DNA of 64,000 nucleotides from Isoetes taiwanensis (taxonomy: Eukaryota; Streptophyta; Lycopodiopsida; Isoetales; Isoetaceae): the NCBI GenBank assembly GCA_021234155.1, contig JAJEKV010000075.1, positions 1,304,001 to 1,368,000 on the forward strand. The letters are read 5' to 3'. A model generated the notes under the pieces. It saw only the letters and a program-made list of their open reading frames with translations, ran no database searches and had not been told where the DNA came from. The position numbers were made by a program, and so were the translations under genes. Below, piece after piece: positions 1-64,000 of this stretch (positions within the stretch are counted from its first letter, which is position 1; each line of letters begins with the position of its first letter).

Positions 1-19
1 TTCTCCCCATTAGAGGAAG

Positions 20-161
20 CTTTTTTTCGTCTCCATCTGCATTCAACTCGGATCTTTATTCTAGGCGAAGCTTCTGTGCTTCTGATCGCACTTTTTTTCG
101 TCTCCATATGCATTCAACTTGGATCTTTATTCTGGGCGAAGCTTCTGCGCTTCTGATCGCA
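20..161. repeat. 71-bp tandem duplication
   Basis: Positions 20-90 and 91-161 are two head-to-tail copies of a 71-bp unit that differ at only a few bases. Both start with a run of T and end in GATCGCA. The duplication lies inside the minus-strand open frame at 56-496 and would duplicate its C-terminal residues. Confidence 0.85.
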
Positions 162-496
162 GATTCAAGCCTTAATCCTCCTTTTTTTCCCGCAGCAGAT
201 CTGCTATACGATTCTGAGCTTCTAAACAGGGATTCGAAATTTTTTCCTTTGATCATACTTGCTTTTAAGTTCTTCAATCTCCTTTTCACAGATTCTAAAC
301 CCTTTGAAACATCATCCTGATTCATATTTCCACGTCCCAAATCGTCCAGATCGGGCCTAGAACATGGATGTTCCTTTGGTAGGAATGCTTCCCTTTGAAA
401 AAAACCTGCTACATCAAATCCACAGTAGAAAACATCCTTCTGGTACACAAAAAAACAGGGTTTCCTGCCAGATTTGGGGAAGAAGGAATATAACAA
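56..496 (-). CDS. Unrecognised basic open reading frame
   Basis: A 146-codon open frame on the minus strand. The first 50 residues are mixed; the rest is rich in Lys, Arg and Ser (for example a KGLESVKRRLKNLKASMIKG stretch near residue 65), as in a nuclear or RNA-binding tail. I recognise no domain, promoter or splice site. The C-terminus runs into the 71-bp tandem duplication, which makes chance opening of the frame plausible. A smaller plus-strand frame (108-320) overlaps it. Either may be spurious. Confidence 0.2.
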   Translation of the reverse strand: MLYSFFPKSGRKPCFFVYQKDVFYCGFDVAGFFQREAFLPKEHPCSRPDLDDLGRGNMNQDDVSKGLESVKRRLKNLKASMIKGKNFESLFRSSESYSRSAAGKKGGLRLESAIRSAEASPRIKIQVECIWRRKKVRSEAQKLRLE

Positions 497-1513
497 TGGC
501 TATAAATTGGAACCAAAGGGGGGATTTGTTTGAGTGCTGCAGCGGTGGTTTGAACAGCTTCATCTATGTCTTTCGGCTTAGAGCCCCATTTTTTCCAACA
601 AGAAGCTTTGGCGTCATTGGAGCTCCATAGCAGAAGAGGAGGTTGCCATGACTCATTGCATCAATGGAAAGCCATCTGGAATTCCTGCATAAAATATAAG
701 GTCAGTCTTTAACGCTTTATATATTTGAGCGATTTGGACGTTGACGCGCTTCTGCTCAATCATGAAACAAATCGGGCAATAGTTTTGTAGGTCATCTCCT
801 CTAATGCTTTCTTCTTATTTTTGTCATGTTGAGAGATGGTAACATGGTAAGCGTCGGCCTCCATAGCTGGGTATATGTATGCTAGATGTCTTTGTTTGCT
901 TAGGCACATGTATGAGCATTAAACTATGATCAGGCATTAGATTATTGCACGTTTGTCTCATATGGCTTCTTCAGAGAAAGGAACAGTTTAAAATACATTT
1001 CCAAGATTCAGAATGCTAACAATTTCTATTTGGGTTTAGCTATGGCTTTCATATCCATGAAGAAAATATGGTTGCAGGCTCTGAAAGAGCTATGAAGCAC
1101 AGAAATAAAGTAATGTAGAACTTTCAGAAATTTCAGGCAAAGCATCACTAGAAACCATTTTTCTACTACAATAACTATAATGGTTTTTGAAATCTAGCCA
1201 TGCTACCGATGTTTGCACCGAGAGTGGTAAGAATATTTTAAAATGAAATGAATGTAATGATTTTATGCATATAAGATTGTTAACAAAAAAGATGCAAATG
1301 GAAAAGGCTATTCTGCCATATTTTGTACAGTAGGCTGAAGATGTGGCCGAACGACTTATTGACTTTGGTTTCCACGCTTCTACAATGTCTTGACATGTTT
1401 ATAGGCACAATGATGGTTCAACCTAAAGTTTAAGCAAGGTGCATTCCTACCATTGAATATCCATGTCTAAATCTGCTCTATGATGACGAGTTAATTTCTT
1501 TTATTCGTTTCAG
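497..1513. other. No recognisable gene
   Basis: AT-rich sequence. A short in-frame stretch near 625-690 (GAAGAGGAGGTTGCC...) reads like a codon-biased exon but ends in a stop and has no recognisable family. Nothing else supported. Confidence 0.4.
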
Positions 1514-2163
1514 GTTGAGCTAGACTGCTTATGTGAAGCCACCAGCTCTATAGGAGGAGAGATGCATGAAATAGAGGACGACATTTCAAACTATGATGTT
1601 AATCTTTTGAAGGCAATGCAGGTATGAAATCAGTTTATTGTAAAGAGGAAACAAACTTCTACTAATAACTCAGATGCCTGATTGCTTCTCTCCTTCATTG
1701 TCCTTTGAGCTTTGTGGTTTTAGGTTCCAAATGATGTTAGGGAGGAAATGATGTTAAAGTTTTGTTGGAAGTCAAAGTCGTGAACACTTATGTGCTTTTA
1801 TTAGATAGTTTGATAGACTTGCACACTTAGGAGCATTTACTTTCTATTGTATTCGCATGTTTCCATAAAATTGTTTGGGTTATTTCTCATTCAGACATGC
1901 AGTTGCATTTTGCTTAGCAGGTTGTTCTTAATCAATAGGGTGCAGTTTGCAGGTTGTAGTTGCATTTTTGCTTGCATCTGTGTCAATTGTTGACAAATTT
2001 ATGATGAACAGTGCATGCTTTATTCTCCCTTCTAATTCAATTTTGTGCTTTTTCTTGCAGCCGGTTTTATAATCAGATATTCGGAGAGGTGCCAAATATT
2101 ATTTCTTTCCAAAGAGGAAGGACCATCCACAACCTATCGATATCAAGAAAGACCTCCCGTTAC
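1514..2163 (+). pseudogene. Two exon-like segments of an unknown gene
   Basis: Segment 1514-1621 follows a TTTCAG acceptor and ends at a GTATGA donor. It is exactly 36 codons with no stop and is acidic, starting VELDCLCEATSSIGG and ending VNLLKAMQ. A second segment, 2061-2163, follows TTCTTGCAG and ends at a GTAAGT donor; in the phase set by the first exon it reads PVL, stop, SDIRRGAKYYFFPKRKD, so one TAA breaks it. The good splice sites and protein-like composition argue for a decayed or captured host gene. I do not recognise the family. Confidence 0.45.
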
Positions 2164-3790
2164 GTAAGTTCAATTTAGTCATATGTGCCCTTAAGTTTAG
2201 CGTATGCAAATTCATGCAATTTCCTTGGATGTGATTGTTTGTAAGACTTATGTCATTTTAATAGATACAACTATTATTCCCCAGTGTTTATTGCACATGC
2301 CATTGCACACGACTAAACGCCAAGTTAGTAACCAGATGACAAAGCCACCAAATTTGTAAATTGATGCAACCTGACATGCAACATGCACAACACTCAGAAT
2401 TTCAGTCTGTATGAGCTTCAAAACAGTGTTTTTTGTATTTTCTTTGACGAGGTTAAGTACTTTCAGCTGGACCATGGGACACCAAGCCTGTTATAACAAT
2501 CTGGTTGGTCTTTTAGTTCTGTAAAATTTTTTGCTTATGCAAGTTACACCTACATATCAGTCTGGACAGTGTTGTATATCTACACAGTATAGAGCGGCAG
2601 AAAAAATTCATGATGACTGTGATTAGCCAATGGATTTATAAACCTTATCAACATCTATATTCGAATGCACTGAGACAATAAAAATGATGCATAAGGATGC
2701 AACCGTTAAAATGTAAGATTGGTGCACTCTCTTAGAACAAGTTTGTTGATCAGCTCAAGGTGAGAACAAGTAAGAGAACATAATCTGTTTTATGTACTCC
2801 CCTCATTTTGAGTATCTAATGACTGATATTCATGTGCATTTTGTATCTTCGTATTAAGTGTTCAATAAAATGCATTGATAAAATTTGCTTTTGCGATAGA
2901 GCTCGGGCTATTTGGAATGTCACAAATTGGTTATGTATTTGAGATAGCACAGGCAAAAGTCTTTAAATGTGCTGCTATGGAACATGTACTATGGGAAGCT
3001 GTATAATGTGCACCATGTCTGTGCATCCAGATGGTTAATGTGGTAGGGCTGGTTCTTTCCAAATTGTATGGTCCAGAGATGCACCACTAGAAGCATCTTC
3101 CCTGTTTCGATCTATTGGAGAAATGTATGTCTACAAGCACAAGAATCGCTACACTTTTTTGCTACTTGAAATGAAATGCCTTCACATAGGTAAGTGATTG
3201 AATGCAGAAGCAGATTCTAAATGACATTCTATTGAGGCACATTGATAAGGATGGGTAGTAAAGAACAATGTTTGGATGCCATTCGAACTATTATTTGACT
3301 GAACTAAAACTTGAATGGCATAAATGGAGATATAGGAACCTCATCTACTGGTGCTAGAGTTTCTTACAGTCTTTCCATCGCCATGGACACGGTGGAGCCA
3401 TCTTAACTTTCAAAGGACGTGTGCATGTTTCACATAGTATGTCTTTTTTATGTTATATTGACATGTGGGAATATAATTGGAATGGATTGTGTACTTTATT
3501 TGCTATTTCTACAATAGAGCATTAAGAATAAAAAAGGAGATTCTACAACGGAAGCAAAATGGACATGTTTCTAAAAACACTTTAATTACTATCAAGCTCA
3601 GTGACTATCCATTATATTTAGTTTGTTTAGTGGAACACCGACCTACTGCATTAAATCCACTCATTTCATATGCTCAAGGACACTAGCGTCGAGCACCCCT
3701 CACTTTTTGGCATTCCATTCAATCCACATATGTATAAGATTCTATTGCACCTGCCACAGCTAAGACCGTAGATCAATTTCATAAGTTACG
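2164..3790. other. No recognisable gene
   Basis: AT-rich intergenic sequence. The open frames at 2248-2475 and 3477-3686 have no protein-like composition or domain and are probably chance. Confidence 0.5.
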
Positions 3791-3795
3791 ACTCA

Positions 3796-3824
3796 TGCCC
3801 AGCATTGCCGGATACACATTGCAT
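3796..3824 (+). mobile_element. Decayed Helitron-type 3' end
   Basis: TGCCCAGC, ATT, GCCGGATA, then ACACATTGCAT. Upstream and hairpin bases align with the clean Helitron-type 3' end at 7423-7452 (shared ACGACT.ATGCCC.GCAT.GCCGG), but the right arm and terminal CTAG have decayed. Confidence 0.5.
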
Positions 3825-3898
3825 AAAATATATGACAGTGAAAAAATGCATCCACAACAGCCTAAATTATGACAAATTCTAAAGCAATATCTTATATT

Positions 3899-3945
3899 AT
3901 AATGTTATTGTGTAAGTGTTGTATAATGTTATTGTGTAAGTGTTG
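3899..3945. repeat. 24-bp tandem duplication
   Basis: ATAATGTTATTGTGTAAGTG plus four bases, present twice in a row without change. Confidence 0.85.
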
Positions 3946-3950
3946 GACCC

Positions 3951-4091
3951 AGCCCTAATTTGGACGGCCCAGATTTGATCAAGCCAACGGTGCAGATGAT
4001 GCCACGTTAAAAGCCCTTTTTAGCTTAGCCCTAATTTGAACGTATCTACCCAACGGTGCAGATGATGCCATGTTAAACGCTTTTTTTAGGT
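3951..4091. repeat. About 70-bp imperfect tandem duplication
   Basis: Two units starting AGCCCTAATTTG (3951 and 4026). Both contain CAACGGTGCAGATGATGCCA followed by .GTTAAA and a T-rich end. The AGCCCTAA and CAACGGT words resemble those often found just upstream of plant transcription starts, so this may be a duplicated piece of a captured promoter; that is inference. Confidence 0.7.
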
Positions 4092-4134
4092 TAAAAAAAA
4101 AGCAAAAAAAGAAAGGGTTTTGACGTCGCAACTA

Positions 4135-4173
4135 ACTAAAGCATTACGGCGACTATGGTGAATGCTTTAGTTG
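4135..4173. repeat. 12-bp perfect inverted repeat
   Basis: AACTAAAGCATT (4135-4146) and AATGCTTTAGTT (4162-4173) are perfect reverse complements around a 15-nt loop. The hairpin sits between the duplicated promoter-like units and a stretch of gene-like sequence. Confidence 0.7.
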
Positions 4174-4179
4174 TAGATC

Positions 4180-6180
4180 TCTGAATCTGGAGCTCCCTTT
4201 GATCGCGGCTCACATTGGAGAAGTGAAAACATGTCTTCAAAGCGGCCAGTAAGGATGTCTTTGGTCCGAGAGTTGGGATGTTAAGTTAGGATCCGAGGGG
4301 CCGGAACTATAACGAGTATTTCCTTCTCTCTTCTTCTTTTTGCAAAGCATTGCCACAATCATAGGGATGATCGTGGCGTAGGCTGGGCTATTGTATTTGT
4401 CATTGTTCCCTTCTTGGAAGGTTTTGGCGATCTTAGTTCTTCAATGAAGGCACAAAATAAACGCCGCATGAGTGGACATGAGGTAAGATACCTCGGGAGA
4501 AAACATTTATGGCAAAGGGATTTAAGTTTCAATGGGTTGTATTATTTCGACAATGAAAGGAGCAAAGGGAAATAACTTAAGGCTAAGAGAAAACGAGAAA
4601 GATCCGGCGACCAAATACATAGAAATTTATCTGGATCGGGGTTTTATTCATAGATGAGTATGTTTTGTGGAGTCTTGGAGCGTATAGTTTACATCGGCAA
4701 CATCTCTCAAAGGGCTTGCGGTGTGTTATCCGAACAGAGGACCGGATCAATAATCTCGCCACAAAACCTTGCTCAAAAGTGGCGATCTTTACGGGTTTGC
4801 CCTAGATCATGGTTTCTTGCATTTTCTTTACTTCGCCTCATTATATGGCTTTTCGATTCTATAGTATATCTTGAATATGTGTCTATCCTCATGAGCATCC
4901 TGCTCTCAAAGGGCTTCGAAAATGACCGCCAAACATCCACAGTAATTTCCCTTCCTTGAGAAGCTTGCCTTTCTTGATATTTAGATGCTTTGTAGATGTT
5001 AATTGATGCAAGATTTGTCGCGGGAATTTGATGACAACTTCTGGATGAGGGACAATTTTTAGGATTGCTTCTTAAGATCATCAATGCAAAAATAGTCTTG
5101 AGATTGGGGTTTATCTTGGTTATTCTACTTAGCTTAGCAGCGCTTGCTCTGCCGGAAGATGGTAAGGTTTGTCTTGAAACACTTTCGGGCTTAAGTTGCT
5201 TTGAGTAGAAGCTTAAATCTGGAGTCTGCTGCGGGTTATTGCCATGGATATCAACAGGGAAAACTCTGAACTAGGTTATCCATATATGGTAGAGGCGGGG
5301 TTGATCACAAGATAGATTTCTCTAAAAGCCGATGATTAGGTGTATGATTTATACATGCCCGGATTGGAAGGGACATGGTTGCTTTCGAGCGGGGAAAAAA
5401 AAAAAGATGCAAGGGCTGACCATCTATAGAGTCTATCCCTCTTCTTACATAATCACGTCTTCTTCAATCCGGGCTTTCCTTCTCCTTAAATGGATGCTTC
5501 ATTTCCATGGATTTATCCAATTTTCTTTGAATTCAATTGTTTTGTGGTAAAAATCCCTACCGGGTTGGCTCTGGGTTTTGTAATATAATGGGGTCGATTC
5601 GGCGTCGTTAGATTCAAGGGAATCATCGATTACGGACATTCATATGGAATTGTTTTGATGCATCGGGAAATGCGAGTGTGGCATTTACCTTCAATCCTTA
5701 CTGCACCGTCTTTCTCGCCTTACTGTTTTACTCTGTATAAATATGAGGTCCCCGCATTTGGTTGCCTTAATATTTGTTGCAAATGCCGGCGAGGATGTGC
5801 AACTGTTTAATGTCGAAAAGCCTCGGAAAATTCATCTAAACCACCGCATGATCAGTAGCATATATGCACCCGGGGACATGAAAGCAAGGTTTTTGTAAAA
5901 TCACGAGTATATCCTTCGGATGAATTTAGTTATTGGAGTTCTTGATGCATGTGCTATGATAGGCATTTCCAATCACCAAGTCAACGAGAGATGGTTAAAA
6001 CTTTGATGTCTGAAGTTTTTACACGGGAACAAAAGAATTTCCATATCTAGAAATCTTGCCTACCACATCATCCATGTGTGTACAAATCCTCGAAAAGATT
6101 TTACATTTGAAAAAGAATCTCTATTCTCTTATTGTATAAAGTGGCCTTAATTGCATTGGGGTGCTAGCAAACCACCTTAT
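4180..6180 (+). other. Decayed, gene-like stretch without a recognisable family
   Basis: Short plus-strand runs have protein-like codon use (for example VGWAIVFVIVPFLEGF near 4370 and ALKGFENDRQTST near 4905), but they are broken by many frameshifts and stops. A receptor-kinase origin crossed my mind; I could not support it. The frames at 4654-4959 and 4773-5084 overlap on opposite strands and are not convincing. Confidence 0.3.
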
Positions 6181-6880
6181 TCGAGTATTGGTCACTTAGT
6201 GGAAGCAAATGTTGCCTTAAGCTAATCTGGTAGAACCATGTTAATTGGAATGCAATTTTCGAGGCTCATAACAAACATGGCAATGAGAATTTGAGTCTCT
6301 GACTTTACAATAGCATGAGCCAAGGGGACTCCATGCAAAATTATTTCACATTATCAGTCATCTTGAAAGCAAGAAGATGTCTAAACGAGATGTTATATCT
6401 TGGGCGCAATGGTAGGAAGTTATGCGAGAGGATGGCAAAGGTGCACTTGCACTATGGCAAAGGTGCACTTGCATTAAACCGGTCCAAGAAAATGCAAGTT
6501 GAGGGTGGGAAACCAAACAATGTACAATGTCACATTCCTTTGTTTCAAGGAAACGCAAATTGAGGGTGTGAAACTAAACAATGTCACATTCCTCTGTGTT
6601 CTCGCATGTAAGCACGTTGACTTAGTGGATCAGGCCTCTTGGTATCTGGTATTTCGCACAAATCAAGTGGCATGGTTTTGAGCCAACCACGGATCAGAAC
6701 AATTGCATGATTCATCCCAGGGCCATGCCTATTATTTTAAGGAGGCAGAGAATATATTACAAGCCTTCAACAAAATGTATGAGAAGCCGTGAACCTCAAT
6801 CTCTTCATAGAAGAAGTTCTATGCAAGATAAACATATGCATTGAAGTTTATGTGTTAGAAGCAATGGTTGAAGTGAATCC
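6181..6880 (+). pseudogene. PPR protein remnant
   Basis: Plus-strand reading in shifting frames gives PPR-repeat signatures: WNAIFEAHNKHGNEN then YNSM and FTLSVILKA (6240-6375), and later a GAMVGSYAR / ALALW segment followed by PNNVTFLCVLACKHVDLVDQ (6400-6640). This is the usual spacing of plant PLS-type PPR motifs, RNA-binding proteins of mitochondria and chloroplasts. At least four frame changes and a duplicated segment around 6425-6475 and 6500-6590 show it is dead. It ends about 200 bp before a series of Helitron-type 3' ends, so it may have been carried by such an element. Confidence 0.6.
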
Positions 6881-7106
6881 GTTTAAATGGCTCAATTTTG
6901 CAACAAGTTAAGAAATCAATTTCTTGAATGCAAACACGAAGAACGCAATCTAGCAATGCTCTCCCCTATCTAAGCTCGCTCACATATTGCCATGTCAACA
7001 ATAAAAGATGTCAAGAATAAGAGTTCAACTGTAGAGTTTATACTACACTCTCGAGTTTATACTACACTCTCTTCTCATTCTTCTTATAACTTTACGAGGT
7101 TCAAAC
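6881..7106. other. No recognisable gene
   Basis: Contains a duplicated 18-bp word (GAGTTTATACTACACTCT at 7036 and again directly after). Nothing else supported. Confidence 0.5.
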
Positions 7107-7137
7107 TAATCCTGAGCAACGCTGTGCCCTGTTACTA
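7107..7137 (+). mobile_element. Decayed Helitron-type 3' end
   Basis: CTGAGC-AAC-GCTGTG hairpin followed by CCCTGTTACTAT. It aligns with the intact end at 7219-7247 but ends in CTAT instead of CTAG and has mismatches in the stem. Confidence 0.5.
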
Positions 7138-7218
7138 TGTTTGGATATTTTTGTTAAAAAAAAAGGTTACTGCACACTTTCCTCATTGCAATCAAAACAT
7201 TTATAGACTTCGAACTTA

Positions 7219-7247
7219 TGCCCAGCAACGCTGGGCACCCTTACTAG
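7219..7247 (+). mobile_element. Helitron-type 3' end
   Basis: Perfect 8-bp GC-rich stem TGCCCAGC / GCTGGGCA (7219-7226, 7230-7237) with loop AAC, then six bases and the terminal CTAG (7244-7247) followed by T. This is the expected layout of a Helitron 3' terminus (subterminal hairpin, CTRR end, insertion before T). No helicase gene is seen, so the parent element would be non-autonomous. Confidence 0.7.
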
Positions 7248-7422
7248 TGCTAAACTATATATTCCATTACATCCGTCCATATTGTGTTCCACAATAACCA
7301 ATGCCTAAACCCCAAACCTTCACACTTGGCAGCCCCGTACATCTACAAAAACGATTATATTTAAACCTTTTTATTCCACCCATAAACCATATTAGTCACC
7401 CATTCCGCACGTCCACGACTAA

Positions 7423-7452
7423 TGCCCGGCATCGCCGGGCACACGTTTCTAG
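7423..7452 (+). mobile_element. Helitron-type 3' end
   Basis: Perfect 8-bp stem TGCCCGGC / GCCGGGCA (7423-7430, 7434-7441) with loop ATC, then seven bases and CTAG (7449-7452) followed by T. Compared with the copy at 7219, the fourth base pair from the loop region has changed from A-T to G-C on both sides, so pairing is kept. The 5' end of this element is not identified. Confidence 0.75.
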
Positions 7453-7684
7453 TCTGTATTATAATTATTAACACATTTCTCATATTATAAAATCTTTATT
7501 CACCACTAACAGAGATAACATTGCAAATTAGCTAAAAAGCATGTAACAAGTTATGCCACTGTCTTGATCTGCACTGGAGCTATAAATATCTAACATTTCG
7601 ATCTTGGCATCTTACAAAAGACACTATAATTCACACAAGAGCAAGAAATTTCAAACCAACCAATTGAAATTTGAGAAAGGGCGA
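7453..7684. other. No recognisable gene
   Basis: AT-rich sequence between a Helitron-type end and a minus-strand coiled-coil fragment. No feature supported. Confidence 0.5.
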
Positions 7685-8190
7685 TCAGATGCTTGCTTGA
7701 AGATGCTCATTCTGCTCAAGCAAATGCTGATGGGACTTATGCTCCTCTTGAAGCTCCTTTTCATAGGACTTACGCTTCTTTTGGAGCTCCTTTCTATAGA
7801 ACTCATGGATAAGCTCAATGTGATCATGGATAAGCTCACTCTGCTCATGCAAATGCTGGAGCTCCTCTTGGCCGGGGAGTTCTGAGGGCTAGGTACGGAG
7901 GAGGGGCTTGGGGGTAGCTTGAGACTTGGGTTTTGAAGGTCTAGGGGAGGGGCTCCACTTGTGCTAGCACCTCTACTATCTCCCCTATCCCTGCCCTTAT
8001 TGCTGATGTCTCTCCTATCATCATTGGGCTTGTGCCGATTATCATCCAATAGATTGATATACTCACAAGGATATAGACTCCATAGAAGATAAGTCCCCCA
8101 ATGGCTGCTGGATCGCCATGCTATTTGCATATCCGCGGCTTCGGCGGACATCTCATAACTTTTGCGATAAATGTGCCACAAATGCATCAA
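7685..8190 (-). pseudogene. Coiled-coil protein C-terminal fragment
   Basis: On the minus strand the frame ending at the TGA at 7685-7687 reads GQEELQHLHEQSELIHDH, then KELQKKRKSYEKELQEEHKS and LLEQNEHLQAS: a charged heptad-like coiled coil of about 65 residues. Upstream the best reading shifts frame (Arg/Asp/Ser-rich, DRRDISNKGRDRGDSRG, then a Pro-rich linker to about 7890), so at least one frameshift and an in-frame TAG separate the parts. The Leu-rich plus-strand frame over the same bases (7604-7885) is a shadow of the heptads. Family not recognised. Confidence 0.4.
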
Positions 8191-8388
8191 GCAATTGCTG
8201 TTTAAGGGAGGCAGCCTAAATTTGCATTGTGGATCCGCTTAACATTGTTTTTAAAAAAAAAGATGGAATACTCACAAGGATATAGACTCCACAGAAGGCA
8301 AGTCGCCCAACGCCTGCAGTAAAACACGTGTAACTGAAGGTGTAGATAGGATTGTTCATGTGCATTCCTGCAACCACAATCACTGGAT
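8067..8388 (-). pseudogene. HGSNAT-like (heparan-alpha-glucosaminide N-acetyltransferase family) exon, partly duplicated
   Basis: The exon at 8388-8276 follows a TTCTGCAG acceptor and ends at a GTGAGT donor. It reads DPVIVVAGMHMNNPIYTFSY then TCFTAGVGRLAFCGVYILV, which fits the MP.NKPLYTFSY...TAG...F...YLLV region of the plant DUF1624/HGSNAT-like membrane acyltransferases. Its last 50 bp recur at about 8116-8067 (IGGLIFYGVYILV, same donor), joined there to the coiled-coil fragment. Both copies lack the rest of the gene. The family assignment is from memory of the motif and is moderate. Confidence 0.5.
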
Positions 8389-8399
8389 CTGCAGAATAA

Positions 8400-10050
8400 A
8401 GAAACACAGTGGTTAGCAGCAACAGCACAACAAAATCAAACATTGTCAATCAGTTTGCATTCTCTCTTCCAAATATAAATGAAAGAAAGATTTTAATGCC
8501 TGGGTGAAGAAAACATCTGCAGTATCATTTGACTTGATGTGTTTGACTTGGAGGCATATAACATGGCATTAAATCATACAGTAAACAGAATGTCTTGTCT
8601 TGGTACACTACTTTAGCTGCAAAACTTGCATCTGTATTTTTATCCACTGAGTAGCTTTCACCTGCAACAGACAATTCCACAGAAATAAGAGTAATAATAA
8701 GGTTAACAAACTCAACTTAATATCCACGTGAACACTTGTACATGTAGTGACAAAGCATTGTTGACGCCTTGTCTTGCTTATATGGTTGACAACTGCCAAG
8801 ATCCATATAAGCCTGCCTTTGATCGTCATAATGGCTCTCCTGAGAAGCCACATTGTTCTTGCTAGAGTCAGATCAACTGCTTTCACCTGATAACTTTATG
8901 GAAGCAAGGTTGTGCAGATCCCCAACATAACAATTCCCTTGATTCCCTTTGGTTGTTCACCAGCGTTCGGACAAATTCTACTTCCAATCAAGATAAATCC
9001 AAATGAACAGAAAACAGCTGATGCTACTCTTTAGAGCCTGGTTCTCTGAGTCACTTGGGGCCTGATATGCTATTGAAGGTATCCATGCAACGTGTTGCTA
9101 AGCTTTTGCAATGAACGAAATAAACCACGAAATAAACCACGAAACGAAACGAGTATAGAAACATCTTCTGAAACAAAAATTCACTAACATAATGATAACT
9201 AACTACAATATTTTATAAGGAGGAGCTGAGCTAGCTCATGTACATAGCAAGCCAAAATGGTATATCAGTAGTCACTAATACTAAGTGCCTATGGTAGCAT
9301 ACATGCAAGATATCAGAGACTATACATATTACATAGTAGACCGTTATAATTTTTGCTGAAGATAGATGGAGCTCGTTAGCATTGGAGCACAACAGCCTCG
9401 CCAAGAAATGGACTAAATCGCATGGCATCTTCCTGCAGAATGTTATCTTCCTCCCGACGCTCCTATCTAGTATGGGGTTTTGTTTCAGAGACCAAACGAT
9501 GGCAAAAGTGTGAGAAGGAAAGCTGGCAGATCTATTTTTTTGGAAAAAAAAAAAGTCGTTTTGGATGATGTTTCGGACAAAATCTAGCTTTTTCATTCCG
9601 TTTGGTGTTGCATTGAGTTTCGTTGCGTTGCTTTGTTTCGGTGCAACCAAGATTCGGTGGTTTGACCAGCTGAAACTGAGTAGCTCTAGGATAATTAGGC
9701 AGAATCAAGAAAACAAAGGCTAAGAAAATGGCATCCTGCCCCTGAATATTTTTCTTTCATTGCTCAGCCAATACGATCATATTTCCAGGATTAAATTTAG
9801 ATGAAAGTGAAAGTTCTAGATTGCTTGCATAGTAAAGGTAAGAGAACAACTTCAAACAAACCCGAACAACAACATCTGATGAATCTGATGAATCGATCAC
9901 TTTATAAAGCTCTCACCATATTCTCTTGCTTTGGCCTTTGTCAAACATGGTATGCCTCACTGAGTCTTGTAAACCTTCATCATTTCCTAGTTGCTCTCCC
10001 CGTTGATTAATGCTTCCTGATGACCACATCCAGATCCATTGGAGCTCATG
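8400..10050. other. No clear gene; short exon-like pieces
   Basis: A minus-strand open stretch at 8886-8760 begins at a CAG boundary and could be another exon of the fragment downstream, but I do not recognise it. The 139-codon minus frame at 9231-9650 has biased, non-domain composition. A short AAACGAAATAAACCACG tandem repeat lies near 9115-9150. Confidence 0.4.
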
Positions 10051-10051
10051 A

Positions 10052-10399
10052 TGCAAATCTTCACCATGGAGAGACCCAAGTGGAGGAGTAATGCAGAGTT
10101 CTTTGGCTCCTTTGCCACCAGCTCCGGTTATCACACAGGTATTGTTTTCTGGCTTGATTTGTATTAATCCTTATTGCAGATGGTCATGGATGCTTTATGT
10201 GCAGGTTACGCAGCATGTGCAAGTTGCGTTGTCATATGCAGATGCTATTATTGGAACTGGTGGTGCAAATATAAGTTACATGCATAGAATCACTGGTGCC
10301 ACAATTACAATTCAGGAAACACCAAATGTGCCAGGGAAGATGACTGTTGAAATACATGGAAGCGCTCAGCAAGTACAGAGTGCTCAACAGTTGATACAT
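10052..10399 (+). pseudogene. KH-domain RNA-binding protein fragment (FLK/PEPPER type)
   Basis: Exon 10052-10138 (SPWRDPSGG ... [12 protein letters not shown]) ends at GT; a 66-bp intron with CAG acceptor follows; exon 10205-10399 (65 codons) reads [58 protein letters not shown] and ends at a GTATAT donor. This is the third KH domain of the plant FLK/PEPPER/HEN4-like family, including the invariant IIG..G loop (G at residues 17, 19 and 20) and the VQ.AQQLI helix. An in-frame TGA at 10049 and the absence of KH1/KH2 upstream show a fragment. The second exon itself is intact, so recent capture or young decay is likely. Confidence 0.75.
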
Positions 10400-12170
10400 G
10401 TATATTACAAACATGTTCGCTTGTCATGTTCTTTTTAGTTATTATTGCAACAACCCTCTTCTTACCCATGTGAGTCGATTCTCGATAATACCTTTAAATT
10501 TGAAAACTAGAATATTTCATAAACCTTTGAAGGCTATTTGTCATCTGATATAAGTAAAGTTATTAGGAATACAACTCTACTTAACGAAAAGTAGGATGGT
10601 ATCATGAGTTGAACTGTTTATACTAGTTATCTGCTCCTTTTATACTCAGGCAGTACACACCATGATCCGTCCCATCTTGAAAGTTGTGCTTAAACTCTTT
10701 TGTATCTCAGATATCAGAATCTAATAGGCTGGTTTTTGCCCAGAGATGCAATGGTTGTAAGCTAGGTAAGGCGCTGGTTTAGTTCGTTGTAATGCCTTGC
10801 ATTGGCACGTTGTAGATACAGCTTGATATGATACAGTTCATGAGCATAAGCAAAACGTGGCTTATTAAGTTGACAGGGTACCTTTGCATGTTGACTGATG
10901 GAAAAGGTATCTTAATCTTGAATCCACCTGATGAACCATGACAAAGGCAGTTGGTGTTTTTTCATACCTATTCTATGCCCTCTGTGGCCTTCATCCATAA
11001 AATTAACTAGTAGGGTTATATCTGCCCCTAGATTTGCTTTAAGAGATGAGTTTGCTAGCATGCTAAGGCTTTGCTAAAGCACTCTTTATATAATAGGTGA
11101 AATCAAGATATGCATTGTGCTTGGGATGACGTAGAGCTGCAGTTGCTATCTGGTTTTTCAGAATTTCTCTACAGAGACTTCAGGAACATCTAGTCTTGAC
11201 ATTCCTATAGCTTAGCAAACATACTGCAAGACCAGTTCCTGGATGCCTACTCATTAGAAGTGGAGTATAAGCGAGCCTGTGAAGTAAAGTCCATTTAACC
11301 GTGAAATGTAAATGTATGAACTAGTGTGATTTATAATAAAATGGATTCGTCATTCTTGATTAGAGTTGTATCTCTTGGATGTGTCTTCTAATTCTACCAA
11401 ATATTGGCAAAGCCTTGCATTTTGCAGATAAAATTGTCCCAGCAACTTATAATGCTTATAATCTTACATCTGCACATTATGTCCTGCACCTTATGTCCTG
11501 CCACATCAAGGCATGCAAGCTGCAATTCCTATAGCACTATGAAATTGGAGAACAAATTCTACAACAAGGACATCAGGCTTATACCGTGGAGCTAGAAAGC
11601 ACAACATTGTAGATCTCCTTAGAAGCTATCAACCTCTTTACAGCAAATTGAAATTGTGGCTGGATGCACTCCATTTCTCATCAGAACTAAATTACCGATG
11701 TGTGCCATAATAAAGAACGCTTTTAAAGCTTCCGCATAAGGGAATGGTCTCTCTTAGATGTAAAGCAACCATCTCAAATGGGCCTCAACATCTAGCAAGA
11801 AATGAGCACAACCTTGTAATTTGAACTTGTGGATACCACACGAACCTATTCACTACTGGAACAAAAATCGTTTGAAGAATAAAATCAATTGACCATCAGG
11901 AGCACCACCACAGTGAACCATTGAGCACCCATATCCAGGGATGTTACTAGAAGAAACCAATAAAACTAGATAGTTCTTTAACAAAGCAATACGAAATACG
12001 TGATCAAAAGTCTTGTTAATGGTTTTTCTTCGAAAATTTACGAAACATGAATTGAACTATGTCTAAGTTTACAAGAACATTGCTGGTTGGGCAATAGCTC
12101 AGGTCGGGCAAAATGTTTTAGGATAGCAAAAATTACATAGACAATAGACAACCGGATACAAGGATACCTT
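10400..12170. other. No recognisable gene
   Basis: I looked for the remaining exons of the KH gene on the plus strand and of the AAA ATPase on the minus strand and found neither. The open frame at 11404-11595 has no recognisable content. Confidence 0.45.
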
Positions 12171-13139
12171 AGATGTTATTGATGACATGGAAACATTTAT
12201 AAAACTGGCCCAGCTTCAGTAGCAACAGCTTTTGCAAGCATAGTTTTCCCAGTACCAGGAGGACCAAAGAGAAGAATACCCCTGCCTGACTGCAAAAACA
12301 ATGTAGTCGTGAGAAATCTACTGACATAGTTTACCAATAGAGTACAAACATTCACCTTAATGAGGCCTCCCTTATTAAATATATCTGGACGACGAAGAGG
12401 AAGCATAACAAGCTCTTGCAATGATTCTTTAACATTGTCAAGAGCGCCAATGTCATCAAAACTTACGCCAACTTCACCGGCTGGAATGACTTCCGGCCTT
12501 ATGCGCTTCTCAAACGCATTATCTGGAGCCCCTTCCTGCTAGAGCATGGAGAGTGAGGGAAGCTCCACGAAGAAATAAACAACAGTAAAGTTAGGTCAGT
12601 AAGCACCCCAGGTTTTGTGCGTGGGCTGGGTAGAGCTGTGCCAGTCTTCTCAGATGGTGCCCTTTTTTCGATCTCCACCCTTGGAGTTGCTGGCACTTTC
12701 TTTTCAATTTCCCCCCTTGGAGTTCCTGGCTTTACATCACATTTCATCTCCGTAACTGGAGTTTCTATTCTCAATTCACGTCTAACACTGCGTGTAGCAC
12801 CTTGAACCTCCTGAACTCACAAAGCAACGTAGGTAATAAATCAAATCCGGAAGATGCAGTCAAGAATATATGTACCTTAGGTTCTGGATTAGACTCAGCA
12901 TGTAGTTGGTTATCTAACTGACCAGATTGGAACAACTCCAGGCCAAAGGATAAACTGAAAAAGCCGGATGTAATGTATAGTATTATGATGCATTAGCAGC
13001 ACATATTCTGATTTAACATAAGAAAAAGAAAATCAAAACTACCTCTTAGCAGAAATTATAAGGCGTCCACAGCGATAATCTAGCTTTTCACTGTTCATTA
13101 GGTGATGTGAAATAGCAGAAACTACAATCTCTTCAATAT
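12171..13139 (-). pseudogene. AAA ATPase fragment (plant Msp1/spastin/DAA1-like), five exons
   Basis: Five exons with canonical-looking splice sites: 13139-13043 (IEEIVVSAISHHLMNSEKLD), about 12957-12877 (LSFGLELFQSG), about 12807-12607 (Pro/Glu/Lys linker with TPRGEIEKKVPATPRVEIEK), 12535-12356 (FEKRIRPEVIPAGEVGVSFD, DIGALDNVKESLQELVMLPL) and 12289-12171 with the Walker A motif GPPGTGKT. The order (helical domain, linker, N-linker of the AAA module, P-loop) matches plant AAA ATPases that act on membranes. In the last exon one G is missing from a G-run at about 12205, shifting frame just after KAVATEAG; with the other frame the family sequence continues (INVSMSSITSK) to a GT donor. Walker B, arginine finger and all later exons are absent. 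Confidence 0.75.
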
Positions 13140-13475
13140 CTGCGAGAAGACCATGGTTTACAACCATCACAAAATGAATCAATCTTGTATCTCCAAACAC
13201 ATATAAATGCTGAACCACAAACGGCAAACTTACAATTGCTCAATAGTAAGGTATCATTAAAACAGACAGACAGATCCCAAATCATCACATTCTACATCAT
13301 TTGCAGAAAGAACCTGCAAGTTAGGCACAAGGATTCAGCATGTAGAAAAACATATGTCTAAACTGCAGGAAAAAAATCTCTATGATATGATTCTTATTGT
13401 CTTGTGCTTGAATTCTTTTCATATCCTCTTCAAACCATACTTTTAAAAATGATTAACATATAGACATATTTTACC

Positions 13476-14396
13476 ATTATCACTGAGGTGGACCTCTTCT
13501 TTGCCCACTTTCCAGGCCACTCATATCTACAAGGCCCTCTAAACCTGCAGTTGCAATCTTAGTTTTTGTTGTAAGATTAAATACACCTTAACAAGCCTTT
13601 GACAAGAACACAACACTGGGAGATAACATACCCTCCCTTATAAGTTGCTTTGAACGTGAGACAACCTTCAACTAGTGGGCCACAAATTTCAAGATGCTCG
13701 CAACTTGGTGGTGCTTATATGCCATAGAAAAATGAGCATGCTTCGAAGGAAATTTGAATATGAATAATTACAAAATCAAGGTAACAAGTACCTGGTACCA
13801 CTGGACCTAAAAGTTGTGATACTGAAATAGGGCCCTTTGCACCATCTTCTCGGATGGGTTCACATGAGCAACATATCAAGCCATCTATGTCCTCACAACG
13901 GACAGTATAAACATTATCAACAGCTCCCCTAATCTCCCGTTGTGTGCCATCCGCACTTGTCTGGCAAAAGAAACTTAGGTCGGATCAGCATATGATGACC
14001 CTATTTTCATGTTTCATCAAATACTTCATTTCTAGTTATTACCCACCAAGAACCACTGCAGTTTTGAGGCACCTTCATTACCACCCCAATAGGTCTTCTC
14101 AACTTTAAGATCGGACCCCTCTCTTGGATCCCCAAATATATGCAAAGCGAGTAATTTTGGTGAACCTGCAGATGGGACGTCTTATTATAGGAATGACAAC
14201 CTTGAAGCGTGTTCTAAGAAAACCTGCCTGGCTTTATAGGTTCTTGGGTCATGGTGTTCCTTCCTTCACCAACTACTCCATCATCTCGGATCGGTACGCA
14301 TTTAAATGATATGAATCTGTTTACGGCTTCCTTTGTTACTTGATACTGAAGTTGCCCTGCACTTCCTGGAATTGGTGTACCAGGGTCACGTTCATC
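13476..14396 (-). pseudogene. AIR9: AIR9-like microtubule-associated protein fragment, five exons of A9 repeats
   Basis: Exons in transcript order: 14396-about 14228 (LQYQVTKEAV, FISFKCVPIRDDGVVGE), 14165-14047 (LHIFGDPREGSDLKVEKTYW, GGNEGASKLQWF), 13960-13792 (SADGTQREIRGAVDNVYTVR, LICCSCEPIREDG), 13713-13632 (SCEHLEICGPLVEGCLTFKA) and 13543-about 13476 (GFRGPCRYEW). This is the A9 immunoglobulin-like repeat series of AIR9, a cortical-microtubule and preprophase-band protein. Exon phases match (1, 0, 1, 2). The first intron appears to use a GC donor (CAG then GCAGGT). The N-terminal microtubule-binding region, LRRs and other A9 repeats are missing. It lies 340 bp upstream of the AAA fragment in the same orientation, though the two genes are unrelated. 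Confidence 0.75.
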
Positions 14397-14509
14397 CTGC
14401 AGTGTAAAAGCATCCATTGAAACACGTTCTAAAGTTTTTGCGGAGTAAATCTGTGATATATACCTCATGAAGATACCAGTGATACTGACTTGACCCTTCA
14501 TGTCCACCC

Positions 14510-15451
14510 CACTATCATGTTGGAATTTATCATCAGTAATTTGTTCATGGATACTCCTTCCTTGTTCTGTGGCACCTCGTTACCACATGCTTTTAGAACA
14601 CTCAACAATGTAACCTTAATAGGCGTTATGTTCTCCATCCGCATATTTTCAAAAATTGGAAAGCAAGATAACCTTCTCCAAGCTCAGCATATCCCAAAAT
14701 CATAGAATTCCATGTTATGACATTTCTACAAGGCAATGTTATGAAAACGCTCCATGCTTCCTCCAAACTGCCAAATTTGGCATACATTTCAACGAGAGCA
14801 CTTCCAACAACAATGTCAGATTCGAGTTTATTTTCAAGAATCTGCTTACGGATGTCCTTACCTTAATCTAAGGACCCAATACTACCACATGCTTTCAAGA
14901 TACTTAAAAATGTGAACTTATCTGGCATTATGCTCTTGCATTGCATACTCTAAAAACATTTCAAGGCAAGGTGGCCTTCATTATATTGCACGTATGCTGC
15001 AATCATTGCACCCCAAGCTACCACATCTAGATTCTGGAGTTTGTCAAATACACTTTGAGCTTCCTTCAAGCTCCCACATTTGGCATACATATGAACAATT
15101 GTACTTCCCACCACAATGTCAGATTGAAGACCACTTTGAATAATCTGCTCATGAATTCTCCTACCCTGTTCTACATAGTCCAATGCTGGAACACGCTTTT
15201 AAAATGCCTGGAAACGTAAATTTATCTGCTTTCTTACCTGATTCCTCCATCCGTTCATATAAATGGAATACTGTTCCACAATCTCCAAGTTTGGCATACG
15301 CGTCAATAATTGCATTCCATGTACACTGACTTAGTCGTAAAACCTTGATGAAGGCTTGAATTGCTTGATCCAAACTTTCGCAAGAAGTAAACAGACGAAT
15401 AAAGTGATCAGAGAGACATGCATTTGAAGCAAGCCCACCTAGTCCTATCAA
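14510..15451 (-). pseudogene. PPR (PLS-type) protein fragment
   Basis: Clear PPR repeats on the minus strand: LSQCTWNAIIDAYAKLGDCG, then FHLYERM, FTFPGILKACSSIG (15380-15180); HEQIIQSGLQSDIVVGSTIV, HMYAKCGSLKEAQSVFDKLQ, VVAWGAMIAAYV (15175-14960); and EMYAKFGSLEEAWSVF with NVITWNSMILGYAELGEG (14800-14680). Several one-base shifts and stops separate the repeats. Proteins of this kind bind organellar RNA. The N-terminus and any E/DYW C-terminus are absent; the upstream edge meets the broken 3' side of LINE A1 at about 15,470. Confidence 0.7.
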
Positions 15452-15515
15452 AAACTATAATGTTTACCAGATTCCAGGTCTCCTAACTTGGTGCATTCTT
15501 GAACGATGAAGAATT

Positions 15516-16888
15516 CTACTGGGAGCCCGTCAGGGCCAAAGCTTTTACCTTTTTCATATCCATAGCTATCTTAAAAAGCTCCTCATTGGAGAAAGGCTTC
15601 GCAATACTTATGTTCTCTTCAATACTTACCTTTGCTTGGAGGTTGATGAAGCCATCGATAATGGCCTGGGAACTATCCTGATTAGTACCCATGATGCTAG
15701 TAAAATGGGTAGCAGCAGCTAACTTGATCTGGTCCTCATCCGAGATCTCTTCGTCCCCCACTTTAATTTCAAAAATATGGTTCTTCTTCGTTCTGCATTT
15801 AGCTTTAGCAAAGAAGAATTTGGAGCCTCCCTTATTTTTGCTTTAAGTCTCCAGCCTTCAGCAATCCTGATCTCTTCCTTTTCAATTTCTGTTCTAATGT
15901 CATCTTTCTCCTCTACCGAGGCATTGGGAAGCTTATCCCTCAGATTCTGAAGGAAGGATAGCTTATTGTAGTGGATTGTTTTACCCCAGTCTTTAAGCCA
16001 CTTCTTGATTGCTCTAGCCACTTGGATCCACCAATACATCCATCCAGATCTTCCATTTGGTTTGGGGAATTTAGCTAGTAGACCCTGCAGTCTGTCTATA
16101 AACTCCTCATGCTCGAGGAGACTACTGTTAAGCTTGAAGTATGTTTTTCTTTTTTTCTTGACAGAATTGCTCGCCATAATCCTCAGCTGTTGGGGATAGT
16201 GATCTGAAAGAGCGTGTCCTTCCAAATTATTGACTCTGCAACTATCATTCCAAAGATTCTCTGATAGATAGAATCTGTCGTGGAGGCATTGGGTGGGGTC
16301 TACCCTTTTGTCAGTCCAACTATACGTATCATGCTTAGTCCTTGCTAAATTTAAATTGTGGCACCTAGTGAGGTTGAGCCAGGCATCTTTTTCTTGCTTC
16401 GCGAGAGGTCTAAAATTCTTGTTCTTCATAAAGCTGTTGGTCACCATATTCAGATCTCCCCCCAGAATGCACTCATCAAATTCTATGTTATCTAGGCTGC
16501 TCTTAACTTTTTTTCTAAACCTCTACCCTTTCTACAGGATTATTATAAGCATAAATGTTTACCAAAGCAAGCTTGATCCTGAGGAATGTACATAGAAGGA
16601 TCTGCCACCTGCCATCTCTACCATTAATCATGTGGGTGTCAGAGATATTAAAATTGTTCTTCTCGCTATACCTGCAGAAGAATCATTAGCAGGAATCGAC
16701 CAAATACTATAATTGGGAGGAAGAGTTCTACTGATGATAACTTCATGGTCCAAGTCGTGAATCTTATGCTCTTGAAGAAACAGAATGTCAGGATTAAGGG
16801 AAGAAAGACAAACGTTTAATCTATCCCTTTTAATATTACTATTAATTCCCTGGAGATTCCAGGTGACACAGCTAATTTCCCTATCCAT
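15516..16888 (-). pseudogene. LINE A1 ORF2: endonuclease and linker
   Basis: Endonuclease start at 16888: ISCVTWNLQGINSN, then LNPDILFLQEHKIHD, the Asn and Glu boxes of exonuclease-endonuclease-phosphatase nucleases. After a break of about 180 bp with frame damage the C-terminal half follows (16447-15719): TYSWTD, DRFYLSENLW and LSDHYPQQL (the catalytic SDH box), then a basic linker. The last part (15761-15516) leads to the RT entry. The enzyme would nick target DNA to prime reverse transcription. Frameshifts near 15,740 and 16,500-16,630 inactivate it. Confidence 0.75.
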
Positions 16889-17123
16889 TAATACCTGTAT
16901 TTACCCAAAGCCCTCCCAGCTTGAATGGTCTATTTTCTCGAACTTGATCTGCTCGGGCCAAAGTAGAGCTTCTTTTTTCCTCTGCCCTTCTTCCTTTCTA
17001 CCAGATTCCATCCTCTGTCCTCTATATCCAAAAGATCTTCAATACTTTGCTAGGTATGTAACTCATCATCTTGCTGATAGGATTCAAGATTCTTGGGTAA
17101 AGTAAATATGAAATCACCTGTAT

Positions 17124-17969
17124 CTATCCTAACCGAGAGATTAATATTTTTAATGAGGACCACCATGTCATCAAGAATCTCCACCTTTGAGTTGTTATCA
17201 TTGTTTTCTCCATAACAGATGGGATAATCTGGTTGGTGTGGTACTGTTCATTTTGTTGAGCAGGAACCTCAGTATTGCTGTTGTCCACTTTAACATCCTT
17301 GTTTGTGACCTTTGGTAGCCATACCTGTTTCTGCTGAGTTTGAATTGAGGCAGCCATTGGTTCCGGGACAGGACATTTGGAATAGCTAATACTAAGATCC
17401 AAAAACTCATCAGCTTTAACCCTTATTTTTATCTTCTTTTTCCAATCAGACTTGATCCTCTTAGAAATGCAGATATAAGGAAAGTTAGTTTGAGGTAAAT
17501 TAACCTCTATGACTTCCCCCAGGGATTCCGAGAGGGCTATTAAGTGGGATCGTGTCCAGAAAGCCAGAGGTAGGTTAGGGAATGATAACCATGTGGTTGT
17601 TTGAATTTTTCCTACCATACCCAGAATGAAATTTGGGGACCACCTCATAATATAAAAGGGGGCATTGCTGATGAGATCGAGCTTTCTCCTGAGAATCTGC
17701 TTAACACATAGCTCATCTCTGCATACTATTTGAAAGGTGCTTCTATCAAGCTTGAGGATGGACAGAATCGAAATATGCTGGGATTTGGTGATCCAACTCT
17801 TAACTTCACCTTGAGATGGGCAATTCCGCGGGAAATGTATAAGAATAGCATTTTTAGAGAACATGTCAGTAGCAGATGCATCAGAAACTCCAAACAGATC
17901 AATAAAATCCCTAGTGATCACCTTCTGACTCCCTGAGTTAGTTGCTTGAGCAGGGGAATCATCATTCAT
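17124..17969 (-). pseudogene. LINE A1 ORF1 (DUF4283-like RNA-binding protein)
   Basis: A 281-codon frame with the plant L1 ORF1 pattern: DFIDLFGVSDASATDMFSKN, AILIHFP, PSQGEVKSWI, then FQIVCRDELCVKQIL, FYIMRWSPNF and the FPNLPLAFW / LGEVIEVNL boxes of the DUF4283 RRM-like domain. The family-A ORF1 pieces at 32.8, 35.0 and 36.5-38.1 kb share the sequence almost word for word. The C-terminal zinc knuckle usual in some plant L1 ORF1s is not seen; the reading degenerates after residue 235. Confidence 0.75.
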
Positions 17970-18116
17970 AAGAACATTTTTATAAGAAAGATGAAGGAAG
18001 GAAGGAAGTATATTTTAACGTCCGCGGAGACCAAACTTGATCTATGAGACGGTACATGCAGTACATAAAGCAGATAAAACTACACCAAAAAGACAAATGC
18101 TACTATACAATGTGTC

Positions 18117-18170
18117 CCTACTACTGGGATGAAAAAACCCCCACATGGGAGGAAAAACCCTGGTAGTAGG
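18117..18170 (-). promoter_or_regulatory. ENE-like triple-helix hairpin in LINE B1 3' UTR
   Basis: On the minus strand: arm CCTACTAC, CA, GGG, five U, a CC.. GG stem with a CCCATGTGGG apical hairpin, six U, CA, CCC, A, arm GTAGTAGG. Outer arms 8 bp and perfect; the two U-runs face each other. It begins four bases after the ORF2 stop and lies about 100 bases before the TTCC tail. Confidence 0.6.
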
Positions 18171-18173
18171 CTC

Positions 18174-18761
18174 TCAGATCCCTTGTCCTGTAAGGGATTC
18201 TCTGACGGTAGATACTTGCAAAATGTAGGATGCAAGACGTGCAACCATTGGCGATGCCAAAAATTGATCTGGCCGGTGCCGCAGAGCATCTAAGATCGGC
18301 ATGTGTTGCTTTCGGATATGCGTATATGCTTGGGACACTCTTGCGAGCATGGTGCTCATCCTCTCTGTCCGCATGTGGCAACATTGGCATATTCTCTCAT
18401 GCCGGGGGATTCTCTGCCCTCCATCTGTAGTCCAACGACCTGTTTCAATTCTGAGATGATGGGGCCCCATCCTCACGGAGGCAATAGCTCTTCGTTTCTT
18501 CATAGATATATGCTTTCAAGTCTTGGTGTGGGCCATGTTCCAGGTGTTGGATTAACTTTGTGTGGTAGTGCTCGCTTTTTAGGCTTTGCACGTGGTCGCA
18601 TCCCACACAGTGGTGGCAAAGCGCTCATTCAGGTGTGCAGCCTGTCCCTGAGCATCAAGCATAGCCACAATCTGCTGGTAGTCTATAGACCACGTTGCGA
18701 ACCACCCCTTACAGTGCTCCTGCCATACCCTCTTCAGTCGTTGTGGCTCGTGTGCCAATAA
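18174..18761 (-). pseudogene. LINE B1 ORF2 C-terminal domain
   Basis: Reads KKRRAIASVRMGPHHLRIET, GRW, then ICQCC and a degenerate EDEHHMLAR-type segment, ending STVRESLTGQGI at the stop at 18174. The copy at 63.2 kb has the same order (HHLRIEMGRW, LCQCC, EDEYHTLQS), which supports a conserved Cys/His nucleic-acid-binding tail. The ENE-like hairpin starts only a few bases after the stop. Confidence 0.65.
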
Positions 18762-18985
18762 CAAAGCACTCGGGGGAAGATATTGTGTATCCATGCTGGT
18801 GACCTTGTGGAAATATGCAAGATGTCTGCGCATAGCGGAATGTTGCAGGGGCCAGAACCCAGTCTCATATAGCAAAATCTGATAAGGCACCATGTCCTTG
18901 ATACCTAGGCTGTATGTTAAGAAGGCCTTTTGCACCCTCTCTAGCTTATCCCAGGTGTTCTTGCTAATTGCTGGACCCCAGACCT

Positions 18986-20180
18986 CTACCCCATACAACA
19001 ATCTTGGTTCAACGAGTGCTGCTGCGAGCAGTGTGCTCGTGCCCGATCACATAGGTCTATTCTGTAGCAGCTATTCTGCATAGCATACAGGGCTTTCCAT
19101 CCCGCGCTAACCCGTCTTTCCACACAATCATCCCATAACATGCTAGCGCAAAAGTCGATTCCAAGATACTTGAAGGTTCTTACAACATCCACCTTCTGTC
19201 CTCTGTAATAGAGATCTGGGATATCATCTTTGCGAGGAGAGAGGACCGCCGGAGCTTAGTTTTTGCAGGTTTCACCGTCATTCTGTTGTGTCCGCAGGAA
19301 CCCACTAAGAGCGTCCAAATGCTCTTGCATACTCCTGGCTGTATGGGATAGCAAGTCTACATCGTCTGCATAGAGCAATTGCCTTATACTGTATGCCTTT
19401 GGTAGCTGCGGGCCACCGCCCCCATGTTCTTGCATCCAGGTCTCCAACTTGTCAATGTAGAGACCAAAGAGCGTTGGAGATAATGGACATCCCTGTTTAA
19501 CCCCTATGGTGCTAGCAACTCGCTGATCTGATGCAGGCAATGTAGCATATATCCCATCATAGAGTCTATAGATGAATTTTGTAAGTCATGTGGGGCATGC
19601 GGCCTTTGCAAATCTTTGCCACAACAGGTCTCGAGGGACCGTATCATATCTTGATCTTGAAATCTCTAAACAAAGAAGATGCAGTCCGCCGCGCGTGCAT
19701 TGCGTAGCTTCCATAAGGATTCTCGAGAGAAATATATGGTCGATTGTGGAGTGGGCGTGCGAAACCCCGCCTGGCCAACTGCACGCACTCCAGCTTCCTC
19801 AGCCCACTGAGTTACCTTCTTCTCCACTACACCTGCTAAAAGCTTTGCGGTAATGGGCTCACCATGATCATGCGGTAGTTAAGCGAATCATCCCTATTAC
19901 TGTCTTATGAATTGGGGTGACCTTGCTAACCATCCACTCCCCCGGGAGGCTCTCCCTTATGGCCTGGTTAATGATCACTGTCAGAGGCCCTAGCAAAGCT
20001 GGCCCACCCCATTTCAATAACTCGGCTTGAAGTCCCCGCAAGTCCTTCGGCTTTGCCATTAGCCATGTGTCTAAGGCCCTGTTGGATGTCTTCCTCAGGT
20101 GAGCTGCAAACATTTCTCCTACGATCTGGAACCCCAAAGCCGGTGCTCTGGGGATCATACAACTCCTCCAAGCGATGCAT
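18986..20180 (-). pseudogene. LINE B1 reverse transcriptase
   Basis: RT boxes in order: LLKWGGPALLGPLTVIINQA then SKVTPIHK (20,100-19,900), a damaged middle, GVKQGCPLSPTLFGLYIDKL (about 19,500) and the catalytic YADDVDLL (about 19,375), then FKYLGIDF (19,170) and VEVWGPA (18,990). YADD is intact. Frames change at least five times between 20,180 and 18,986, so no active enzyme can be made. Confidence 0.75.
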
Positions 20181-20634
20181 CCACCGGTCTATGGTAATAT
20201 TGTGGGTGGTTGATGCCTCTTGTACAACACCCTACGCCCGAGAAAGGCTTTCGCTCGGTCATCAACAAATCAAACATGCGGCTGCCGATGGTGCGCATGT
20301 ATGCGCATGCTTTTTGGATTTCAAGAATGCTCTATAGTCTGAATGGCCTCTTTGCGCATGGCTGTGGATCTGAGACGAGGCGCAATTGGGTCTTTAGAGC
20401 CTTGCACTCAGCGTCAAACCAGGGATTACGAGGAATCTAGCGGTGTCCATTCGCGGCGATCCTCGCTAGGCTGGCGTGAGTAAAGCGCGTTTACAAGCCA
20501 CTCCCACCGATCATGTAACGTGCAAAGGGCATCAATCCCCTGCAGTTCACGTTCCAACACAGACTCATATTCTGCTTTCTTTCGGTAGTCGGGGGTGTAT
20601 CTCAATCCCTGATGGTTTCTACTCTGTGATTGCG

Positions 20635-21460
20635 CTACTGAGTGCTCCCAATCCAAAGTGACATAAAGTGGATAGTGGTCCCACAAAGCCTCCTCATCTC
20701 CTCGTTAGGTGTGCCAATTGAGAGCTTGCTGATCATGTCAAGTCCTACCACTGGAGCAAGGTGATAGTCTACCACGCTAGCTCCACCATCATGTCTATCG
20801 CTCTTGCAAGTAAAACCCCCTGATTGCGGCCATCTGATCATACCATTGCACACTACCATGTCAAAGACCTGACAGAGTTGAACCAACTCCCTTCCAAAGG
20901 CGTTGGTGGATCAGATCTTGAGACTGCCCGGCATGTTGGGGTGCAGCCGTTTCAAAGACGAGTGGGTCGAGAATCGGCCTCTCCTGGAAGGTAACCGACC
21001 TGCCCGGTTGTGCGGTCGCGGGCATTGAAATCTCTAACAAGAGCACATGCCCTTCTTTGGCGATATTGCTTTATGTCATCATACGAGATCTCTATAAGGC
21101 ATTTGTACATCCGTATGCGCCTCCGGACTGGTAGAACTTAGAGGTGCATGGGGTATATAACGAAGATGCAATAAACAATGGGCGATCTTTGAGGCTCGAT
21201 ACTCTCACCCACAGTAGCGGTTAAGTGCCGTCGGCCTTGTGGAGCGAGACCGTGGCTGCTATAGCATCTTTGAAATAGCATGCCACCCCTCCATACCCTA
21301 AAACTGCCATGGCGGCGCATTAGCAAGCAAAAGCACTGGTATCCCGGGATGTCCGGGTAGGCGATGCCCACGATATTCCCATGTCTCTTGCAAGAAGATG
21401 ATGTCCATACACATAGCGATCCCAACAAGGCGCTGCCCTTCTTCTAGGGGAATCCCCTAC
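20635..21460 (-). pseudogene. LINE B1 endonuclease
   Basis: Minus-strand pieces in changing frames: MDIIFLQETW (about 21,400; Glu box), DMVVCNGM...GGFTC and ASVVDYHLA (about 20,860-20,750; the SxxDY/H-type C-terminal box with Asp-Tyr-His). Typical of EEP endonucleases that prime LINE integration. Stops and shifts throughout. Confidence 0.6.
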
Positions 21461-21546
21461 AGTTCCATGATACAAGTCGGAGACACTGTCCCTATGCTGC
21501 CTGTGGCGGTTGTCCCGCACCGGCTTAGGGAGGTTGCGGGGGCCGT

Positions 21547-22135
21547 TCAGTGGTGCCCAGCACCGGGTCCCCGGCTGTTGCATCCGTTTTTGCCGCCTCG
21601 AGGTGAAAGGTCTAGATGTCCCCGGCCCCATCGCCACTTGCCTCTCAAGCATCTTGTTGGCGGAGGTACAAACACCTTCATCTTGCCATTAACCACCGAT
21701 CCCCCTGCCTGTCTGACTTGTCTGATTTTTGTGAAATCCTCTCGTCTCTCCTTTTGTTGCACTGGAGTAAGATCTGTGTCCAAGTATATTGATGTCCCCT
21801 TCAACCGGCTAGCGCGTTGCAGCAATAGAGTCTTCGATGCCTGGTCCAACACTGTGAATTTGAACAGTCGGGGTCTCATATTTGGCCCCCCGACTCTAGT
21901 CGGTTTCTCACCCCCAAATCTTTGCGGTTGTAGTGTCGACTGGGGCATTAAGCTTAGCCCGTGAGATCTTCCCCATGCTCTTCGGGCAAGCCCCGGACAA
22001 TGAGGTTCAGCCGACGGGATTGGCGATCCTGCTCCTCGCGAAGGACCTGCCTGATTCCCTGGGCCACCTCTGCCTCTGGCATTGGGCGCACTGTTGATGC
22101 TGCCTCCGGGGCAGTACACAAGGAGCCCAAAAATG
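21547..22135 (-). pseudogene. LINE B1 ORF1 (RRM-type)
   Basis: First part: QGIRQVLREEQDRQSRRLNL, IVRGLPEE (coiled-coil end and RRM strand 1). After a frame change: FKFTVLDQASKTLLLQRASR, LKGTSIYLDTDLTPVQQKER, the C-terminal part of L1-type ORF1 proteins. Such proteins chaperone the LINE RNA. The N-terminus is cut at about 22,135. Confidence 0.65.
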
Positions 22136-22368
22136 AACTACTATATTTAACCAATATCATATCATAAAAAAACCATGGTATACGTGGTTTCTTATGCATG
22201 AATTAATTCGATAGAAGAAAACTACATGCTATAGTGATTTGTCTAAACTGATTATGGTTTATGATATGGTTATTAATGTTGATTGTGATGCTATAGTGGT
22301 TTATTAAAACTCGTTGTGGTTTTGTGAGATAGCTTTTGCATACTATATAAATGGTTATTAGACCATCT

Positions 22369-22815
22369 CCACAATTTTTTTTTTTTTTGAAGAACTGTGT
22401 CATCAATATATTAAAAGAATGGTAATGTTACAAAGCAAGTGAGGAGGAAGGAGAACTGCCCCAAAGAGACAGCGATACCTCGACACTCCACAACAAACTC
22501 ACAGAAAAACTGCAACTCTACTGCTGTACAAACTGACCATCACCATCTACAACACCCAAGAAGTCCCGCCAAATGGCAAACTTCCACTACTCCCGGAACA
22601 CCGTAAAGCTTTGAAATAGCTTGTACCGAGTCGAGGAATCGAGAGGGCCGCCGCCAATCCCCTCGAAGATCCACAACCGCCGCCGCTTCCAAATCAGCCA
22701 CACCAACCAACCCACGCACAGATGCAAGGCTTGCTGCCGCAAGAGCGGCCAAGCACCAGGATACACATGAAGCAGCAACTGCTGGCTACCTTTAGCTAAT
22801 CTTTTGACATTCACA
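22369..22815 (-). mobile_element. 5'-truncated L1-like LINE tail with poly(A)
   Basis: The minus strand ends in a poly(A) (T-run at 22376-22390). It encodes the C-terminal zf-RVT-like segment CVGWLVWLIWKRRRLWIFEG, nearly the same as AAGWLLWTIWKRRRLVIFKG at 52.2 kb, so both belong to one family. CACAAT is found at both edges but is too short to call a target-site duplication. Confidence 0.65.
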
Positions 22816-23419
22816 ATTACCTTCCCGTCTCTATTGATTTTTTTTTATTTTTTTTTTCTTTTCCAAAGGCCACTTAATCTAATGTGGAAACTCACATATG
22901 GACATATGAAATCCTCACGTATAAAGAACATGTATGATACAAGATCACATGATGAGGATTTACACAAGGAAGGGATACGTGTGTGTATATTTAAATTTAC
23001 CAAAAGGGTATTGTTATGCAATCGATCTGAGTAGCCGATCGGGATTCTCGGACAACATCCATGCATTGCATGCGTCGCATGCATATATCACATGCATTTT
23101 TGAGCCAGCTCATTCGGTGAGGAGATCGCTATTTATTGCGGAGTTCTTCTTTAACCTATCATTGGTGCTTTCTCATCTCTCAGCAGTTTCCTTGTTTCTC
23201 ACCCTCGATCCCTTAATTTTGTTATTTAGGTAAATGTTGTTTATCAAAATTCTCTCGTGGCATGCGTGACCAGCCTCTGGCTTTTCGACATTTTTATTTT
23301 CTTATTATTGTGTTTTAGTGGTGGTGATGTGCAGGTGATGCGCGACTACGTTCCTCCTTGAAGCGTGGGATTTTTATGGGAGCGTTTTAGCAACCTTGCA
23401 TTTGTTTAAGCCCCTTGCC
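22816..23419. other. No recognisable gene
   Basis: Contains a T-rich tract at 22838-22862 and alternating GCATGCAT words near 23060-23090. No feature supported. Confidence 0.45.
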
Positions 23420-23486
23420 AGCTTATCACTAGGGTTTTTCCTTGAAAACCCGAAAGGGCAAGGTTTATTAATCTTGATGATAAGCT
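23420..23486 (+). promoter_or_regulatory. ENE-like hairpin, GAAA-loop copy
   Basis: Arms AGCTTATCA (23420-23428) and TGATAAGCT (23478-23486) are perfect. Inside: GGG, five U (23435-23439), stem CCTT/AAGG, a GAAAA bulge opposite one C, stem CCC/GGG with a GAAA tetraloop, then UUUAUU. The parent element is not recognised; no TTCC tail follows. Confidence 0.6.
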
Positions 23487-25032
23487 CTCGACAGGTACAT
23501 TAGCCAACATTTGTAGCAAACAATTTTATTTTTGGGGTCCAGGCGATATAACTAGATATTCTCTAGGTTTTTTAAATTTTATGGGTACCTTATAATATGC
23601 AGCTCCATTCTATATCATTGTAGAAAAACTGAGATGAATGAAAAGCCTATCTATTGTTGTTGTATCTTGCGAGTCGCAGCACGAAAATGTTCAATTTTGA
23701 TCCTACGATGGTGATCAAGATTATAAATAAATATTTCACTGCATATTTAATTTCTTACTTAAAAAGAAATATGCACTACATGCACATGTGTCCTTGCTAC
23801 TGGATGGCTCGAATTGCTCTATGGATATGGTTCAGTATCCATCCTTGCCCAAAAAGGGCGTATAACAAGGAGGGAGGGGGATGAGAAGAAAAGTGCATGC
23901 TAAACCCGACATTTGATAAAGGTAAGAGGGCATGATAAAGATAAGAGGGCATTAATACCTATACAACATGCATACTGATAAAGCATAACATGAAAACCAG
24001 ACTGGAGAATTTATAACTGACCAAGTGTCATAATTAGCAGCCATTGTTGTTTGGTAACGTCTACTACCACCTCAATTATAATCATATCATGTGCTCGCCT
24101 TACTTCAAAGTAAAATCATTGCCTTTATAATCAACATAGCAAAATACTGCTTCGTTTATATCTTATATCTTTAGAACCTAAGCATTGCAACTAATTGCAG
24201 GGCCTGCAACAATATATCGAGGTACAAATTATTTGAATGATGCACCAGTAACCAACGTGCGGCCCCACTATTGGACCTTTACCATTGACATCAATATCAA
24301 TATAAAAAATCTCTCCTAAATATTACCCATTTCTCACTTGTCACATGGGAATAAATCTAGATTCCTTAGAAAAACTCGATTAAGATGGCACATGTGAAAA
24401 TATTAGAAGATTAGAAAGCTAAAATATCATGTTAGGCATCTCGATAGATAGTAAAGGCATTCCTTGATTTTAAAAGAGTCAAGAACTTGAGGTAGATTTG
24501 GAGCTTATAAATATTAGCCACTATAACATTAGAACACGAAACTCCAGTTTAAACAAGTCATTAAGAATTGAATTGAATTGAATTGAATTGTCTTTTACCA
24601 CCATGAAGACGAAATGACGTATGGGACCGAGACAAACAAACAAAGAAGATATAGTATGGACTAATGGAAAAATGCAAAACTATCTTCAATATTATTACAA
24701 ATAGCAAAGTATGGAGAGAAGCACAAATCAAGTGACTGAAGAAAATGTTGCATTCTGTTTAATTTGACATAGACAAAGTAGGATCTACGTTAGCTTCCTA
24801 CTCAAAGTACAATCTAGATACAAAAATCTTTGTTTTAGTTGGAACTAACATCTAAAAGTGTAGTCAAAGCATACATGAACTATTATTGGTGTAGATAGAA
24901 GGAAATGACATATATTCTAAGAACAATGGGAAAAAAATATGTACCTATTAACAAGACTATTTTGGATCCTTGTAATTTTTCCAAGAAGCAGCTTCAAAGC
25001 ATTCTCGAAGTTTATAAAGAATGACCACGAGT
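23487..25032. other. No recognisable gene; pentanucleotide repeat
   Basis: AT-rich. Holds a short GAATT repeat at 24565-24590. No coding or structural feature otherwise supported. Confidence 0.5.
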
Positions 25033-26197
25033 TAGTTAACCATTTTTTTTTTTTTTTTTTTTTTTTTTGAAGGAAAGAAATTTTTTATTAAAAGATAGGA
25101 AGAATTACAACATAGGTCTCACATAGACCAGATAAACTTTAGGCACAAAGATCTCATGTAGATCAGATTTCATATCCATAATTTCTGTACTAATCTGCCT
25201 TTCTCAACATCTTCTTCTATCTATCCAGTACTACATGATTGAAACCAATCTTCCTGTTTGGATAAAATACTATAGGAGCTTAGCACAAGCTTTCCAGAAA
25301 CTGCAAATAAGTCGTGAATGCTCCAAAAACCTTCTTGCAAAACTAAAAATGAAGAGAAAAGAGCTGAAGAGTAATTTGACCAATTCTCCCGCACTGCTCA
25401 GAGAAGCCCAACCGCTTCAAACTATGATCTGATTCTGCAATTTTTCTACAGAATGCAAAATTGAAAGGAGATGCTGCATTGTCGGGATGTGCCAGTCAGC
25501 CAACCTGTAAAGCTAGACACACAGCCCAGCACCAAAACCTCCCTAAATTTTGGTTCATGATATCTGGATCGATATGGAAGCGTCTTCCTGGACACAGTTA
25601 TCTCCCTAGCTCGGCAATCTCAGAAAAATTAAGCATCCTGTTCCTAAACTGTAAAATCGAAATCAAGAATTTACCCTGACTCCTTCCAGAACAACATTCT
25701 TAGATCTTTCCACTAGAAAGAAAGAGCAAGAGGAAGGGGAAAAAGCCAGCATTCAGAAGATCCACCATAGATTAGACTGCCCAGAATATATTTACATGAG
25801 AACTGCTCTCTTTATGTTTCTGCTAAAATCTGCTACCTTATAGGCTGTATGCCTTTTCGGATCTTGATAAACAAGAAAATGGTAAATTCCAGAAAACTTA
25901 CATGATCTTGCTCATCTGCTTTAGCAAATCGGGCCACGTTAGTGGCATCAGGCAAAAACATTAGAACCGCCTTGAAGCAGTTTCAGGCAAGCAATCCTGA
26001 ACATTCTTTAAAAGATAAGAAAGATCCACCTGAATTTGATGGCAAAACCCCGCTAGTATCCGGTTCTATCTCTAATCTGCAAGGAGTTCTGAGGCAGTGC
26101 CGGAATCAGGGAAGAGGAGGGCGGCGTCCTCTCCCCTTGCCGCCCTAGCCGCAGGCGGAGGCAACAGCGCCAAGAAGCATTTTTCAATAGTTAACCA
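25033..26197 (-). mobile_element. Poly(A) retroposon with 10-bp target-site duplication
   Basis: TAGTTAACCA occurs at 25033-25042 and again at 26188-26197. Between them the minus strand starts at 26187 with GC-rich sequence and ends in a run of about 28 A (T-run 25043-25070) preceded by TTTTAATAAAAAATTTC, a likely poly(A) signal. This is the outline of an element inserted by LINE machinery. Interior readings such as FWCWAVCLALQVG (about 25,540) resemble protein but I cannot name them, so it may be a LINE 3' half or a retrocopy of an mRNA. Confidence 0.7.
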
Positions 26198-26391
26198 ATT
26201 AGACCACACATGCCACCTCAAATAGAAATATATGTCATATAAAATAATGGTAAGTTGATCAACCAAATTAGATCACTATATGTCTTCTCAAGCACAAATA
26301 TAAGCAATGATTGTATCAACGCAGAACAACCATCCATGAGTTGGTAAACCTAGTTGCTCTCTCGAACCCGCGTAGGTTCTTTGCCCCTTCA

Positions 26392-26720
26392 CGCGGGGTA
26401 AAAGCATGTTAGGGTGTACCACTTTTGGAACCTGCAAAAGTACATACACTAGGTACTTCAGAACTGGGTACTTTCTCATTTTTATTTTCATTAAAACTAG
26501 TACAAAAGTCCAAAATAAAAGTCAAGGATGCATTAATATTCAAAGTTAAAATAAAGATAATGCTACCGGAGACCAAAATATATATAAAAGTTCTAGAATG
26601 TACCTTTTATTGAGATATTACACAAGTACCCAGTACCCAGTCCTGGGTACCTTTTTAGGTACTTTTTTGGTCACTAAATAATACTTTTTAAGGGACACCC
26701 TAACATGCTTTTACCCCGCG
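26392..26720. mobile_element. MITE of about 330 bp with 28-bp terminal inverted repeats
   Basis: The left end CGCGGGGTAAAAGCATGTTA then GGGTGT is matched as a reverse complement by the right end (26693-26720). Further in, the halves share GGGTACTT / AAGTACCC words. Flanking 8-mers CCCCTTCA and TCCTTTCA agree at 6 of 8 positions, which could be a decayed 8-bp hAT-type duplication. No coding capacity. Confidence 0.7.
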
Positions 26721-28640
26721 TCCTTTCACATTTGTTTACATCATTCAATTCCTATTAGAAATGCATGCTAGTATGCGAATGTGATGCATGATGGATATAA
26801 TAGCAAAAAATAATATCCCAGATCTTTGAAGCGGATAGTTGCAAATGGTTAACACAATATCTGATGCTTAATGGCTAATGCAATCTTCCATAGAAATGTC
26901 TATACTTCAATTGCTATGCCCTTTGTTGGCCTGGCATGCAACTATAGCTATGGAAGAAGGGGGAGGGGAAGGAGGGGGGAGGGGGAGGAGAGAAGTAGAA
27001 AATCCTATCACCATATTTTTTGGAAGCCCAATGTCTTGGTAAGGAGTCCTTGTAGATATGCTTCTTCATGTGCCAGTGGTTGCTGCATCTCACAAAAAGA
27101 AGAAGACAAAAAAAAACAATTAAAAGTTCCATATTCTATCCCATGAAGACTTACCACTGGCGCCCAAATGATTCTCGATGTCATGCAACAAATTGACCAA
27201 AACTCATAGCTACCCGGAACCTGAACTGGAACGACACCTTGAAATTTGGAACCAGAACATCCAACTTTCACAAAAAAAAAAGAAAAAGAAAAAAAATTGA
27301 CTATGGATTTGGGGAACACATTGAACTACTTTGCTAGCTTAAAAGTATAAAGGGCAATGAATAATATTGGTCTAATCAAATCTGTAAATTATGATATTGT
27401 GCAGTTTCGCGGAAAACCAACTATATCCGATCTTGGTTGGCCTTTCACCCCTAGCCACGAGTCGTCCCCGTATTCTGCTACATACGTGGGTTCGGTCCTC
27501 GAAGGCCTGTTATAGCTCTCTTCAACCTGCTCGGATAGAATTCAAGCAATATGCCCCTGCTGTGAAGAGAGGGATGGGAAGAAAAGGACCACATTCCTGT
27601 TTCATTTTAGACTAAAATGTTTTTTTAATTTTTGCTATTAAGAACGATGTCAGAAACAGTGTTTGAAACGTCTAAAAATGTTCGGAACACCGTTCCCGGT
27701 AGATAACAGTTTCAAAATAGGAACAAATATTTCCGGAATGTGCCACCTCTCGGAACGTATTCGAAATCGGAACAACGTTCAGAATGACATTCCCAGTAGC
27801 TATGCCAAAACTGCTTGGGACCGTGTATCACAACTTTCCTTTGCATTTCTCTAGATTAAATGGTCCATGTCTAAGTTGGTCCCATATTAAAATACTAGTA
27901 ACTTCCATAGCTCTGCGTCTGCTCCCCCAATCACAACCGCTGCCTGCTTCCCTATCTACTAGGTAGAGAACCGTTATGGGCAAGGAGGGATTCGAAACCC
28001 AACACCGTGGTTCGTAGCGCTAATCCTCTGACAGGCTCGAACGCACCTATCGCTATGTACTGGAGGAAAAGATGATTGCCACATTTTTTTTTAATCATTT
28101 TATTTTGCTAAATAAGATTGGACTTATTTCAAAATGTCATCTTCTAAAAGAATTTAAAAAATTCAAAATTCCCACCATATTTTCATATCACGTTTAGGTT
28201 TGCCTTCGCATGGCCAGTTGGCTCCGCTTCTACACATACTTCTTCTCTGCCAGCTCCGGTTTCTTGTGAGGAAATAGTAAGGAGGAGCAGACAATTTTAA
28301 GCCATAGCAGCACAGTGGTTTTATTCCTCTACCCCGGTAAGCAATATCGTCTCTCTTCTTTTCTCTCTAAAGCATCTTACTTTGCCGATTCTCTCCTTTA
28401 TGACGCAGATCAATCGGCATCCTAAGCATGAGGAGTTTTAGGTCATATATCACCTTGTTAAAGTCTAGCCAGGGAGAAAGCAGCCCCATTAATTGTCTGG
28501 AACTGCCCGACACTTTTCCTTAGGTATTTCTAACTGCCAGTTTTGTTTATCATGCTATGTTTTTATTCTTCCTTGTATTTTGTTATCAAAACTTTCCAGT
28601 CAATATTGGAACATATGGCCTTCTCTATTAAGTGTATTTG
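26721..28640. other. No recognisable gene
   Basis: Includes a purine-rich GGGAGGGGAAGGAGGG tract (26960-26990) and a string of GTTC/GGAAC words (27660-27790). A tRNA-like piece near 27,990 is dealt with under rejected items. Confidence 0.45.
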
Positions 28641-28667
28641 ATATTGCATAATGGTTATGTATTGTCA

Positions 28668-29410
28668 CAGCTCGATTGGAGAGTGCACAGTGAAAAAGCT
28701 AATGATGTTCACAAAAGTACTAACAATACCAGATGGCACAATTGTTGCTGATGCATGCTGGAGAATGGGAACCTGGGATGTGGATGTTGTATTTCCTTCT
28801 GATTCAAGCACATTATTATGCAGAATCATTACTGATAATGTTAGGGAGTTGTAGGACATTGCCCCAAAGGTAATTGCAGAGGAACTTAGACCTGAGGACA
28901 CTCCTTTTCTAGAGTAATGACAAGAAATCTATTCTTTGAAACATCAGCAATTGATCCCCCACAGAATATAGTGCAAGGTTTGATGAAAGCAATTCCTTAT
29001 TCATTTTGATGCTTTTAAAATTTGTATTTTATTGTCTGTTTGCGTTGTGCAGGAAACTCTAGGCATCTCTCCATTGTGGAAAATGGGTAAGTCAAGAGTA
29101 AAAGTGATTTTTCAGATGTTTCTAGATGCCCATTGAAAAGTTAAAAGGTAAGATCCTCGCTTTAGGTTGGAAACATATCTTCAAATATAGTTCCAAACGT
29201 GTACTTACTGTTTCTTTGCATTGCTGCAGGTTATCCAAGGCAATATTTCCTGCAAGAACAACAGGTCCGTTGTATTTTTAGAACTTGCATACAGATATAG
29301 ACATCTTGTATTTTAGGGCACCAAACCCAGGGGTTCTCTTTACTGTTTATCCATTTCGGAGGAGCATGAGATTGAGATGGTTGTTCCATTAATCTTATTG
29401 AATGCCAGAG
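28668..29410 (+). pseudogene. Exon-like segments of an unknown gene
   Basis: After a TTGTCACAG acceptor at 28668 the plus strand reads LDWRVHSEKANDVHK, then after a shift TIPDGTIVADACWRMGTWDV, DVVFPSDSS, IITDNVREL, and after one stop APKVIAEELRPEDTPFLE (to 28914). Further short segments flanked by CAG and GTAAG sites lie at 29051-29087 (ETLGISPLWKM) and about 29230-29262. Composition and splice sites suggest a decayed host gene. I do not recognise the protein. Confidence 0.4.
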
Positions 29411-29730
29411 CCAAGATATTTTGTAGAGCAAATATGCAAGAGGGTATCGTTTTCCCTCAGCTTAACATGTGTTATTCGTGTGCGTATAGATTACAAGCAA
29501 AGCCCCTTCCAATTTCGAGAACACAGATCTTTGGGAATCAGGCGGGGGTTAAAAAGCTCGTAAACAACGGGAGGGGCTTTTTTCCTCCTGGATTCCAGTT
29601 TTTGTTTACAGTCTGGAAACTTCTGTTGGTGGCGGAACATAAGCGGCGCCACCAGAATTGTTATATCAGTACACTTCTGTGTTTTGGGGCTCGATTCTTG
29701 TTTGTTTCCGGATTTATCTGCTGGATTATC

Positions 29731-30020
29731 ATGCAGGCACTTTACATTTTCTCAGCTTCAGCACTGCTATTCCTCAATATACTAGTGGTAAGCAATGTCA
29801 TTGCCACATTATGTACACTTTTCCTAAGCAGTTAGGACATTGTTTCAGCCCGACACTGATAGTGAGAACAGGATCTTATTGTCTAGTTGAAATAGCATAT
29901 TTTTCCTGTTTAATTGCATATGGTTTCTTAAGTTTATGACTGAGCATTTGCAGGCAGAGGCTTTTGACCCATTAGGAAACAGTACCATAAAATGGGATGT
30001 AATGAGCTGGCCTTCAAATG
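29731..30020 (+). pseudogene. COBRA-like protein N-terminal fragment
   Basis: Exon 29731-29787 starts with ATG and encodes MQALYIFSASALLFLNILV, a hydrophobic signal-peptide core, ending at a GTAAGC donor. Exon 29954-30020 follows TTTGCAG and reads AEAFDPLGNSTIKWDVMSWP, the conserved mature start of COBRA family GPI-anchored cell-wall proteins (G.ITIKWDVMSW). A GTAAGA donor at 30021 could end it; otherwise TAA follows. The CBM2-like domain, CCVS motif and GPI signal are not found downstream. Confidence 0.65.
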
Positions 30021-30025
30021 AGTAA

Positions 30026-31160
30026 GACCTCTTCCTCTGCTTCGCAGCAGGCCGATCCCTTTGTACTAGTTCTGCCAGATGCGATAAGGCCCAAACCATA
30101 TCCAAAGGTTACTGCTAGACTTTTAGTAAGATCATGCTAGACTTTTTTACTGCAGCAAACATGATATTATGGTGCTGAGAAAGGGCACTGACTGCTTGCA
30201 GCATGGTGGCATCTTTCTCATTGAGGCTCTTTTATATTGGTGTCTTCTGCTCTTAAATTCTGGTTTTTAGAAAGGTTGCCCTTCAGCTTGCTTGCTGCAA
30301 AGTCTTCAAGCAGCAGATGTATTTGACGTTTCTAGCTTGTGGTTGCCCAAGTGTATAGGCGGAAATCTTGTAGCATGTGAAAAATGCATTAAGCTTGTAG
30401 CATGCGAATAATGCATTACTTGAGAACCTGCACTATGCAGTTTGGAAAGCTTTTTTTTTTCTGCAGGCACTAGGTTCAATTCAATGACAGAATTGAACAT
30501 TGAGAAGTTGTTTCCCAGAGAGAGCTTCCCCGCACTATGTTGATCAATTTGAATAATAAGTCATGCTTGGAGAACCGGCGCCCGTTATCATGATTTGTGC
30601 TTAGAGGGTTCCAAGGTTGTAATGCATCAGATAAACCATCGCTGCTTTTGTGGAGAAACCAAGAAGTATTTGTTGGATTAGAAAAAAATATTAGGTATGT
30701 TTCTTTGTTTCAGAGATTTGAATTAGGATTTTTGTTAAGCATTTTTTAAATCTGACATGTTGTAGACGAGATGTGGTTGAACTTTCATATGGTAGTGGAT
30801 GACATAGCTGTTAAGACAGCTAAAAGTTTACTAAAAGACAGGGCATTGAATTTGCTATCTGGAATGGTGCAGATCACATCATCAGTGATCTTGCTCGTTG
30901 TATGCATGTCCAAGTACAAATGGAAATATCAGGGTTCAAATCCCTGGCCGTTGAACTGGCTTATTTAACATCACAATATACCATAGTTACTTTAATGATC
31001 ACACATGCTTTTTCAATGTGAAAGTGTGATGTTTTATGTAAAAGCTTGCATTACTTTTCTTTTCTTCTTAACAATTTTGATTACCATTTATGTTTGCAAA
31101 ATGGCAATGGTTTTCGGGCATGAGTATGTGTGACTACATTTATTAAACCAACACCAAATT
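30026..31160. other. No clear gene
   Basis: A plus-strand stretch at about 30,850-30,970 reads IWNGADHIISDLARCMHVQV then ISGFKSLAVELAYLTS in a frame different from the ATG-started one; it looks protein-like but is unassigned. Confidence 0.35.
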
Positions 31161-31330
31161 TATTGTCTAAAATATTATCAGCTTGTCCCAAAAGCTATCA
31201 CTATCTTCACGAAAAACCACTAGCAACTTGACCCCAAAGCTCCCATTATGTTGACAAAAAACCATTAGCAACTTGACACAAAAGCTACCACTATCTTGAT
31301 GAAAAGAACATTAGTAGTTGACATATGTCT
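31161..31330. repeat. About 60-bp degenerate tandem repeat, three units
   Basis: Each unit contains AGCAACTTGAC, CAAAAGCT.CCA/TATCA and a GAAAAACCA.TAG stretch. Confidence 0.6.
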
Positions 31331-31619
31331 TTTGATAAGAAATTGAAAAGTTTTATTGTATGAAACAACATTGGCTCATGTGAAAAATGAATAAACAACT
31401 TAATTATAAACCACTCTAAGTCACATGAACATTTTAGGCCAAAAACATGGGGTGGTTCACTGCCTACATTACTTGTTAAACCAGATACTTAAAACATAGA
31501 CATAAAACATAGTGCTAAACTAAATAAATTAACTAGCATAAAGAACTGTGATGGTGAACTGTGGTAAGTAACTAGTCATAGTTTTTCAACATATTAACCC
31601 ACAAAGTAATATTAATATA

Positions 31620-32350
31620 TTATAATGGTTTCGGGTAAAAACTATTATAAGAAACTAATAACGAAAATTTTTTGGGGGCCTTGTGAGTACCTGTTCGTTT
31701 CATCTCCGAGCGGAGATCATACATCTCTCGGCGAAACTCGGCCATCCTCTTCTCTAGGGCCGAGAGCCTGGGTGCTGCTTCCTGTCCTTCTAGTTGTCTC
31801 TTTTCCAGGGTGTCCAACCTCGCTTGCATCTGATGCATTCTAGCTTCATGGTCCGCAAGACGGACGCTTGCAGTAGCCAACTGTGTAATCTGTTCCCTTT
31901 GCTTGCACGAAGCTCTCTCTGCCAGTGATATCTCATCATCACCCTCTTGATGGATCCTATCAATCCGGTTGGGTAACCTCATTCGATTAGCTTGAGATGT
32001 TGCCATGAATTCACTTCTTAACCGGCGACAATACCACATTGGCTTGATCAAGGCCAAGTCGGCCAGCCCAAAGCGGTCATTCAAGGCGCGACTGCTCTTC
32101 TAATGTGGAGATCCGTTCTCTCTCCTTCACCAAGCTGTTTCTTGAGGATGGCTCTTGTTGGTGGGTGTCTCTTTGTGCCTCCATACTTGCCAACCTATCC
32201 CGCTTCACATCAACTTTGCCTTCAAGGCTCAGATATTCTCTGACCGCATGACATGCTCTGAGGGAGAGGAGCCCTCACCGTTCCGTGCTCGCTTCTTTAG
32301 TGCATGCAGCTTTTCTTCCATTGTCTGCTGCCTGAGAGTCACGTCCTAGG
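31620..32350 (-). pseudogene. Coiled-coil protein remnant
   Basis: Minus strand, upper part: TMEEKLHALKKRARNGEGSS then ALEGKVDVKRDRLASMEAQR and KERERISTLEEQSRLE with shifts. Lower part (32084-31620): SVRLADHEARMHQMQARLDT, LEKRQLEGQEAAPRLSALEK, RMAEFRREMYDLRSEMKR. A continuous heptad-rich coiled coil of about 200 residues. It could be a retroelement Gag-like or a host filament protein; no RT or zinc knuckle is attached, so I leave it unassigned. Confidence 0.45.
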
Positions 32351-32436
32351 TCATTTAGAGTCTCGCTACTGCAAGTCTTAACCTGAGACCAAGTCTATTG
32401 TGAAGTCCCTGATTCTGAAACCAAAGCTCCCCAAGC

Positions 32437-32835
32437 TCCAGATATGATCAGAAATGTGTGGCCAGCACCACGAGCGCTTCAGGGTTTTCAGAGCGGTTTA
32501 TTGGCAGCCCGGAAATCTACAATTTTGCTTTGGAAATATGACTCAACCACATGCAAATCAGATATCTACTGAAAGGTCTTTGAGAGGGATTTCCAACGCA
32601 ACAAATTTCAGGTGAAACGGAGCTCTGGATCTCCAGATATGATCAGAAATGTGCGACCAGGACCGGAGCGCTTTAGGGATTCTGGGGGCCAGATGTGCAG
32701 TCCGGAAATCTGCGATTTTGACAAAGATATAAGCCACAATCAATGGCAAATCACATAGCTACTCAAAGATCGCTGAGAGGGCTCTCCATCGCAACAAATT
32801 TCAGCTGAAACAGACTTCTGGATCTCCAGATATGA
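32437..32835. repeat. About 195-bp tandem repeat, two units
   Basis: Both units hold TCTCCAGATATGA.CA, the words CCGGAAATCTGCGATTTTG or a variant, and CAACAAATTTCAG.TGAAAC. The right edge is fused to a family-A LINE ORF1 fragment. The same fused block is copied at 34716-35027. Confidence 0.7.
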
Positions 32836-34632
32836 GCAAGAACGCGTAGAGAGAGAACCTTTTGCTTTATCATTCTTGCCGATTATCGGGATGGAGTTGC
32901 TGGTTTTGCTCTCTCCAATTTTCATCTTCGTGATATTCAACGCAGAGAGCTTGACCTCCTCGCAACTCCTGCAATCACAAGAATTTACCTCCTCTGGGTT
33001 GAAGAAACCATTTGAATCTTTGATCTTGCATTTCTTTGCCGTCTTCTTACCCCTCAACTGGTACACCTCTAGGGATGTGGAGATTCCTTCCAAAGATTCA
33101 TTCAAAGCAAGCCCGGACTTGAAGGATTTTCTGTGTCTTTCAATAACGTGATCTTCTGCTTCCTCCCATCTTCTCATTGCGTGAATAACCAAAATATAGC
33201 ATCTGGGCATGATTAACATGCAACTTATTTACATAGATTGAAGCAAAGCTCTAAATTATTGATCTTTTGATTGCGACATGTTTTGGCAGAGCTTGTGGCT
33301 TTCGATTCCTATCTCGCCCATGTTGTTGCATGCACGGTTGCAAAAAAAGACCGGGCGGTGAATGTCGAACGGAGGAGGCACGGTCATTTGAGTCTCGGTC
33401 CCGCCGACAATTTTCTAATAAATAGCACGGTGGCTGAAGACACTGTTCTTAAAGCTACAGCAGTCCGTCTCTGTATGCCCTTGTTTGACTGTTATTAGTT
33501 TATACAATGTATTATCTAGCTCCTGCACGAAACCAAAAGTATTCCACATCCAATCTCTGTCATTGGCTCTCCCATCCGAATAGTCCTTGTCAATAGAAGC
33601 CATCTTTTCTCTGCATGCTAAGATCCCGACCTCATGCACTCCCATCTGAGAATGCTCTTTGCTTTACCCGGTCTCTTATAATTTCTAGGCCGGTGTAGAT
33701 TTCCTTCAGAGTCCCCCAAGCTTTGTCCCTCTTACTTTCCAACCAAAAAATTTGTGTCCATTCATCGTCCTCTTCTTTACTGCTTTGCTTGGTAGAAGAA
33801 TTTGCCTTGGTTCTCATTCTGATCAGAGTATCGCCGGACACAAACTAGAGATGGGGCAACAGAGCAAGACGAAAGAGCAACCGTTATAAAAAAAACAACG
33901 GGTCTTTCTTTCTTTTTTCCCATTTCTTGTTGGCAGAAGTACATAGAGCAAGCAGATGGAAGCAGCAAGATTTGTTTCTTTCTGTAGCCATGGCAGTGTG
34001 ATTAGTCAGGTTTTGAAAATTATGGCGAAATGTTTAGGTGTCTTATTACAGCTGATATTTTAAGACTGGGCTCTAAGAATAGTCTGGTGGGTTGGGCTTG
34101 TTCTAAGCCTAACTAGCTTGAAGGTAACTGTTTGAGCCTCATTAACCTTCTGCTATTATCTAGATTCTTGATTGGTTAAGCTGCTTGGAGGCAGAGAATC
34201 AGATTCATAAAAATAGGTGGCAGCTTCAGGAATAGTGTGGCAGCCTATTCCATTTATTGTTGCTTTCCTTTTAATGTTTTATGTATATATGGAAATTTCT
34301 ACGTATCTTTGCAGATGTGGTCAGGTTATTGGATTAAAAGTCTTGAAATTCAAGTTTGGGGAGACCTTGGATTTCACTTTCTGATGAAGGGTTATGTGGA
34401 CTGCTAGTTCTTGAATTTTTGCCCATATGGAAGCATGATGACCTGGAAGTTTCTCCAACAATGCACCATATTTTGGATCATCATTTAGGGTTGGGCTGAG
34501 GTCTAGTTGGATTTCAATGGATTCAAAAGCATGGGGAGCTAGGAGCTCTGCTACCTCTACGATGGGAATGCGTTCTCTTCAGGCATAAGGTTTGGGCAAT
34601 TACTTGTCTATATGTCCTTCTTTTTTATCCAG
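32528..34632. repeat. Segmental duplication, copy 1
   Basis: Blocks A (32528-33168), B (about 33430-33895) and C (about 33897-34632) are nearly identical to 34716-35362, 35455-35918 and 38870-39591. In copy 1 they are adjacent, except that 33169-33430 is unique filler. Confidence 0.85.
32836..33841 (-). mobile_element. LINE family A ORF1 5' fragment (copy 1)
   Basis: Minus strand: an N-terminal part (33841-33430) with TKQSSKEEDDEWTQIFWLES and IDKDYSDGRANDRDW, then filler, then HVIERHRKSFKSGLALNESL, YQLRGKKTAKKCKIKDSNGF, CDCRSCEEVKL (33160-32840), the family-A ORF1 region N-terminal to the DUF4283-like domain. The reading then runs into the 195-bp repeat. Confidence 0.7.
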
Positions 34633-34711
34633 GTTTTGGTTCAATTTATTCTACTAGTTTGCAGAGGATACTGGGAATTATTACTCGTGCTTAATCCAAA
34701 TCTGGCCAAAT
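33897..34711. other. Duplicated block C and spacer, no recognisable gene
   Basis: Block C (33897-34632) matches 38870-39591; 34633-34711 is unique spacer before block A'. No coding signal is convincing. Confidence 0.6.
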
Positions 34712-35027
34712 CTGGCTTTGGAAATATGACTCAACCACATGCAAGTCAGATATCTACTGAAAGATCTTTGAGAGGGATTTCCAACGCAACAAATTTCAGG
34801 TGAAACGGAGCTCTGGATCTCCAGATATGATCAGAAATGTGCGACCAGGACCGGAGCGCTTTAGGGATTCTGGGGGCCAGATGTGCAGTCCGGAAATCTG
34901 CGATTTTGACAAAGATATAAGCCACAATCAATGGCAAATCACATAGCTACTCAAAGATCGCTGAGAGGGCTCTCCATCGCAACAAATTTCAGCTGAAACA
35001 GACTTCTGGATCTCCAGATATGAGCAA

Positions 35028-35839
35028 GAACGCGTAGAGAGAGAACCTTTTGCTTTATCATTCTTGCCGATTATCGGGATGGAGTTGCTGGTTTTGCTCT
35101 CTCCAATTTTCATCTTCGTGATATTCAACGCAGAGAGCTTGACCTCCTCGCAATTCCTGCAATCACAAGAATTTACCTCCTCTGGGTTGAAGAAACCATT
35201 TGAATCTTTGATCTTGCATTTCTTTGCCGTCTTCTTACCCCTCAACTGGTACACCTCTAGGGATGTGGAGATTCCTTCCAAAGATTCATTCAAAGCAAGC
35301 CCGGACTTGAAGGATTTTCTGTGTCTTTCAATAACGTGATCTTCTGCTTCCTCCCATCTTTTAATCAGTCTGATACTTGCGTTGGAGTTTTCTCTAAGCC
35401 CATTCCACTGGACAATCAGGTTTTTGACCTTTGCTAACAGTTCGTCCATGAATGCCCTGAAGACACTGTTCTTAAAGCTACAGCAGTCCGTCTATGTATG
35501 CCCTTGTTTGACTGTTATTAGTTTATACAATGTATTATCTAGCTCCTGCACGAAACCAAAAGTATTCCACACCCAATCTCTGTCATTGGCTCTCCCATCC
35601 GAATAGTCCTTGTCAATAGAAGCCATCTTTTCTCTGCATGCTAAGATCCCGACCTCATGCACTCCCATACAGAATGCTACTGCTTTCTGCTGGTCTCTTA
35701 TAATTTCTAGGCCGGTGTAGATTTCCTTCAGAGTCCCCCAAGCTTTGTCCCTCTTACTTTCCAACCAAAAAATTTGTGTCCATTCATCGTCCTCTTCTTT
35801 ACTGCTTTGCTTGGTAGAAGAACTTGCCTTGGTTCTCAT
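35028..35839 (-). mobile_element. LINE family A ORF1 5' fragment (copy 2)
   Basis: As in copy 1 but without filler: the frame 35839-35492 (MRTKASSSTKQSSKEEDDEW ... LDNTLYKLITVKQGHT) continues after one stop into DCCSFKNSV and MDELLAKVKNLIVQWNGLRE, ending at CDCRNCEEVKLSALNITKMK before the 195-bp repeat. Continuity here shows that the filler in copy 1 is secondary. Confidence 0.7.
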
Positions 35840-36111
35840 TCTGATCAGAGTATCGCCGGACGCAAACTAGAGATGGGGCAACAGAGCAAGACGAAAGAGC
35901 AACCGTTATAAAAAGAACAACGGGTCTTTTCCCAACCCTTTTTCCCTCCAGAGCAAGAGTTAACTGCCAATGATGATATCCTCTTTCCCCCGAGAAAAAT
36001 CCCCAGAGATGACAGACCGTACCTGAGAACCGTAAAAAACCAATCCTAAGAACTCTAACTTGACCCTACCCTGACAGCCCCTTAGATCTGGCACGGGGTC
36101 GAAGAACCAAA

Positions 36112-36555
36112 CTAATTGGAGACAAGAAACCTCCAGACCACCACGTCAAGGTCTCTGATGTGTTGGGATGGCTGGAGGTCGAAGAAAGCAGCCCAGTGAA
36201 AGATTGGTTCTATCCCGAATTCCAAAGGAGCGCTCATCGTGAAGAGATTTCGATCAAAACTATTCCCCAAGCCCAGGAAAGGCTGAGAATTATGAGTCGC
36301 TACTCTTAAAGAACCTGATCTGTCAAAACAAAGAATGCACAGGAAAAATGAATTGAGCCCGAACCTACAGAAACCTATTCTAGACTGAGAATCAACTGCA
36401 TTAGTAATCAAATTATCTATGGTAACTAAGGAGTCCTGAAATTCCAGGGGGATGTTGGTGATTCCCAACCTCTGGAGAACAGCTTCAAGTAAAGCCTCAT
36501 CCATCGGGGTTGGGGAGTTCTCCCCAAAGCCAGACGCTGAACACAAGGCGCTCAA
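36112..36555 (-). CDS. Unrecognised open frame in LINE A 5' region
   Basis: A 147-codon minus-strand frame, MDEALLEAVLQRLGITNIPL near residue 18. The opposite strand over 36090-36310 also reads protein-like (KPPDHHVKVSDVLGWLEVEE). One of the two is probably a shadow; I cannot decide which. It lies just 5' of the plus-strand LINE A2 ORF1. Confidence 0.25.
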   Translation of the reverse strand: MSALCSASGFGENSPTPMDEALLEAVLQRLGITNIPLEFQDSLVTIDNLITNAVDSQSRIGFCRFGLNSFFLCILCFDRSGSLRVATHNSQPFLGLGNSFDRNLFTMSAPLEFGIEPIFHWAAFFDLQPSQHIRDLDVVVWRFLVSN

Positions 36556-38225
36556 TATTCATTTCCCCTCTAAAACTTTCTCCTCCACAGAGTCTGATTA
36601 TTGTAGTCTAAAAAACAGTATCGTCTGGTCTTCCATGGATGAGATGCTGGCAAAGGTGAAATGCTTGATCATTCAATGGGATGGGCTGAAGGAAACATCC
36701 AAAGCTAGCATCAAGCTTATTAGGAGATGGGAAGGGGCGAAGGACCATGTTATTGAGAGGCATAGGAAAGCCTTCAAGGCGGGATTAAAAGCTGACGAGC
36801 ACCTGAAAGATATCCCTACTTTGCTGGAGGTCTACCAGATGAGACTTAAAAAAAATGCCAAGAATTGCAAAATCAGGGATAGTAATAGTTTTTTCAACCC
36901 AGTGGAGGTAGACACCTGTGACTGTGAGAACTGCAATGATGTGAAACTCTGGGCTTAAGATAACGAAAACTAAAGTTGGAGATGACAGAATTTGCAACAC
37001 AATTCCCGTAATAGGCAAAAGCGACAAGGCAAAAGGTCTGAACTCCCTGAAAAGTAATACTTTGGATTATTCTCCGATTGGCACTGATAGAAAGAATGGT
37101 GTTAATGGTGACTTCATTGATCTTTATAGCATCTTGGATTCTTCTACTACTGACATCTTTTCCAGGAGGGCTATTCTTATTCACTTCTCGTATAAATGTC
37201 CTTCTCAGGGTGAGGTCAAATTATGGATTACCAAGTCTCAGCACATCCCCATCCTCTCTATTTTGAAGCTTGATAGCAAGACCTTCTAGGTGGTTTGCAG
37301 GGATGAGGCTTGTGTTAACTACATCCTCAAAAGGAAACTAGATTTGATCAATAACTCCCCTTTCTACATTATGAGATGGACCCCCCATTTCATCCCGGGG
37401 AAGGAAGATGCGATTCGAATTACTACTTCGATCTCTTTTCCCAATATCCCCAGCCTTTTGGACTCGGACTCACCTGATTACTATTTCTAGCACCTTGGGG
37501 GAAATCATTGAGGTTAACATTCCTCAAACTAACTACCCCTCGGTGTGCATTTCTAAACCAATCCATTCTGCCTGGAAGAAGATTTTCAAGATCAGAGTCA
37601 GGGAGGAGAGCTTTATGGACCTCAAAGTCAATTACACTAAGATCCCTATTCCTGGTCATGATCTTAAAGGCAAGGAGCCTGTAAACCAGCATGGATGTAA
37701 GCAGCTATGGATCCCAAAGCATAACAAGGAGAAGAAAGGTGAATGCAGCACCATCACCGACTCAGGAAATCAGGTGCTGAACGAGCCTGAGTTGAATAAT
37801 ACTACAACCATCAACTCTCACTTCCAGGTCGATCAGGTCGATCAGACGAGAGTTAACATCGACAAAGTCATGGTGGTTATGATTGAGAATATTAATCTCT
37901 CTGTTAAAATTGATACAGGAGATATCATTCTCTCTTTGCCCAAGCTTCCAGACGTTAGTCAGCAATGGGAGGTAACTGATCTCGAGCAAAAAATTGAAGA
38001 CCTCTTAGACACTGAAGAAAAATGTTGGAGTTTGGTTGATAGAAAGAAGGATAGAGGTAAGAAGAAATTCTACTCAGGACACCGCAGGATTAGCCCAAGG
38101 AAATCCACCATCCAGGCTAGGAAGGTGGTAGGGAAGTATAGATATTAATGGATAAGAAGATTAATTGAATAACCTAAAATCTCCAGGGTATAAATAATAG
38201 GGGATAGATTAAAAGTGTGTCTCTC
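36452..38225 (+). mobile_element. LINE family A, copy A2: ORF1 and endonuclease start
   Basis: Plus strand. ORF1: MDEMLAKVKCLIIQWDGLKE, HVIERHRKAFKAGL, a frameshift near 36,950, then FIDLYSILDSSTTDIFSRR, CPSQGEVKLWI, a TAG at 37,288 where copy A1 has Gln, CRDEACVNYILKRK, FYIMRWTPHF and LGEIIEVNIPQTNYP, ending QARKVVGKYRY at 38,148. The endonuclease begins (NLQGINNRG) and is cut at about 38,225, where family-A sequence continues in inverted orientation. Confidence 0.75.
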
Positions 38226-38535
38226 TTCCCTTAGTTCAGCAAAGAGGTTTGCATATGTATTTCTGAAGTATGACTTTAATTCTTCCTGTTTGTCAATGGT
38301 ATTACATGAGTGTGTTTTAACTTTCACAATCCCATTGTTCAATAGTCTGCTCTTAGCAGTTTAAAAAAAAAAAAAAAAAGAGAGCTGCTCTTATCCATAT
38401 CATTGATATATCTACATCTACTCTTCACTCCCAAGGTTCTGGCTTCATTTTTCTCAATGCTTTTAACCTTCCTTTCCAGATCCTCCTCCTGAATCTGTGA
38501 TTCCAGATTATTTTTATCCTTGAATAGTTCTTCTC
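38226..38535 (-). mobile_element. Inverted LINE family A RT-linker fragments
   Basis: Minus strand: NGIVKVKTHSCNTIDKQEEL, KSYFRNTYANLFAEL (38,342-38,235), the linker just before the RT domain; a run of 17 A at 38,361; then KNNLESQIQEEDLERKVKSI (about 38,520-38,430). Two pieces of ORF2 linker next to a plus-strand ORF1, so the locus is a rearranged head-to-head pair. Confidence 0.55.
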
Positions 38536-39777
38536 GATGAGGGAAGTCGGATATGGGACGGCGCCGCTTGGTCGCCTAGGGCTTTGCCCTGGGCCGGCCA
38601 TTTATGCTCACACGCCCTAGCCTGCCCATCGGCCTCCTATAGAAGGCTGCAACATATTCTGTGGGGTCATTTGGATTGTTCTGGAGATCCTGCAACGTAT
38701 TTTTTGTGGTTTTTCTAGATGGAGAAGGGATTGGCTAAGGGCAAGGATTTTAATTTGTGTCCAGGCGAAGGGATGTCTTCTGCTTTGATTCACAGGCAAG
38801 GATCCATGGCTTCCACCCAGGTGTCCGTATTTAAATCTTTCGAAATATAATCTGGCAGAAAAGTTCTTTCTTTTTTCCCATTTCTTGTTGGCAGAAGTAC
38901 ATAGAGCAAGCAGATGGAAGCAGCAAGATTTGTTTCTTTCTGTAGCCATGGCAGTGTGATTAGTCAGGTTTTGAAAATTATGGCGAAATGTTTAGGTGTC
39001 TTATTACAGCTGATATTTTAAGACTGGGCTCTAAGAATAGTCTGGTGGGTTGGGCTTGTTCTAAGCCTAACTAGCTTGAAGGTAACTGTTTGAGCCTCAT
39101 TAACCTTCTGCTATTATCTAGATTCTTGATTGGTTAAGCTGCTTGGAGGCAGAGAATCAGATTCATAAAAATAGGTGGCAGCTTCAGGAATAGTGTGGCA
39201 GCCTATTCCATTTATTGTTGCTTTCCTTTTAATGTTTTATGTATATATGGAAATTTCTACGTATCTTTGCAGATGTGGTCAGGTTATTGGATTAAAAGTC
39301 TTGAAATTCAAGTTTGGGGAGACCTTGGATTTCACTTTCTGATGAAGGGTTATGTGGACTGCTAGTTCTTGAATTTTTGCCCATATGGAAGCATGATGAC
39401 CTGGAAGTTTCTCCAACAATGCACCATATTTTGGATCATCATTTAGGGTTGGGCTGAGGTCTAGTTGGATTTCAATGGATTCAAAAGCATGGGGAGCTAG
39501 GAGCTCTGCTACCTCTACGATGGGAATGCGTTCTCTTCAGGCATAAGGTTTGGGCAATTACTTGTCTATATGTCCTTCTTTTTTATCCAGAACAAAAGCT
39601 GTTACAGTTGAGCAAGTAAGTATATTAGTAGTGAAAATTTATGGAGAAGGTCCTATAGTATTTGGTTTAACAGAAGAAGGTTGTTCCCTATAGTAAGTTG
39701 ACCCAAAGAAGATGTTGAATAACTCCATGATGAGTACTCTACTTTTTTCATTTACTGTATATTCTGAGAACAGTTTC
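38536..39777. other. Duplicated block C' and flanks, no gene
   Basis: 38,870-39,591 is block C' (see copy 2). The remainder has no recognisable feature. Confidence 0.5.
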
Positions 39778-40146
39778 TTATCTTTTTCCCTTAATCTTCA
39801 GGGCTTTTTTTGTGCTGTTTTGGATATAAGCTGTTTTCTCCACCTTAGGAAGTGAACTATAAAACTCTTTAAATTCAATACAGAACCTTCTAATCTTGAG
39901 TAGCTCAGTATTAAACTTAAAGGGAACATTGACACCTCCCTTTCTTCCCTCTATTGGACTTGCCATCATCTGGGGGAAATGGTCAGAAATAGAGTTCCCT
40001 GTGTGACTAGTAATAGTTACATTGTCCAAAGACTGAATGGCCTGATTTTTTAGATAGAATCTATCTAACAGACAGAAAACTCTATCTTCTCCTTTCCTTT
40101 TGTTTGACCAGGAGTAAGTATGGGAAGAAGATGGGGGTAATAGCAA
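39778..40146 (-). mobile_element. LINE family A endonuclease C-terminal fragment
   Basis: 122-codon minus frame: SHTYSWSNKRKGED, LLDRFYLKN, SISDHFPQMM (catalytic SDH box), then the basic linker FKFNTELLKIRRFCIEFKEF. Homologous to 16,330-16,090 of copy A1. Confidence 0.7.
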
Positions 40147-42040
40147 AGATCAGATGTTAATCCCAGGTGGACCTCTCACTTCGGGACATGTTTAACTTAT
40201 CTTCCAGTGTTTAAGTATGGTTTTTAAATGCAAGTGCAAGCTTATGTTGGAGATTGTTTATACAATGCTGACTAGCTTTTTGTTTCTGTTTGTTTGCTTG
40301 AATCTTGCTTGGACACATGACATTTTTTTGTTTGCGTGCATGGACATTTCAAGCCGAAAGGTGCATGATATATATAGGGAGTCATCAAATAGTGGATGTA
40401 GTAGCCATCATGTTTGGAGGTCAATTAGAGGTATGTATCTTATAATTGTGGCATAGCATCATGCTTTTTGCATGACATCTTTAATGGCTAGCACAGAGTA
40501 TGGAGAACATATGGTATTTTGTTGTTGAATACAATTAGAGATAGTAGAATCCATATTTTGCAAGTGGAGATTGTGTCCAAGAGTGCACCCTGTGTATCTT
40601 TGCCAGGGTACCAAAGCCTTCTGCTTATGAACTGCTTCACCAGATTTTATGCATGAACATACTTCAGATAGATCATTGGCAAGGTGTCATGCTTGGAATC
40701 GAAGATGGTTTTTTAGCTAATAAAACGTTCCAATCAATTGGAGGAACTGAGTCTTAAGTTGTGATGCAAGGTTATGCATTCTAGTGTGGCACCTTAATGA
40801 TGTCTTGGTCTGTAAGCTGCCAGTGTTTTGCAAAAGGGTAAACAAGCATTTTCATGTTAGATTTCAAGCTGGTTGTTGATGTTTCTCCTAGAACTATAAG
40901 CCGAATGTCTATATTGAGTCCTTTTGGAATAATTCTATTTTTGTTTATGGCATTTTGCAACATCTTTAGCAACTTATTTGTTGTCAAATGCAGGAAAGGT
41001 GGTTCCTGGATGCATTTGCATGTGTTGTAAACAAAATCATGTAAATATAGCATTCGTGGCCCTTGGGAGCTTTCTGTTTTCTCTGGAGAACTCGCTTCTT
41101 ATTACATCAGCACAATGTGATCATTTAGTAGAGGTAAGCCTATTGGTCTATAGATCTATTAGATTTGACAAGGTTTCTGAGTTCAAGTTCTGGCCACTCT
41201 TCATTATGATTCGTTATTATAATAGGAACCCACGGTTTTCTACACAGGCTATCTCAGCATGGGCCCTATTGAAGACCAGACAAGAAAGCCAGAGTTTTGT
41301 CTTTAACTTCTTGTTGAAGAGGCAACATGGTTGATTTTTGGTTGCTTACTTGCATGTTGTGCATAGAGCCTTGCTAATGCGGCCATTTTGGCAAAGCTGG
41401 CTGCTAATGTAAGTCCGACTTCATTTTAAAGCCTCTCATGCAATACATTTGGTTTGCAATGAATATTAAGCAAGGGACTTGCAAACGTTCTCATAGAATA
41501 CTGGCAGGGAAGTTTATTGATATATTTTGTATCAACATGGACATGTGTAGATTTGTAGTAAGCTGTATTTTCCAACAACAATAAGAACAAAAAACTCAGA
41601 TTGAATGCAATTGATGTTATGCGGGCATTATTAGATATATCCAACATGAACTTGGGATTTGGATAACATCAAAAGATGGTGCATTACTGCCCAATGAACT
41701 CATAATATGCAATAGAGAACTGCACAAAGCCTTGTTGCACCCTTGAAGGATTCTGAACTTGACTGTCTGATCATGGTCAGAGACTTGAACGATTGTAGCC
41801 ACTAGACTTGAACAAATGTAGTAATTAGATTTGTATATAACACAACCCGCATGTGTTGTACCATAACTAAGGTCATATGTTGTATTTTAAGCTCACATTT
41901 TATTGAATCTTGCCCAAAATTTGTGTTATGACTTCATTTTATCTTTGTCTTTTTCTTTAATATGTAATCTTTGAACAGTGAGGAGGATATTATTTATAAA
42001 TCATATAAATGGGAGAATATTGGTAGAAAGGGGTGTGAAC
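40147..42040. other. No clear gene; exon-like pieces
   Basis: Plus-strand candidates: 40,994-41,136 (VALGSFLFSLENSLL then SAQCDHLVE before GTAAGC) and 41,370-41,410 (SLANAAILAKLAAN before GTAAGT). They could be exons of one helical-repeat gene, but there is no recognisable family. Confidence 0.3.
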
Positions 42041-42049
42041 ACTGGTTGT

Positions 42050-42610
42050 GAGGGAGTATGAACATTGCATATGGAAAGGGGGTACAAATGAAGAGATCTC
42101 TGAGTAAGGGGATATTAAATTAGAAAATCACAAAAGGGGGATTGTTGAGAAGAGGGGTTTTACTTGAATAAGGGGATATTAAACTACAAGATCACAAAAG
42201 AGGGATGGTTGAGAAGAGGGGTATGAACTGAGTACGGGGATATTAAACTACAAAATCACAAAGAAGGATGGTTGAAAAGAGGGGTATGAACTGAGTAAGG
42301 GGATATTAAACTACAAATCACAAAGGGGGGGTTGTTGAGAAAAAGGGTATGAACATTGATTATAAGAAATGGGGTACGAATATCGCATATGTCGAAATGG
42401 GATACAAATGAAGAAAATTTTCAAGTAGATGATATTAGACTACAAAAATCACAAAGGGGGGATTGTTGCTAGAAAGGGGTATGATCAAAGTTGTGAGAAA
42501 AGGGGTATGAAAATTGTATATGCAATGGGGGATATAAAAGAACTTCAAATAAGGGATATTAATCTACAAAAACACAAAGGGGAGATTGTGGCCAAATACC
42601 CCGTTTCTTA
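42050..42610 (+). repeat. About 60-bp minisatellite with purine tracts
   Basis: Seven to eight degenerate units, each with GGGATATTAAACTACAAAA, CACAAAGGGGG.TTGTTGAGA and GGGGTATGAAC. The last unit ends CACAAAGGGGAGATTGTGGC, which looks like the polypurine tract and LTR start of plant copia elements. Confidence 0.7.
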
Positions 42611-43843
42611 AAATCATGTCCATTCCAGGAAAAAGGGGATTTTGAGACATTTTTTATGGGGAATTTTAAGGAGGATATGGGCATCATCTTTGATGTGTAT
42701 GAGCCAATATAATGCAAAATATTTTAGTAGCATTCAAATTATTCGTGTTTCAATGATTTGAAGATTCGAAAAGAATGGAGAATGAAAGAGAATATTATCT
42801 TCTTCTTTTGGCCCTTCCATTCTTTTGAAGGGCACTTCCTAAACTTACCTTTCGCTTTCAATGGCAGTTTTGGACATTGCCGTTCTGCTCCATGGTAAAT
42901 CTTTTGATTGCCATTCAATACAATAAATTTACAACTTAACCAGATAACTTCAATAACAAAATCACAAATTTGCCTTATCGAGTAAATACGCAATAACTTC
43001 ATAATCATAATAAAAAAGTTACAAGGCAAAGCAAGACGTTGCTTTTGGTCCATCCAATTGGAAAAAATCAATTCATAACCAGCATCTATATAATTAGGTG
43101 ATGATAATGACAAAAACATCAAGGTCTCAAATGTGATCGACAAATGTGGTCTCAAATGTGGTCAACAATATAATTAGGTGATGATAATGACAAAAACATC
43201 AAATGTCTCAAATGTTTATCAAATTATGTCTTGAAGAACCACGTGCACACTCTATAGAACTTGCTGGAAGAACAAGAGTGGCCTGCCATAGTTTCATTAC
43301 TCCATCATAAACATCATAGTTAAACCGTTGTTGTCTGCCAGCATCTCATGCTGCTCTCATTTTTTTACCGCCATACTGCACATTTTTTTTTACAACAAAT
43401 GCAAATGCCTGTCCTTTGCACTTTTCATTTTCAATATCAACAAATGCATACCTCCCTTTTTAAGTTCTTGCACAAGCTGTCCGTTTTTCAGTTTGCTGCT
43501 CTATTTCGACACTACCAATAGTATCATCATTGATAGAGAATAATTTTTTGCTTTCCAATACGTCCCATGTTCATTCTTGAAACCTTTGCTTCAAAATATA
43601 AAATAATTTCGCATTCAATAATGGTTCCTACTAAAAATGTGCCTTCTCTCAAAGCGTCACCACCACTACTACGCCAACCAACCAAAAATTTATTAAATAA
43701 AATTTCTTTACATACTTATATTTGCATGGGTGGCTTAAAAATAAGTAAATTCAAGATCCAATACCTCTCCCATAATTCCTAACTGGAATTCTACACACAA
43801 TAATGGAAACCTTGACGAAGAGACTGATCTACATCAAGAACTT
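42611..43843. other. No recognisable gene; 80-bp duplication
   Basis: 43,088-43,214 contains ATATAATTAGGTGATGATAA and its neighbours twice, 80 bp apart. TTTTAAGGAGGATATGGGCA at about 42,665 recurs after another repeat array at 53.3 kb. The open frame 42,739-43,155 is not convincing. Confidence 0.5.
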
Positions 43844-44393
43844 ATGGATCTAGTTGAAAAGGAGGAAGCTCAAAAAACCAATGAAGATCAGAAGGAATTA
43901 GATGAAATTGTTCCATGCTCAATCAAACAAGAAGAGAAGAAAAATGACTTTAGGTTCTTCACCAGGTCACCTACGGAAGATCTGTGCTCGGAGGGAATTG
44001 ATGATACATTTGCAGGAACTGAGGAACTGAAATTTAGCAACATGGAAGAGGAGCTTGTTACTGCTCCAACAACAGTTAACAAGGAGGTTTTTTATACTCC
44101 TCTAACAACCAAAAAAAGAAGTAAGAAAGTATATTTCTCTGACAGTAGCCCGACTCTAAATTTGAGAGTTCAGGCTAGGAAGTCATACCCTGCATAATGA
44201 TGTACTACCTGGAATATGAGGGGAATAAAAGGTCCCCTCAAAAGAAAAAGAGCTATAATAGCCTCCAGGGATATGAAAACTGATATAATTCTGGTACAAG
44301 AACACAGATTGCCAGCATTTAAAGCTACTAGATTGGGGAGTTGGGTATTTCCAAATGAAGATGTTGTATGGTCGCTGCTGATGGCACCAAAGG
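43844..44393 (+). mobile_element. LINE family A-related ORF1 end and endonuclease start
   Basis: The 117-codon frame (acidic, then KKRSKKVYFSDSSPTLNLRV, QARKSYPA stop) resembles the end of the family-A ORF1. Four bases later the endonuclease opens: CTTWNMRGIKGPLKRKRAII, DIILVQEHRL. It breaks off at about 44,393 inside a codon and switches to copia polyprotein. Confidence 0.65.
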
Positions 44394-44399
44394 GGGTAT

Positions 44400-45561
44400 G
44401 TGCCCTCTATTGTAAAAAATTTGATTTCTGTAAGTCAGTTAGTGGATCTGGATTATCAGGTCACATTTGACAAAGTTGTATGCAGAATTGTTAAAGATAA
44501 TAAAGTGTGTTTTTTGGGTCAAAGAGTTGGAGATCTATTTGAGCTAGACACTTTTGAGAATATTCCAGCAATAAATAATATATCAATCCCTAATTTTAAG
44601 ATTTGGCATGAACGATTAGGGCATACAAACATGAACAATGTAAAAGCTTTGAGCAAACTTGGATACATTAATGCAGCTGATGAGGATCAAAGGAATTTTG
44701 TTTGCAGAGGTTGCATGATAGGCAAAAGCACAAGACTTCCATTTTGCAGAAGATCAAAGCGAGCTGAAACTCCATTGGAGCTGATACACACAGACATCTG
44801 TGGTCCTCTTAATGTGAAAAGCTACTCTGGGAAAAGGTATTTCATCACCTTCATAGATGATTATACTAGAAAAGCCAAATGCTATTGCTTGTCAAAAAAA
44901 TATGAAGCCTTAAGAGCATTTAAAGATTTCTTGGCTGAAGCAGAACGTGAAACAGGTTATAAAATAAAATGCTTACGATCAGACCGGGGTGATGAGTACA
45001 TATCAAAAAAATTTAAAGCTTTTTGCATTGAAAAAGGAATTAGGAGGCAATTAACATGCAGGTACTCTCCTCAGTGAGATGGAGTAGCGAGGAAAAAATA
45101 GAACTTGCCCTGAATCTTGCGGTCGAGCTATGTTGAAGCATGCAGGATTGCCAAATATGCTTTGGGAAGAGGCTTTAAAAACTGCAATTTATGTGCAAAA
45201 CAGGGTTCCAAGTACAAGTATAGATGGGGAAATTCCAGAATTCTTATGGACAAAAAGAATGCCAACATATGATAAGTTTAGGGCTTATGGCTGCTTGGCC
45301 TATGTGCATATTCCTGAAGAATTGAGAAACAAGTTGGACGACAGGGCTGTGGTTGCTTTTTTAATTGGATATGACGAAGAATCAAAAGCATACAGATTGT
45401 ATGCTCCAAGCAAGAGAAAAATACTTGTGAGCAGAGACGTTGCATTCTCGGAAGAGCAGTTATACAAAGATGCCAGGAACTTGAACATACAGGGAAATGA
45501 CAAGTCAATTGAAGTAGGAAAAATGCATTCAGCAATGATGATGAGAGTTCTGATGGAATAG
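44400..45561 (+). pseudogene. Copia GAG pre-integrase and integrase
   Basis: GAG pre-integrase: IWHERLGHTNMNNVKALSKL with the His of the HHCC zinc motif and CRGCMIGKSTRLPF. Integrase core: LIHTDICGPL (first catalytic Asp), FITFIDDYTRKAKCY, LRSDRGDEYISKKF (second Asp). An in-frame TGA at 45,076 follows RYSPQ; the GVAERKN-type box is frameshifted; the frame reopens at 45,130 with AGLPNMLWEEALKTAIYVQN and YGCLAYVHIPEE, through KRKILVSRDVAFSEE. Confidence 0.8.
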
Positions 45562-45641
45562 TACAGGATAATATTGGAACTAATAATCTAAACCATGAGG
45601 AGGAACAAGAAAACATTGCTCTTCCCAAGCAAAGGAAAAGA

Positions 45642-46370
45642 ATGACAGAAGCAGAAAAACTAAGAAAAGAGTTGGAAGATAAGGGAATCGATATCAATGA
45701 ACATGGCAGAGAGATTGATGGAAAAAGTAAGAGATTAGAAAATATAGAAGAAGAAATGATTCCCCACTTGATGGCAGCCATGGAAAGTAATCTGCCACAA
45801 ACATTTGAAGAAGCTATGGCAAGTGAAGATCATAAATTTTGGCAAGATGCAATGGATGAAGAAATGGCAACATTCAATAGGACTGAAACTTTTGAAGTAG
45901 TAAACAGGCCTGAAAATAAGAATATTGTTGGGAACAAATGGATTTATAAGATCAAGGAACTCCCTGATGGAGGAAAAAAGTACAAAGCCAGGCTAGTAGC
46001 TCAGGGTTTTACTCAGCAAAAGGGCATTGACTATAATGACACTTATTCTCCCATTGTGAAGATGTCCAGCATAAGAATGATGCTAGTATTAGCAAACACA
46101 ATGAATTGGGAAGTCCACCATATGGATGTCGATCTTGCATTTTAAATCACGAGAATTAGAAAGAGGAGATATACATGAGACCTCCTTTGGGGTTTGAAGA
46201 AAAGGGAGACAATTTGGAAGCTTAAGAGAGCGGTATATGGGCTGAAACAATCACCCGGGGCACGGTATTCATGCATGGATAAGTATTTAACCCACCAAGG
46301 ATTTATGAAATTTAATGGTGATGGGAATTTGTATATGTACAAACAAAGATAATCATTTTGCCTCATTGCT
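45642..46370 (+). pseudogene. Copia reverse transcriptase, N-terminal half
   Basis: Reads TFEEAMASEDHKFWQDAMDE, NIVGNKWIYKIKELPDGG, YKARLVAQGFTQQKGIDYND, TYSPIVKMSSIRMMLVLA and HHMDVDLAF with the catalytic Asp, then a stop at 46,145. Downstream the YMRPPLGFEE / AVYGLKQSPGA region can still be followed in two other frames to 46,370. Confidence 0.8.
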
Positions 46371-47369
46371 TTGTATGTCGACGATTGTGTAATGTTCTCA
46401 AATAGTTTAGAATGCTTGAAGACTTGCAAAGGGTTGCTAAGGTCCAGATTTAAGATGACTGACCTAGGTGAGCTAAAAAGATTCTTAGGAATCCGAGTGA
46501 TCAGAAATAGAAAGCAGAAAATTATGAGTCTGAATCAAGCAGATTATATACAAGGTGTACTTGAAAAATTTAACATGACAGAATGCAAAATGGCAAATAC
46601 TCCTTTGGTACCAGGGCACAAAATAAGCAGCAAAATGTGTCCTGCTACAGAAGAAGAGACAGAGGAAATGAAAAGAGTTCCTTACAGGAGACTAATAGGT
46701 TGTTTGATGCATTTGGCAGGAGCTACAAGGCCAGATATATCCTTTGCTGTAAATCTATTAAGTAGATATATTAGCAACCCTGGGAGACAACATTGGACTG
46801 CTGCAAAACGAGTTTTAAGGTATTTAAAAGGGACATTGAATCATGGAATTAATTTCAGTGATAAAGGATGCAAGCTTGAAGCTTTTGTAGATGCAGATTG
46901 GGGAGGGGATGCAGACCAAAGGCATTCTACATCAGGCTATGTCATGATGCTAGGTGGAAATCCAATAAGTTGGAAATGTAAAAAACAAAGCACAGTAGCA
47001 TTGTCAAGCGCAGAAGCTGAGTATACTGCAATAACTCTAGGATCCAAAGAAATAATCTGGTTAAGAAGAATGCTAGAGGAAATTGGAGTCAAAGATCATG
47101 AGGCAACTGTACTATGGTCTGACAGTGCTAGTGGGATTGCTATGACTCAAAACCCTGTTCTTCATGAGAGGGCAAAGCATATTGAAATGAAACAGCACTT
47201 TATTAGGGAGATGGTTCAGAAGAAGCTTATTTCAGTCAGATATATTCCAACAGAAAACCAAATAGCTGATATACTAACTAAAGCACTCAGAGAGCCAAGG
47301 TTTAATATGTTAAAAGATTTGATGAGAATTCACAGTCCTGTGAGCAACAACACAATGGAACAGTCTTGA
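46371..47369 (+). pseudogene. Copia RT C-terminal half and RNase H
   Basis: A 332-codon open frame starting MYVDDCVMFSNSL (YVDD catalytic box), then KMTDLGELKRFLGIRV, PYRRLIGCLMHLAGATRPDI, and RNase H: FVDADWGGDADQRHSTSGY, ALSSAEAEYTAI, LWSDSASGIAM, ERAKHIEMKQHFIREMV. All RNase H acidic residues are visible. This is the best-preserved coding stretch in the window. Confidence 0.85.
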
Positions 47370-47403
47370 AGAATTCATACAGGTGAATTCAATGAAGGGG
47401 AAG

Positions 47404-47838
47404 TGAAGAATATAATAGTGTGATTTACCCTTGATCATGGGGGTTCATTGAATTCGTGAGATAGGTTATTTATCTAATGGTCTAAGATGACATCGAAGTT
47501 TAATATAGAAAATCCAGAAACCTAGCTCGGTGAACAGTGTTCCCGGCCAGGTGGTTTCTACAGCAGAGATCTAGGGGCCGATTTGCTGAACCAAAGGACA
47601 CGATAACGGGATTGCCAGAATGCGGTGATCCCACAGATAATTTAAGGAGAAACTCGGATTGTATAGTTTACGTTTTTGAATGCAGTGATTGATCGAAGTT
47701 ATAAGCTTTGTCATTGAATATTTTTTTGTTTATCTCTTGTTCCATTGAAAGTTAAGTATTTAATCGAGTTGTGCATATTGAGTGTGTGACATTGGTAATA
47801 CCTAGGTGTTGTAGAGCAACCTAGGTGTTGTAGAGCAA
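47404..47838 (+). mobile_element. Copia 3' LTR (right boundary uncertain)
   Basis: A polypurine tract AATGAAGGGGAAG (47,391-47,403) is followed by TG (47,404), the expected LTR start. The tract and LTR start lie in the loop of a 12-bp inverted repeat. The right end is a guess, near GAGCA at 47,838 after a duplicated CCTAGGTGTTGTAGAGCAA. No second LTR is in the window for comparison. Confidence 0.5.
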
Positions 47839-48590
47839 GGTAAACATTAGAAGATTTTCTAACATTCCATACTATGAAGCAATGCCTGCAATGTGGACAT
47901 AACATTGGCTAGCATATCCGATACTCATTTGTGTGAATATGGTAAATGGCCAAAATAATATTGAACGTGTCGAAGCATTTAGATTTGCAAAATACATGCA
48001 TCAGTTTTCATTCTGGTGGCAGTCCTGACTTTCGAATTGCCCCAAATCAACGCAACTGAGAACTTCATGCGCTGCAGAATTGCATCTCGTATCTTGGAAA
48101 AGCACAATATTAGGAATTCTCCTTTGAAACCTAGCCTTGCCACCTCTTATAAATTCTGCGCTGTACAGCACTGTTCCTATTCAAAGGACTAGTTTGATAA
48201 GCATTGTCAAGAAAATGTGGCCAGCCCAAGAGATTCTGGCTTTGCTGAAAGTTCTGATTCTGATATAAATACCCATTACTTAGACCAGCAAATCCAGATG
48301 TTTAAAATACCCCGTTCTCTGGAAGCAACTCTACGTTCCTCCTGTTTATCCCCAAAAAAAATTAACTTCAAATGTTTCATATACAAAAAGGAAGCACCTA
48401 AAAGAAAATGGATCGGGCCAAATATTGTTAGTTTTATTTGATGTTGATACACCAAAAAAAAAATGAGAGAAATACAGACAATCGAGTGCAGTCTTTTTCT
48501 CTTTGAGTTCCTCTTTCAGGAATCCTATTTCACAGTGTGGACGAAATAAAACCGGTAATGGAATATCTGTAATGTTTCCTTGCATGTTTC
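47839..48590. other. No recognisable gene
   Basis: Spacer between the copia LTR and a PPR pseudogene. The short frames here overlap on both strands. Confidence 0.45.
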
Positions 48591-50169
48591 CTTGCCATAT
48601 CCATTGGGCATGTGCTACAATAATTGCCGTCCATGAAACCACATCATTTTCAATAATTCTGTCAAATACTGCAATAGCAGCATACATAATAATTGTGGTA
48701 CTTTGTGTAACAATATCTGATGTAAATCTGTAGCCCAACAACAAGGGTAAAGCTCCCTTCTCACTGCAGGCTTCAAAAATACTAACATGGCATTCCAAGA
48801 TACAGCATTTTTCCTGGGCATTATTTGAAAAAAAGGATAGCTTGCCGGAAATGAACATTCTGAACAAAGGTTGTAATTATGGGCATGTGTTTAAAAAGAC
48901 CTATTGCTTCCTTCAATTGTCCCTTCTGAACATAACTTGACATGGCAAAATTCCAGCATACTATATCATGATCGTGCGATTTCAGTGTGTATTTCCTGAC
49001 CTCTCTCTGTGGCTTGCCACAAGCTTTCAAGCTGCAGATGAATGTGACAGCATCTGGACAAACTCCTTCCCTTTGTTCTAAAGCTTCTTGACCACACCCA
49101 TGCTCAACATATCCTGCAATCATTGAATTCTAAGACACAACATTTCGAAGAGGCAATTTGTTGAAGGCTTTGCGAGCCTCTGCAAGTGAGGTACATTTGA
49201 CATACATGTCCACCAAAGCACTGCCAATATACGCATTCCCTTCATAACCCTTATCTGCAATCTCCTTATGAACTTTTCGACGGCTTCCAAAATACCACAC
49301 GCTTTTAAAATACAAACATATGTTATGGAAGATGGAAGCAAACCCTCCAGCCGCATCTTTTCAAAACACTTAAGGGCTTCCAACCCTTGGACATCCTCAA
49401 TATATCCTCCAATTAAAGTATTCCAGGAAACAACATCCTGAGTTTGAAGTTTCTCAAAGGCATTTCAGCCTCTCTGCAAATAAACCACATTTGGCATACA
49501 TGTCAACCAGTATGTCCAACATACGGATCATTTCCAAATCCCCATAGTTCAATTTCAATGTGCATTGCTAAATCTTTGTCTATGGCCCCTACACCCACAA
49601 GCCTTCAATCCATGAGACAAAGCTAACAAACATTTCGGAGGCACTCCCTCCATTTGCATATGTTCATAACATTTCGATGCTTCTTGATAAAGTCCATTGT
49701 CAACATACCCGAAGAACTAATGCATTCCGATTCACGCAACAAGATCATCAAGTAATATACATAGTTCAGATACTATTATAGACGTTTAATGTCTTTGATT
49801 TACCCCGAGCAACATTCCAAACCCTAACAAAATCAAGCCTACCTTAATCTCTGAATTCAAAAGGTTCCTAAAAACAAAGGTGAAGAAGAAAATTGAAAAG
49901 GAATCTAACCTCATTTGTCAAATTCAAGAACGTCAGCTAGATAGACAGGGACACAAGAGCCAATGCATTTGACATATTTGCCTTGCTTCAAGTACCTTCC
50001 CAATCAACCCACAGAAAACTGAAGCCTGCTTCTGATAGTCTTGAACACGGCTTTTGCTTTGCCTTAGATCTACTGCCAGACATGATGAAGAAATGAGATA
50101 TTGAAGGGAAACTCTTGGCACATTAAGCAAACTGCTGGAGCAACGGCCTTCTGATGAAAGACGGTTCAT
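48591..50169 (-). pseudogene. PPR (PLS-type) pseudogene
   Basis: Starts at 50,169 with a Ser/Arg-rich leader (MNRLSSEGRCSSSLLNVPRV), plausible as an organelle transit peptide. Broken repeats follow: GLEALKCFEKMRLEGLLPSS, ITYVCILKACG (49,400-49,290); VHKEIADKGYEGNAYIGSAL, VDMYVKCTSLAEARKAFNKL (49,275-49,150); MIAGYVEHGCGQEALEQ, CPDAVTFICSLKACG (49,120-49,010); CWNFAMSSYVQKGQLKEAIG (48,960-48,890); and a late VFDRIIENDVVSWTAII (48,680-48,620). At least five frame changes. No E or DYW domain is seen. Confidence 0.75.
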
Positions 50170-50429
50170 TCAAATCGGTGGAAGCACATAATGAAAAAAA
50201 AAACGCTTTGCAAGAAACGGTCTGCTCTGAACAAACAACACGAAGAACTCTGAATCTTCGGCAACAAATATCACGAAGAATTGAATCTCCTCTGGAAGGA
50301 GCGATGGTAAACCGATGGTAAACCGTAAAAGGGTTGCAAATGAGGAAAAGGAAACTACCTAAAATCTAACGGCCTATAATAAAAAAATATCAGGACAACA
50401 AATCAAGGGCCGAGATGCTCTGCACACAC

Positions 50430-50459
50430 TACATTTTGCCTTTATTACTATATATAGAT
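50430..50459 (-). mobile_element. Helitron-type 5' end
   Basis: On the minus strand, directly after an A at 50,460, the sequence begins TCTATATATAGTAATAAAGG, the TC start and AT-rich lead typical of plant Helitron 5' ends. The PPR pseudogene starts 290 bp inside. Its 3' partner (hairpin and CTRR) was not found downstream on this strand. Confidence 0.5.
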
Positions 50460-50622
50460 GTTTTCACGTTCACACACGTTGAAATATTAACTTATTTTCT
50501 TCTAGATTTGCAAGCTATGGTTCACACCCCTTATTGGAGATGCACAAACAAGCTATACTTTCTCTAACACTCAAACTCAAGTGACATTATTTTCAAACCC
50601 AATTACAAGTACAAGAAATTTA

Positions 50623-50646
50623 TCGCGGCGGCCAAGGCCGCCGCGA
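50623..50646. repeat. GC-rich perfect palindrome
   Basis: CGCGGCGGCC, AA, GGCCGCCGCG, extended by one T-A pair: an 11-bp perfect stem with a 2-nt loop, isolated in AT-rich DNA. Confidence 0.8.
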
Positions 50647-51540
50647 ACATTTCTCTTTTTCAAAACTATGCAGTTGGACCCCAGTTAACGTCCAACATTC
50701 TCTTCTGCATTGGCCAAGTGATTCTAGATTGATGTGAAGCAACTTCGTAAGATCTTACATTCTAACTCTAATTTCGAAATTACAAAGTACAATATTTAGT
50801 TTAGTCTTTTAAAAAGTTGGTCAATACTTTTTGTTATTGAAGGTTCATGTGTTCACAGACATCAAACATCAAGTAGAATTATCAATTTGCAGAACTGAAG
50901 ATGCCTCATCATCACTAGAATGATATTTTTGCGAATAATATAAATTACGAAATAAATCCAAAAGGAACTCCAATACAGCATCTCTCGACACAAAGGCTGG
51001 TGAGTTACCAAAGGCGCTCATCCATCATCCATAAAAATCATCTAGATTTAGCTCAATAAAAATCATCTAGATTTAGCTCAATAATGTAGTCTTTTTTCAT
51101 CTGTGCCATCTCTGCAAATCAAAATATAATTGCAAATCAACTCAAACGTTCGCTACAATTTCACACAATGATAGAATCCACATACGCATTGCGCCATGAT
51201 TAAGGATGAACGAAAAATGCTAGTCTCATATTAAACAATCCAAGCTTTAGCAATGTAACAAAATGGGAGAATATTTACCTTGCATGCAATTAGTGAGGCA
51301 GAAGAGAAGCGCTCACAATAGCTCTTCAAGTGCTCTCAATGCGTCGAGACAATAAGAAGGCCTTCTATTTATAAGATGGAGTTTTGTTGGGTGATCGACA
51401 CACATGACTAATCTAGGGCTATATTTATGCCAAGTGCCTATATTACAACTCGCATGGAAGTATTAATATCATTCGATATATATTTCATATCCATAATTAT
51501 CCTAAAATGGATATCATTAAGATTCTATATATATTGGGAT
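50647..51540. other. No recognisable gene; 25-bp duplication
   Basis: AAAATCATCTAGATTTAGCT plus five bases is present twice in a row at 51,033-51,083. Otherwise nothing supported. Confidence 0.5.
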
Positions 51541-51995
51541 TGATATCTTCTAACAAATTTGCCAATGGCCGCAATAAATGCAAAGTGCACACATGTCGTG
51601 CTTTGATAATTCGCAATAAATGCAAAGCGTATTAATGGCCGCAATAAATGCAAAGTGCACACATGTCGTGCATTGATAATTCGCAATAAATGCAAAGCGT
51701 ATTAATGGCCGCAATAAATGCAAAGGGTATTAATAGCTGCAATAAATGCAAAGTGCACACATGTCGTGCTTTGATAATTCGCAATAAATGCAAAGCGTAT
51801 TAATGGTCGCAATAAATGCAAAGCGTATTAATGGCCGCAATAAATGCAAAAGGTATTAATGGCTGCAATAAATGCAAATTGCACACATGTCGTGCTTTGA
51901 TAATTCGCAATAAATTCAAAGCGTATCAATGGCCGCAATAAATGCAAAGTGTATTAATGGCCGCAATAAATGCAAAGTGCACAAATCTGCCATAA
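51541..51995. repeat. Minisatellite based on GCAATAAATGCAAAG
   Basis: More than a dozen copies of a 26-30 bp unit, GCAATAAATGCAAAG followed by .GTATTAATGGCC or TGCACACATGTCGTGC. The two unit types alternate in higher-order blocks of about 90 bp. Confidence 0.85.
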
Positions 51996-52131
51996 ATGCG
52001 ATGAATGCAACGTGTCATTCTATGGTAATTTTTAAGGAAGAAATTACACTCGAACAGAAAAATGAAACTGCTTTACTATAGGAAGGACAATTGGTTCCTC
52101 CGATTCCTTGGTTATTTCAGTTTCCTTTTTG

Positions 52132-52545
52132 AATTGCAAACCCCTAACAAGTCAACAACTGCTTTTGGCAATTTACCCAAGTACCTGGACAGAGTTACAA
52201 GGCCAGGCTTTTCATCTAGCAGCAGGATGGTTGCTTTGGACTATCTGGAAAAGACGAAGATTGGTAATCTTCAAAGGTCTGGATGTGGCAGATAATCGTG
52301 TTCTCCAAGAAGCTCAAGGTTACATTGTAAAGTCGTATCATTGTTCTTCACTTGCCCCTCACAAGAGGCGATTGATTTTTGAGGAGTTTTTGGATGTGCA
52401 CTCTTATGCTTAGGCAGGTTGCTTCACTCGGTGGGTCTCCGCTTATCCGCTGAGATTTTATTCCTGTCTCTGCATTTATACTTGTATTTGACTCTTTGAT
52501 TGAATAAAGTCTGACGTCCTTCAACAAAAAAAATTGCAAACCCCT
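52132..52545 (+). mobile_element. 5'-truncated L1-like LINE tail with 14-bp target-site duplication
   Basis: AATTGCAAACCCCT is present at 52,132-52,145 and 52,532-52,545. Between them, on the plus strand, a LINE C-terminus (FHLAAGWLLWTIWKRRRLVI, FKGLDVADNRVLQEAQGYIV, stop at 52,413) and a 3' UTR with ATTGAATAAAG end in a short poly(A). Same family as the tail at 22.4-22.8 kb. The perfect duplication suggests a fairly young insertion. Confidence 0.85.
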
Positions 52546-53300
52546 TAATTCATGGGCATCCCCATTTTAATGTGTAATCCTCCAAATACAATCCTCATTC
52601 CTCCTTTTCCTCCATAGTCTTTTCATGTGAATTCCCTCTTTCAAACTCAAATCCCCTTGTCTAACTCTGATTACCCCATTTCTCCTCATCCCCCATTATG
52701 CCCTCATTACTCCTACCGAACCTACCACCCCATTTCTACTCAGCCTTCATTCTAAATTGAAATCCCTCGTTGTAATAGACAATACCCTATTACTCCCTCA
52801 TTACCCCTACTAAATTAACTACCCCATTTCTCGTCATCCCCCATTCTTCATTTTTTTAGTAGAAATCTCCATGTTCTAAATGTAATTCTCCTATTACTCC
52901 CTTATTACCCCTAGTACCCCCGACTACCCCATTTCTCCTCGTCCCCCATTCTTCATTTTTTTTATAAAACATCCCCGTGTTCCAAATTGCAATCCCTCAT
53001 TATTTTCTCATTACCCCTACTAACACAGACTACCCCATTTCTCGCATCCCCTATTCTTCATTTTTTGGTAGAAATCCCCATGTTCTAAATTGCAATCCCC
53101 TTATTACTCCCTCATTACCCCTAGTACCCATGACTACCCCATTTCTCCTCATCCCCCATTCTTCCTTTTTACAGAAAATCCCTATGTTCTAAATTGCAAT
53201 CCCCCTGTTACTCCCTCAATACCCCTAACATAGAACTAGAATCCCCTTCTCCTCAAGAAATTATCCTTTGCTCATCAATCCCCCATTTCCAAAAGGGAGT
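52546..53300. repeat. Pyrimidine-rich tandem array, unit about 115 bp
   Basis: Six or so degenerate units, each with CTACCCCATTTCTCCTCATC, CCCCATTCTTCATTTTTT, TTCTAAATTGCAATCCCC and TTACTCCCTCATTACCCCTA. The array is followed at 53,303 by TTTTAAGGAGGATGTGGACA, as is the purine-rich array at 42.0-42.6 kb. Confidence 0.8.
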
Positions 53301-53419
53301 ATTTTAAGGAGGATGTGGACATCGTTTTTAGTGTGATATGCTATGCAGGTACATGAATTATGTTAGAATTGATGATATTAAGACATGATGTTTGGTGAAA
53401 TTTGGGGCCAAATTTCCCT

Positions 53420-53597
53420 TTAATCCGGGTAGCAATGGGCTTGCTGCACCCATGTAATTTGGGTCCCATAGGTCGATTGGCCTCCGCGGACGATAAAAGA
53501 ACCTTCCTTCCTTCCTTCCTTCCTTTAGGATTTTCTCCTAAATGACCGATTGGTCTCCGTGGACGATAAAAATACCTTCCTTCCTTCCTTCCTTCCT
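53420..53597 (+). mobile_element. Two LINE family B 3' tails in tandem
   Basis: First tail (to 53,521): ATCCGGGTAGCAATGGGCTT, GGGTCCCATAGGTCGATTGG, CCTCCGCGGACGATAAAA, then TTCC repeats. Second tail (53,524-53,597): TTTAGGA-TTTTC-TCCTAAA hairpin, TGACCGATTGGTCTCCGTGG, ACGATAAAAATACC, then TTCC repeats. Both match the 3' end of copy B2 at 63,650-63,719. Confidence 0.8.
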
Positions 53598-54077
53598 AAG
53601 AAAATTATGCCATGTTCATCATGTGGATATTGCATATTGGGTTTGTTTTGAATATGGCTCTTTGGGAAGAATTATTTTTGGGAATGGAATCTGTAGCCAT
53701 GTGGCCACACATTAAGAAGGGATGTTATATGATTATGACTATTTGGACAAATGATGGAATCAACTTTACATGAAAAGTAATCGAGAAAGTGTGCAAGTTA
53801 GTTTCCAACATTTAAAAATGTTGGACTATTATTATGGTTATGACCTTAGTGCTAGGTGCTTATGGGAAGCGATGGCTCCCTTCAATGGTACACCACGCTA
53901 ATTAATGCTACGGTGGAACCATGTAAAAAGGCAATTATTCAACTTAGGTAACTATCTTTAAACGTACATACAAAGTTATTGCACATTAGATGCTTTTTTA
54001 AAGCTTTCAAAAATATTGTACTATCTACGGTGTCTTTGTGGCAAAATCTAATATAGCAAACTTTGGAAGGCGCATTT
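53598..54077. other. No recognisable gene
   Basis: AT-rich spacer between LINE B tails and a MITE. Confidence 0.5.
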
Positions 54078-54290
54078 GCCTTACGATAACCCATCGCGGT
54101 AAATGTCGGACACTGACATGTTATACCCAGCCTTAAATGGCAAAAAATCGGCTAAGTCCACAAAAACGCCGTGTATTTTTTTTTGGCGTGGCTATAACAT
54201 GTCAAACACACGGATATACCACGGATATGCCCATGGGTATAACATGTCAGTGTCCGATATTTACTGGGCTCCTACGATAACTCGTAAGGC
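54078..54290. mobile_element. MITE / foldback element of 213 bp
   Basis: The ends GCCTTACGA (54,078) and TCGTAAGGC (to 54,290) open long imperfect inverted repeats of about 55 bp. The best part, GGACACTGACATGTTATACC (54,108 on), is matched exactly by GGTATAACATGTCAGTGTCC. No coding capacity. A target-site duplication is not clear. Confidence 0.75.
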
Positions 54291-55640
54291 ATAAATTTAT
54301 TTATTCATAAATGGATTTGTTGATGAAGTAGCCGCTTGCCTCTTAGGGACTTTGTGGCTTAGTAATCACCGCGGCTAGTGCCATGAAAGGGCCTACTTTC
54401 TTCTCACTTTGAGCAAACAAAGTATATTGGACAATAAGAATTTAGGGTCCATATACGTTTGGAAATATAAGCATTTGGGGCTTTTCTCTGTAATTTGTTT
54501 GGCGCCTAAAATGGTCGGCTGCATTTAAGCATCTTTTAATCCGACAGATCGTTCCCAAAAAAGAAAGGAATGCTGATATTATACAAACATGTAGATTTGC
54601 AATACAATGCTTTTGAACAAGGTATGCAGTGATTCTTGGGAGACTCTATATATCAAAACAAACATATGGCCAAAATGAAGTGGCTTTCTTATTGAGCGTT
54701 CCAAAAAACAAGTACAACAGCAGAATAGTAACAATGAATGACCATAAACAAATCCGAGCCAAACATAATTAAAAACCTCGGAATTATACAGTTACCGAAG
54801 GTGTTATAAAACCACACAAACTCAAAGATTGAAATCTTATCATCTGGACTAAAAACCCCGCCCTTTCGGATTTTCGGGAAAAATCATGAAGATAAAAAAT
54901 GGACTAAGTGAAATAACCGATGGAGATGAATTCTGAACTAGCAGCAATATAGGACTCTGAATATAACTGAACATGATAAGATCCGCCATAATAAGCAAAA
55001 TGATGAAACGTCTCCCAATGCCATCAGATTCGATGCATCAAATATCAATTTCCCCTGCTCCAAGAACTGCCAACTCCAAAAAGTGTCAAGAATAAAAAGG
55101 ACCCGTAAGCAAATTGAAAGCTCACAAGAAAACCTGCGTCAAATTGTTAGTGAAGAAAAAAGAAAAGTTCTACATTAAATCAACATGCACAAGACAAGAA
55201 CATGATCCAAACATAAAATGTAGAGACAAAATACGGAGAAAGTTCAAACAAGAACATCCGCTCAGCCAGAAAAAACTATTGTCAGCTATAGCGGGGAAGA
55301 ACATCCATCCAACAGATCCAGAACAATAAGGCGAGGAAGGCCTCCGCCTAGCCAGGATAAACACTACAAACTAGCACGAGAAAGATCATCCGCCCATGAA
55401 AAAAGGAAATTAGAGAATGAAAGACAAGAACACAAGTCAAAAAATTCAACAAGTAAAGAAGCAGAAGAGTGGAGATATAAGAAAGGGTAGGGTGGGAGGG
55501 AAAACTAGAAACAAAAAAGAAGAAGGAAAGGAACGCTCAAAGAGAAGGCCGATGGGAAAGAACTGGAAAGGTAATGACAATATATGGAGACAAAGAAAAA
55601 AATCTGTTAAAAATAGGCCAATGGTACGCCGTCTTCCCAA
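54291..55640. other. No clear gene; recombinase 3' end repeat and purine-rich sequence
   Basis: 54,632-54,678 repeats the end of the tyrosine-recombinase remnant (55,675-55,719). 55,080-55,640 is A/G-rich on the plus strand; its Lys/Arg-rich frames look like low complexity. Confidence 0.45.
55330..55348. repeat. Hairpin followed by a CAGGATA word
   Basis: GGCGAGG, AAGG, CCTCCGCC folds with a GGC/GCC and GAGG/CCTC stem. It is followed by TAGCCAGGATAA, recalling the hairpin plus GGATAGCGAGG units at 60.67 and 60.87 kb. Confidence 0.35.
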
Positions 55641-55645
55641 GATCG

Positions 55646-55671
55646 ATGGTTCTATGGTGGCATAGAACCAT
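55646..55671. repeat. 11-bp perfect inverted repeat at the recombinase 3' end
   Basis: ATGGTTCTATG (55,646-55,656), loop GTGG, CATAGAACCAT (55,661-55,671). It lies immediately beyond the repeated recombinase end and may mark an element terminus. Confidence 0.65.
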
Positions 55672-56603
55672 TGCATTCTTGGGAGACTCTATATATCAAA
55701 CAAACATATGGCCGAAATACGAGATGACTCTGAACGCCATCGCCCATGGGATCGTATATTGTCAGTAGAAATCGAGGCCGATGAAGCTGCAGATGCACCT
55801 CCCCGTCATGTACAGTGAGTGCCATACAGACGAGGATCAAGTCCCAGCATGTTCAGACACTCATAATCACCATTTTCTGGCTAAAGAATAAGAAAGAGGA
55901 CGAAGAGAATCAAGAGAAGAACGAAAGAGAGGGCCTCCAGATTAAGGATCGGATGTTCGAAAAGCACAAGAGTAAAGAAGGTGTTGAAACAGATGTACTG
56001 GGCAGAAAGGGGTAAGCGTGCAAGCAATCAAGACCTCCTTACCTGCACTTTGCTGGTCACATTTGGACTTGCGAATAAATACAGAAGCATGAGTTGGGAA
56101 GAAAGATAAGTCATGCCAATTTAAATCCAAGGCCTCATAGATCCGTAAAAAACCCACAAAACATAATGAGATTAAAGACACCTTCATAATGCTCAGCCAA
56201 TTAGCAGAAGGGAAAGCCAGAAGAACCATCAAGCTCTGCACATGGTTCGATGTGGAAGACGGTTATGTGAAGAGTCAGTAACACGCGGAGCAGCTTGACG
56301 GACCAGAGTAGGAAGTGATGATGAACAAGGTGAAGGCAAACCTGCAAGGTTATGGAAAAACGAAATAGAGGCAGAGGCAACAGAAACTGATGAAGCAGAC
56401 TGACGAGAGCTCATCAAAGTGGCCAAGAAAGAGGCCACGTGGCCAGACTTAGCGAGAAGTGGAGGAATGCTAAAGTTGGAACACCAATGGCGAAAACATC
56501 CCCAAGCTGAAGCATAGCGGTTCAAAGTTGAGGATGCACGTGATTGAAAAATAGATGAGAATAAGGGAAGTAATATCGTCACCGGTAGTCTGCAAAATAC
56601 CAC
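55672..56603 (-). pseudogene. Tyrosine recombinase remnant
   Basis: N-terminal SAM-like core-binding part (56,603-56,229): SSTLNRYASAWGCFRHWCSN, VASFLATLMSS. After a frameshift the catalytic part (56,241-55,942): SLISLCFVGFLRIYEALDLN with the box I Arg (codon 56,143-56,145), then IRKSKCDQQSAGKEVLIA. After about 80 bp of damage the box II region: LGLDPRLYGTH, C, T, TGA, RGGASAA, where HxxR has lost its Arg to TGA (55,806-55,808; consistent with CGA to TGA), then SHGRWRSESSR (third box). The nucleophile Tyr would follow in ATATATAG, reached only in another frame. Such enzymes cut and rejoin DNA in DIRS, Ngaro and Crypton elements; no RT or methyltransferase is attached, so the element class is open. 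Confidence 0.75.
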
Positions 56604-56615
56604 AAGATATCTGGG

Positions 56616-56866
56616 AGCTTCTTTACTTAATTTTCAAGTCATAAGAAGGCTACTTTGCATTATCAATGGAGAGATAAAGTTGAACATCTCCTCTAGTACT
56701 CTCTTCATTGGATAAATGTATCAGGGCAGAAATACTTCCTATTTGATTCGATTGGGATCGGTTGTACTGTATGTGTTATTTCTTTGAAATAAAACATATC
56801 CTTTCCTTCGAAAAAAAAAACACAACTCATTTGAGCTTCCAAACTTTATCTCCTTCTACTTCAAAG
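56616..56866 (+). mobile_element. Retroposon tail inserted in copia RT (copy 1)
   Basis: AGCTTCTTTACTTAATTTTC to CATATCCTTTCCTTC plus a poly(A), an untranslated 3' end of a retroposon, followed by the 43-bp copia word encoding VEGDKVWKLK on the minus strand. About 93% like 58,735-58,992, including the same junction. Confidence 0.7.
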
Positions 56867-57010
56867 TCCTTTGCTTGTTGCATATATATTTAGTCTTCCA
56901 ATCTTGCACTTAAAAAGGTTGTTTTTACATCCATATGATGTATCTCCAAATCATGAGCATTTGCATATGCCAATGAAGTTCTTATGCTTGTCAATTTAAT
57001 CAGGGGCCAT
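56850..57010 (-). mobile_element. Copia RT fragment
   Basis: Minus strand: PLIKLTSIRTSLAYANAHDL, EIHHMDVKTTFLSARLED (catalytic Asp), then IYMQQAKDFEVEGDKVWKLK in a shifted frame. It would continue the fragment at 58,993-59,770 if the 2-kb intervening DNA were absent. Confidence 0.75.
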
Positions 57011-58734
57011 CTAAGCAAAAGAAACATCAAAGCACATTACCATTGCAAGGAAAAAAATGTGAAGGATGAATTCATATTTGTTCAAAACAATATGTGAATA
57101 ATGACAACACATTAACCTTGTAATGCACCACCTAGACAAATAATTAACTCTGAATATAGAGTGTATAACAACTCTACTAAATTCATATGTTATGTATTTG
57201 CCAAATATATCTCGAAAACCACTGCAATAAGTTAGTATGATTGGCATACATAAATACTGGATTTGCAGTCTTAATAGATTTGAGAATTAATCCCTTTGCA
57301 CCTCATTTGTAGATAGTATTGATGTAGCATATAGGCCTTATGTAGATATGTACTCAACAACCTTAAGTCCCCTAGAAGTGTTGTCCAAATAAGAGTGTAG
57401 ACCTAGATAAATGTTTTCATATCTTTGAGCACATTCTTCTTGCATAGTAAGAAAAAGGCGCAACAACAAGCACTCTTTATATGCTACTAGCCGACCAAAT
57501 CCTGCGGTCTTATGCTTTATTCAAATGCTTCTATATTCTCCATACTGGATGCTTTAGATCCGTTAATAGCCATGGATAACTATCTGATTATGCATTAGTC
57601 TACCACGTTGTGTAGTTCATGTTACAGACCTTCAAAAATGCTCAAACATGAAAATGCTCAGATCTTCTGCTGCATAACTCTGAATATTCAGAAGGAATTC
57701 TATAAAAGGGGAACAATAGATGGTTGACATGCTAGGAATTTTCCATAGGAGCAGATAAGACATGGTTGCCCACCAATACTTGCACCAACGGCTTAATACA
57801 AGAGATGGTTTCAAAATGTCTTAGTACTTTGCGTATACTGAATCATACTCTATTTCTCAAAGTCTAGAAAGAATATGATGCAAATGTTGCCATTGCGGAG
57901 AAATCCAGAACCTGCTGCTAAAGCCAAGGATTATCTCCTCATACATAGTTTTAAAGAGTACTCGAGGTAGAGAAAAGCTCGGATTTTATGGATTCAACCC
58001 CAGGAGAGATGCATAAAACGACTCCACTATAACAATGTCAAAGTGCAGATGATTTGCCGAAAATAGAACACTTCAACCACCTGAGCGGCCAATTTGCAAA
58101 GAATAAAACCTGTAAGAACACAAAAAACCATGAAAATGAAAAGCCAAATATAGGCAGCCACAAGCATGTGGCTCTAGAAAAATGGTGCAGGCCGGTTTGG
58201 GGCAGCCACAAAAAAACCAACTACAGAAACCTCTGAATCTGGTTGGGCGCAAAACACAGAACAGGGTTCTGCTGACAAAAAGGAAACTTAGACTTTCATA
58301 CGCGCCCAATCCTTAGGGCAGAACACAGAATGTGGTGAAGAAACGACCGAAGACAAAAATGAAGATCAGGAGGGCGAGCGGGAAAGATGGACCATGGGAA
58401 AGCAAACAATAACGGTCTAAATTTTTTCAATCTTAGACCTTTCATTTGTAGTATCTACATTAGAAAGGCGTCGACGTTGAGGGTGCAGAGAAGGTGCAAA
58501 TCCAAGAGATGCATAAAACAAGGATTAGAAGGAAGAATGCTAGTGGGACGTCGTTTGGTATCCCCGTGTGAATATTCGGGCCATTTCTAATTTCGCTCGC
58601 CATTGATTTAGAAAAATGGAGATCTAACGGTGAAAGCAGATGCCACTCAAGATTTGACTTAGGCGGAACTACTAGGTGGATAGGGTAGAATTGCAAAAAA
58701 GGCTGTTTGGGCTGGTGTGCTAAAAAAAAAAGTG
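57011..58734. other. Insertion of unknown nature inside copia RT
   Basis: No recognisable coding region. Several Phe/Trp-rich minus frames near 58,040-58,310 are low complexity. GATCTAACGGTG at 58,622 recalls promoter-like words elsewhere in the window. A short A-run at 58,722 precedes retroposon copy 2. Confidence 0.4.
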
Positions 58735-58992
58735 AAAGCTTCTTTACTTAATTTTCAAGTCATAAGAAGGCTACTTTGCATTACCAATGGAGAGATAAAG
58801 TTGAAAATCTCCTGTAGTAATCTCTTTATTGGATAGATGCATCAGGGCAGAAATACTTCTTATTTGATCCGATTGGGAATGGTTGTACCTTATGTATTAT
58901 TTCTTTGAAATAAAACATATCCTTTCCTTAAAAAAAAAAGGGAAAAAAAATACACAACTCATTTGAGCTTCCAAACTTTATCTCCTTCTACT
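58735..58992 (+). mobile_element. Retroposon tail inserted in copia RT (copy 2)
   Basis: The same sequence and the same 43-bp copia flank as copy 1, but here the copia reading jumps from ENTFSS straight to the VEGDKVWKLK word, skipping about 45 codons. The junction is therefore a duplicated, rearranged piece and not an independent insertion. Confidence 0.7.
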
Positions 58993-59770
58993 TCATGGAT
59001 GAGAAGGTATTTTCATAATCAATGCCTCCTTTTTTTGTGTTAATCCTTGCGCCATTGATCGAGCCTTGTATCTTTTCGAACTATCACTTCCCTTCTTTAA
59101 CTTAAATATCCATTTGATGCCTACAATGTTTTTCCCTTCAGGTTTGTTTGCTAATTCATATGTGTTTGTCCTCTCAAAGGAGTGAAGCTCTTCCACCATA
59201 GCATTCTTCCAATGTTCTGCATTTTTATATTTCAAAGCATCCTCAAGTCTTGTTCTTCTAGCCTCTTGCTTTTGCCCCCTTCTTGTCTACTAAATTTAGT
59301 TGTATCAAAGTTTATCCCTTTCTTTGGTTGTGTAATTTCTGTAACTGTTCTTTTTCTAATGTCTATTGCTCCTTTTGCAATTTCAGGTTGTTCAGGCTGC
59401 ATTATTATTTTCTCCCTCACTTGTTCTTTCTCCCATGTCACTGAAATCCTCATCATCTAGATCTATTATAACATGTTTGTCTTTTAGTTTGTCTTCATTC
59501 CTTCACTCTTTTCTTCATTTACAGTTTAGAACAATCCTGTTCTTGTACAAAATGTTTTCATCAAAGGTCACATCTCTGCTGATGATTATTTTTTTTCTTT
59601 TATGATCATATAACCTGTAGGCCTTGGAGACCTCATCATATCCCACCAACAAGCACATTACTGCTCTATTATATTTTTTTGTTTTATTAGTTCCTTAGAA
59701 ACATGCAGAAAAGCAGCACAACCATAGACTTTGATTTTTTCATAAATCACCTTTCCTTTCTAGATATTAC
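58993..59770 (-). mobile_element. Copia integrase end to RT start fragment
   Basis: Minus strand: VYGCAAFLHVSKE, VGYDEVSKAYRLYDHKRKKI, IISRDVTFDENILYKN (integrase C-terminal region), then acidic spacer, KYKNAEHWKNAMVEELHSFE, NIVGIKWIFKLKKGS, KARSMAQGLTQKK (RT start). Frames shift several times. A different, more decayed copy than the element at 44-47 kb. Confidence 0.75.
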
Positions 59771-61660
59771 TAGAGAACAAAGAAAAGCCATGTTGAGACA
59801 CTCGGAATGTCTTCTCTGTTAGAAAATGCCCAGGGGTTCTCACATAGAAAACCTATAAGTTCTAGCCCAGACAGGCTACAATGTCTCAGAAAACATGACA
59901 ATCCCTCATGCCAACCAGCCTTCTTGAGTTTATAAAGGTAGAAGCTACCAAAAAGTTCGAAATGGACTTCAAGAATGCTTCTTCATCTCCACAAAGCAAC
60001 CACAATGCCCATAAGGCTAGACCATCCATTATTGCACGAGGGCCATCCACTTTGCATGAGGTCCAACTATAATATGCACGAGGGCCATCCACTTGGCACG
60101 AGAGCCAACCACCCCAGGCACAAGCAGTGCTCAAATTTGAAGGCTACCCCTAATTTTCTCGTGACAAACAAAAAAAATTCATGCCTTTTGGGTGACAAGA
60201 AGTCTTTTAATTTTAACCTTTCAAATGCAAGACAAAGATTCCAAATGACAGAATTTCTATAATTTCTATCTCCTCAAGAACTATGTCGGGCTGCTACTGC
60301 ATTTGACAACCTGAGCTTGCAAATGTGCTATTAGAGAATTTCTTCCTTATTTTTTTTATAGCTTAAAGAAGCCACTGCGATAATAAAATTTTGAAAACTA
60401 TGGAAATGCAAGGAGTAAGAAAAAGCAAGAAATCACAATAATATAGAGCAAATAATCTTCAGGTGACGAACTCTAGTTGAAGACAGCAGGAACTGCCATC
60501 AGGAACTGCCATCAGATGGCATGGCAGTTCTGCTTCTACAAGTGGCCAAACTATGGCAGATTTTGGAAAAGCAACAAATCAGGGAATACAGCAGAGGCCA
60601 GGGGCTGCACAGGCAAGGCAAATTCATTTGAGTAAAAAGTAGACGGAATACGTTACGGGACAGAGAGGCTCAGCCTCCGCCGTACACCAGGATAGCGAGG
60701 ACTGGACCCACCAACTGGTAATCTGGACTACTATAAACTCGAAACCATCACGAGAACAACAAAATTTTGTCCACCATAGAATAACAGTCAGCATGAAAAG
60801 ACATAATGCATATGTATATAAGTGTGGTATTTGTAGTCAAAAGGAGATCGGATACGCTTCTGGTTTGAGGGGTCTAACCCCCCAGCCGGATAGCGAGGGC
60901 ACGACCCTCCAACTGGTTCCCAGATCACCAAAATGACTGAAAATGAATAATAGCTTACAAGTGCTCTTACATCAAGTGCTTGAGGATGTGTTGCAGCTTA
61001 TGTGAAGACATCCATAGAGTAATCAAAAACCCTGTTTGGGGCTCTACAAGAAGTTTTGCAAACTGCAGAATGTTCAACAAAGTGGAGCGGGGAATAGCAC
61101 AATCAATTATGCTGCAGGCCTTCAGAAACTCGAAGATGAGGACGTTCATCTAATCAGGTTTTTTTTGCATTTGAATTGAATATCTAGTGACACACAAAAC
61201 AAGGGAAGGATTATACCATTATCTGCATAATCTGGATGTTTGATCTTTTCATTCTTTATCATCATTAGCTATAGATATAGATCTGCTATTGTAAGCTATG
61301 AAATTGGACGGATTCACTGCATAATGCATCAGTTTTATGAGCATAGTATATGCATGCTATGTATGAAATTAGGAAGGTTCTTTAGACGCTTTATATTAGT
61401 ATAAATCTGAAATATTAGGCAGTGAATACATAAGCTGGGGATTGTGCTAACATAGTGTAGTTAGAATATCTCAAGATTGGTTATAAACACAGACCTTTAG
61501 ATGTGTGATGTTATGTTGACACTAATTACTACATATTCATAGCTCCAGATTGGAGCTCTAATCAGTACTAATCAGTTTAGTTTAGGGTTTTTGCAGCCTA
61601 ACAATAATGGCGTGGGAAAAATCTAAAATCCAGAATGACGGGAAAAGGATCTGAAAATAA
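59771..61660. other. No recognisable gene; small repeats
   Basis: 60,036-60,112 holds GCACGAG.GCCA.CCACTT words repeated three times. 60,492-60,533 has a GGAACTGCCAT direct repeat and an inverted copy (ATGGCAGTTC). Two structured 65-bp units are listed separately. Confidence 0.5.
60661..60932. repeat. Two hairpin-bearing 65-bp units
   Basis: Unit 1 (60,661-60,725): GAGGC-TCA-GCCTC hairpin, then CAGGATAGCGAGGAC and CCACCAACTGGT. Unit 2 (60,865-60,932): GGGGT-CTA-ACCCC hairpin, then CCGGATAGCGAGGGC and CCTCCAACTGGT. The stems differ in sequence but both pair. Confidence 0.55.
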
Positions 61661-61667
61661 TATTGTG

Positions 61668-61747
61668 CATCAGTGAGCCCATTACTATTAAGGTTTTTCC
61701 TCGAAAACCCTTCGGGCGGGGTTTTTTAATAATGAGCGTCACTAATG
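61668..61747 (+). promoter_or_regulatory. ENE-like hairpin, UUCG-loop copy
   Basis: Outer arms CATCAGTGA...CATTA..TTAA and TTAATAATG...TCACTAATG pair with small bulges over about 22 nt. Inside: GG, five U (61,694-61,698), CCTC/GGGG stem, GAAAA bulge opposite C, CCC-UUCG-GG apex, six U (61,722-61,727). It lies 300 bp upstream of LINE B2 in the same orientation; no LINE B 3' block is attached. Confidence 0.65.
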
Positions 61748-62047
61748 TAGCCCAGGTCATAGACAGGGAAAGAGGGTTTGTAATGTGAACCGCACAAGAG
61801 GCAGCTCATAAACCCCACACAAATTGTTCAGTTAAAAGCTGATTGATAACGATGCATTACCGCACGGCCACGAAGCCGATGTAAAGCGGGGTGCTGGTAA
61901 TAATAGAAAAAAGTCAGCCTTCAGAAAAGGCTACATTAGAACAGCGTGATGTGCTAGTAGCGCCCTTTCAGGGAGCTCGCCCATGCTACACAAGTCCAGG
62001 GGCCTCAGGGAACAAGGGACAATAATGTATATTCTATTCTATTCTAT
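61748..62047. other. No recognisable gene; ATTCT repeat
   Basis: Ends in a short ATTCT array (62,031-62,055) at which LINE B2 begins. Confidence 0.5.
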
Positions 62048-63719
62048 ATATTCTATTGTTGCTTCGTGGATTTTGTGAATACGTTTGACATTGTGCCTCG
62101 GGAAAAACTATGGGCACGATTACGATAGCTGGGGGTTCCTGTAGATTTGCAGAATGCAGTGTACAGGCTATATGAAAGATGCTCGAGTCGGTTGCAGCTG
62201 ACAAGCCAACCATTTGATAGTAGTATAGAGGTTCATCAGGGATGCCCTCCCTCCCCAACATTGTTTGGGCTTTATATTGATCAATTGGAGAGCTGGCTTG
62301 CTGATAATGGGGGCGACGGAGCTCACCTTCTGCACCAGATCATCAGGCAGTTTATATATGCTGATGATGTGGATCACACACCAGCAAACATGCAATGAGA
62401 TCTCGACGCCCTGGACACATTCTGCCAAGCGACTGATATGCGCATCAACTTGGCCAAGACATGGTGGTTCTCATATCATCCTCACGTCAGTCGGGGATCC
62501 CCTTCTTCAGTTACCGAGGGCAGAATGTGGAAGTGGCATCCACATACAAATATTTGGGAGTGGAGTTTCCTTCTACTATGCACAAGGACACATCCATACG
62601 GCTACAAGTGAGGGCGGGCTAGAAGGCACTATATACAATGCAAAATAATAGTCATAGTGCAGAGTTGTATGATTGGGCCCATCAGTCACACGTGTTCAAG
62701 GTCTTAGTGGAGCCTGTCCTTTTATATGGGTTTGAAGTATGGGGCCCAGCAGTATCCCGTGCAGAAAGAAAGCCTTCTTGGTATGAGCACTAGGGGTGAA
62801 GTCCACAGTCCCATATCAAATTCTATTGCAGGAGATGGGATTCTTGCCTCTTCAGAGGGCGGCCCTTGATCGCCACATTGTCTATTTTCAGAAGGTGGTC
62901 AATATGGACGATGCTCGTCTCCCTAACTTAGCTTATATTATGGCAATGGGGCCGCAGCGCCTCAAGGCCTGCTAGAGGAAAAAAAGAGCTCAATGGTTGT
63001 CTAGATGGAGCACAGGTGCATACATGTGCAAACAGAGGCAGATTTAGTTTGAGGCAATATCTTGATGTTTGCTTCCTCAACAAGCTTTGGGATGCCAGTG
63101 CCCTTGAACAGGTCAAGATAACACACTACCAGCCCCGCATAAATCCCACATTGGAACGAGGCCCGCAATGCTACCTGCGTACCCACGTGCCTATGAAAAG
63201 GCGCAGACTCATTGCCTCCATTCGCACAGGGGCACACCATCTTCGAATTGAGATGGGCAGATGGATTGGTGAGCCACGCCAGGACAGGCTCTGTCAATGC
63301 TGCCAAATGGGAGTCATTGAGGATGAATATCATACCCTTCAAAGCTACCCCGACATATGATCAAATCCGGACGCGCTATACTGAGTTGGTCAGGCTTGGC
63401 CATCCGATACATGTGACATTAAGCACGGCTTCCGTACAGGTGCTGGGATCATACCTTCAGGAGGTTATGGACATGCGAGATCAGCTATGTTCTCAGGCAC
63501 ACACTTGACATGTATATATACATTTATTTCATGATGATGTATACTTGTACAGTTTGACAATATTCTTATTACTGCCACGATTTTTCCCTCGAAAACCCTT
63601 CGGGGTGGGGGTTTTTTAACCCGGACAGTAATAAGTTTGCTGCGCTCTTTCTAGGTCCCATAGGCCGATTGGTCTCAGTGGACGATAACTTCCTTCCTCC
63701 CTCCCTCCCTCCCTCCCTC
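62048..63719 (+). mobile_element. LINE family B, copy B2, 5'-truncated
   Basis: Plus strand. RT: CFVDFVNTFDIVPREKLWAR, VHQGCPPSPTLFGLYIDQLE, FIYADDVDHT (YADD), KYLGVEF region near 62,560, LLYGFEVWGPA near 62,735. C-terminal domain: HHLRIEMGRWIGEPRQDRLC, QCC, EDEYHTLQS. ORF end at 63,508; 3' UTR with an ENE-like hairpin; CATAGGCCGATTGGTCTCAG, TGGACGATAA and a TTCC/TCCC tail (63,691-63,719). Same family as B1, with different frameshifts. Confidence 0.8.
63565..63635 (+). promoter_or_regulatory. ENE-like hairpin in LINE B2 3' UTR
   Basis: Arms CTTATTACTG (63,565-63,574) and CAGTAATAAG (63,626-63,635), 10 bp perfect. Inside: five U (63,581-63,585), CCCTC/GGGGG stem, GAAAA bulge (63,591-63,595) opposite U, CCC-UUCG-GGG apex, six U (63,612-63,617). 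About 55 bases after the ORF stop and 55 before the TTCC tail. Confidence 0.7.
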
Positions 63720-63754
63720 TTGCTCCATGGATGAATAGATGAAGTGGGTTGTAG

Positions 63755-64000
63755 AAGTTGTTTCAAAAGTCTTGGTGCAAAACAATCAGAGAGCCCAAGT
63801 GTAAGCTTTAATATGAGCCCAATAATGGTGGAGCATAAGCCCAAGTATGAGTCTGCGGGTTTGTGAAGTAGTGGTCTTAGAAATCTGTTGTTTGTCCTTA
63901 AATATTCCGTGGATCTGAATTAAAATTTCATGTGGCTTCAAAAATCTCGGTGCAACAGCCCATATCAGAGAGCCCAAGTATAGGTTGTAGTATGAGCCCA
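63755..64000. repeat. About 180-bp tandem unit, second copy cut by the window end
   Basis: TCAGAGAGCCCAAGT.TA and TATGAGCCCA occur at about 63,787-63,828 and again at 63,964-64,000, both preceded by a GGTGCAA word. The unit continues past the window. Confidence 0.55.

What the first reader, a model, noticed from the sequence alone, without database searches (positions are those of the whole stretch)
63565..63635. ENE-like RNA element with covarying arms in LINE family B
Copies at 18117-18170 (minus), 23420-23486, 61668-61747 and 63565-63635 keep one layout: outer stem, five U facing five to six U, a GC stem, and (in three copies) a GAAAA bulge opposite one base and a CCC/GGG tetraloop stem. 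Outer arms have unrelated sequences (CCTACTAC, AGCTTATCA, CATTA..TTAA, CTTATTACTG) but each pairs with its own partner. The inner stem changes CCTT/AAGG to CCTC/GGGG, and the loop is UUCG in two copies and GAAA in one, both stable tetraloops. This is what selection on RNA folding leaves. The U-rich internal loop between GC stems is the ENE architecture (MALAT1, MEN-beta, PAN RNA), known in plant transposon RNAs as poly(A)-clasping triple helices. I know of none described in a LINE with a TTCC tail.
Basis: partly seen in the sequence, partly recalled or inferred. Interest (0 to 1): 0.88.

Follow-up and report, generated by a model that had tools for sequence, protein, structure and literature searches.

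The report
Poly(A)-gripping-type RNA hairpins in plant transposons
Thousands of copies of mobile elements of several unrelated kinds in this plant-like genome, and at least one chitinase gene, carry near their 3' end the same RNA hairpin with two facing runs of U, a shape known elsewhere to grip a poly(A) tail and protect the RNA, and its stems change in step as they would if the folded RNA mattered.

Summary
The four copies come from four repeat families: LINEs A and D, tailed repeat C (no RT seen), unclassified repeat B. A fifth copy lies at 54828-54902. Only the copy at 18109-18176 has an intact core.

Genome-wide the core pattern occurs 11,392 times against 6 for its reversed control. The arms, left free by the pattern, pair: in 96 distinct copies pair -1/+1 forms in 92, in several pair types, and -2 is A in 93. 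In 78 prokaryotic matches of the pattern these are 38 and 17. RNAalifold found the fold unaided. Pairing is 94.5% against 39-54% for slid partners. Five of 16 pairs covary against a tree-based null.

Beyond LINEs it sits just upstream of the 3' LTR of a Copia element. A relative of that element on a foreign contig (probably fern) shows two double compensatory changes. It also lies about 190 nt past the stop of a GH18 chitinase gene.

The layout is that of an ENE, known in plant transposon RNAs. Poly(A) binding and RNA stabilisation are inferred, not tested.

The parts
63562..63640 (+). ENE-like hairpin of LINE family D (outer stem, unpaired A, U5 facing U6-AAY, upper stem CCCTC/GGGGG, GAAAA bulge, CCC-UUCG-GGG); the lower GG is GA here
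62056..63719 (+). 5'-truncated, frame-broken LINE copy (family D) with RT motif QFIYADDVD; CTTCC/CTCC tail at 63690-63719
   Evidence: RVT_1 E 0.0012, below the Pfam cut-off; start is approximate, by eye
63654..63683 (+). 3'-terminal GGTCCCATAGGCC..GGTCTC..GTGGAC segment, similar to the 3' end of LINE A, able to pair GTCC/GGAC and AGGCC/GGTCT; possible RT recognition hairpin
   Evidence: by eye, not tested
18109..18176 (-). ENE-like hairpin of LINE family A, intact core, no GAAAA bulge
17993..22098 (-). LINE family A copy (88% to L083:4730-8852), RT motif LLYADDVD, TTCC tail at about 17993-18008
   Evidence: RVT_1 E 3.4e-10
23416..23492 (+). ENE-like hairpin of repeat family B (3' U run is TTTATT)
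23021..23679 (+). repeat family B unit around it, class undetermined, no microsatellite tail
61681..61741 (+). ENE-like hairpin of repeat family C, damaged (3' strand of the lower helix lost relative to its relatives)
61057..62052 (+). repeat family C unit, no RT seen, (TATTC)n tail at about 62029-62052
54828..54902 (-). fifth ENE-like hairpin, B-like, not in the finding

Best explanation
An ENE-type RNA element. In the transcript the outer stem, the unpaired A, the GG/CC pairs and the upper stem hold two U runs (U5 and U6) face to face. The poly(A) tail added downstream threads between them as U.A-U triples, which blocks deadenylation and decay of the RNA and so raises the chance of mobilisation. 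Shown here: the hairpin, its covariation, its sense-strand placement near the 3' end, and its presence in LINEs, a Copia element, unclassified repeats and a host gene's 3' region. Inferred from the known family: poly(A) gripping, triple helix, stabilisation. In the LINEs the tail would be added beyond the encoded microsatellite and lost at insertion, because target-primed reverse transcription would start at the repeats (inference).
For: Pattern GG-U5-CC..GG-U6-NNY-CC: 11,392 vs 6 reversed. Free positions obey the fold in 96 distinct copies: -1/+1 paired 92/96, A at -2 93/96, outer pairs 6.80 of 8, upper 2.70 of 3; in 78 prokaryotic matches of the same pattern (one of them, L177, a real element) 38/78, 17/78, 2.95, 1.09. 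Genome-wide 165 of 11,392 have purine facing purine at -1/+1. RNAalifold gives this fold unaided on 24 representatives, 12 of 16 pairs with changes on both sides. 94.5% of cells paired vs 39-54% slid; covariation 0.569 vs 0.136-0.168. Tree null: 5 of 16 proposed pairs at E<0.05 within the proposed set, and 6 of the 10 best of 946 column pairs are proposed ones. G.U exceeds A.C 65 to 37 in distinct contexts (P 0.007), so the U-rich strand is the folded one. Foreign Copia L177: U runs and upper stem kept while the DNA is 70-75% identical, two double compensatory changes in the outer stem. The U tracts and the G-C pairs beside them are what the Evade ENE needs for its triple-helix transition (PMC12501189 section 5).
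Against: No RNA data. No excess conservation of the element inside families B and C: majority fraction 0.900 vs 0.893/0.900 in the flanks (B), 0.953 vs 0.937/0.953 (C). The free minimum-energy fold shows both ENE helices in 16 of 96; with the U runs held open, 49 of 96; holding them open costs a median 1.4, up to 8.0 kcal/mol. Over all 946 column pairs only -1/+1 passes E<0.05. LINE copies end in TTCC/TATTC-type repeats, so poly(A) on these RNAs is not visible in DNA. The core was fixed by the search in most loci, so conservation of the U runs is not independent evidence. 28 of 144 loci lacked the full core and were left out. The GH18 copy pairs only 3 of 9 in the common register; it pairs in a register shifted by one (by eye). 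No Rfam family matches at its cut-off.
Confidence: 0.72

Rival explanations
1. A 3' recognition hairpin for the LINE reverse transcriptase: the RT binds it to start target-primed reverse transcription at the microsatellite tail, and the U runs serve protein binding, not poly(A).
For: It lies at a similar distance upstream of the tail within each LINE family: median 75 nt, range 60-77, in D (tail found in 14 of 20), median 119, range 72-125, in A (11 of 20), 306 in C (12 of 20). LINE RTs are known to read 3' hairpins (recalled).
Against: The same element is in a Copia LTR retrotransposon, which does not use target-primed reverse transcription, in repeat B without a microsatellite tail and in a GH18 gene's 3' region. 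LINEs A and D share another 3'-terminal segment that suits that role better (by eye).
Confidence: 0.12
2. A MALAT1-like intramolecular triple helix: the U loop grips the encoded A4-A7 tract (as in GGACGNTAAAA) just before the tail and makes a protected or RT-ready 3' end without poly(A).
For: 49 of 63 tailed copies have a run of 4-7 A within 18 nt before the tail.
Against: Family C has only A2 there (12 of the 63), repeat B and the Copia element do not end this way, and 4-5 A is short for the purpose.
Confidence: 0.08
3. DNA inverted repeats (cruciform or insertion debris) with no RNA role.
For: Near-perfect arms look like palindromes; no excess conservation within families B and C.
Against: Asymmetric loop and an A at -2 kept in 93 of 96; G.U over A.C excess; the sense strand in all five cases where a coding frame was found: A, D, K, Copia E, GH18; compensatory changes.
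Confidence: 0.03
4. A protein-binding or nuclear-retention hairpin of another kind that merely resembles an ENE.
For: No triple helix was tested; the U runs could bind a U-rich-RNA-binding protein.
Against: U runs facing each other between G-C pairs near a 3' end is the ENE layout tested in Evade (PMC12501189).
Confidence: 0.05

Closest known systems
ENE of the Arabidopsis Copia93 (Evade) retrotransposon, PMC12501189 (abstract, section 5 and passages seen)
   Same: Hairpin with U-rich internal loop between G-C pairs; in family E also the same place, between pol and the 3' LTR of a Copia element
   Different: Evade is described with four U-rich tracts; here one pair of tracts, with an unpaired A; hosts here include LINEs, an unclassified repeat and a host gene
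ENEs in transposon RNAs of plants and fungi, Tycowski et al. 2016 (not held; known from the summary in PMC12501189)
   Same: About 200 motifs, mostly from plants and fungi, associated with transposons
   Different: Summarised as strongly associated with LTR retrotransposons; whether LINEs or this exact variant are in its tables could not be checked
MALAT1 / MEN-beta ENE plus A-rich tract (PMC11411715, passages seen)
   Same: Stem-loop with U-rich internal loop that forms a triple helix with an A-rich tract
   Different: Those use a genomically encoded A-rich tract at the 3' end; here only A4-A7 before the tail, in 49 of 63 tailed copies
KSHV PAN RNA ENE (role from a passage of PMC10078130; layout recalled)
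   Same: ENE near the 3' end that sequesters the poly(A) tail
   Different: Viral noncoding RNA; no sequence comparison was made here

Membership tests
ENE | stem-loop with two facing U-rich runs in an internal loop | tested here: met
   in families B and C also in copies fetched by DNA similarity (all 40 of those loci match the model, 3 of them in its training set)
ENE | G-C pairs on both sides of the U loop | tested here: met
   GG/CC and CC/GG pairs in 23-24 of 24 representatives; fixed by the search pattern in most loci, not in the B and C loci
ENE | flanking helices kept by covariation | tested here: met
ENE | position near the RNA 3' end on the sense strand | tested here: met
   LINE tails, Copia 117 nt before the 3' LTR, GH18 about 190 nt past the stop; real RNA 3' ends unknown
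ENE | binds poly(A) or an A-rich tract as a U.A-U triple helix | not testable with these tools
   needs melting, probing or structure
ENE | raises RNA level by blocking deadenylation | not testable with these tools
   needs reporter and half-life assays
double-domain ENE (dENE) | two U-rich internal loops separated by a short helix (definition recalled) | tested here: not met
   only one U-rich loop seen in the copies printed; where a second internal loop exists it is GAAAA or AAACAA, not U-rich (by eye)
known Rfam RNA families | match at the curated score | tested here: not met
   none of the window copies; in 16 loci only 20 weak matches, all below the gathering score

The most novel reading that the evidence does not exclude
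The ENE is a portable module. One single-domain form with a near-invariant unpaired A has passed between LINEs, Copia and other repeats in this genome and been taken up by a host GH18 gene. In the LINEs, which end in microsatellites and not in poly(A), it either protects a poly(A) tail that is never copied into DNA or grips the encoded A tract so that the RNA 3' end is both protected and presented to the reverse transcriptase.
Probability: 0.25. Interest if true: 0.85.

Novelty: new variant of a known kind. Interest (0 to 1): 0.68.

Why it matters
ENEs are described in a few viral and animal RNAs and, in plants and fungi, mainly in LTR retrotransposons. Here a single genome holds over eleven thousand matches to the core, many of those looked at in LINEs without poly(A) ends. 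That makes two questions testable: whether such LINE RNAs are polyadenylated past their tail, and whether transposons of different classes share one RNA-protection device by exchange or by convergence. The chitinase case would be a route by which a cell gene gains mRNA stability. The -1/+1 pair, the unpaired A and the two U runs are precise targets for mutation.

Tried and rejected
Rfam for a known family: in the window only an rRNA fragment at gathering; only weak hits below cut-off in 16 loci. Single-linkage clustering of arms failed because arms chain (5 clusters, 1,157 of 20,000 permutations reach the own total); greedy clustering gave 2 of 20,000 (19 clusters), 0 of 20,000 (13) and 127 of 20,000 (8). 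A first tree-null on 70 sequences gave one pair at E<0.05 over all pairs, as did 96 sequences. Selection inside families B and C: no excess conservation. LTR nature of repeat B: no direct repeats of 60 nt or more near it in window 12000-36000; L086 shows 39-nt direct repeats at the element's ends and copies differ in their 5' ends; class left open. ORFs upstream of B in L086 looked like a transposase but had no Pfam match above cut-off, and that stretch is not shared with the window, L130 or L131. A larger LINE insertion as source of the GH18 element: similarity to a LINE ends within about 25 nt of the core on each side; flank scores are reached by 26 to 184 of 200 shuffles. Eight viral contigs matches: best model E 0.13, treated as chance. 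Plasmids: no match. L134-L137: no clear host gene by eye; not searched against Pfam.

Full report
Setting. The window is G000:C1084:1304001-1368000 of a 1.66 Gb genome with 1,110 contigs. It is plant-like: a MYB-like domain just under the Pfam cut-off, a GH18 chitinase and Copia elements. No relatives are held for it.

What is there. The four copies exist as described. Each has an outer stem, then NGG-UUUUU-CC, an upper hairpin, GG-UUUUUU-NNY-CC and the other outer arm, with lesions in three of the four. They belong to four repeat families. D (63562-63640) and A (18109-18176, minus) lie near the 3' ends of LINE copies with RT motifs and TTCC-type tails. C (61681-61741) lies in a unit of about 1 kb with a (TATTC)n tail and no RT seen. 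B (23416-23492) lies in a repeat without such a tail. By BLAST at E 1e-5, C and D share only 51-53 nt and B and C only 43 nt, all over the element; B and D show no match. A model built from 24 copies outside the window finds all four and a fifth at 54828-54902.

How many. Pattern GGTTTTTCC-N{3,32}-GGTTTTTTNNYCC: 11,392 matches, 6 for the reversed pattern. Gap classes: 1,044 vs 3 for gaps 12-19, 291 vs 1 for 3-10, 244 vs 7 for 23-50. A pattern with the GAAAA bulge gave 3,789 vs 0 and an A-type pattern 851 vs 0. A pattern for the exact B form of the window gave 1, the window copy. These are copies, not independent events.

Of 144 short loci and window pieces, 116 had the full core; 28 did not and were left out, among them the window pieces with copies B and C; 96 were distinct. 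Left position -(k+1) pairs with right +k: 6.80 of 8 pairs in this register, 5.40 in the next best (offset 4), at most 4.0 in the others. Position -2 is A in 93 of 96, unpaired in this register. Pair -1/+1 forms in 92 of 96: AU 35, CG 26, GC 21, UG 9, GU 1. For 78 prokaryotic matches of the same pattern these are 17 of 78 and 38 of 78, outer pairs 2.95 of 8; one of the 78, L177, is a real element (below). Genome-wide, purine faces purine at -1/+1 in 165 of 11,392. From the margins of the 96 (left purine 60, right purine 38) about a quarter would be expected if the sides were independent.

Covariation. On 24 representatives chosen by me from the 96 for variety of arms and upper stems, RNAalifold, given no structure, predicts the same fold, with 12 of 16 pairs changed on both sides in at least one sequence. 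Counted on that fold: 94.5% of 384 cells paired, 39.3-53.9% when partners are slid; covariation 0.569 against 0.136-0.168; 0 of 500 shuffles reach any of five measures. The fold came from the same sequences, which favours it in the slide control. With a null that keeps the tree and the number of changes per branch (96 sequences, 400 null sets), pair -1/+1 exceeds all null values. Five of 16 proposed pairs have E<0.05 within the proposed set, and 6 of the 10 highest of 946 column pairs are proposed. Over all 946 pairs only -1/+1 passes. This null is my own simplified version of the published approach. Own arms pair better than arms swapped between clusters: 2 of 20,000, 0 of 20,000 and 127 of 20,000 permutations for 19, 13 and 8 clusters. 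G.U outnumbers A.C 65 to 37 in distinct contexts, as expected if the U-rich strand is the folded RNA.

Hosts. K family: LINE with a 599-residue open frame holding RT similarity (RVT_1 E 5.9e-6, under the Pfam cut-off), element 649 nt further on, TTCC tail. E family, five loci fetched (L089-L093): Copia LTR retrotransposon, L129:3647-8484 (LTRs 95.8% identical; rve and Pol_BBD above, gag models just under the cut-off), element at 8121-8159, 117 nt before the 3' LTR. Evade too has its ENE between the ORF and the 3' LTR (PMC12501189 section 5). G: on C75 a GH18 gene (398-codon open stretch, first Met at codon 61, PF00704 E 2.5e-64) with the element on the same strand about 190 nt past its stop. 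Two more copies of this 3' region follow in tandem, the last after a partial GH18 frame. Of 40 scored matches of that 3' region (147 candidates), 4 are on C75 and the other 36 cover only query 165-254, the hairpin, at 78-83% identity; the best of these lies in a LINE 3' end. Flanks show no LINE homology. Here the arms pair 3 of 9 in the common register and better in a register shifted by one, where A faces A (by eye); the model still scores all three at E 1.6e-11 or better, with one of them (L099) in its training set.

A test in another species. The prokaryote scan caught contig CAKZGI010000341.1 (L177), labelled an uncultured Trichormus MAG. It holds a Copia element with intact gag and pol frames, so I take it as plant contamination; Azolla, the host of that symbiont, is my inference from memory. 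Its pol is 50-57% identical to L129's along the two long matches and its DNA 70-75%. Its element scores E 1.5e-7; it was not in the training set, though two E-family relatives (L089, L093) were. U runs and upper stem are kept; the apical loop is one nt shorter and AA after the 3' U run reads TG. In the paired part of the outer stem four letters differ from L129, and they are two double changes, C-G to U-A at -1/+1 and at -4/+3, with the unpaired A kept.

How it most likely works. U runs between G-C pairs is the layout that in Evade needs the U tracts and the neighbouring G-C pairs for a poly(A)-dependent transition, and that stabilises the RNA against deadenylation (PMC12501189). I infer the same here. 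The LINE copies end in microsatellites, so any poly(A) must be added after them and lost at insertion. An encoded A4-A7 run precedes the tail in 49 of 63 tailed copies, which leaves a MALAT1-like intramolecular version open; family C does not have it.

Against. There are no RNA data. Within families B and C the element is no better conserved than its flanks, as expected for dead copies but giving no support; the constraint shows only between families. The free minimum-energy fold shows both helices in 16 of 96, in 49 of 96 with the U runs held open, at a median cost of 1.4 kcal/mol. So the ENE state may need poly(A) to win.

Known or new. ENEs in plant transposons are known (Tycowski et al. 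2016, not held; summarised in PMC12501189 as about 200 motifs, strongly associated with LTR retrotransposons). In the listings of my paper searches (two showed 20 of 374 and 20 of 46,173 papers) I saw no paper on an ENE in a LINE or in a plant host gene. The library lacks the key paper, so absence is not shown. By anatomy the hairpin is of a known kind; the near-invariant unpaired A, the LINE hosts without poly(A) ends, the copy number and the host gene make it a variant.

Noticed in passing
L132:1434-2876 (G000:C75:123933-125375): GH18 chitinase gene with an ENE-like hairpin in its 3' region; the 3' region is present three times in tandem, and no full-length GH18 frame was seen with the other two
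   Followed up: partly
L177 (CAKZGI010000341.1, whole contig): Copia retrotransposon with intact gag and pol on a contig binned as a Trichormus MAG: apparently plant DNA in a bacterial genome collection
   Followed up: partly
window 63654-63683 and the 3' ends of LINEs A and D and repeat C: Second 3'-terminal segment (GTCC..AGGCC..GGTCT..GGAC, then TAAAA and a microsatellite) in LINEs A and D, possible RT recognition hairpin; C ends in a similar GTCC..GGGAC-TTAA (by eye)
   Followed up: no
window 53419-53597: Matches to the 3' ends of LINEs A and D without a recognised ENE-like hairpin beside them
   Followed up: no
LINE tails, L001-L128: Tail unit differs between closely related copies (ATTCT, TTCC, TTCTCA, TTATTC), as if the unit is easily changed at insertion
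   Followed up: no
L048 and L130/L088: Some copies of repeat B end next to an inverted piece of their own 3' end, and L086 has 39-nt direct repeats at the element's ends
   Followed up: partly
window 17124-18014 (-): DUF4283 ORF (E 4.9e-14), probably of another LINE type, directly downstream of the tail of LINE A
   Followed up: no
window 44382-47369 (+): Long open stretches that read like a Copia polyprotein (RT motif YVDD); not searched against Pfam
   Followed up: no
window 27433-27539 (-): 107-nt bacterial-type LSU rRNA fragment (Rfam RF02541), probably organelle-derived
   Followed up: no
window 32521-35929: Direct duplication at 2.0-2.2 kb spacing (segments 95-99% identical)
   Followed up: no
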